Source: Acidobacteriota bacterium
GTDB taxonomy: Bacteria > Acidobacteriota > Vicinamibacteria > Vicinamibacterales > 2-12-FULL-66-21
Assembly (NCBI GenBank): GCA_003222675.1
Contig: QHWT01000077.1
Coordinates: 1-35,030, forward strand
Length of the DNA stretch: 35,030 bases
Reading direction: 5' to 3'
Part shown: one piece after another, positions 1-35,030 of the stretch
Layout of the letters: each line of letters opens with the position of its first letter
Position numbering within the stretch: the first letter of the stretch is position 1
Notes under the pieces: model-generated
The model's database searches: none
Seen by the model: only the letters and a program-made list of their open reading frames with translations
What the model was told of the DNA's origin: nothing
Program-made: the position numbers and the translations under genes

Positions 1-35
1 TGGTGACGGATAATGTCGGCGATGTTGGGCGTCAT
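1..35 (-). CDS. 5' end of a gene running off the left edge, product unknown
   Basis: Only the first eleven codons are inside the window, reading MTPNIADIIRH on the minus strand. The start is supported by an AAGGAGG Shine-Dalgarno at 41-47, five bases before the ATG, which is one of the best ribosome sites in the window. No family can be assigned from so few residues. The gene lies downstream of the DUF1697 gene on the same strand, with a 248-base gap, so it probably has its own promoter. That a gene starts here is fairly likely; its function is unknown. Confidence 0.55.
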   Translation of the reverse strand, partial: MTPNIADIIRH

Positions 36-283
36 CGAGACCTCCTTGGCCGGAAGTCCGATGAAGGTACTCCACCTGGAGCACGCCGGTCGTCGGCCGG
101 TCCCAACATCGTCTTTTTCCCAAACGGCCGCGCAGCGGCCGCAAAACCGACGGTTCGCCGGAGTGCCGAAGGAGCCGAAGTCCCGCGACCTTCACCACAC
201 GTTCACTGGTGCCGAGATCTTTCTAGGCGGTTTGAGGCGAAGCTTCGCTGCCAGTCCGTGGTGAAAGTTGGACATGGACGGCG
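36..283. other. Intergenic stretch with a GC-rich hairpin
   Basis: No convincing gene is visible between the left-edge gene and the DUF1697 stop. The stretch holds a perfect 7-bp inverted repeat, CGGCCGC (125-131) and GCGGCCG (135-141), around a 3-base loop. It lacks a T tract on either side, so it is only terminator-like. It could end transcription of the DUF1697 gene before the left-edge gene. Confidence 0.4.
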
Positions 284-823
284 TCAGCGACCCTTACTTA
301 CCTGGCCCTTCAAGATCCGGACGATTGCGATTATCGTGTTCCAATTCCGGGTCGTCGCTGGCACACCGTAGAGTTTGTCGATCTGGCCAAGATAGCCGAT
401 CGTCTTCATGTGACGACGGTACATCCCAAACACAAATTGTCCATCGGACGCGATCACCCGCACCAGCCACGCCCCGTGTGACGGAAACGTGACTGGAAGC
501 GCCGCGCGGACGCCGCCGGCTTTCGACAGGATGCTCACGAATCGAACAACATCCGAGGGTGACGGCTCAGCTGCAAACGGATTCTCCGTCTCCAGGCGCA
601 AAAGATCGCGGCCATCGCACAGCACAACTTTCGCTTCGAATGGCAGCTTCCGGAGCAAGGCAGTACGAAACTTTGCCCGGGATCCAGGTTTACGAACGAC
701 AAACGTGCCCGCAGCCCCCACATTGACGACATCGTAGTCGCTCATTTCTCGTGCGAGGATGCTTGGGCGAAATGTCCGGTGTCCGCCAACATTGACACCT
801 CGGAGGAAAACAATGAGAGCCAT
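284..823 (-). CDS. DUF1697 domain-containing protein
   Basis: A 179-residue protein opening with MALIVFLRGVNVGG, the signature start of the DUF1697 family (small cytoplasmic proteins of about 170-185 residues, function unknown). The FLRGVNVGG motif sits at residues 6-14, and a second family-like segment, MSDYDVVNVGAAGTFVV, follows at about 27-43. Length is normal for the family and no signal peptide or membrane segment is visible. The ATG at 823 has only a weak ribosome site. It is divergent from the permease that follows, with about 140 bases between the two starts. The family call is secure; no biochemical role can be given. Confidence 0.85.
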   Translation of the reverse strand: MALIVFLRGVNVGGHRTFRPSILAREMSDYDVVNVGAAGTFVVRKPGSRAKFRTALLRKLPFEAKVVLCDGRDLLRLETENPFAAEPSPSDVVRFVSILSKAGGVRAALPVTFPSHGAWLVRVIASDGQFVFGMYRRHMKTIGYLGQIDKLYGVPATTRNWNTIIAIVRILKGQVSKGR

Positions 824-963
824 GGTGGGATCATAAAGAAAGAGGCTAACGGGCCGCGGTGAAAATCAGACACGGCCTGCCAGCAGCCCGTGCTGAGCGA
901 TCGACACGCCAGAGATCCTGTACACTGCAGCTCGATCAGTTTGCGACAACAGGCTTCATCGCC

Positions 964-3486
964 ATGCTGATGCGCGACCTCCGATACGCCGTTCGAACGC
1001 TTTTTCAGAACCCTGGCTTCACTCTGGTGGCAGCTGGATCGCTGGCTCTAGCGATTGGCGGATCGATGGCGGTATTCACGCTGCTAAATGCTGTTGTCCT
1101 TCGGTCGCTGCCTGTCCATGAACCCGATCGTATCTTCCAGGCGTTGCGTGCGACCAAAAACGAAACTGCGGGCAGGCTTGCGTGGCCCGCAATCCAACGT
1201 GCTCAGAAGGAACTCCCCGGTCGTGCGGAAATCGCTGCCGTCTCGAGCATCGCCGGGATGCAGCTCGAACCTGAAGGACGCGGCGCGGGCAAGGCCGAGC
1301 GTGGCACGGTGCAGCTCGTTTCCGGCGAGTACTTTGAACTCCTCCGCCAGCGGCCGCAGCGCGGGCGCCTGCTTACGGGAAGCGATAACATCACGGTCGG
1401 GGCTCACCCGGTTGCCGTTATCAGCGACCCGTACTGGCGTCGGCAGCTGTCAGCATCAGAAAACGCCGTTGGAAGTAGCCTGACAATCAATGGCACCGTG
1501 TTCACGGTGGTTGGTATCGCGGAGCGGCGGTTCTTCGGAACGACACTCACTGTGCGCAGTCCGGATGTCTGGATTCCGCTGGTGATGCAGCCGGTCGTGC
1601 GATATGCGCAGAACGCGAGCAGTCACGACGGGGGCGACACACGTAAGCCGTGGCCGCCCCAAGAAACGATCGAATGGCTCAGCGTGTTTGTACGAGTGCC
1701 GCGTGGAACGGATCCTTCGACGATTGCGGCCGCTTTAACCGTGCAGCGACAGCGTGAGGCCGAGACGTTTTTCTCAGGCGGCGGTTTCGAGAACATGCGA
1801 GACACCGTGCGCGGCGAGAAGATTCTCCTGGAGCCAGCGTCTCGCGGGCTCTCACCCTTCCGAGACAATGTGTCCTCCCCGCTGTTCGTTCTGCTCGCGA
1901 TGATGGTGGTGCTGCTCGCGATCGCGTGCGGCAACGTCGCGGGTCTGCTGATTGCGCGAGCCTCGGCGCGCGAGCGCGAGATTGCGATCCGTCTATCCAT
2001 TGGTGCCGGGCGGATGCAACTGGTACGTCAAATGCTGACGGAGAGCCTGCTCCTCGGCGCAGGGGCTGGCGTCGCTGGTGTTTTGGTCGCCTTCTGGAGC
2101 CGCGACGCGCTCCTGAAGATGTTCGCGCCCACTGCCAACCTCATCACCATGGACATCAGCGTCGACGCGCGCGTGCTAACTGTCGCTGTCGGCGTGTCCC
2201 TGATGACGGGAGTCGCCTGCGGCATCCTTCCTGCCATCCGCGGCACCCGCGTGTCATTGGCCGATGCGCTCAAGGCGGAGTCGCGCGGCACCAGTGGCGG
2301 CCGCCGATCGCTTTTCGTCGGTAAAGCGCTCGTGACGCTCCAGATGGCCTTCTGCCTGCTCGCGCTGGTCGTTGCCGCGCTGTTCGTTCGGAGCCTGCGA
2401 GTGCTGACCTCGATGGACATCGGTTTCGACCGCGAACAGGTCGTGACCGCGAGGCTCGACGTACGGAGTCTTGGCTACACGGCGGAACAGCGGCAGGCGC
2501 TTTATGAGCGAATACTCGATCGCATGCGGCAGATCCCCGGCGTCACTTCCGCGAGTCTGTCGCTGAACGGGCCACTGGCTGGTCCCGAGCGAATCGGCGG
2601 TTTCGGCATCGAAGGGTACACGCCTGGGCAGGGAGAACGTCTCAGCAGCAATGAAGAAGTGGTGACTGCGGACTACTTCGACACAGTAGGTCTTCGGCTG
2701 CTGAGGGGACGATTGTTTGGCCCTGAAGATCACACGCCGGGCAACCGTAACACGATTGTGAACGAGACGATCGCGCGGCGATTCTTCAAGAACGGTGACG
2801 CGATTGGCAAGCGCTGGAGCTGGGGAAGCCCGGTAGGACCGGACGCGTTCGTCATCGCTGGAGTCGTCGAAGACGCTAAGTACGTAGAGCTACGGACGCC
2901 GCCGCCGAACATGGTCTATCAACTTGCAGCGGCGCAGGACGACGAGGTCCTCAGTGACCTGGAGATTCGCACAGCCGGGTCATCTGCGACGATAACGGCG
3001 ACCGTTCGTCAGGCGCTCGCGGAGTCGGAGCCGCGGCTGCCCGTGTTGGATGTGATGCCACTCAGCGGTCGCATGGCGCAACGAGTATCGCAGGACACAC
3101 TGATTGCGCGGCTGACGTCGATCTTCAGCGCCATTGCCCTGTTTCTGGCGTGCCTCGGACTGTACGGCACCATCTCGTACGGGATCAATCGCCGCGTGCC
3201 CGAGATCGGGTTGCGTATGGCGCTAGGCGCCGATCGGCGATCGGTTCTTGGGCTGATCCTGCGCGAGGCGCTCCTTCTGGTACTTCTCGGAGCGACGGTC
3301 GGCGTTCCACTCGCCTATTTCGCTGGGCGCAGCCTGCGAACGATGCTGTATGAGATTCCGCCTCTGGACCCGATCGCGTACGGCGCTGGCGGGATCCTGC
3401 TGATCGCCGTCAGCATATTGGCGGCATTTCTCCCCGCGCGCAGGGCATCACGGATCGAGCCAATGGTCGCGCTGAATCACAACTAG
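964..3486 (+). CDS. ADOP-family orphan permease (MacB/FtsX-type), copy 1
   Basis: An 840-residue inner-membrane protein with two tandem MacB-type periplasmic domains, each followed by an FtsX-type membrane block. Predicted membrane segments lie near residues 19-45, 305-330, 357-380, 404-426, 455-476, 718-742, 763-787 and 803-825. The family start MLMRDLRYAVRTLFQNPGFT and the late motif LGLYGTISYGINRRVPEIG are diagnostic of the acidobacterial duplicated orphan permeases. The ATG at 964 is chosen over an in-frame upstream start (859) because homology begins there. Unlike copy 3, it lacks the roughly 80-residue cytoplasmic N-terminal domain. No ABC ATPase gene is adjacent, so substrate and energy coupling are unknown. 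Confidence 0.9.
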   Translation: MLMRDLRYAVRTLFQNPGFTLVAAGSLALAIGGSMAVFTLLNAVVLRSLPVHEPDRIFQALRATKNETAGRLAWPAIQRAQKELPGRAEIAAVSSIAGMQLEPEGRGAGKAERGTVQLVSGEYFELLRQRPQRGRLLTGSDNITVGAHPVAVISDPYWRRQLSASENAVGSSLTINGTVFTVVGIAERRFFGTTLTVRSPDVWIPLVMQPVVRYAQNASSHDGGDTRKPWPPQETIEWLSVFVRVPRGTDPSTIAAALTVQRQREAETFFSGGGFENMRDTVRGEKILLEPASRGLSPFRDNVSSPLFVLLAMMVVLLAIACGNVAGLLIARASAREREIAIRLSIGAGRMQLVRQMLTESLLLGAGAGVAGVLVAFWSRDALLKMFAPTANLITMDISVDARVLTVAVGVSLMTGVACGILPAIRGTRVSLADALKAESRGTSGGRRSLFVGKALVTLQMAFCLLALVVAALFVRSLRVLTSMDIGFDREQVVTARLDVRSLGYTAEQRQALYERILDRMRQIPGVTSASLSLNGPLAGPERIGGFGIEGYTPGQGERLSSNEEVVTADYFDTVGLRLLRGRLFGPEDHTPGNRNTIVNETIARRFFKNGDAIGKRWSWGSPVGPDAFVIAGVVEDAKYVELRTPPPNMVYQLAAAQDDEVLSDLEIRTAGSSATITATVRQALAESEPRLPVLDVMPLSGRMAQRVSQDTLIARLTSIFSAIALFLACLGLYGTISYGINRRVPEIGLRMALGADRRSVLGLILREALLLVLLGATVGVPLAYFAGRSLRTMLYEIPPLDPIAYGAGGILLIAVSILAAFLPARRASRIEPMVALNHN

Positions 3487-3599
3487 GTTATTCATCGAGG
3501 ATCAAGGGGCGAACCTGAGTCCCCGCTGACGCGCCGTACGAATCATCGCTTGATCGCCAAACGACCGAAGCAAACGTAGCCGCACCTTTCAGTACGCGG

Positions 3600-3800
3600 C
3601 GTGAGAATGCGCCATCGCTCCGGCAAGTGCGGACGGGGAAGCTCTCGACAATCTCAGCGACGAATTCTGCGTGGTTCGCCCAGGACATCCGCGTACTCTT
3701 CGAGGATCGCCGGAGTGACCCACGCCTCAAGGAGGCCCGCACGCGCGAGCTCGTAGATGAGCGCCGAGGCTCGTTGCGCGAAATTGAACGGCTGAGGTGT
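3600..3800 (-). pseudogene. Relic of a PIN-domain (VapC-like) toxin
   Basis: The minus strand encodes RASALIYELARAGLLEAWVTP then AILEEYADVLGEPR, which matches the helical middle of the 'putative toxin component, PIN family' proteins. The usual N-terminal VxDTN strand is missing. The frame closes at 3654, and a plausible continuation, AEFVAEIVESFPVRT, is found in another frame at about 3675-3630. The C-terminal acidic motif is not recognisable. I read this as a truncated, frameshifted remnant. It lies just downstream of an intact VapBC pair, so it may be an older toxin gene at the same site. The match is from memory of the family and is short. Confidence 0.4.
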
Positions 3801-3874
3801 GACAGCGGTGTGACATTCCGTCACGGTCTGGGGTGGGAGGCAGTTGCCTCCCACTTTCGAAACAGGCCGAAAAA

Positions 3875-4300
3875 TCAGGGGGAATCGACCACCACAAGCT
3901 GGAAGGCTCTGATCGATTCGATAGCCCTGTAATGTCGTTCGTTCTGCGTGACAACTGTTGCGCCAATCGAGCGGGCCGACAGCGCAATCAACACGTCGTT
4001 GACGATCGAGTGGCTGGTCTCGAGGTGAAAACCGCGTTTCACCTGCAACTGGCGGAGGACTTCACCTGCTTCTACGAACACCGCCCGCGAGGGCAGAAGG
4101 ATCCGTCCGGCTTTCGCGAATGCCGACTCGACACGCTGCACGAGACGGCGATCCCGCACACCGAACGCGCCAGCGCGGAGCTCCATCAGGACGACGGCGC
4201 TTAGATGCTTGATGCCTTCGCGCGCGAACAGGATCTCTTCGTGGCGACCGGCGTTGAACCAGTCGATGTAAATGTTGGTATCGATGACAAGACGGCGCAT
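3875..4300 (-). CDS. vapC: VapC-type PIN-domain ribonuclease toxin
   Basis: A 141-residue PIN-domain protein, the toxin of a type II toxin-antitoxin pair, expected to be a Mg-dependent RNase. The opening VIDTNIYIDWF gives Asp7. The other conserved acids are Glu40 (MELRAG) and Asp102 (NDVLIALSA). The usual fourth acidic position reads Asn120 in TQNERHY, a common variant. Length is normal. The start lies 12 bases after the stop of the antitoxin gene, so the two are co-transcribed and the toxin is probably repressed through the VapB-VapC complex. RNA target is unknown. The gene looks intact. Confidence 0.85.
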   Translation of the reverse strand: MRRLVIDTNIYIDWFNAGRHEEILFAREGIKHLSAVVLMELRAGAFGVRDRRLVQRVESAFAKAGRILLPSRAVFVEAGEVLRQLQVKRGFHLETSHSIVNDVLIALSARSIGATVVTQNERHYRAIESIRAFQLVVVDSP

Positions 4301-4312
4301 CTCACGCGACGC

Positions 4313-4510
4313 TCAGAGGAAGACTTTCTTGAGCCTTCCTTTGGCTGCCACCTGACGCAGCGCAGCATCGATGTCCGCCTCCGAAACGACGAGGCTCAGC
4401 GCTCGATCGAGCGCCTCGGTTTCTGTGGCGGCTTGGAGCGCTCTTTTTGCCTTGTCGAGCTTGGTCTGATCGATGCGAATGTGCTTGTGCCGAACGGACG
4501 CTCCCGCCAT
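4313..4510 (-). CDS. vapB: VapB-type antitoxin
   Basis: A 65-residue protein directly upstream of the PIN toxin, in the position and size expected of a VapB antitoxin. The N-terminal part (HKHIRIDQTKLDKAKRAL) resembles the short DNA-binding beta strand and helix of ribbon-helix-helix antitoxins. The C-terminal half (about 35-65) would wrap the toxin. The ATG at 4510 is supported by GGGAGG at 4515-4520. A palindrome just upstream (4529-4555) is a probable autoregulatory operator. The call rests on context plus size; sequence similarity alone would be weak. Confidence 0.75.
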   Translation of the reverse strand: MAGASVRHKHIRIDQTKLDKAKRALQAATETEALDRALSLVVSEADIDAALRQVAAKGRLKKVFL

Positions 4511-4528
4511 CTGACCTCCCAGCCTGGA

Positions 4529-4555
4529 TGTACATCATATCAGAAATTATGTACA
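4529..4555 (-). promoter_or_regulatory. Probable VapBC operator palindrome
   Basis: Perfect 7-bp inverted repeats TGTACAT (4529-4535) and ATGTACA (4549-4555) are separated by 13 bases, so their centres are 20 bp (about two helical turns) apart. On the minus strand a TATGAT that could serve as a -10 lies inside (4534-4539). The element ends 19 bases before the vapB start. This layout fits autorepression by the VapB-VapC complex. Confidence 0.6.
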
Positions 4556-4578
4556 CGCGTCCGATCGGTGAGCACGAC

Positions 4579-4740
4579 ATGGGAGCCGGCGAAGGCGAAG
4601 TGACGATCGTGCCGGAGCTTCGGTATCGCGACATCGTCTCAGCGACCGCATGGCTTCATGAGCACTTCGGCTTCGAGACAACCTTCAAGGTGCCGGCTGG
4701 GGGAGCGGAAGCGCGAGCTGTCCGTTACTGCCAATCGGTG
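4579..4740 (+). pseudogene. Truncated VOC/glyoxalase-fold gene fragment
   Basis: From ATG 4579 the plus strand reads a typical VOC-superfamily opening: VPELRYRDIVSATAWLHEHFG then FETTFKVPAGG. This is the first beta-alpha unit of proteins such as glyoxalase and bleomycin-resistance homologues. After about 50 residues the similarity stops and the frame runs on as arginine-rich, non-protein-like sequence into the gene below. Only about a third of a VOC domain remains and the metal-binding positions are lost. It is most likely a 3'-truncated pseudogene. Confidence 0.5.
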
Positions 4741-4816
4741 ACGACCCGACGCGTGCCGGCAGGATGCGACCAGCGGTCCAGCGGATCGGATTCGACATAT
4801 TCTACCAGTGCGTACC

Positions 4817-6922
4817 ATGACTCCGACCAGGGTGTCGATCATCGTCGGTGCGTGCACGGCGGCGGCAGTCGCGGCAAGCCAGGCGCCCTCGGACCCTCCC
4901 AGGTTCAGAGTCGCCGTCGACGTCGTGTCGATCGACGCGGTTGTCACCGATCGCAAGGGAGAGGTCGTTCGCGACCTGACCGCCGCGGATTTCGAAGTCT
5001 TCCAGGACGGCAAGCGGCAGAAGGTCACGTTCGCGCAGTTCGTACCCGTCATCACGGTCGCGGCGCCAGCAGCCAGGGCCATCGGGTCGAGTGCGGTCCC
5101 GGCACCCGCGGCAACGGAGGCGCCGCGGGTTCAGGCGCCGCCGATTACGCGCGAGCAGGTGCGGCGGACGATTGTTCTCGTCGTCGATGATCTGGGACTC
5201 TCCGTCGAAGGCATGAGCAATACCCGGCGGGCGCTGCGCGGGTTCGTGGACACAGGACTGCTGCCAACGGACCTCGTCGCGATCGTCCGGACGGGAGAGT
5301 CGAGGGGCATGCTGCAGTCGCTCACGAACGATCGCGGGGCGCTGCAGGCCGCCATCGACGCGCTGCGCTACAACACCCTGTCACGCAAGGGCGTGTCGCC
5401 GTCCGGCGACGTGGTTCAGGTGGGCCTCGGCACGCCCGAAGTCGACGACGTGGGCGGGCTGCAGCGCGCGATGGCGACGGCCGGGTCGCTTGCAGCACTC
5501 AACCTCGTCGTGCAGGCGGCGCGCGACTTGCCCGGTCGAAAGACGGTGATCTTCGCGTCCGAAGGCTTTCAGCTGGCGGTCGGAACCGATGCAACCACGT
5601 TCCCCGACGTGGATCCGCGCGTGCGCTATGGCGTCGACCGCGTGGTCGATCAGGCGACGCGCTCAGGCGTGGTCATCTACGCGATCGATTGTCAGGCGCT
5701 CCAGCCCGCCGGGTTGCGGGCGTCAGACGACATCCATTCGATAGACTCGCAACAGAATCGAGATGCCATGGGTGGGGTGGTGCGCAGCCTCGCGGCAGAT
5801 CGCCTGCGCGCCAGCCGCGATGCCCAGGAGAGCCTCGCGTATCTTGCCGAACAGACCGGCGGCTTCGCCGTCGTGAACACGAACGATCTCGCAGGTGGCC
5901 TCAGCCGGATCAGCAACGACGTGCGGGACTACTACGTGATCGGCTACGAGCCGGATCAAAATACGTTCGCGCTCAAGGGAAAGCCGTCACGGCTGCACAA
6001 GATCGCCGTGAACGTCAGGCGCGCGGGCGTGCGCGTGAGGACGCGCAAGGAGTTCATCGGCGTGAGCGATCCGGAGCGGCCGTCAGGGCCGCCGACGCCG
6101 GCGCAACAGCTCGTTCGCGCGGCGATCTCGCCGTTCAGCGCCGCCACGATCGCCTTGCACGCCACGAATCTGCCCGGATACTCACCCGGACGTGGAATGT
6201 TCGTTCGCACGGTGCTGCACCTCGACGCGCAAGCGCTCGCCTTCTCCACCGATGCCAGTGGCACCAGGACGGCTTCGGCAGATCTCGTCGGTCTGGTCTT
6301 CAACAGCGACGGCGTGCAGATCGACAGCATCAGCACGGGATTCGACGTCACGCTCGAGAACGCAGCGGCCGAGCAGGCGATTAAGAACGGCCTCGTGTAC
6401 ACCGCGCGCGTGCCAATCGAAAGATCCGGGGGCTATCAACTGCGGTACGCCGTTCGCGACCGCCGCTCCGGCGCGATGGGCTCGGTTGGCGGCTTCGTGA
6501 ACGTGCCGGATGTGACGGGCGGCGCGTTCGCGCTCTCCGGGCTGGTCCTGCGCGCTGGTGAACGCACCGCGGCGAGCGAGTCGCTCGACAGCGATCGGTT
6601 CTCTGTTCGACCGGCCGACGCGCTCCGCGTCTACGCGCCCGGCACGCACCTGTCGTACTCGTACGAGATCTACAACGCGGGGACAGCGGTTCAGGCCGTG
6701 ACGAGCCTGTGGCGAGGCACCGACAGGCTCACCTCGCTGCCGCCTGACACACTGGTGCCGCCGGCAGATGGCGGCCCCTTTGCCACAGCCGGTGGCCTCA
6801 ACCTCGCCGACGATCTGCCCGCGGGCACATACGTGCTGCAGATCGCCGCGACATCCGACGATCCGAAGCATGCGAAGAGAGCCCGCGGAGCCGTCCAGCG
6901 GCGCTCGTTCGATGTCAGGTAG
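4817..6922 (+). CDS. Secreted VWFA-related protein (acidobacterial type)
   Basis: A protein of about 701 residues with an N-terminal signal-like segment (residues 1-24), followed by FRVAVDVVSIDAVVTDRKG and DLTAADFEVFQDGK. That is the diagnostic opening of the VWFA-related domain family expanded in Acidobacteria. The von Willebrand A-like fold spans about 115-320. The usual DxSxS metal site is replaced by DDLGLS, so metal binding may be altered. A late family motif, YYVIGYEPD, is near residue 371, followed by a beta-rich C-terminal region. An alternative GTG start lies 9 bases upstream (4808). Its stop is 3 bases from that of the convergent permease. The role is unknown; cell-surface protein binding is a family-based guess. 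Confidence 0.85.
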   Translation: MTPTRVSIIVGACTAAAVAASQAPSDPPRFRVAVDVVSIDAVVTDRKGEVVRDLTAADFEVFQDGKRQKVTFAQFVPVITVAAPAARAIGSSAVPAPAATEAPRVQAPPITREQVRRTIVLVVDDLGLSVEGMSNTRRALRGFVDTGLLPTDLVAIVRTGESRGMLQSLTNDRGALQAAIDALRYNTLSRKGVSPSGDVVQVGLGTPEVDDVGGLQRAMATAGSLAALNLVVQAARDLPGRKTVIFASEGFQLAVGTDATTFPDVDPRVRYGVDRVVDQATRSGVVIYAIDCQALQPAGLRASDDIHSIDSQQNRDAMGGVVRSLAADRLRASRDAQESLAYLAEQTGGFAVVNTNDLAGGLSRISNDVRDYYVIGYEPDQNTFALKGKPSRLHKIAVNVRRAGVRVRTRKEFIGVSDPERPSGPPTPAQQLVRAAISPFSAATIALHATNLPGYSPGRGMFVRTVLHLDAQALAFSTDASGTRTASADLVGLVFNSDGVQIDSISTGFDVTLENAAAEQAIKNGLVYTARVPIERSGGYQLRYAVRDRRSGAMGSVGGFVNVPDVTGGAFALSGLVLRAGERTAASESLDSDRFSVRPADALRVYAPGTHLSYSYEIYNAGTAVQAVTSLWRGTDRLTSLPPDTLVPPADGGPFATAGGLNLADDLPAGTYVLQIAATSDDPKHAKRARGAVQRRSFDVR

Positions 6923-6925
6923 GGA

Positions 6926-9334
6926 TCATTCTGCCCGAATCGCTTCGATCGGATCGATCCTCGTTGCCTGCCTCGCAGGAATCGCGATCGCCAGCGCGGA
7001 CACGATCGCGAGCGCCAGCACGCCGGCGGAGAGTGCGCGCGGATCGTAGGCGGTGACGCCGAAGAGAAGCGTCTGGAGGACCTGGCTCGCGGCAAACATC
7101 AGAATCAGACCGCCGACGATGCCGAGCGCGATCAGCCGGCCGGCGCCGGCCAGCACCAGACGCACGAGATCGCGGCCCGATGCGCCGAGCGCAATCCTCA
7201 CGCCCAGCTCTCGACGGCGGTCAGCAATAAGCAGCGTCAACAGGCCATAGAGCCCGACAGCTGCGAGCGCTAACGCCGCGGCCGCGAACATCGTCAGAAA
7301 GCGCGCATTCAAGCGCGGTTGATCGAGCGACGCTCCGATAATCTCGTCGACACGGCGGACGCCGAACACGGGGCGCGCGGAGTCGAGCGATCGCACGAGC
7401 TGACGGATCGACGCCATGATGACGCGTAGATCGCCTTCGGCCCGGACCACGTATTCCGGATCGGGCCAGCTGCCGGCGGGCATGCAGATGTAGGCGTACG
7501 GCGCCGCCGGCGCGGACGGTCCATCCTCGATGATGTTCGCCACAGTTCCGACGATGCGCCAGGAACTGTTGCCCTGAGCCACAATCAGATTCCGGCCGAT
7601 GAGACTCTGACCGCCCGCGTACACGTCGACGAACCGGGCGTTCACCATCGCCGTCTGCTGCGCGGACGGACCAGAGCGAACCTCGGGACACCACTCTCCC
7701 GCGACGAGCGGCACCTGAAGCGCTTTCAGGTATCCCGGCGTAATGGTGCGTTCACCGACGGTCAGGTATCCGTCCGTCTCAGGGCCCGCGAGCCCTTCGA
7801 CCCGAACCTGATATCTAAGCGTCGCGCCCGTCGCGGGAAAGAAGTTCGTGAACCCGGCGGCGCGGACGCCGGGAAGCTGCTGCAACTCCTGAACGAGCCG
7901 CTCCTGGAGCTGCCCGATGCGCGTCCGATCTTCGTCCCACGCGGCGCCGACGTGGAACGTGAGCGTGTTGTCGGTCTTGAAACCGGACGGCACATGCGAC
8001 AGAGCGGCATAGCTGCGCACGAGCAACCCTGCAGCTCCCGCCAACACGACGCTGAGCGCGATTTGCGCGACGACCAGCACTCCCTGCAATCGATAACGGC
8101 CGCCAGACACACTGCGGCCCGCGGACGAGAGAAGGGACGCGAGCCGGCGTCTCATCGCGTAGACAGTGGGAACGAGGCCGAACCCAATCGTCGCGAGCGC
8201 GCTCACCCCGGCGGCGAACAGCAGCGCGCGGCGATCGATCGTCACTTCAGAGATGCGCGGAATCGTGAATCCGCTTGCGATCGCATTCGTCAGCCACACC
8301 GCCACCAGCGCACCGCCAATGCCGCCGACGATCACGAGGATCGCGATTTCCCGCATGACGACCATCACGACCTGCCGATGCGACGCGCCGATTGCGCTGC
8401 GGATCGCGAACTCGACCGAGCGGCGGCGCAGCTGCACGAGCATGAGGCCAGCCACGTTGGCCACGGCAATGAGCAGCAGCAGAGCGACAGCTCCGAAGAT
8501 CAGAAGCAGCGCGCGCCGGTACTCGCCGACCCGCACCTCCTTGAGATCGAGCACCATCGTGCTCCAGTCCTTGTCGGTCTTCGGATACTGCTGACCGAGC
8601 TGGTGCTGAACGCGTGCGAGGTCGCTCTGCGCCTGCTCGAGCGTCACACCATGACGCATCCGTCCGACGCCGCCAAGAAAGCGCGCTTCTCTGATCGACA
8701 GCAACTGAGGCGAGAGCTGCGCGGGAATCCACAGGTCAATCGATATCGCGGCCCGAAGCGCGGTGCGTTCGAGCCCGCTCGTGAACGCGCGAGGCATGAC
8801 GCCGAGGATCGTGTAGCCTCTGCCGCCGATCATCAGGCGTTGACCGATCGCGTTCGGATGACGTCCGAATCGTCGCGTCCAGAGCGGCTCGCTGATCACA
8901 ACCGCGGTCGCGCCGCCGAATCGCTCCTCTTCATCGACGAAGGTCCGGCCCGCGAGCGGAGCCATCGCGAAGACGTCGAAAAACCGAGGCATGACACGGC
9001 GTCCCTCGAGCCGCTCGGGCTCGGCGCCGCTCGTGTCTGTCACGCTTTCCGAATAGCTGCCGGAAATCGCCTCGAACGTGTGATTCAGCCGGTTCCAGTC
9101 GGCCAGCCGCCCAGGGGCGACTAGGCTCGTGCGTTCACGTCGCGACGGGCTCGCTTCATACACGCTGACGAGCTGGTTGCCGTCAGGAAATGGGAGCGGC
9201 CGCATCAGGACGCGGTCGACGATGGAGAACACGGCCGTCGTGACGCCAATCCCGGCCGTCATCGTCAGCAGGGTTGCAATGGTGAAGAGCGGCCGGCGGG
9301 CCAGCGCCCGCCAGGCCTGAGCAAAGGCGGTCAT
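6926..9334 (-). CDS. ADOP-family orphan permease (MacB/FtsX-type), copy 2
   Basis: An inner-membrane protein of about 802 residues with the duplicated MacB/FtsX plan. The first helix follows the start (RRPLFTIATLLTMTAGIGV), a central three-helix block contains the motif VANVAGLMLVQLRRRSVEFA, and a final block contains LYGLLTLLIADRRRELGVR and ends in PARQATRIDPIEAIRAE. Start 9334 is preferred because homology begins there; an in-frame GTG at 9388 is possible. It is convergent with the VWFA-related gene. No ATPase is nearby. It differs clearly in sequence from copies 1 and 3, so these are old paralogues and not a recent duplication. Confidence 0.88.
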   Translation of the reverse strand: MTAFAQAWRALARRPLFTIATLLTMTAGIGVTTAVFSIVDRVLMRPLPFPDGNQLVSVYEASPSRRERTSLVAPGRLADWNRLNHTFEAISGSYSESVTDTSGAEPERLEGRRVMPRFFDVFAMAPLAGRTFVDEEERFGGATAVVISEPLWTRRFGRHPNAIGQRLMIGGRGYTILGVMPRAFTSGLERTALRAAISIDLWIPAQLSPQLLSIREARFLGGVGRMRHGVTLEQAQSDLARVQHQLGQQYPKTDKDWSTMVLDLKEVRVGEYRRALLLIFGAVALLLLIAVANVAGLMLVQLRRRSVEFAIRSAIGASHRQVVMVVMREIAILVIVGGIGGALVAVWLTNAIASGFTIPRISEVTIDRRALLFAAGVSALATIGFGLVPTVYAMRRRLASLLSSAGRSVSGGRYRLQGVLVVAQIALSVVLAGAAGLLVRSYAALSHVPSGFKTDNTLTFHVGAAWDEDRTRIGQLQERLVQELQQLPGVRAAGFTNFFPATGATLRYQVRVEGLAGPETDGYLTVGERTITPGYLKALQVPLVAGEWCPEVRSGPSAQQTAMVNARFVDVYAGGQSLIGRNLIVAQGNSSWRIVGTVANIIEDGPSAPAAPYAYICMPAGSWPDPEYVVRAEGDLRVIMASIRQLVRSLDSARPVFGVRRVDEIIGASLDQPRLNARFLTMFAAAALALAAVGLYGLLTLLIADRRRELGVRIALGASGRDLVRLVLAGAGRLIALGIVGGLILMFAASQVLQTLLFGVTAYDPRALSAGVLALAIVSALAIAIPARQATRIDPIEAIRAE

Positions 9335-9485
9335 GCGCTGTTGGACGAAGAGACGCGGCCGGCGGTTGGTGCTCGGGACCGTTGCCACGGCCGCTCGTCA
9401 TCCCCTTGATACTTGACGCTCACAACCGTCGTCTCATCGATGACGAGCGGCTTGATAAATCGATCTGTTCATGCCCGAGCGCGCC

Positions 9486-9510
9486 GGCGCGCGAAGCGCG
9501 ACGGCGCGCC
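9486..9510 (-). terminator. GC-rich hairpin after the redox operon
   Basis: Inverted repeat GGCGCGC (9486-9492) / GCGCGCC (9504-9510) lies about 25 bases downstream of the stop of the last gene of the minus-strand operon. There is no clear T run after it, so it is terminator-like and not a textbook intrinsic terminator. Confidence 0.35.
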
Positions 9511-9534
9511 AACGCAGACCGGTTTCCCCTTTTC

Positions 9535-10179
9535 CTACTTCGCGCGACGCTCGAAACGGTACGCCAACTCTGGACCTCCGTCGGTCTCGTACGCGAGTTG
9601 TGCCACAAGCAACGCGAACGGCTCCATATGCCGAGCGATCCGTAGCGGCCCAGCGTCCACCGGGTCGAAACCCACGTCGCGGATCAGCGTCGCCGCTACG
9701 TCCTTCGCGTCATGGTCGTCCCCGCAGTACACCAGGCTCGGTCGGTTGGCCTTGCGCTTCGCCTCGAACACGCCGAACAGCACCTCGCTCGGCACGGTGC
9801 CGAACGCGGACACGACGCGAGCCCGCCGAAGCTTCTTTGCCAGCGCCTCCGCGCCGGAGGAGGTATGCGCGATCACGAGATCGGTGTTGTCTGCATTCAT
9901 CGGAAGCGAGCAGCTGACGATCACCTTGTTCGACACGTTGCCCGCCTGCTTCAACACATCGTCGACTCTGGACCAGTGCACGGCCAGCAACAGCGCATCG
10001 GCGTCGCGCGCCGCGTCGACAGGGGTACCGGCGCGCGCGTTCCCCTGCGCCTCGCGTGCGAGCCGCTTCAGTTTCTCCTCGCTACGCGCGTAGCTGAAGA
10101 CCACGTCGTGTCCGGCACGCGCGAAGAGCGTCCCGAGCTTGCCGCCCATCAGGCCCGACCCGAGAATCCCGATTTGCAT
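9535..10179 (-). CDS. NAD(P)-binding reductase, F420H2:NADP oxidoreductase-like
   Basis: A 214-residue cytoplasmic protein starting MQIGILGSGLMGGKLG, a Rossmann dinucleotide-binding loop (GSGLMG, residues 7-12). It has the compact plan of the NADPH-dependent F420 reductase / NAD-binding 2 family: DADALLLAVHW near residue 70, a central helix, and a C-terminal MEPFALLVAQLAYE segment. Relatives are often called 'NAD(P)-binding domain protein'. Nothing shows that F420 is the true substrate. It is the last gene of the LysR-linked redox operon; its start lies 9 bases after the stop of the decayed gene upstream, so it probably relies on operon transcription. Confidence 0.8.
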   Translation of the reverse strand: MQIGILGSGLMGGKLGTLFARAGHDVVFSYARSEEKLKRLAREAQGNARAGTPVDAARDADALLLAVHWSRVDDVLKQAGNVSNKVIVSCSLPMNADNTDLVIAHTSSGAEALAKKLRRARVVSAFGTVPSEVLFGVFEAKRKANRPSLVYCGDDHDAKDVAATLIRDVGFDPVDAGPLRIARHMEPFALLVAQLAYETDGGPELAYRFERRAK

Positions 10180-10188
10180 ACGTCTTTA

Positions 10189-10523
10189 TCACTCCGGCGC
10201 CACTTCGTTCAGGGCACTTAACGCATTCAGTGTTCGAGGGTATCCGACCCATGGCAGCAATTGTGTGATGACATCAACCAGCACGTCTCTGCCGTGGCCG
10301 ACATTCAGATCGCCACGAATGTGCCCCTTGACCTGTGATTCAACGCCGCCAAGCGCAATCAGGATCGACAGCGTTATGAGCGGGTTTCCTGATCGCTGGT
10401 TGTCTGAAATCCTATAGTCCGGTTCTCTTCTCCAACTCTTCCGGATAGGTAGTTCAGACCCATGCAGCCGTACCCGATCGCAGACACCTCGAGGCCGCTC
10501 CTGCCACGCTTCCGTCGTTTCAT
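10189..10523 (-). pseudogene. Chimeric relic: aldo/keto reductase start joined to carboxymuconolactone decarboxylase end
   Basis: The ATG at 10523 has a good AAGGAG ribosome site and begins an aldo/keto reductase N-terminus (GLEVSAIGYGCMG) that aligns with residues 11-23 of the intact reductase at 12295-13281. After about 28 residues the similarity ends. The frame stops at 10374-10376, at residue 49. Just across this point, in another frame, is the complete C-terminal half of a carboxymuconolactone-decarboxylase-family protein (LITLSILIALGG, then LLPWVGYPRTLNAL), ending at 10189. The end of the first frame (SDQETR) looks like the residues that normally precede LITL, so one missing base may be the only break in that part. 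I infer a deletion that fused two neighbouring genes, followed by a frameshift. Confidence 0.65.
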
Positions 10524-10536
10524 CGTTTCTCCTTGT

Positions 10537-11553
10537 TCACGGACGCAGCAGCGTCTTGATCGCGCGGCGCTCGTCCATCGCGCGGTAGCCCTCCGCCACC
10601 TGATCGAGTGGCAGCATCAGGTCGAAGACTTTCCCGGGGTCGATCTTTCCATTAAGCACCAGCTCAATCAGCTCGGGGAGGAAGCGGCGCACCGGCGCGG
10701 GGCCACCGTGAAGATGGACGTGCGTGTAGAACAGCTCCGCGCCATCGAGGTCGACTCCGTGCGGGACGCCGACGTAGCCGATAGACCCGCCCGGGCGCGT
10801 GGATCGTATCGCCTGCACCATCGACTCGTGCGTGCCGACACATTCCAGCACGGCGTCCGCACCCACGCCCTTGGTCAGTTGCCTGATGCGTTCAACGCCC
10901 TCGTCTCCGCGCTCGGTCACGATATCCGTGGCGCCGAACTCGCGCGCGAGCTTCTGGCGCGATTCGTGGCGACTCATCGCGATGATCCGCTCCGCGCCCA
11001 TCTGCTTCGCGGACAGCACACCCAACAGTCCGACCGCGCCGTCACCGACCACTGCGACCGTCGCACCTGGCTTTACGTTCGCGGCATCGGCGGCGAACCA
11101 CCCGGTACCCATGACGTCCGAGAGCGCCAACAGGCTCGGGATCAGATCGCCCGACGGAACGTCCGGCGTGGCCACGAGTGTACCGTCCGCGAGCGGGACG
11201 CGCAGCCGCGGCGCCTGCGCACCGACGACGTACTGTTTGTGCTGACAGGACGTCTGGTAGCCGGCGTGGCAGTGCGGACACGTGTTGTCGGACGCGAAGA
11301 ACGACCCGATAACGAACTGGCCAGGCTTAATCGACGTCAGCCCGCGTCCGACCTCCTCGACGATGCCGCAGTACTCGTGCCCCATGGGCGTCGGTTCAGT
11401 GATCGGGTTGATGCCGCGGTACGGCCACAGGTCGGACCCGCAGATGCAGGTCGCGGACAGACCGATGATGGCATCCGTCGGCTCGATGATTGTTGGCGCG
11501 GCGCGCTCCTCGAAACGCACGTCGCGCGGCCCGTAGAGAACAGCTCCGCGCAT
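10537..11553 (-). CDS. Zinc-dependent alcohol dehydrogenase (MDR family)
   Basis: A 338-residue medium-chain dehydrogenase/reductase. Catalytic zinc ligands are visible as Cys38 (CICGSD) and His59-Glu60 (GHEY). The structural-zinc lobe has Cys92, Cys95 and Cys103 (CPHCHAGYQTSC), with Gly98 where many relatives carry a fourth Cys. The cofactor loop VGDGAVGLLG is in the second half, as expected for NAD(P)(H). The substrate is probably a small alcohol or aldehyde but cannot be named. The start is 28 bases after the tautomerase stop and the end is 13 bases from the chimeric relic, so it belongs to the LysR-linked operon. Confidence 0.88.
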   Translation of the reverse strand: MRGAVLYGPRDVRFEERAAPTIIEPTDAIIGLSATCICGSDLWPYRGINPITEPTPMGHEYCGIVEEVGRGLTSIKPGQFVIGSFFASDNTCPHCHAGYQTSCQHKQYVVGAQAPRLRVPLADGTLVATPDVPSGDLIPSLLALSDVMGTGWFAADAANVKPGATVAVVGDGAVGLLGVLSAKQMGAERIIAMSRHESRQKLAREFGATDIVTERGDEGVERIRQLTKGVGADAVLECVGTHESMVQAIRSTRPGGSIGYVGVPHGVDLDGAELFYTHVHLHGGPAPVRRFLPELIELVLNGKIDPGKVFDLMLPLDQVAEGYRAMDERRAIKTLLRP

Positions 11554-11581
11554 GATTGATTTCCTATGAACTCTGATGAAT

Positions 11582-11809
11582 TCACATCGTGTAACCCGGT
11601 TTCTTGTACAGCTGCTCCGAGTTGCGAACGATGTCCGGTTGATAGACCTTCTCCGCCCAATCCTGTGGTTCGACTTCTTCGATCGCCACCGAAACCGACT
11701 CTTCGCCGTAGTTCAGGAACTTCATGATGTCTTTGACGATCTCGTCGGTGAGTCGAACCTTTTGCTGTTCGGATTTGCCGGGCCAGAGTTTGACGATCAC
11801 ATGAGGCAT
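11582..11809 (-). CDS. PptA-like tautomerase (4-oxalocrotonate tautomerase superfamily)
   Basis: A 75-residue protein starting [17 protein letters not shown]. Pro2 becomes the N-terminal catalytic proline after Met removal. The C-terminal LYKKPGYTM closely resembles the end of E. coli PptA (LIKKPGYSM), and the length matches (PptA 77). Members are small dimeric or hexameric enzymes that interconvert keto and enol forms of unsaturated acids; the natural substrate of PptA is not firmly known. A TAAGGAG ribosome site precedes the ATG. It follows the cupin gene by 9 bases and precedes the alcohol dehydrogenase, within one operon. Confidence 0.85.
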
Positions 11810-11818
11810 GGCTGCTCC

Positions 11819-13372
<1,554 letters not shown>

Positions 13373-13377
<5 letters not shown>

Positions 13378-14263
13378 GCGCTACAACGAGCTCACCGTTC
13401 TGTCCGCGTTCCTTGCCGTGGCCGAGGAACGCAGCTTTACCCGGGCCGCCAAGCGGCTGACGGTGTCTACCTCAGCCCTGAGTCATGCGATTCGGGGTTT
13501 GGAAGAACGGATCGGGGTGCGCCTGCTGGCGAGGACGACCCGCAGCGTTGCACCCACCGATGCAGGAGAACAGCTCATCGCCCGTTTGCGGCCGGCTCTC
13601 GGCGATATTCAAGGTGCGCTGGACCAGGTCTCAGGGCTGCGCGACAAGCCCGCCGGACGCGTCCGCTTAGTGGTGTCGCCGCTTGCCGCGACGATGGTCC
13701 TCGCGCCAAAGCTGGGACAATTTGCGCGCGATTACCCCGAAATCGTGCTCGATGTCACTACCACCAACGAGGGTCGTTTCGACCTCGTGGCGGGGCGCTT
13801 CGATGCCGGCATTCATCTCGGGGAGTTCATCGAGCGCGACATGATCGCGCTCAGGGTGTCACCCGATCAGCGGGCCGCAATCGTGGGGGCGCCGCGCTAC
13901 TTCGAGTCGCACCGCAAGCCGGCCTCGCCGCGCGACCTGCCGAGTCACCGATGCGTCAACTTCCGTCATGGATCCGCCGGTGTGTACCGCTGGGAGTTCG
14001 ACAAGGGCAAGCGGTCGCTCGCCGTAGCCGTTGACGGACCGCTGATCGTCGATGACGCGGAGATCCTGATCCGTGCGGCGATCGATGGCATCGGCCTGGC
14101 GTTTATGTTGGAAGAGCAGGCCGCGCCACACCTGGCGAGTGGCGCAGTCCTGCGGGTGCTCGAAGATTGGTGCCCGCCTTTCGCCGGCTATTTTTTGTAC
14201 TACCCGAGTCGGCGGCAGCAGCCGGCCGCGCTGTCGGCTCTGATCGAAACTCTTCGTCTGTAG
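13373..14263 (+). CDS. LysR-family transcriptional regulator
   Basis: A 296-residue LTTR. The winged helix-turn-helix lies at residues 1-60 (SFTRAAKRLTVSTSALSHAI, then LEERIGVRLLARTTRSVAPT). A linker helix follows, then the two-lobed effector domain at about 90-296. Length is normal and no key segment is missing. It is transcribed away from the aldo/keto reductase operon and most likely activates it in response to a small effector, perhaps an electrophile or aldehyde handled by the operon. No ribosome site is evident before ATG 13373, which is itself covered by an inverted repeat. Confidence 0.92.
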
Positions 14264-14360
14264 CTGACACGATTGCTTCGACGGCTCGCGATCGCGAATC
14301 AAGGACCCTGATGTTTGGAGCCATTTGTCAGTGGTTATCGCTACTTGCGAAATCGTCCAA

Positions 14361-14376
14361 GGATCGAGGTCGATCC
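14361..14376. terminator. Palindrome between convergent genes
   Basis: GGATCGA (14361-14367) and TCGATCC (14370-14376) form a perfect 7-bp inverted repeat with a 2-base centre. It lies between the convergent LysR and ADOP-3 genes, where a bidirectional terminator would be useful. There is no T tract, so this is a weak call. Confidence 0.3.
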
Positions 14377-14389
14377 TGACCACACGACC

Positions 14390-17026
14390 CTACTCGGTGC
14401 GAAGAACCTCGATGGGGTTCACTGACGCGGCCCGACGAGCTGGAATGTAGCTGGCGAACAGCGCCGAGACCATGAGGACGAACGCCGCGACCACAAGCGT
14501 CGGCGGATCCCACGATTGGACGTCGAACAGCAGGTGACGCATCAGAGTGGCCGCCGTCACCGCGCAGATCACCCCAAGCCCGGTTCCTATGCCAACCAGC
14601 CACGAGGCCTCAGCTAGAACGAGACGATAGACCGACCCACGTTGCGCACCAAGCGCCATGCGCACGCCGATTTCGCGGGTCCTTTGACCAACGGAGTACG
14701 CCACGACGCCGTAAAGGCCGACGACGCTCAGAACGAAGGCCATCGCCGCGAAGCCTCCGATTAGCCACGCCGATGCGTGATGCAGAGACGTGGATGGCAG
14801 TCGATTCGTGCGATCCGCCATCGTCGCCACGTCGCCAACGAGAGCATCCGGCCGGATCTCGCGGATGGCGGCCACGAGCGACGGGAAGAGCGCGGGCCCG
14901 GACTGCGATATCCGAATGACGAGACCGAACCCTGTCTGGTCGAACGGGACGTAGGCACTCGGGTGCGGTGGTGTTTCTGGCGGGCCATCCTTGATGTCGG
15001 CGACGATCCCGACAATTTCACGCGCTGGCGACGCAGCACTGCCGAACGCGATCGACCGGCCTATTGGATCATCGTCAGGGAAGTACCGGCGCGCCGCCGT
15101 CTCGTTGACGATCATCACCGGTCTTAGCGACGAAACCTCTTCGTCGGTGAAGTGGCGGCCACGGAGGAGCCTGGCCTGAAGCGCGTGGAAGTATCCGGCA
15201 CTGACACGCCGCACCGGCCAATCCTCCTTGAGCTGGTAGCCTTCGGCGCGACCCAGGACCCAGAACGTAGACGAGGGTGCGAGCCCGGGCCCGAGTGGCA
15301 GTAGATCGGCGTATCCGACGGACTGGACATCTGGCAACGCCGCGAGCCGTTCTGCAACTCGTCGCGCCAGCGCGCCGGGCTGTTCATCTGCATCAGCCGT
15401 TGCATCAGCACCGCGAGTTCGGACGGACACGGGAGTCACCGAGACCGTGGCGAGCCGCTGCGCGTTGAAGCCGGTGTCGACGTGGAGCAGCCGATAGAGG
15501 CTCTTTCCCAGCAGTCCCGCGTTCACCAGGAGAACCACGGCGACCGCGAGCTCCGCCACCACGAGGTGCGCTCCGAAGCGGCGCCAGTGCAATCCGGCGG
15601 AGCCGCGACTGCCTTCATTGAGCCTCGCGGGGGTCTGCGAGATCGACACGCGGGTGAGCGGTGTGAGCGCGAACGCCAACGCTGCGATCAGAGAAACCAG
15701 GCAGGCGAACGCCACGAGACGGACGTTCAGGCCGACCACCTGAAGGTACGGCATTCGGCTGATCATGTCAGCGCTCAGCAAGCTCGTGAGAAACTGCATT
15801 CCCCACGTGGCGAGCACCAATCCGAGCACAGCCGCGACGGCGGCCAGGACGAACGCTTCCGTCGCGAATTGCAGTGCGAGCCGCGCGGACGAGGCGCCGA
15901 GCGCGTGGCGGACGGCGATCTCGCGCGTGCGCACTTCAGAGCGCGCCAGAAGCAGGCTCGCGACGTTGATGCAGGCAATGACGAGCAACAGCCCTGCGCC
16001 GCTCAGGAGCATCAGCAGGATGGGACGCACGTCGCCGAGGATCACATCACGCAGAGCAACCAGCTTGCCAATCTCTTGGTTGCGATGGTGGTCCGGATAC
16101 TCTCCTCGCAACTGCTCGATGACCGACGTGATGTTCGCCGTTCCCATCTGCATGGAAACGTCAGGAGCGAGCCGAGCGACCACCTGCAGACTGCGACAGC
16201 TCCGCACGATCCAGCAGGCTTGCGGACTTCTGATCGTCGCCCAGAACTCCGCGTGCTCTGCCAGCGTGAAGTGAAAGTCCGGCGGCAGCACCCCAATGAC
16301 GACATGCGGCTCGGCGGCGGCAAGCCATGGCGATTGCAGCGTGACTGTGCGTCCCAGGACGTCTGGACTGCCCGCGAAGCGCGTCTGCCACGCGCTGTAG
16401 GAGAGCATCACGGTGGGAGGGGCGGACGGTCCCTCCTCGTCCGGACGAAACTCGCGCCCGAGCACAGGCGTTACGCCCAACGTGCGGAAGAATCCGCTCG
16501 TCACCCTTAGACCGGGCACTCGCTTCGGCCCTGAGGGCGTCGTCACCGTGAAGCCGGACCGGACGTCGTGGGCAGCCATCGAGTCGAACGCTCGATTGCG
16601 CGCTCTCCAATCGATGAAGTCCAAGTAGGAGACCGCGCCCTGCGTCTGACCTTGCGCGAGATCAGGGCGCGCCCCGAACACTGTGACAAGCCGGGACGGG
16701 TCACGGTACGGCAACGCCCTGATCAGCGCCGCATCGACGAAGCCGAAGATCGCTACGCTGCCGGCTATGCCGAGCGTCAGGACGAGAATGGCCGTGCACG
16801 CGAACCCGCGATGTTTCAGGAGCTGACGGACAGCGAAGCGGAGATCCTGGATCCGGTGATCTACGAAGTTTACGTGACGCATGTCCCGGCACTCCTTCTT
16901 TCGTTGGTCGACGCCGCCAAACGCCCGCAGCGCTGCGTAACGCGCTTCATCACGCGCCATGCCTCGTGCTATATCGGCTTCGATGCGACGTTCAATATGA
17001 TCGCGGAACTCGTCCTCGAGGTCCAA
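14390..17026 (-). CDS. ADOP-family orphan permease (MacB/FtsX-type), copy 3, with N-terminal cytoplasmic domain
   Basis: An inner-membrane protein of about 878 residues. Unlike copies 1 and 2, it carries the family's N-terminal cytoplasmic helical domain (LEDEFRDHIERRIEADIARG, then LRAFGGVDQRKKECRDM) before the first membrane helix. The two MacB/FtsX halves follow, ending PARRAASVNPIEVLRTE. The start is uncertain. Homology begins at about 17026, where a TTG is in frame without a clear ribosome site. The next upstream option, GTG 17152, would overlap the divergent gene by 117 bases. A downstream ATG at 16960 would cut the helical domain. No ATPase is adjacent and the substrate is unknown. Confidence 0.85.
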   Translation of the reverse strand: MDLEDEFRDHIERRIEADIARGMARDEARYAALRAFGGVDQRKKECRDMRHVNFVDHRIQDLRFAVRQLLKHRGFACTAILVLTLGIAGSVAIFGFVDAALIRALPYRDPSRLVTVFGARPDLAQGQTQGAVSYLDFIDWRARNRAFDSMAAHDVRSGFTVTTPSGPKRVPGLRVTSGFFRTLGVTPVLGREFRPDEEGPSAPPTVMLSYSAWQTRFAGSPDVLGRTVTLQSPWLAAAEPHVVIGVLPPDFHFTLAEHAEFWATIRSPQACWIVRSCRSLQVVARLAPDVSMQMGTANITSVIEQLRGEYPDHHRNQEIGKLVALRDVILGDVRPILLMLLSGAGLLLVIACINVASLLLARSEVRTREIAVRHALGASSARLALQFATEAFVLAAVAAVLGLVLATWGMQFLTSLLSADMISRMPYLQVVGLNVRLVAFACLVSLIAALAFALTPLTRVSISQTPARLNEGSRGSAGLHWRRFGAHLVVAELAVAVVLLVNAGLLGKSLYRLLHVDTGFNAQRLATVSVTPVSVRTRGADATADADEQPGALARRVAERLAALPDVQSVGYADLLPLGPGLAPSSTFWVLGRAEGYQLKEDWPVRRVSAGYFHALQARLLRGRHFTDEEVSSLRPVMIVNETAARRYFPDDDPIGRSIAFGSAASPAREIVGIVADIKDGPPETPPHPSAYVPFDQTGFGLVIRISQSGPALFPSLVAAIREIRPDALVGDVATMADRTNRLPSTSLHHASAWLIGGFAAMAFVLSVVGLYGVVAYSVGQRTREIGVRMALGAQRGSVYRLVLAEASWLVGIGTGLGVICAVTAATLMRHLLFDVQSWDPPTLVVAAFVLMVSALFASYIPARRAASVNPIEVLRTE

Positions 17027-17035
17027 AGGAGACCT

Positions 17036-17659
17036 ATGCTTACCAAACTCCTTGTCGTTTACTCGAGTGTTTTGACGACACTGCTCGCGGCTACCATGTT
17101 GATGGGCTCGGCTTCCGCCAAAGTCGAGAATCTTGATGAGATCAATGTGCACCGGATCAACATTCGTGAGGCTGACGGCACACTACGGTTGGTCATTTCC
17201 AACCATGCACGACTGCCCGGTATCATCGTTCGGGGCAAAGAGAGCCCGCCCAAGGACCGGCCGTATGCCGGGATGCTGTTCTATAACGATGAAGGCACCG
17301 AGAATGGTGGCCTGGTATTCGGTGGACGCCGCAACGCGAAAGGCGAGGTGGTGGATTCCGGCGTGAGCCTTTCGTTCGATCGCTACGGAGGCAACTCTCA
17401 GTTTGTCCAACTCGCGGGCGTCGACGATTCAACGAACCACATCGTCGGGCTGACTGTGTCGGACACTGACGCTAGAAACAGCCGGCGGCGTGTGTTGGTC
17501 GGTCATGACAAGGAAGGAGTCGCACGCGTCTCGCTCATGGACCGCAACGGACGAACACGAATCGTTTTACAGGTCACACCCGATGGAACGCCGAGTCTTT
17601 CGTTTCTCGACGCCGACGGAAAAGTCACAAATCAGATCGGACCCACACGGTCTCAATGA
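17036..17659 (+). CDS. Secreted or membrane-anchored protein of unknown function
   Basis: A 207-residue protein with an N-terminal hydrophobic segment (residues 5-27) that could be a signal peptide or anchor. The beta-rich body opens with EINVHRINIREADGTLRLVI and has repeated short strand-turn units such as ADGTLRL, RNGRTRIVL and PDGTPSLSF. I recall similar proteins annotated only as hypothetical. The ATG at 17036 is well supported by AAAGGAG six bases upstream. This ribosome site lies opposite the 5' end of the ADOP-3 gene, so the two divergent genes abut or overlap. No enzyme motif is seen. Confidence 0.75.
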   Translation: MLTKLLVVYSSVLTTLLAATMLMGSASAKVENLDEINVHRINIREADGTLRLVISNHARLPGIIVRGKESPPKDRPYAGMLFYNDEGTENGGLVFGGRRNAKGEVVDSGVSLSFDRYGGNSQFVQLAGVDDSTNHIVGLTVSDTDARNSRRRVLVGHDKEGVARVSLMDRNGRTRIVLQVTPDGTPSLSFLDADGKVTNQIGPTRSQ

Positions 17660-17682
17660 ACTGACGTTGGCGCGACCGCGGA

Positions 17683-17973
17683 TTACCACTGGAACCACCA
17701 GACGGGGAACATCGCGGCGAGCGCCGCGCCGAGTTGAAGGGCAAGAACCAGCAGCGCGCGCCTGGGCTCAGTTGGAAGCCACCTGATGGCGAAAAACGCG
17801 ATAACCGGCACCTGACCGACCATGAGCAGCTGCCAGACGTGGGCCGCGGCTCCCTCGTCGGCCTGCCGGGCGGTACCGAACATCGCAGCGTAGCCAATGG
17901 CGATGGCGAGGCCAGCGACCGACATTGCGAGTGGAATGAGGGCACTCGGGCGCCTGAGTAGTGCCGCGTCCAT
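17683..17973 (-). CDS. Small inner-membrane protein of unknown function
   Basis: A 96-residue hydrophobic protein with about three membrane helices: ALIPLAMSVAGLAIAIGYAA, then VWQLLMVGQVPVIAFFAI, then ALLVLALQLGAALAAMFPVW. A charged loop, RQADEGAAAH, lies between the first two. The start at 17973 is chosen because GGAGG lies seven bases before it; an upstream in-frame extension lacks similarity. A near-consensus promoter with an overlapping inverted repeat lies 50-80 bases upstream, so it is probably a single-gene unit. I do not recognise a function; similar short proteins occur in many bacteria. Confidence 0.75.
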   Translation of the reverse strand: MDAALLRRPSALIPLAMSVAGLAIAIGYAAMFGTARQADEGAAAHVWQLLMVGQVPVIAFFAIRWLPTEPRRALLVLALQLGAALAAMFPVWWFQW

Positions 17974-18016
17974 CAGAACCTCCGGGCAGTGACTGACGTA
18001 AGGCCCGTAGCGAATA

Positions 18017-18051
18017 CTTTGCATTGTAAAGCCTGCGGCGGATTGTGTCAA
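18017..18051 (-). promoter_or_regulatory. Near-consensus sigma-70 promoter with overlapping inverted repeat
   Basis: On the minus strand TTGACA (18046-18051) and TACAAT (18023-18028) are separated by exactly 17 bases, close to the ideal housekeeping promoter. The -10 is embedded in CTTTACAATGCAAAG (18017-18031), an inverted repeat with one mismatch. A repressor bound there would block RNA polymerase. The start codon of the small membrane protein lies about 50 bases downstream of the -10. Confidence 0.65.
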
Positions 18052-18207
18052 CAAGGCAGAGCTGAGATTGGGATCCAGACGTCGGCGGGTTGCTCAGTCG
18101 TCAACACGAACCGAATCGATGGCATGCGCCATCGTACCCTTTTACAAGTCGCTAGTACAAGACGCTAGTCATACTTCTGGAAATCATGTTGTGCGGCGCT
18201 CGCGTTC

Positions 18208-18957
18208 TTATCGCTGCGCTTCACTTTTGCTGGCATGGAACACCGCTCGATCCTGCCGAAAGGCCAGCGGCAAACGATTCTTTCCTTTCAGGTGATGCCA
18301 TCCCGCGCGTCCCGCTCGATACAGCCAGCCAGGCAAGTTCGTGATCATCCGGATATCGTGAAATCCCACACTCTCCAGCATTCCTGCTACTGCCGCCGGA
18401 TTCGGGCCCCACCAATTGGTCGGGTCATTATTCAGTTCTCGTCCCGGATAGAAAGCAGCCGCGGGCCGCTCAAGGCCTACAAGATCAACGACTGTCTCCA
18501 GAATCAACGTGCCGCGAGTTACCGATGCCACTCGCTCGAGCGCTAACAGTGGATGCCGCAGGTGATAGAGCACGCCTAGAAACATGACCATGTCGAATGT
18601 GCCGAGACGCTCTGGAGACAGGTCCATGACATCGATGTCCAGATCCTCCACACGCGAGCCGAGCGCCTGCCGCGCCAACTCGAAACCTGCTTTGGAGCCC
18701 CAGCTCGGCCCATGCCAGGAGTAGTAATCTGTCGCGAGAACCCGGGCTGCGCCACGCCGCTCACACTCGAACGAGAAAAAACCGTCCCATGCGCCGACGT
18801 CCAGGACGGACAGGCCGCTGAGAGATGCCGGCATTCCCAATCGCGCAAGCCGCTGTGACGTATCGTCCACGCCCGCGGTGATCACTCCGCCACCCAAATC
18901 AATCGTGTGATACCACCGGTGAGCCGCGATTCGAGACCGAACGTCCTCCGACAACAT
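18208..18957 (-). CDS. Class I SAM-dependent methyltransferase, CmoB/DUF1698-like
   Basis: A 249-residue methyltransferase. The SAM-binding motif I is VLDVGAWDG (residues 51-59), preceded by WYHTIDLGGGVIT (15-27). This combination is typical of CmoB-like/DUF1698 proteins. FLGVLYHLRHP follows at motif IV, and NNDPTNWWGPN is a late family motif. Such genes are often annotated as tRNA mo5U34 methyltransferase, but this one is shorter than true CmoB (about 320 residues), so the substrate is uncertain. Start 18957 is preferred over 19005 because similarity begins there. It lies on the same strand 137 bases below malate synthase and may be read from the same transcript, but no functional link is evident. 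Confidence 0.8.
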   Translation of the reverse strand: MLSEDVRSRIAAHRWYHTIDLGGGVITAGVDDTSQRLARLGMPASLSGLSVLDVGAWDGFFSFECERRGAARVLATDYYSWHGPSWGSKAGFELARQALGSRVEDLDIDVMDLSPERLGTFDMVMFLGVLYHLRHPLLALERVASVTRGTLILETVVDLVGLERPAAAFYPGRELNNDPTNWWGPNPAAVAGMLESVGFHDIRMITNLPGWLYRAGRAGWHHLKGKNRLPLAFRQDRAVFHASKSEAQR

Positions 18958-19094
18958 CGCAACATTGTCGTCTGGAGCGAAAGTAAGAATCCACAATTCG
19001 TGCACGTTCGTCGGAGGACGTCAGCGTACGGAGCCGAGCGGGTTCTACAACGTTGTGGACGGTGCGGTGTTGCTGCGAAATTGAGGCGAGCACA

Positions 19095-20981
19095 TCAGGT
19101 TGCGGCAGGTGCAAAATCAAGATTCTCGGTGACTCTGGTGCCGTCCTTGCGAAACGCTTCGGTGAGCCGTCCGATGCGGCGCCTGGCTTCGGACAAATCG
19201 TGGTTGTCGAGATTGATGTTCAGCAGATCGATGTACCACGGCAGCTTGACGTCGCTCGTCACGTAGGTCTCGACGATCTCGCGCGCGATCGGCAGTGTGG
19301 TGTTCTTTGATACATCGTGGACATCGCGATTGCTGGCCGTTCGCAGCTTGGCGTACTCTTCGACCAGAAGCCGCAGGAAGAGCTCCCGCGTGAACCTGTC
19401 TCCCGTCATCACGCCAATCTGATCGTCCGCGGTAAAGCGGGCGCCTTTGTGCAGCCATTCCCAGAGAATGCTGAGGCGGATTTCGCCCGTGGCCATATCC
19501 TCCATCAAATAGAGGACGTCATCGTTGCCGAAAAAATCGGCAGGTTTGAGAGCGGCGGCCTGCAGACCCTGGCCGAACGCGTTGCCGTACTGCAGCGCAA
19601 CGCTCAGAAGATCGCGCGCGCCGCGAACGGTCCGCGGCGCGGCTTCGAGTTGAATCAGGCTGTCCGCGTCGGCCTGTGTATATGTAAGCGGAGGAAACGA
19701 TCGTCCGAGCTGATTCTCCTCCCCAATCTCCTCCCACACCGGCCGGACGATGTGGACCATTTTCCAGTGTGCGACCCATTTCCCGCTGGCGCCTTCACGC
19801 TGCTCGCGCTCGGCCCCGCTTTTCGCCCTCGTCATCCCGTTGGTCACCCCCGCGTCGGATCCAACAGGAATGTTGGGCTCCATGCCGCCCTGCCAGAGCG
19901 CGTACCGCCCGAGGCGATCGGGCGTGTTGACGGCCCGCCGCACGCGATCCTCGTAGGACCGCATGTAGCTGTACGTCATCACGATCGCGTCGATGTTCGG
20001 GTTGACGAACTCGCGATCCCAGGTCATCGCGTCGGAGACGCTGTTGATGTAATCCCATCGGCCGGTATTGAAACCAACGAAGCGAATCCCGAGCGCCGCG
20101 CGGATCTCCATCAGCTGGAAGCACGCTTCGATTTGCTCGACCAGCACATAGACCTTGATCGCGCCAACGAAGAGGCCGAGGTGCTGCTCGATTGCGGAAA
20201 GAATATCGTTCCAGAGAGCGGCCTCCTCCGCGGTCTGGATTTTCGGCAGATACAGCACCAGCGACGCGCCCGCGTCGCGAAGCTGGCGATGGTTGTTGAC
20301 GATGAACAGCGTCGTATCGACGATCGAGGCTGAAAAGCCGGCACCGGCATAGCGCACGTGACGATCGTCGAGGTGCAGGCCCCGCGCACGGAAGATCTTG
20401 GTCGTGAAATCGAGCTGCCGGGTCCAGTCGTCGATGATCGTCCGCCCGAAGAAACCCTGCGCCCAGCGGTTCATCTCAGCAGCGACCTGCTCCGCGACCT
20501 TCAGAAATATCCGATCGCGGCCAATCGCCAGCTTCAGGTTCCGCTGGTTGTCGAGCGACATCGTCGAAACCTGGCCGAGCGCGTCCTCGCCGTCGAACAT
20601 CCAGCCGTCAGCCCCGGAGAGGAGCGCATACGCAACGTTCCGGATGCTCGCCTCGGTGGCCGCATGCGGCTTGGCCGCGGGACCGGTCCCCTGAATCCAT
20701 TGGCGGCGCAAGTCCGCGGGAATGTCGCTCCCGACGAACTTGCCGTCTCGCGCATCCTGAACTTTGATCCGGGTGCGTGGAATGTACGCGTCCGGTGGCA
20801 GGAACGTGATCCGCTCATTGTTCCGTGCGCGCGCCGCGCGGCGCGCGATCCGGGCGGCCATGACCTCCTTGCGATCCGCGTTGAGGGGCGCCAATGCATC
20901 GAGCGCCGCGAGAACTTCCTTGGTGAAGACGTCTGGATAGGCGCCTTCGAGGTTCGCGCGGATCTCCAAGGTTCCCGGCAT
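19095..20981 (-). CDS. Malate synthase (A-type, long variant)
   Basis: A 628-residue enzyme condensing glyoxylate with acetyl-CoA to malate. Active-site residues can be placed: Arg200 (FRARGLHLDD), Mg ligands Glu282 (VLVEQIEA) and Asp310 (NTGRWDYI), and catalytic base Asp495 (YLMEDMATGEI). The Glu-to-Asp spacing of 28 equals that of E. coli malate synthase A (250 and 278). It is about 100 residues longer than ordinary A-type enzymes. Part of the extra length lies between Asp310 and Asp495 and part in an extended C-terminus. It is the last gene of the oxalate operon, 10 bases after the carrier, so its glyoxylate probably comes from oxalyl-CoA and not from isocitrate. No isocitrate lyase gene is in the window. 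Confidence 0.9.
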   Translation of the reverse strand: MPGTLEIRANLEGAYPDVFTKEVLAALDALAPLNADRKEVMAARIARRAARARNNERITFLPPDAYIPRTRIKVQDARDGKFVGSDIPADLRRQWIQGTGPAAKPHAATEASIRNVAYALLSGADGWMFDGEDALGQVSTMSLDNQRNLKLAIGRDRIFLKVAEQVAAEMNRWAQGFFGRTIIDDWTRQLDFTTKIFRARGLHLDDRHVRYAGAGFSASIVDTTLFIVNNHRQLRDAGASLVLYLPKIQTAEEAALWNDILSAIEQHLGLFVGAIKVYVLVEQIEACFQLMEIRAALGIRFVGFNTGRWDYINSVSDAMTWDREFVNPNIDAIVMTYSYMRSYEDRVRRAVNTPDRLGRYALWQGGMEPNIPVGSDAGVTNGMTRAKSGAEREQREGASGKWVAHWKMVHIVRPVWEEIGEENQLGRSFPPLTYTQADADSLIQLEAAPRTVRGARDLLSVALQYGNAFGQGLQAAALKPADFFGNDDVLYLMEDMATGEIRLSILWEWLHKGARFTADDQIGVMTGDRFTRELFLRLLVEEYAKLRTASNRDVHDVSKNTTLPIAREIVETYVTSDVKLPWYIDLLNINLDNHDLSEARRRIGRLTEAFRKDGTRVTENLDFAPAAT

Positions 20982-20991
20982 GCGCGCGCGC

Positions 20992-22227
20992 CTACTTGGC
21001 CACGACGGGCGCGCCGACCGCTACCCTCGCCACGTTCGCCATGTGCAATCCGGCCGCAAGCGCCGCAGCAACGAGCGCCATGATCGCGCTGCCGTAGAAT
21101 CCGACGGACCAGCTGCCGAACCGCTCGAACAGCAGCGCACCAAACCAGCCGCCTATGATCGACGCCGTGCCCTTTGCGGTGTACAACACGGCGTAGTTCT
21201 CTGTCGCCGAGCGCGTGCCGAAATAGTCGGCGGCTGTCGGCGGGAAGAGCGAGTAAATCTCACCCCACGTGAAGTAGACGAGCACCACCGTGAATGCGAA
21301 CCATCCGCCGGAGATCTGCCCAAGAACGAGGACGAGCACCAGCGATACGGCGTTGGCGACGAAGGCGATGATCATCGCGTATTCACGGCCGATGCTGTCG
21401 GACGCCCAACCCCAGAAGATTCGGCTCGCGGCATTCGCGAGTGGACTCAACGTCGCGGCCAGCGCAAGGGCCGACGCGCTGAACCCCCACGATTTCGAGA
21501 TCGGCCCTGCGTTCGCCGTGACCAGCAGGCCACCGGTCGCCATCATCACGAACATCGCGTACAGCACATAGAATCGCGGCGTTCTCAGCATCTCGAACGT
21601 GGTGAACTGCCGGCGGCGCACTTGCGATTCGCCACTCGCTGATGCTGTTGCGGGCGTCGCCGCTTCGGCTGGGGGATGCCGCAGAACCTGCGCAACGGCG
21701 ACGATGACCAGACCCTGGAAGATGCCCGTGGCGATGAAGGCGGTGCGATAGCCGTGCGCCTGAATCGCGGAGTTGATGAACGGGATGAAAAGCGCTGTGC
21801 CGCCGCCAAATCCGGCGGCCATGATTCCCGCCGCGAGCCCGCGATGTTCCGTGAACCACTTCAGCGCCGAACCGATGGACCCGCTGTACACGAAGGCCGC
21901 GCCCGCGCCCGCGGCGCAGTACAGGACATACAGCATTGGCAGCGTGGTCGCATATCCCATCCCCGCCCAGCCGAGGCCGCACAGCAGGCCGGCCGCGCGG
22001 ATGAAACCGCGCGGCCCGAGCCGGTCGATGAACCATCCGTCGAGAGGCTGCACCCACGTCTGACAGAGAACGAACAGCGTGAAGGCGAACTGGATGTCCG
22101 ACAGCTTCCAGTCGGTGCCGGCCTGGAGCGGCGCAACGAACAGCGTCCAGGCATACTGCAGGTTGGCGATCATGATCATCGTGATCACGGACGCCGCGAG
22201 CTGGAACCAGCGGTTGTGGATGTTCAC
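20992..22227 (-). CDS. OxlT-like MFS oxalate carrier
   Basis: A 411-residue, 12-helix major facilitator of the oxalate/formate antiporter family. The N-terminal motif NLQYAWTLFVAPLQ and the cytoplasmic loop DGWFIDRLGPRG are typical. The two charged residues that bind oxalate in Oxalobacter formigenes OxlT (Arg272 and Lys355) have matching candidates in Arg269 (SRIFWGWASD) and Lys352 (YTAKG). Both are three positions earlier, with the same spacing of 83. The gene starts with GTG and overlaps the reductase stop by four bases (GTGA), so they are translationally coupled. Since no decarboxylase is present to make formate, the counter-ion may differ from formate. Confidence 0.85.
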   Translation of the reverse strand: MNIHNRWFQLAASVITMIMIANLQYAWTLFVAPLQAGTDWKLSDIQFAFTLFVLCQTWVQPLDGWFIDRLGPRGFIRAAGLLCGLGWAGMGYATTLPMLYVLYCAAGAGAAFVYSGSIGSALKWFTEHRGLAAGIMAAGFGGGTALFIPFINSAIQAHGYRTAFIATGIFQGLVIVAVAQVLRHPPAEAATPATASASGESQVRRRQFTTFEMLRTPRFYVLYAMFVMMATGGLLVTANAGPISKSWGFSASALALAATLSPLANAASRIFWGWASDSIGREYAMIIAFVANAVSLVLVLVLGQISGGWFAFTVVLVYFTWGEIYSLFPPTAADYFGTRSATENYAVLYTAKGTASIIGGWFGALLFERFGSWSVGFYGSAIMALVAAALAAGLHMANVARVAVGAPVVAK

Positions 22228-23228
22228 TGGGCCACTCCCTGGACCCGCGGCACGGACCGCGCTTGCCTGTGTTCATCCAGGAACTTCGTGCAGGCGTACA
22301 CCGCACGCGTCACCGGCATCGGCACGTCCAACCGCTGACCGAGCTCCAGGACCGCTCCGACGACCGCCTCGATCTCCATCGGACGTCCGGCCTCGCAGTC
22401 CTGCAGCATGGACGTCTTGTGCGCGCCGATCTTTTCGGCCCCCGCCATCCGCTGGTCGATCGAGACGGGCAGGTCGATGGCCAATTTTGCGGCGACCGCT
22501 TCGGTCTCCTGCATCACATCGCGGACAACGCGCGAAACCTCCGGGTGTCGCGCCATTTCCTGCAGCGTGCCGCCCGTCAGTGCGCTGATCGGATTGAACG
22601 CCACGTTCCCGAGAAGTTTCACCCATATCTCCTGGCGGATGCGCGTCGTGATCGGGCATCGGAATCCAGCGGCAATGAGCGCCTCACCGATCCGGCGGCA
22701 TCGTTCGGATCGGCTGCCATCGGGCTCGCCCAGCGTGATGCGATTGCCGTCGGTGTGGTGGATGACGCCGGGTTCGACGATCTCGGTCGCGAAATAGGCG
22801 AGCGATCCGATGACGCGTCGGTGTTCGATCGCGGCGGCAATCACTCCGCCAGGATCGACACGATCGAGACGATATCCGTCGAGCTCTCCCCCGTGATCCT
22901 GGAAATACCACCACGGGATGCCGTTCTGTGTGCTGACGACGACGGTGTCGGGCCCGAACAGTGAGCGGAGGTGCGGAGCGAGGGCGGGCAGGCTATGCGC
23001 CTTCACACCGATGACGACCACGTCGAGCGTGCCCACTGTCGTGAGGTCGCCAGTCGCTTCGGGATGGACCTCGAAGTCCCCCTCGGGGCTGCGCACCCGG
23101 AGTCCGCGTTCGCGCATTGCCCGCAGATGTGGTCCACGGGCGAACAGCACGACATCGGCACCCGCGCGGGCAAGCCGCGCACCGATATAGCCGCCGATCG
23201 CTCCGGCGCCCGCGATGAGAATCTTCAC
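22224..23228 (-). CDS. PanE/ApbA-family reductase, probable oxalyl-CoA reductase
   Basis: A 334-residue enzyme of the ketopantoate reductase fold. The NADP-binding loop GAGAIGGYIG is at residues 7-16. Catalytic Lys204 (WVKLLGNVAFNP) and Glu285 (RPMEIE) correspond to Lys176 and Glu256 of E. coli PanE. A generic annotation would be 2-dehydropantoate 2-reductase. Placement between an oxalate-CoA ligase (7-base gap) and an OxlT-like carrier (4-base overlap), with malate synthase next, argues for reduction of oxalyl-CoA to glyoxylate, as shown for PanE2 of Methylobacterium extorquens AM1. The start is a GTG at 23228; a longer upstream frame is arginine-rich overlap with the ligase gene and is rejected. 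Confidence 0.85.
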   Translation of the reverse strand: MKILIAGAGAIGGYIGARLARAGADVVLFARGPHLRAMRERGLRVRSPEGDFEVHPEATGDLTTVGTLDVVVIGVKAHSLPALAPHLRSLFGPDTVVVSTQNGIPWWYFQDHGGELDGYRLDRVDPGGVIAAAIEHRRVIGSLAYFATEIVEPGVIHHTDGNRITLGEPDGSRSERCRRIGEALIAAGFRCPITTRIRQEIWVKLLGNVAFNPISALTGGTLQEMARHPEVSRVVRDVMQETEAVAAKLAIDLPVSIDQRMAGAEKIGAHKTSMLQDCEAGRPMEIEAVVGAVLELGQRLDVPMPVTRAVYACTKFLDEHRQARSVPRVQGVAQ

Positions 23229-23235
23229 GACGTTT

Positions 23236-24768
23236 TCAATGTTCCTTGTGCGCGTACGCCTCGGCGACGAGGCGGCGCTGAATCTTGCCGGTCGCCGTCC
23301 GCGGAATCGTCTCGGTGATGTGGATCTGTTTCGGGCGCTTGTAATCGGCGAGGCGCTCCCGGCAGTACGACAGAAGATCTCCTTCGGTGGCCTTGTCGCG
23401 CAGCACGACGGCTGCCGCGACCTCTTCGCCCCACGTTGGATGCGGCACGCCAAAGCAGACCGCTTCCGCAATGGCCGGATGCGCAAGCAGGACCTCGTCC
23501 ACTTCGCGTGGCGAGATCTTCTCCCCTCCGCGGTTGATGAGCTCCTTGATTCTGCCGACGAGCGTCAGGTAGCTGTCCGCATCGAGATAGCCCTGATCTC
23601 CGGTGTGGAACCACCCGTCGGTGAAGGACGCGGCGTTCGCCTCGGGATTGTTCTCGTAACCTCCAATCACGTTGGGTCCGCGAATCACGACCTCGCCGTG
23701 TTCGCCGATACCCAGATGCCGGCCGTTTGCATCCATGATGCTGATCTCGACGTGGGTGCCGCGGCCGACCGATCCAGGTTTGCGCTCTTCCGGCGGCAGC
23801 GGATTCGAGGCCATTTGATGCGCGGCTTCCGTCATGCCGTAGGCCTCGAGCACGGGCGCGCCGAACGCGGCTTCGAGTTCGTGCATCACCTGGGGCGCGA
23901 GCGACGCGCTGCACGATCGGATGAAGCGAAGGCGTTCGGTCCCCGGGGGCTTGCCTGGCATCGAAGCCGCGCGCGCGAGCAGTAACTGGTGGAGCGTCGG
24001 GACGGCCGAATACCATGTGACGCCGTAGTCGCGGGCAACGCGCCAGAAGGACAACGGGTTGAACTTCGCGGGAACGACAACGGTCCCGCCGGTCGCGAGT
24101 GTGGCCAGTGTCGACGCGACCAGTCCGTGCACGTGGAACAACGGCATCACGCACAGCGACACATCGTCAGCAGTCAGCGCGTAGCTCCGGGCGACGTTGC
24201 GGGCTGAAATCGACAGGTTCTTGTGCGCGAGCGGGACGCGCTTCGGACGTCCGGTGCTACCGCTGGTGTGCAGCACGAGCGCCACGTCATCAACTGACGG
24301 AAGATCGATTGCTCGTCTGTCCGTAACGCCGGAGAGACTCACCTCGCCCGCATTGCTCATCGCGACGGCAATCACGCGGACGCGATCGCCGGCCGCGCGG
24401 CGCGCCGCGTCGGCTCGATCAGCCGCCCCATCAGGCGGCAGCAACAGGATTCGGGCGTTCGTGTCGTCGAGGTAGAAGAGGAATTCATCCTCTTTGTATG
24501 CGGGGTTGAGCGGAGCCGCCGTCCCCGCCATTGCCGCGGCGAGCAACGACACGATAGCTGGAAGACCGTTTGGCAGCGCCATCCCGACGCGGTCGCCTCG
24601 ACGAATGCCGCACGCGCTCAGCGCTTCGGCAACCGCTTCAACCTGCAGCTGCAGCTGCCCGTAGCTGATCCGAATGCTCTGCTCCGGCAGAACAATCGCG
24701 GTGTGACTGGCGGGGACAGACTCGAACAAGCCCGGAAGCGTGGAACCTGTCGTCGGCAGCGGAGTCAT
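23236..24768 (-). CDS. Oxalate-CoA ligase (AAE3/Pcs60-like adenylate-forming enzyme)
   Basis: A 510-residue ANL-superfamily enzyme. The ATP-binding loop HTSGSTGRPK is at residues 167-176, the adenylation motif YGMTEAAHQM is around Glu314, GWFHTGDQGY and GRIKELINRGGEKISP are in the hinge region, and the C-terminal lysine motif is TATGKIQRR. The combined signatures FIRSCSASLAP, APVLEAYGMTEA and SNPLPPEERKPGSVG closely match plant AAE3 and yeast Pcs60, which are oxalyl-CoA synthetases, more than generic fatty-acid ligases. It would make oxalyl-CoA from oxalate, CoA and ATP. It is the first gene of the operon, 90 bases after the end of the DUF5916 gene. Substrate assignment rests on remembered homologues and on the operon. 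Confidence 0.88.
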   Translation of the reverse strand: MTPLPTTGSTLPGLFESVPASHTAIVLPEQSIRISYGQLQLQVEAVAEALSACGIRRGDRVGMALPNGLPAIVSLLAAAMAGTAAPLNPAYKEDEFLFYLDDTNARILLLPPDGAADRADAARRAAGDRVRVIAVAMSNAGEVSLSGVTDRRAIDLPSVDDVALVLHTSGSTGRPKRVPLAHKNLSISARNVARSYALTADDVSLCVMPLFHVHGLVASTLATLATGGTVVVPAKFNPLSFWRVARDYGVTWYSAVPTLHQLLLARAASMPGKPPGTERLRFIRSCSASLAPQVMHELEAAFGAPVLEAYGMTEAAHQMASNPLPPEERKPGSVGRGTHVEISIMDANGRHLGIGEHGEVVIRGPNVIGGYENNPEANAASFTDGWFHTGDQGYLDADSYLTLVGRIKELINRGGEKISPREVDEVLLAHPAIAEAVCFGVPHPTWGEEVAAAVVLRDKATEGDLLSYCRERLADYKRPKQIHITETIPRTATGKIQRRLVAEAYAHKEH

Positions 24769-24822
24769 GACGGTGATCTCATCGAACGCGAGCGAAGCGG
24801 CCAGAAGCGGATTCTAACCTTA

Positions 24823-24844
24823 AAGCCGGCGTTGGAAACGGCTT
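24823..24844 (-). terminator. Possible terminator after the DUF5916 gene
   Basis: A 6-bp inverted repeat, AAGCCG (24823-24828) / CGGCTT (24839-24844), lies just after the DUF5916 stop and is followed on the minus strand by TAAGGTT. The T run is poor. If it works, the oxalate operon must have its own promoter in the remaining roughly 55 bases. Confidence 0.3.
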
Positions 24845-24858
24845 CGTGGAGCACGACC

Positions 24859-27126
24859 TCAACGCTGGAACGCGTAGGATAACTTGATGAAGAACTGCCG
24901 GTCCGAGGGCGCGAGATGATTCGGGTCGGTCAATTCCCGGGCGTCGCCATAGCCGACGAACATCACGGACTGCCAATTCACCTTGTAGGACAGCAACACC
25001 GAGGAGGTGAACTCCCCCGATCGCGCGGTCGTGTCAAACGTGTAGAGTGAAGGATTCCGATCGGTGGAGACGTACTGCGCGATCCCGCGGACGAAGAGGC
25101 GCGACGTGAACGTATACGTTGCGCGGACGCGAGACACGCGCGCGGTGAACAGGCGTCGCCCCCTGCCAATCGCGGTGTCGACGTTCAGCCAGCGGAGATT
25201 CCGCAGCAGCGCGAGCTCCAGGTGCTGGGTGGGATTGAGTCGCGCGTTCAGATTGATCGTCGCGCCGTGACCGCGCCGCACGTTGTCGAAGTCAATTTCC
25301 TCCCCGGTGAGGCCGTCGAGGCCGATCTGAGACAGCCACCGGGTCGGGCTGAACTGCGCGACATAGCCGATTCGCTTTCGACCGATTACGACATCGCCGG
25401 CGCGGGCCTGTTCGTCCTGATAGCGGAACTGCAGAAATCCGTCCCGTGGCGTATCGAGGCCGAACCCCGGCGTCACGTTACGGGATATCAGACCGCCGCT
25501 GCGATCGTACTGGTAGTCGACGTTCAAAAATGTGCGCTGCCGAGAGACAAATCCCTTCGGCCGCACGGTCCATCCTCCTCCGCCAAGGCCTTGTCGATAC
25601 CCGACCTGTGGCACGAAGCCGCTGTCCGCACGGAAGCCGGCACCGATGTCCTGGTAAAACCCGAACCAATCCGCGTGCTTCGAATTGTGCTCCCAGCGCA
25701 CGTGCGCGGCGTGGCCGCGCAGGTGCTGTCCGGTCCATTCAGCGGCGAGATCAGGACGAGTGGGCGTTCGGCTGGAGCTATACAGCCATTGTCCCGTGAT
25801 CGCGTTGCTGCCGTTTGGACGCCACTGAAAGTCCGGACCGATGACGCGATTGTTCCCCTCTGACCCGCTGTTCGCCGAGTCCTTGCTCTCGTGCCCCTCG
25901 CGGTCTGTCGCGAGCATCCCGATGAACGAGAGGCCGATATCCCGCTTGAGCCGCACGACCAGGTCCGTGGATCCGAATTCCTGCGTGGCCAGATTGGAGC
26001 CGTTGGGGCCGGGAATAATCACGCTGCCGCCACCCGCATCCTCCGCGACGAGCACCGTGTAGCGCACACCGGCGGTCTTGCCCGTCATGCGACCGCCCCA
26101 GTCCGGGTCGGTGATCGTCCGCGTGTAGACCGCTTGGATCGGCGTTTGAAAGAGATCCGCCCCCTCGAGAAAGAACGGACGCTTCTCGGGAAAGAACAAC
26201 GCGAAGCGCTCGTTCGCGGAGATCTGCGCCGTGTCGGACTCGACCTGAGAGAAATCCGGATTGATCGTGAAATCGATCGCGTTGTCGGCGTTCGGCGTGT
26301 ACTTGACGTCGAGACCGGCATGCGGCTTCACCGGATCGGACACGAGCGGTGATCCACTCTCGTTTCGTGGGTGCGCCCCTTCACTCGCGCTCACGTATGG
26401 CGCGGCGACGAGATGGCCGCCACTCGGCAGGTGCTCGAGGCCGGTCAACGAATTCGATCGGCAGATGAAACAGTTGCTGCCGCGCGGGAACTTTGCGGAA
26501 AAGAACTGAAAGTGCCGATCGCGGGGATAGTTCCTGTACAGCAGGATCCCCCATGTCTGTGGGTTCCTGTTCTGATAGCGCAGCGACGAGAACGGAATGC
26601 GGATCTCGAGCGTCCAGCCGCGCTCGTTGATTCGCGTCGCCGAATCCCAGAAGAAGTCCGGTGCCGAATCTTCGCCGGACGCATCGTCAAGCACAGAGTC
26701 GTACTGAACATTCCGGGGGGTGGCGACGAAGAGGGTTGCGGTGCGTCCACTGTTCCGGCTGTCCAGAAGGATGCCGCCGTAGTCGTTGTAACCGTTGCCG
26801 ATGTTGTCGCGGTCGGCGAATGGCGCCTTGATCGCAGAGGGGTTGGGATCCTCGAATTCAAAGGCCGCGTAAAGGAATCGATCGTCGTAGGTCAGATAGC
26901 CGACGTTCTTCACCTTGGGCTCGGTGTTGTCACCGGGTTGTGTTTCGTACCACTTGTCGATCTTCGTGGCGTTGCGCCAGCCTTCGTCCCCGAGGTCGCC
27001 GTCGATCGTAATTTTCCCGGCGCTCCGCGCAATGGCAATCGGCTCGCCGGAAAGGGCGGACTGCGCGCCAGCCGGTGCGGCCGCGCCGGCAAACGTCAGC
27101 GTCGCGAACAGAACAGCACAGCGCAT
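24859..27126 (-). CDS. Outer-membrane DUF5916 protein with CBM9-like N-terminal domain
   Basis: A 755-residue exported protein with a signal peptide (residues 1-22, ending AGAQS). A CBM9-like beta-sandwich domain at about 30-215 begins KITIDGDLGDEGW. The DUF5916 region follows, containing INPDFSQVESD and FPEKRPFFLEGADLF, the hallmark of the family. The remainder is rich in alternating strands and ends FFIKLSYAFQR, a typical beta-barrel terminus. Relatives in Bacteroidetes and Acidobacteria are predicted outer-membrane proteins of unknown substrate. Start 27126 has a strong GGGAGGGGAG site. It is divergent from the next gene with only 50 bases between starts, so their promoters overlap. Confidence 0.88.
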   Translation of the reverse strand: MRCAVLFATLTFAGAAAPAGAQSALSGEPIAIARSAGKITIDGDLGDEGWRNATKIDKWYETQPGDNTEPKVKNVGYLTYDDRFLYAAFEFEDPNPSAIKAPFADRDNIGNGYNDYGGILLDSRNSGRTATLFVATPRNVQYDSVLDDASGEDSAPDFFWDSATRINERGWTLEIRIPFSSLRYQNRNPQTWGILLYRNYPRDRHFQFFSAKFPRGSNCFICRSNSLTGLEHLPSGGHLVAAPYVSASEGAHPRNESGSPLVSDPVKPHAGLDVKYTPNADNAIDFTINPDFSQVESDTAQISANERFALFFPEKRPFFLEGADLFQTPIQAVYTRTITDPDWGGRMTGKTAGVRYTVLVAEDAGGGSVIIPGPNGSNLATQEFGSTDLVVRLKRDIGLSFIGMLATDREGHESKDSANSGSEGNNRVIGPDFQWRPNGSNAITGQWLYSSSRTPTRPDLAAEWTGQHLRGHAAHVRWEHNSKHADWFGFYQDIGAGFRADSGFVPQVGYRQGLGGGGWTVRPKGFVSRQRTFLNVDYQYDRSGGLISRNVTPGFGLDTPRDGFLQFRYQDEQARAGDVVIGRKRIGYVAQFSPTRWLSQIGLDGLTGEEIDFDNVRRGHGATINLNARLNPTQHLELALLRNLRWLNVDTAIGRGRRLFTARVSRVRATYTFTSRLFVRGIAQYVSTDRNPSLYTFDTTARSGEFTSSVLLSYKVNWQSVMFVGYGDARELTDPNHLAPSDRQFFIKLSYAFQR

Positions 27127-27176
27127 GTTAACGCTCCCCTCCCGGGTCCGTCCTTTCCTCGAGGTAAGGAGGATCC

Positions 27177-27833
27177 ATGATCGCACGCGTTCGATTCGTC
27201 CTCACGACTGCGCTTCTCGCATCCATCGCACTCGCGCGCCCCGCGCTCGCGGGCCCGCCGCTGCTCTGCCACCCGTTCGATATCGGCACGGCGGCGTCGC
27301 TTCCATGGAGCGGCACCACTTCCTGGTTCGACGGCAAAACGGACTACAAGGTCGCTAACCTCGTCGCGGATACCGAAGCACTTCTGGCACCGTCAACCCC
27401 CGTGATCGTCCGCATGGAGACCCTGCGACGCGCATCGATCTATGCGAGCCGAGACCCAAAGATCGCGTTTGCGCTGGTCGAGCGGCTGACGGCCAGAGCG
27501 CAAGCGTCGAAGGCCACGGGTCGACCGGATGCGCTTGCGCTCCTCGATGCCGCGTACGCGACCGAGGCGCTGCGCCAGATCACGACGATCGGTGGCATCC
27601 CGGGCTTCAAGGATCAGGTCGACGGCGTGAAAGACGTCATCAGTAACGCGGATGGCTGGCAATACATGAAGGCCAGCCTCGCGGCCCGACCGGACGATCC
27701 GGCGCTCGAGTTTGCCGCGGCGCTGATCGCGGCCGACAAGGATCGCGCGGCATACACGGGTCATGCACAGAGGGCGCGCGCCGGCGCCGCAAAGGACGCG
27801 CTGCTCGCGCGCAATCTGTCGCACATCTCTTGA
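27177..27833 (+). CDS. Secreted protein of unknown function
   Basis: A 218-residue protein with a clear signal peptide (residues 1-25, ARPALAG) and a following LLCHPFDIG containing the only cysteine. The rest is alpha-helical and repetitive in character (for example IAFALVERLTARAQ and ALALLDAAYATEALRQ), suggesting tetratricopeptide-like helices, though no repeat consensus is clear. A near-perfect AAGGAGG site precedes the ATG. It is divergent from the DUF5916 outer-membrane protein and may share its regulation. I do not recognise a characterised family. Confidence 0.75.
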   Translation: MIARVRFVLTTALLASIALARPALAGPPLLCHPFDIGTAASLPWSGTTSWFDGKTDYKVANLVADTEALLAPSTPVIVRMETLRRASIYASRDPKIAFALVERLTARAQASKATGRPDALALLDAAYATEALRQITTIGGIPGFKDQVDGVKDVISNADGWQYMKASLAARPDDPALEFAAALIAADKDRAAYTGHAQRARAGAAKDALLARNLSHIS

Positions 27834-27834
27834 A

Positions 27835-27859
27835 TGGCGGGGACTCCTGCACCCCGCCA
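27835..27859 (+). terminator. Hairpin directly after the secreted-protein gene
   Basis: An 8-bp perfect stem, TGGCGGGG (27835-27842) / CCCCGCCA (27852-27859), with a 9-base loop begins two bases after the stop codon. It lacks a T tract, but position and strength suggest a role in ending transcription or protecting the 3' end. Confidence 0.45.
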
Positions 27860-27911
27860 AGCTCGCTCCGTGACGGCGGCGATCCCGGCCGCCTCCACTC
27901 CGCTCGCGCAT

Positions 27912-28105
27912 CTCCTACGTAATACGAGATGTGCGATGCGCGAGGTGCGATGCGCGCGATCCGCGGGGTGCAAGCGACGAGATGCAGGCGCATGAGACGT
28001 CGACCGGCGAGGGGCCTGCCACTCTCAGCGAAGCTCGGCCGGAATGGGATGCTTCCCCGTCGCACAGGTTCACTGTGACTACGGACCTCGGACCTCGGGC
28101 GTCGC
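27912..28105. repeat. Two heptanucleotide repeat runs upstream of the TonB receptor
   Basis: The gap of about 375 bases before the receptor has no gene. It holds a run of 7-base units at 27926-27960 (GAGATGT, GCGATGC, GCGAGGT, GCGATGC, GCGCGAT), perhaps continuing to 27912. A second run at 28078-28105 reads ACTACGG, ACCTCGG, ACCTCGG, GCGTCGC. The second matches the ACCTCGG array found beyond the other end of the same receptor gene. Confidence 0.6.
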
Positions 28106-28211
28106 ACCATACAAGCCTATTGACTCCAAGACGTTGGAGACGTAGCCTCCCAAGCGCGGTACGCGTAATGCTGTCAGCAGACCGCGTGTCTTAAACGGGA
28201 GGGGGATGGAT

Positions 28212-31200
28212 ATGAGTCAGTTCGTCCGAGGGGCGACGCGCGCCATGATGGCGTGCGCCACTCTGCTGGTGTTGGCTGCGCCAGCGGCAGCGCAGTTCGA
28301 TCGGGGCCAGATCTCCGGTCGCGTCAAGGATGCCCAGGGGGGCGTGGTGCCGGGCGCCACCGTCACCGCCACCAATAACCAGACGCAGATTGCGTCGACG
28401 ACCGTCAGCGACGGTACGGGGTTTTATACGTTCCCCAATCTGCCGGCCGGCCGCTACACCGTGGCGACCGAACTGCAGGGATTCAAGAAAGCGCTTCGCA
28501 ACGACGTCCAGCTCGACGCCGCCGGATCCCTGACGATCGACTTCGCGCTCGAGACCGGGTCGCTGACCGAAGCGGTCACCGTCACGGCTGAAGCGCCGCG
28601 TCTCCAGAGCGACGTCGCGCTGCGCAAGACCATCGAATCGAAAGACATCGAACAACTGTCGTTCTCCGGCCGCAACCCGATCGGCGTGGTCGGGCTGAAG
28701 CCGGGCGTCACGGGCGGCAGCTTCAACAATTACGGGTTCTCCGACCTGGGCAACGGCGGCTTCAGCATCAACGGCAGCCGCAGCGACGAGAACAACATCA
28801 CGGTCGACGGCGCCACGGCGATCCGCACGCGGTCGTCGGGCGCGATCGTCGGCATCCAGAACGTCGACGCGATCCAGGAAGTACAGGTGCTCACGGGCGA
28901 CTACATGCCGGAGTACGGCCGCGCCAGCGGCGGGCAGATCCGCATGGTCACCAAGAGCGGCGGCAATCGCTTCAGCGGCAGCGCCTCGTTCTTCTACCGC
29001 GACGAGAAACTGCAGGCCAACACCTGGACGCGCAATCACAGCGCGAACCTCAGCGACCGCTCGCCGGCGCCGTTCAACTACAAGCAGTACGGCTACTCGC
29101 TGGGCGGCCCGATTCTGAAAGACAAGCTGTTCTTCTTCGGCGCGCAGGAATGGGTCAACTTCCTGCAGGTGCAGACCAACACCGCAACCGTCCCGACGGC
29201 AAAGATGCGGGCCGGTGATTTCAGCGAGCTGCTGGTTCCGAACAACGGTTTCTTCAACACCGCGCAGATCATCAAGGACCCGCTCACGGGCCAGCCGTTC
29301 CCCGGCAACGTGATTCCGGTGAACCGTCTCAGCGCGAATGGCCTCGCGCTGCTCGCGGCCTATCCGCTGCCGACGGCGGGGTTCCAGCAGGGCACGTTGA
29401 ACGCGATCATCAACAGCGAGAATCCGCAGGATCAGCGCAAGGACAACATCCGCTTCGATTACCGGATGAACGCGCAGAACAACTTCAGCTTCCGCTACGG
29501 CAAGTACAGCTGGACTGCCGTCGACGCGTTCCGCGGCACGTTCCCGTTCGCCCGCACCGACTGGAATCGGCCGAACACGACCGAGACGGCGAGCTGGACG
29601 AGTACATTCAGGAACAACCTGGTGAACGAGGCGACTTACACCTACGGCCTCGACGAAGTGTTCATCAACGTGTTCCAGAGCGATCTCTACAAGCGGAGCC
29701 GGTACGGCATCACCTATCCGTATATCTTCCCCGACTTCAAGGAGATCCCGGACAAGATCCCGACGATCAGCATCGACAATCTCACCGAGATCGACGGCGG
29801 CCCGTATCCATCCTCATCGCGTGGCCCGATCCACACGTTCGCGGACACGGCGACATGGGTGAAGAACCGGCATACGTTCAAGGGCGGGGTCGTGATGGAG
29901 TATTCGGGAGAGGACGACTTCGATCAGATCAACGTCCAGCCTATCCCGGGCAGCACGAACAACCAGAACGGCCGCTTTCAGTTCACCAACGGCATGACCG
30001 GCGGGACCGGCCTCGGCATGGCCAACACGGCACTCGGCCTCTTCACCAACTACGCGGAGATCGGTCAGCGTGCGCTGACCAAGTGGCGCGCGCTCGCGAC
30101 CGACATCTTCGTCCAGGATTCGTGGAAGCCGGCGAGCAACCTGACCATCGAAGGCGGCGTGCGCTACGTGCTGTGGCCGCCATGGTATTCACTGACGAAC
30201 AACATCGCCACGTTCGATCCCGCGCACTACAACGCTGCGAACCAGGCGGTGATCAATCCGGTGAACGGACAGATCGTCAGCGGCCCGCGCTACAACGGCA
30301 TCGTCCTGCCCGGCAATGGGTTCCCGTCCTCGGCGAGCGACCTTGCGGTGTTCAACGATCCCGCGGTGAACGCGCTGTTCGTCGGCGCGCCGCGCGGCCT
30401 CACCGAGACCCACAAGAACGTGTTCGAGCCGCGCATCGGCGCGTCGTACGCGTGGAACGAGAAGACGCTCCTGAAGGTCAGCACCGGTGTGTTCCACAAC
30501 CGCGTGACGCTCAACGACTCGCTGCTGCTCGGCGGCAACCCGCCATTCCAGCCGCAGGTCAGCGTCAGCAACGGGCTGGTCGATAATCCCGGCGGCGCCG
30601 GCGGCGCGGCGGCGCTCCCGCTCGGCATGACGGCGATCGATCCGGTGTTCAACCACCCGACCGCCTACATGTGGTCCGCGGGCGTGCAGCGCGAACTGCC
30701 ATTTGGATTCACGCTCGATGCCGCGTACGTTGGACGCCGCGGCGTGTACTTGCAGCGGGAACGCAACATCAACCAGCTCGCGGCGGGCACGGTCCAGGCG
30801 AATCCGAACGTGAACGTCGCGGCGCTGCGGCCCTTCAAGGGCTACGGCGTCATCCGGCTGTCGGAGAATGCGGGCACCTCGAAGTACAACGCGCTGCAGC
30901 TCGGCCTCGATCGCCGATATCGCAACGGCTTCAAGTTCGGCGCCGCCTACACGCTGAGCAAGTCCGAGGACAACGCGAGCAACAAGCGCGACGTGCTGTT
31001 CAACAGCTTCGACGACACCGGCTTCTTTGGTCCGGCGAGCTTCGATCGCCGTCACGTGTTCAACTTCTATTACATCTACGACCGCGCTTGGCGGCTGGCA
31101 GATCTCGGGCGCGACCTTCATGCGCACGGGCACCCCCCTGTGGGTGACGCGTGGTGACGACGTGGCCGGGGTCGGTGATACGTTCGGCCAGCCGTGGAAT

Positions 31201-31551
31201 CAGGTGAGCGATCCGCTCAACGGCGCGAATCAGCAGTTCTCGGAGGGCAGTGATCAGAACTTCTGGTTCAACCCTGCGGCGTTCGCGAAGCCGGCGGCCG
31301 GCACGTTCGGCAACGCGCCGCGCAATCGCATCTACAATCCGGGCCAGTACCAGTGGGACATCGCGTTGTTCAAGAACGTGGCGGTCCGCGGCGCGCATAG
31401 CGTGCAGTTCAGGGCGGAGATCTTCAATTTCCCGAACCACCCGAACTGGAACGGCGCCCAGACCGATCCCACCAAGTCCGATTTCGGCCGGATCACCGGG
31501 AAGGACAACTCGCGGCGCGACGTGCAGTTGAGCCTGCGTTATCTGTTCTAA
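28212..31551 (+). pseudogene. TonB-dependent receptor with N-terminal carboxypeptidase-regulatory domain, frameshifted
   Basis: An outer-membrane receptor of the Oar-like type common in Acidobacteria. It has a signal peptide (about residues 1-27, ending AAAQ), a carboxypeptidase-regulatory-like domain at about 33-115 (GRVKDAQGGVVPGATVTA), a plug at about 120-230 and a large beta barrel ending SLRYLF. The frame is broken near 31080. The first frame reads VFNFYYIYDRA and then stops at 31157. The next frame carries LGGWQISGATFMRTGTPLW to the proper C-terminus at 31551. Some residues usual between these two segments seem missing, so a small deletion is likelier than one lost base. Start 28212 is preferred over 28206 because GGGAGGGGG then lies at a workable distance. 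A sequencing error is possible. Confidence 0.8.
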
Positions 31552-31676
31552 GCCGAGGACCGAGGGCCGAGGATCGAGTTCCGATCTTCGGCCCCCGGAC
31601 TTTTCGACCTCCGGCGTCAGACCTCGGACCTCGGACGTCGGACCTCGGACCGCGCACCTCGGACCTCGGACCTCGA
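31552..31676. repeat. Inverted heptanucleotide repeat arrays before the GMC gene
   Basis: Right after the receptor stop are four 7-base units of CCGAGG type (GCCGAGG, ACCGAGG, GCCGAGG, ATCGAGT; 31552-31579). After a 27-base spacer there are ten units of the opposite sense, two degenerate (31607-31620) and eight in perfect 7-base phase at 31621-31676 (mostly ACCTCGG). The two arrays could pair into a long hairpin. The second ends two bases before the GMC start codon, where a ribosome site would be expected. Confidence 0.8.
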
Positions 31677-31678
31677 TC

Positions 31679-33403
31679 ATGCAAATCATCCGCAGTCGCA
31701 AAACCTATGACGTCTGCGTCATCGGCTCCGGCGCCGGCGGCGGCATGGCTGCCAAGGTCCTGACCGAGGCGGGCGCCGATGTCGTCATGCTCGAAGCGGG
31801 CGTGTACTGGGATCCCGTGAAGGACTCGAAGATGCTCGCGTGGTCCTACGAGACGCCGCGACGCGGCGCCGACATCCCCGAGCGGCAATTCGGGGAGTTC
31901 GACGCGGGCCTCGGCGGGTGGACGCTCGAAGGAGAGCCGTACACGACTGCGCCCGGCGAGGAGTTCGACTGGTACCGGACGCGCATGCTCGGCGGACGCA
32001 CGAACCACTGGGGACGCATCTCGCTGCGCTTCGGGCCGTACGACTTCCGGCGGAAGAGCATCGACGGCCTCGGCGATGATTGGCCGATCACCTACGACGA
32101 CATGAAGCCGTACTACGACAAGCTCGATCGGCTCGTCGGAATCTTCGGCACGATCGAGAACCTGCCGAACGAGCCGGACGGCATCTTCCTTCCGCCTCCG
32201 GCGCCGCGCTGCTACGAGCTGCTGATCAAGCAGGCGTCAGAGAAGCTGAACATCCCCGTGATTCCGTCGCGCCTCTCAATCATCACGCAGCCCCACAACG
32301 GGCGCCAGCAGTGTCACTACTGCGGCCAGTGCGGGCGCGGCTGCGCGGTCCATTCGAATTTTTCATCGCCGTCGGTCCTGATTCCCCCTGCCATGCAGAC
32401 GGGCCGCCTGACGATCGTCTACAACGCGATGGCGCGCGCGGTGACCGTCGACGCGAACGGGCTCGCTGACGGCGTCGCGTACGTGGACAAGACGACGAAC
32501 CGCGACAACCACGTGAAGGCGCGCGTCGTCGTCGTCGCGGCAAGCGCGTGCGAGTCAGCGCGCATTCTTCTCAATTCGAAGTCGTCGAAGTTCCCTCAAG
32601 GCATCGCGAACTCGAGCGGCACCGTCGGCAAGTACCTGACGGATTCGACCGGCACCAGCGTTTCCGGCTTCATCCCGCGCATGATGGAACAGGTCCCGCA
32701 CAACGAGGACGGCGTCGGCGGGATGCACCTCTACATGCCGTGGTGGCTGGATAACAAGAAGCTGGATTTCCCGCGCGGATATCACATCGAGATCGGCGGC
32801 GGACGCCGCATGCCGAGCTACGGATTCATCGGCGGCATCCACAACTACACCGGCATCGAGCAGGAAGGCAGCAAACCGATTACATTCGGCGGCTACGGCA
32901 AACAGTTGAAGAACGATTACCGCCGTCTCTACGGCGCGACGGTCGGCTTCGCCGGGCGCGGTGAGATGGTCCCGAACGAGAACTGCTACTGCGAGATCGA
33001 CCCGCGCGTCGTCGATCGCTGGGGGATTCCCGTGCTCCGGTTCCACTGGAAGTGGAGCGACTACGAATACAAGCAGTCGAAGCACATGCAGGAGACCTTC
33101 CGCGCGATCATCCAGGAGATGGGGGGCACGCCGATGTCTCCCATGCCCACCGCGGAGACCGGCTATGGCCTCGCGACGGGCGGACGGATCATCCACGAAA
33201 TCGGCTGTACGCGCATGGGGAGCGACCCGTCGACGTCGGTGCTGAACAGCAACTGCCAGGCGCACGACGTCAAGAACCTGTTCGTGGCCGACGGCGGCCC
33301 GTTCGTGTCCAACGCGGACAAGAACTGCACGTGGTCGATTCTCGCGCTGTCCATGCGGACCAGCGAGTTCATCGCGGACGAGCGGCAAAAGGGGAGCCTG
33401 TGA
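31679..33403 (+). CDS. GMC-family FAD oxidoreductase (sugar/alcohol dehydrogenase large subunit)
   Basis: A 574-residue flavoenzyme. The FAD-binding loop GSGAGG is at residues 16-21 and Glu39 follows (MLEAG). LGGRTNHWGRISLR is the flavin-attachment region. The C-terminal catalytic pair is His506 (HEIGCTRMG) and Asn549 (KNCTW). A cysteine cluster, CHYCGQCGRGC (Cys212, 215, 218, 222), may hold an iron-sulfur cluster, as in the 3Fe-4S-bearing FAD-glucose dehydrogenases; this is an inference. It lacks a signal peptide. The GTGA overlap with the next gene, a gluconate-dehydrogenase subunit 3, indicates a complex of the gluconate/glucose dehydrogenase type exported with its partner. No Shine-Dalgarno precedes the ATG, which sits against a repeat array. 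Confidence 0.9.
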   Translation: MQIIRSRKTYDVCVIGSGAGGGMAAKVLTEAGADVVMLEAGVYWDPVKDSKMLAWSYETPRRGADIPERQFGEFDAGLGGWTLEGEPYTTAPGEEFDWYRTRMLGGRTNHWGRISLRFGPYDFRRKSIDGLGDDWPITYDDMKPYYDKLDRLVGIFGTIENLPNEPDGIFLPPPAPRCYELLIKQASEKLNIPVIPSRLSIITQPHNGRQQCHYCGQCGRGCAVHSNFSSPSVLIPPAMQTGRLTIVYNAMARAVTVDANGLADGVAYVDKTTNRDNHVKARVVVVAASACESARILLNSKSSKFPQGIANSSGTVGKYLTDSTGTSVSGFIPRMMEQVPHNEDGVGGMHLYMPWWLDNKKLDFPRGYHIEIGGGRRMPSYGFIGGIHNYTGIEQEGSKPITFGGYGKQLKNDYRRLYGATVGFAGRGEMVPNENCYCEIDPRVVDRWGIPVLRFHWKWSDYEYKQSKHMQETFRAIIQEMGGTPMSPMPTAETGYGLATGGRIIHEIGCTRMGSDPSTSVLNSNCQAHDVKNLFVADGGPFVSNADKNCTWSILALSMRTSEFIADERQKGSL

Positions 33404-34092
33404 CGACCATCAAGCGAGGCGCCGGAGGGGACCGCCGCAAGGGGACCTCAACGCGATCAGCGTTGGGGCCTGAGGCGGCGCCGAGCGCCAAAATGAAGCG
33501 GCGGACGGTCCTGCAGATGATGGCAGCCGCGCCGATGGCCGCGGCCATGACGTGGACCGAGGCGGAAGCCGCGCAGGCGCACGAGCACGCGCAGGCCGCG
33601 CGCGCCACGGCCGCGAAGACCAACGTCTACAAGCCCAGGTTCTTCAACACGCACGAGTGGGCGACGGTGGTCATGCTCGTCGACATCATCATCCCGAAAG
33701 ACGAGCGCTCCGGCAGCGCCACCGATGCGGGCGTCCCGGAGTTCATGGACTTCATCGTCAACGATCAGCCGCTCCGGCAGAACGCGATGCGCGGCGGCCT
33801 CGCATGGCTCGATTTGGAGTGCCAGCAGCGCTACGACAAGATGTTCGTGGATTGCACCGACGAGGAGCGCACGCGCGTGCTCGACGACATCGCATGGCCG
33901 CAGAAGGCGACGCCCGAGATCTCGCACGGCGTAGCGTTCTTCAACAGCTTCCGCGATCTGACAGCGACGGGCTTCTGGACGACGAAGATGGGGATGCAGG
34001 ATCTGCGGTACATGGGCAACACGTTCGTGCCCGTGTGGAAGGGCTGCCCCGACGAGGCGCTCCAGAGACTGGGCGTGAAGCGCAACGCCTGA
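33400..34092 (+). CDS. Gluconate 2-dehydrogenase subunit 3 family protein with probable Tat signal
   Basis: A 230-residue small subunit. Residues from about 70 onward (FFNTHEWATVVMLVDIIIPK, then DAGVPEFMDFIV) are typical of the gluconate 2-dehydrogenase subunit 3 family, which pairs with GMC flavoproteins. A signal segment beginning KRRTVLQMM (residues 33-41) has the twin arginines of a Tat substrate. It would carry the folded, FAD-loaded partner across the membrane, as known for related dehydrogenases. The GTG start overlaps the GMC stop (GTGA) with AAAAGGGGAG ahead of it; an alternative ATG at 33493 would start right at the signal. The cytochrome c subunit usual in such complexes is not in the window. 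Confidence 0.85.
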   Translation: MTTIKRGAGGDRRKGTSTRSALGPEAAPSAKMKRRTVLQMMAAAPMAAAMTWTEAEAAQAHEHAQAARATAAKTNVYKPRFFNTHEWATVVMLVDIIIPKDERSGSATDAGVPEFMDFIVNDQPLRQNAMRGGLAWLDLECQQRYDKMFVDCTDEERTRVLDDIAWPQKATPEISHGVAFFNSFRDLTATGFWTTKMGMQDLRYMGNTFVPVWKGCPDEALQRLGVKRNA

Positions 34093-34271
34093 AACGGGGA
34101 CACTCACACTTCTTCCCAGATCCGGACACTTCACGGTCAGAAAGTGTGACACTCACCGTTTCAGCCTTCCCGACACTTCCCCGTCCGAAAGTGTGACTGT
34201 CACCGTTTCAGACTTCCCCGCCCGAACGTGTGACAGTCACGGTTTCCGAAACTGTGACTGTCACCCTTTCC
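34091..34271. repeat. Palindromic tandem repeat array between convergent genes
   Basis: Four direct, degenerate units begin at 34140, 34187, 34224 and 34248. Each has the form GAAAGTGTGACTGTCACC followed by GTTTC, with a palindromic core near GTGACTGTCAC. A fifth copy in the opposite sense lies at 34091-34112 and overlaps the stop region of the small-subunit gene. Longer units carry a C-rich tail (CTTCCCCGCCC). The array fills the gap between the GMC operon and the converging receptor gene. Confidence 0.75.
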
Positions 34272-34286
34272 GGGTGCCCGCCAGTC

Positions 34287-35030
34287 TCAGAACGCGTAGC
34301 GCACGCCGAGCTTCAGAATGCGCGGCGCCAGGATCTCCTGCGCGCGCCCGAAGTACGAGGTCGTCGCCCGCGCCGCGTCGAACGCTGCCTGTGACGTGAA
34401 TGCCTGCGTCAGCAAGCCGATGTTGTTCTGCGCGGCGTTCGAGTTCAGCAGGTTGTGCACCTCGAGGAATCCCGAGATCCCTGCATGTTTGTGCAGGTGG
34501 AACGTCTTGTCCACCTTCAGCGACAGCATGCTCAGGAAGTCCGCGCGATACGTGCCCCTCGGCTCCGCGCGCACGGTCGTCGCCCCCTGCGTCAGCGTCG
34601 CGCGGAACGTGCGATCCGTCGGCAGGCCGCTGAGCGCCTGATAGTTGACGCCCACATTGACGCCGAGCGGCGCCTGGTATGAGCCAATCAGCTTGAACGC
34701 GTGCGGCTGATCGTTGGCGCCGCGTCCAACCGCGTTTGTCGGGATCATCTGATTGGGATTGTTCGGATCGACGACGAGATCGCCGTCGAGACGAGACCAC
34801 ACGTAGGATCCCATCAGCTGCCAGCGGTTCGACATCCGTTTGGTGACGGACAGCTCGAGCCCCTTGTAGCGCTGCGTGCCGGGGGAATTCGCGTGGAACG
34901 ATATGTTCTGGCCGCGGAACTGCGGCAGCACGTCGAACATGGTGATCGGACGATCGTCCTGGGTGTTGACCAGGTTGTCCGGTCCCGGATCGTTGAGCGT
35001 ACGCGCGGAGTACCCGTTCACCGGGATCCC
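34287..35030 (-). CDS. TonB-dependent receptor, C-terminal part (runs off the right edge)
   Basis: The last 247 residues of an outer-membrane receptor. The sequence shows barrel strands of the acidobacterial TonB receptor type: RYKGLELSVTKRMSNRWQLM, then GSYVWSRLDGDLVVDPNNPN, then VNYQALSGLPTDRTFRA. SGFLEVHNLLNSN is followed by the terminal strand LKLGVRYAF, whose final Phe is the outer-membrane assembly signal. The frame is open to the window edge, so the N-terminal regulatory domain and plug lie outside. It converges on the GMC operon, with the palindromic array between them. Ligand unknown; it differs from the frameshifted receptor at 28-31.5 kb. Confidence 0.88.
   Translation of the reverse strand, partial: GIPVNGYSARTLNDPGPDNLVNTQDDRPITMFDVLPQFRGQNISFHANSPGTQRYKGLELSVTKRMSNRWQLMGSYVWSRLDGDLVVDPNNPNQMIPTNAVGRGANDQPHAFKLIGSYQAPLGVNVGVNYQALSGLPTDRTFRATLTQGATTVRAEPRGTYRADFLSMLSLKVDKTFHLHKHAGISGFLEVHNLLNSNAAQNNIGLLTQAFTSQAAFDAARATTSYFGRAQEILAPRILKLGVRYAF

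Follow-up and report, generated by a model that had tools for sequence, protein, structure and literature searches.

Four closely spaced genes on one strand of an acidobacterial contig raise the question of whether a bacterium can channel oxalate through glyoxylate into malate, and do so independently of the formyl-CoA transferase (frc) and oxalyl-CoA decarboxylase (oxc) genes. The window, i.e., the whole stretch of 35,030 nucleotides analysed here, spans positions 1-35,030 of contig QHWT01000077.1 from an Acidobacteriota bacterium (Vicinamibacterales, 2-12-FULL-66-21; GCA_003222675.1), and the four genes occupy positions 19095-24768 (Table 1). A first-pass annotation had read them as a compact, self-contained operon for oxalate uptake, activation, reduction and assimilation, and as a distinct arrangement in an apparent acidobacterium. 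We find the pathway well supported by its genomic context, while self-containment and acidobacterial peculiarity do not hold.

Table 1. Features of the oxalate-related locus (positions in the window).
Feature	Positions	Strand	Details
LIG, AMP-forming acyl-CoA ligase, predicted AAE3/Pcs60 oxalate-CoA ligase kind	23236-24768	minus	gene 1; 510 aa; ATG
PAN, PanE/ApbA-family reductase, predicted oxalyl-CoA reductase (glyoxylate forming)	22224-23228	minus	gene 2; 334 aa; GTG
MFS, predicted OxlT-type oxalate carrier (OFA family)	20992-22227	minus	gene 3; 411 aa; GTG
MS, long-form malate synthase A-like protein	19095-20981	minus	gene 4; 628 aa; ATG
Weak sigma-70-like promoter match	24811-24838	minus	TTTCCA-16-TAGAAT, 9/12; 42 bases upstream of LIG ATG

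The four genes and their predicted products

The coordinates of the open reading frames confirm the strand and the tight spacing noted at first pass: LIG and PAN are separated by 7 bases, PAN and MFS overlap by 4 bases, and 10 bases lie between MFS and MS. Given the common strand, gaps that all stay below about 50 bases and a conserved association in other genomes, LIG, PAN, MFS and MS are probably co-transcribed as one operon. The sigma-70-like promoter match is no evidence by itself, since three such matches are seen in the region compared to 1.3 expected in shuffled sequences. The proposed family of each gene is likewise borne out by profile and solved-structure matches.

LIG harbours the domains PF00501 and PF13193, and its closest solved relatives are the oxalate-CoA ligases 5ie0, 6qjz and 8aff (470, 464 and 414 bits), the alignment to 5ie0 running over the full length (residues 10-508); the first solved entry for another acid, a malonyl-CoA synthetase, scores 236 bits. 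The top NCBIfam match is the “fatty acid” model FadD7, which stays under its cut-off (484 of 650 bits), and an oxalate model is absent among the best 25 NCBIfam matches. In Mycobacterium sherrisii a 42% identical relative adjoins oxc. Together with the structural matches, this neighbour ties LIG to oxalate, as had been supposed, and LIG is predicted to belong with the AAE3/Pcs60 oxalate-CoA ligases.

PAN matches NF005089 (435 bits, cut-off 223) as well as PF02558 and PF08546, which assigns it to the PanE/ApbA fold family. On a tree of 113 rows, built by a quick method and with very long outgroup branches, it groups with PAN proteins linked to LIG, frc and gcl; E. coli PanE lies outside, and so does a second PanE from the same genome (contig C136). 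The Cupriavidus and Azospirillum rows fall among the LIG-linked ones, and in Cupriavidus metallidurans and Azospirillum genes for OxlT-like carriers lie close to those of PAN relatives. Among the 12 genomes listed for the organism's own taxonomic family, two contain PAN. A growth phenotype ties the Cupriavidus necator PanE homologue ApbA2 to oxalyl-CoA reduction, and Methylobacterium extorquens PanE2 is cited for the same role (both in passages of PMC7486775). PAN is thus predicted to be an oxalyl-CoA reductase, with oxalyl-CoA as its presumed substrate and glyoxylate formation as its presumed direction. The link to oxalyl-CoA made in the first-pass annotation is strengthened by relatives that adjoin LIG or, where LIG is missing, sometimes frc, gcl or OxlT genes.

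MFS scores 403 bits on TIGR04259, the curated model for oxalate/formate antiporters (cut-off 335), and its best solved relative is OxlT, with 39% identity over 389 columns. The OxlT residues Q34, Y35, T38, Y124, A147, N268, R272, W324, Y328 and K355 are retained, including all five of the oxalate-site set (Arg272, Lys355, Gln34, Tyr35 and Tyr124). Two substitutions, Y150F and W352Y, are still aromatic, and Q63V is a change. MFS is therefore predicted to be an OxlT-type oxalate carrier of the OFA family.

MS gives a match of 153 bits to PF01274, the TIM barrel of malate synthases, and stays under the cut-off of the curated malate synthase A model TIGR01344 (239 of 594.5 bits); accordingly, we call it divergent rather than a canonical AceB. 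Compared with E. coli AceB, the motifs RGLHL, VE, GRWDY and MED are kept, around an Arg, a Glu and two Asp residues that we take to be the catalytic residues of malate synthase. MS is the sole PF01274 match in its genome.

Oxalate and glyoxylate genes elsewhere in the genome

In an assembly that is 99.9% complete, neither oxc (best match 196 of 739 bits) nor frc (best match 191 of 504 bits) was found over the curated cut-offs, in agreement with the earlier view that the frc/oxc route is missing; gcl was likewise not found over its cut-off. Further matches to the oxc model on contigs C6, C115 and C9 reach 118, 99 and 89 bits. An oxc-like and frc-like pair on contig C140 was considered as a hidden Frc-Oxc system and rejected: the C140 candidates, like that on C6, score better on models for acetolactate synthase or for succinate-glutarate CoA-transferase, also below cut-off. 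A gcl-like match on contig C152 was rejected as a glyoxylate carboligase, since it scores 706 bits on the model for acetolactate synthase, over the cut-off of 538. A search for an oxalate oxidoreductase-like alpha subunit gave no match in this genome, but was run without a positive control and is hence uninformative about absence.

Isocitrate lyase, the third gene proposed for a genome search at first pass, is present on contig C22, and therefore a second source of glyoxylate exists. The C22 gene is not adjoined by a malate synthase gene; its neighbour is a regulator-like gene, which in six other genomes flanks pairs of malate synthase and isocitrate lyase genes. The single malate synthase may well serve both the oxalate and the isocitrate route.

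A widespread core and its malate synthases

Of 120 loci, 75 have LIG and PAN on one strand and no more than 6 kb apart; these loci represent six phyla, and in 63 the two genes lie within 400 bases of each other. Cultured bacteria that have both genes include Methyloversatilis and Nostoc. These counts were made after the removal of five duplicate-contig loci (L168, L174, L177, L178 and L190), and further hidden duplicates are possible; neighbouring genes were called by codon score, longest-ORF calling having yielded many antisense frames. Adjacency in dozens of other genomes puts the pairing beyond chance, and its spread over six phyla is at odds with an arrangement peculiar to an acidobacterium. 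LIG without PAN is found at 9 loci (LIG 43-58% identical), and PAN without LIG at 35, where the fetched stretch carries frc in seven cases and gcl in four; on the stretch, 21 of these 35 lack every oxalate or glyoxylate gene tested, 11 of them being from Streptomyces and several of the contigs being short.

The neighbourhood of the LIG-PAN pair comprises an OxlT-like MFS gene (23/75 loci), an oxalate oxidoreductase-like alpha subunit (8/75) and two kinds of class-V aminotransferases (11/75 and 2/75). A GGT-like gene also occurs at 10 of the 75 loci. Its reading as an oxamate hydrolase is not supported, as the best solved relative is 2nlz, and 5hft, an oxamate hydrolase, ranks lower.

Counting the window, 14 of the 75 LIG-PAN loci also have a malate synthase gene of some kind on the stretch that was fetched, or 13 of 74 if the window is set aside; the other 61 show none there. 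Assuming two malate synthase genes per 4.5 Mb genome and a stretch of 16 kb, i.e., a rough background of 0.7% per locus, the chance of 13/74 is about 1e-14, and even 5/74 would have a chance of about 2e-4. The malate synthase gene shares the strand of LIG-PAN in 13 of the 14 loci (opposite in L162), and a position upstream of LIG is the commoner one (10/14). The suspected link between malate synthase and the LIG-PAN pair thus receives backing from 13 further loci.

These malate synthases represent several lineages: 12 further loci contain other types, among them divergent proteins about 690 and 510 aa long, and one locus, L149, harbours the window's type, downstream of MFS with three genes in between. 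The kind of about 690 aa and that of L167/L186 were met through LIG or PAN searches only. On the best malate synthase tree the operon-linked rows require seven changes, at least three of which are forced by well-supported branches; long branches render exact placements uncertain, and each change may be either a gain or a loss. Of the long-form loci that lack the operon, only 15 entered the tree; L014-L042, which repeat later loci, and the partial L105 and L107 were left out, and L157 was truncated at the point where its frame continues into LIG. In the distant acidobacterial locus L193 the order LIG-PAN-MFS-MS is found with a non-orthologous malate synthase, the genes overlapping by 4 and 4 bases, followed by a gap of 5 or 20 bases. 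The four-gene order therefore recurs at the level of function, while the exact set with the window's malate synthase type has been seen in no other locus.

Among 297 genomes of the phylum, 44 others encode relatives of the window's MS (71-79% identical), one of which is partial. Beside the long malate synthase gene in 43 other loci, which cover stretches of 4 to 18 kb and in some cases end at contig ends, LIG (at least 40% identity), PAN and MFS were not found, and we reject the idea that MS is a fourth operon member conserved by descent. In 13 of these 43 loci an isocitrate lyase-family gene comes immediately after it. The window's type of malate synthase thus usually sits apart from such operons, frequently next to isocitrate lyase. 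In one acidobacterial genus the long malate synthase gene lies near genes for an LctP-family permease and glycerate kinase, and two of these loci also contain a GlcD-like gene (484 of 568 bits, under the cut-off).

A proposed oxalate-to-malate route and known systems

The gene order, the protein families, the key residues of MFS and MS, the lack of frc, oxc and gcl over cut-offs, the conserved LIG-PAN pair and the malate synthases of several lineages beside it make it probable that the four genes constitute an operon for oxalate use through glyoxylate. This context supports the pathway well, and from it we infer the substrates, the direction of the reductase and co-transcription. The OxlT-like carrier would import oxalate, LIG would convert it to oxalyl-CoA with the turnover of ATP to AMP, PAN would reduce oxalyl-CoA to glyoxylate with NAD(P)H, and MS would join glyoxylate and acetyl-CoA to malate. 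Oxalate would then furnish the glyoxylate half of malate and other carbon the acetyl-CoA, in parallel to isocitrate lyase; an alternative role would be complete oxidation through the malate cycle. Oxalate holds only two electrons, and its activation by an AMP-forming ligase costs two ATP equivalents, which, along with the acetyl-CoA need of malate synthase, suggests a role in co-metabolism. The operon is most likely an oxalate-fed glyoxylate source for C4 synthesis or co-metabolism. Since malate synthase consumes acetyl-CoA, the operon alone would yield no net carbon from oxalate, absent another C2 source, and “self-contained” assimilation is too strong a term. From the first-pass reading we retain the gene assignments, the absence of frc and oxc and the gene links, and give up self-containment and acidobacterial peculiarity.

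The role of MS is where a different reading comes closest: LIG, PAN and MFS could form an oxalate-to-glyoxylate operon, with MS merely the genome's single glyoxylate-shunt enzyme lying downstream and partnering isocitrate lyase. The frequent succession of long malate synthase and isocitrate lyase genes, never beside LIG in those loci, fits this reading, as does the isocitrate lyase gene on C22, which lacks a malate synthase neighbour and lies beside the regulator-like gene that accompanies such pairs elsewhere. We nevertheless consider it unlikely, in view of the 10-base same-strand gap to MFS, the identical gene order in L193 and the malate synthases, of other lineages in 12 loci and of the same type in L149, that lie upstream or downstream of LIG-PAN.

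More improbable still is an operon unrelated to oxalate, in which LIG and PAN act on another short acid, or PAN on ketopantoate. Acyl-CoA ligases and PanE homologues often switch substrate, and the highest-scoring NCBIfam model for LIG bears a fatty acid-CoA ligase name; yet, the oxalate-CoA ligases score about twice as high as the next acid among solved relatives, a LIG relative adjoins oxc, PAN relatives without LIG are in some loci accompanied by frc or gcl, MFS retains the first-shell oxalate-binding residues of OxlT, and C136 encodes a second PanE. The operon might also run backwards, glyoxylate from isocitrate lyase being oxidised to oxalyl-CoA and oxalate exported, an option to which we assign very little probability: AMP-forming ligases are poorly suited to releasing oxalate, MS would compete for glyoxylate, and the carrier belongs to a kind that takes up oxalate. 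For this direction speak a PanE-family CoA-acylating glyoxylate dehydrogenase, taken to operate so in C. necator on glycolate (passages of PMC7486775), and an oxalate-producing variant cycle described in Pseudomonas fluorescens (PMC2752808).

Beyond the operon for oxalate use in the window, a broader proposal, for and against which we see about equal weight, is that LIG-PAN, widespread in six phyla, converts oxalate to glyoxylate independently of frc and oxc, as a fixed core that has exchangeable glyoxylate outlets and that malate synthases of several lineages have joined repeatedly. In the window's organism, oxalate and isocitrate would share one malate synthase, and oxalate could take the place of isocitrate lyase in supplying glyoxylate to a bypass that forms C4 compounds. 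Among the papers listed in a search, none describes, by its title or the start of its abstract, an oxalate operon that unites a ligase, a PanE reductase and malate synthase; such an account may nonetheless be in print. In at least one broad survey, microbes that use oxalate are tallied by frc, oxc, oxdC and oxlT (passages of PMC10192776). Such marker genes would miss organisms that rely on a ligase together with a PanE-type reductase, among them Acidobacteriota from soil, Chloroflexota and cyanobacteria of the Nostoc type. As the route would retain both carbons of oxalate in cellular glyoxylate, rather than immediately releasing CO2 and formate, it would alter the carbon balance of oxalate turnover, and owing to the malate synthase link, labelled oxalate is predicted to appear in malate.

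Among the known systems that the locus resembles are the PanE2/ApbA2 systems of M. extorquens AM1 and C. necator H16, where a PanE-family enzyme interconverts oxalyl-CoA and glyoxylate, as proposed here. In those systems, oxalyl-CoA stems from frc, with oxc alongside, and glyoxylate enters the serine cycle or the glycerate pathway (for C. necator, passages of PMC7486775); in the window, an ATP-dependent ligase would replace frc, and malate synthase would be the outlet. The plant and yeast AAE3/Pcs60 oxalyl-CoA synthetases belong to the same ligase family and catalyze the same first step, yet the product of plant AAE3 is passed on to an oxalyl-CoA decarboxylase (PMC8004701), whereas in the window it would be reduced. 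Frc-Oxc-OxlT degradation (Oxalobacter, E. coli yfd genes) shares the OxlT-type carrier and the oxalyl-CoA intermediate, but the genome lacks frc and oxc over cut-offs; since the four genes would make no formate, oxalate/formate exchange would not drive uptake. Finally, as in the malate cycle or glycolate operons that include malate synthase (C. necator AceB; glc-type clusters), glyoxylate would arise from outside the glyoxylate shunt, here, however, from oxalate and not from glycolate.

Layout and products of the candidate oxalate operon

The candidate oxalate operon encodes an AAE3/Pcs60-type oxalate-CoA ligase (LIG), a PanE-family reductase predicted to act on oxalyl-CoA (PAN), an OxlT-type carrier (MFS) and a divergent, long-form malate synthase of 628 amino acids (MS). 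The compact four-gene layout and its spacing, as described in the first-pass annotation, are borne out by the ORF coordinates. Judged by family, the DUF5916 and methyltransferase-like genes at the flanks lie outside the pathway, and no relative of the former occurs among the neighbouring genes of the compared loci.

Features of the operon and its surroundings in the window
Feature	Position	Strand	Remark
LIG	23236-24768	-	first gene of four
PAN	22224-23228	-	gap to LIG 7 bases
MFS	20992-22227	-	gap to PAN -4 bases
MS	19095-20981	-	gap to MFS 10 bases
DUF5916 (upstream)	24859-27186		ends 90 bases before LIG
Methyltransferase-like (downstream)	18208-19005		starts 89 bases after MS
TonB-type outer membrane protein	28206-31157		precedes GMC oxidoreductase pair
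GMC oxidoreductase	31679-33403		first of pair
Gluconate 2-dehydrogenase subunit 3-like	33493-34092		follows GMC oxidoreductase

The three best distinct solved relatives of LIG, an AMP-forming ligase, are the oxalate-CoA ligases 5ie0, 6qjz and 8aff, from Arabidopsis, grass pea and yeast, respectively, with scores roughly double that of malonyl-CoA synthetase. The top NCBIfam match is FadD7, under its cut-off. A family member in Mycobacterium sherrisii, 42% identical to LIG, is oriented divergently to a gene with 59% identity to E. coli Oxc, at a distance of about 330 bases; one TGA falls within this ligase match according to the genome search. PAN passes the cut-off of NF005089 (PanE/ApbA protein). 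MFS exceeds the cut-off of the curated oxalate/formate antiporter model and is 39% identical to OxlT, whose oxalate site has a first shell made up of Gln34, Tyr35, Tyr124, Arg272 and Lys355 (PMC10070484). All five residues are kept in MFS; Gln63 is changed to Val, and two aromatic residues are replaced by other aromatics. MS is a malate synthase by its TIM barrel and retains the Arg, Glu, Asp and Asp motifs, which we take to be catalytic; it scores far under the curated malate synthase A cut-off.

The window genome and the ligase-reductase core

The genome harbouring the window (7.16 Mb, completeness 99.9%, contamination 3.91%) encodes a second PanE-family protein, and the window's MS is its sole PF01274 match. 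The first-pass annotation read the operon as a bypass of formyl-CoA chemistry, and indeed neither formyl-CoA transferase (frc) nor oxalyl-CoA decarboxylase (oxc) passes a curated cut-off in this genome, nor does glyoxylate carboligase (gcl). An oxalate oxidoreductase-like alpha subunit found no match there in a search run without a positive control. The search for isocitrate lyase (ICL) proposed at the same time did find the gene, at a locus (L097, contig C22) where a regulator-like gene accompanies ICL with no malate synthase between them. A gene of the same regulator family, malate synthase and ICL form a row in six of the 14 canonical malate synthase loci compared (L090, L091, L093, L094, L095, L100). 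Since the malate synthase is missing between the regulator-like gene and ICL, unlike in these six other genomes, we infer that the lineage lost its ace-locus enzyme and now probably depends on the operon's MS.

Across the phylum, 40 of the 396 genomes carry a LIG relative at E ≤1e-90, and 16 have one of at least 59% identity, one cut by a contig end, a count that leaves out a partial 59% fragment in genome G354. Within the order, 44 of the 149 genomes encode a PAN relative at ≤1e-50 (19 at ≥58% identity, 25 at 45-51%). A named-genome scan with PAN contributed its best 80 loci out of 580 confirmed; with the window, the plasmid loci and 40 further fetched loci, and after removal of five duplicates, this gives a set of 120 that hold LIG or PAN. 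LIG and PAN lie on the same strand within 6 kb in 75 of these 120 loci, a set that includes the best 80 of 580, and within 400 bases in 63. The remaining loci carry both genes on opposite strands (one, L221), LIG alone (nine) or PAN alone (35). The 75 loci, many from possibly mixed metagenome bins, belong to Acidobacteriota, Chloroflexota, Dormiibacterota, Cyanobacteriota and Pseudomonadota, plus one actinobacterial metagenome bin.

PAN-only loci carry frc on the stretch in seven of 35 cases, e.g., Cupriavidus metallidurans, and gcl in four, including two Azospirillum plasmids that also bear an OxlT-like gene; 21, of which 11 are Streptomyces, carry none of the tested genes. The A. ramasamyi plasmid (L249) combines oxlT, a PanE homologue, NAD(P) transhydrogenase genes, gcl and uric-acid/allantoin genes. 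In a tree made by a quick method, with very long outgroup branches, the PANs of these loci are separated from both E. coli PanE and the window genome's second PanE. The neighbourhood of PAN is as expected for an oxalyl-CoA reductase. Cupriavidus necator ApbA2 was found via similarity to M. extorquens PanE2, is encoded close to frc-oxc and is supported as an oxalyl-CoA reductase by a growth phenotype (PMC7486775).

Two kinds of class-V aminotransferases are encoded near LIG-PAN, in 11 and two of the 75 loci; the top-scoring NCBIfam models, for 2-aminoethylphosphonate and aspartate-glyoxylate aminotransferase, stay below cut-off, and the best solved relative of the second kind is serine-glyoxylate aminotransferase. 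An oxalate oxidoreductase-like alpha subunit (8/75) is likewise under its NCBIfam cut-off, with 5c4i as best solved relative. Such 2-oxoacid:acceptor oxidoreductase genes adjoin LIG-PAN in L130 (2406-5902), L132, L150 and L162; among solved structures, the L130 alpha subunit has the oxalate oxidoreductase 5c4i as its nearest relative, and it remains under the NCBIfam cut-off. Gamma-glutamyltransferase (GGT)-family genes are nearby in 10/75, among them L151 (7049-8680), L149, L153, L135 and L134. A 269-aa MhpD/DmpH-like protein stands free after MFS in many LIG-PAN loci and is found in 14/75 in total; in L131 (9365-11200, +) and L133 (5667-7493, -) such a domain (FAH superfamily) is fused C-terminally to PanE, and a 39% relative is encoded on contig C59 of the window genome. 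This putative decarboxylase might close a malate cycle.

Malate synthases beside the core

Within the fetched stretches, which average 14.3 kb, 14 of the 75 LIG-PAN loci (13 of 74 without the window) include a malate synthase gene and 61 do not. The gene is located upstream of LIG on the same strand in ten, downstream in three (window, L149, L193) and on the other strand in one (L162). A 3.7-kb Chloroflexota contig (L212) bears PAN, MhpD-like and malate synthase genes and ends short of LIG. At an assumed, generous background of 0.7% per locus, the chance of 13/74 is ~1e-14, or ~2e-4 if only five are counted as independent.

The core-linked malate synthases represent several lineages, not one: the long form (window, L149), a ~690-aa form (L124, L126, L154, L157, L162), canonical enzymes (L151/L153/L156; L193; L212), a separate form (L167/L186) and a Dehalococcoidia bin form (L191), the ~690-aa and L167/L186 kinds being known here from LIG/PAN searches only. 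In a tree of 45 rows, several long-branched and thus of uncertain exact placement, the operon label needs seven changes, at least three by the starred branches. These changes are gains or losses, and an old link between malate synthase and core with many losses may alternatively account for the pattern. The ~690-aa malate synthase-like family (e.g., L154, 3459-5531) shares ~26-30% identity with the window's MS; its active-site motifs are partly altered (e.g., RARG to RVPG, MED to MND), and the Arg, Glu and Asp columns are kept in the three rows shown.

Long-form relatives at 71-79% identity occur in 44 further genomes among 297 of the phylum, one match being partial; the other matches are canonical malate synthases (29-38%), and both kinds coexist in two genomes (G230, G244). 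Neither LIG (≥40%), PAN nor MFS is found near the long form in any of 43 fetched loci. A gene of one family directly follows it in 13 of these, exemplified by a 756-aa isocitrate lyase over the TIGR01346 cut-off (L046, 2670-4940, -); the ICL-family genes in this position are mostly ~755 aa where whole, and several overlap the malate synthase by 4 bases. LctP-type permease and glycerate kinase genes are close by in one genus, as is a GlcD-like gene in L064 and L070 (model-based identification covering the L070 genes). Given these neighbours, the window's MS falls within a lineage of malate synthases that functions in glyoxylate use.

Conservation of the four-gene order, at issue since the first-pass annotation, holds in part. 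L193 repeats the order seen in the window with LIG, PAN, MFS and a canonical malate synthase (821 bits; malate synthase A cut-off 594.5), the junctions being two 4-base overlaps and a gap of either 5 or 20 bases. The placement of the long form next to oxalate genes is particular to the window and, in a looser arrangement, to genome G469. There (L149) the order is LIG, PAN, MFS, MhpD-like, 395-aa amidohydrolase-like, GGT-like (other strand) and an MS 79% identical to the window's.

Proposed route and known oxalate systems

MFS would bring oxalate into the cell, LIG would activate it, PAN would reduce the activated oxalate to glyoxylate, and MS would join glyoxylate with acetyl-CoA, using one acetyl-CoA per glyoxylate. 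The four genes would yield no formate, and therefore classical oxalate/formate exchange would not drive uptake. Oxidation of oxalate to two CO2 provides at most one NADH, and activation by a ligase of the AMP-forming type consumes two ATP equivalents; the energy gain would therefore be near nil. Were malate burned back to acetyl-CoA, two carbons would be lost as CO2 per oxalate. For oxalate to support net growth by itself, gcl or a serine-type route would be required. Given the near-nil energy gain, the use of acetyl-CoA by MS and the lack of a gcl over cut-off in the genome, we favour co-metabolism, where oxalate-derived glyoxylate would top up C4 acids and acetyl-CoA would come from other carbon.

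The breadth of LIG-PAN and the recurrence next to it of malate synthases from several lineages raise the interest of this arrangement. Among the papers surveyed, which cover few subscription journals, none describes a ligase, a PanE reductase and a malate synthase as one oxalate operon. Every step has precedent, and a PanE homologue is already known to interconvert oxalyl-CoA and glyoxylate. Compared to known PanE/frc oxalate systems, the window's operon features an ATP-dependent ligase in place of frc; it differs from known oxalate systems in doing without oxc and in possessing malate synthase as an outlet within the same operon.
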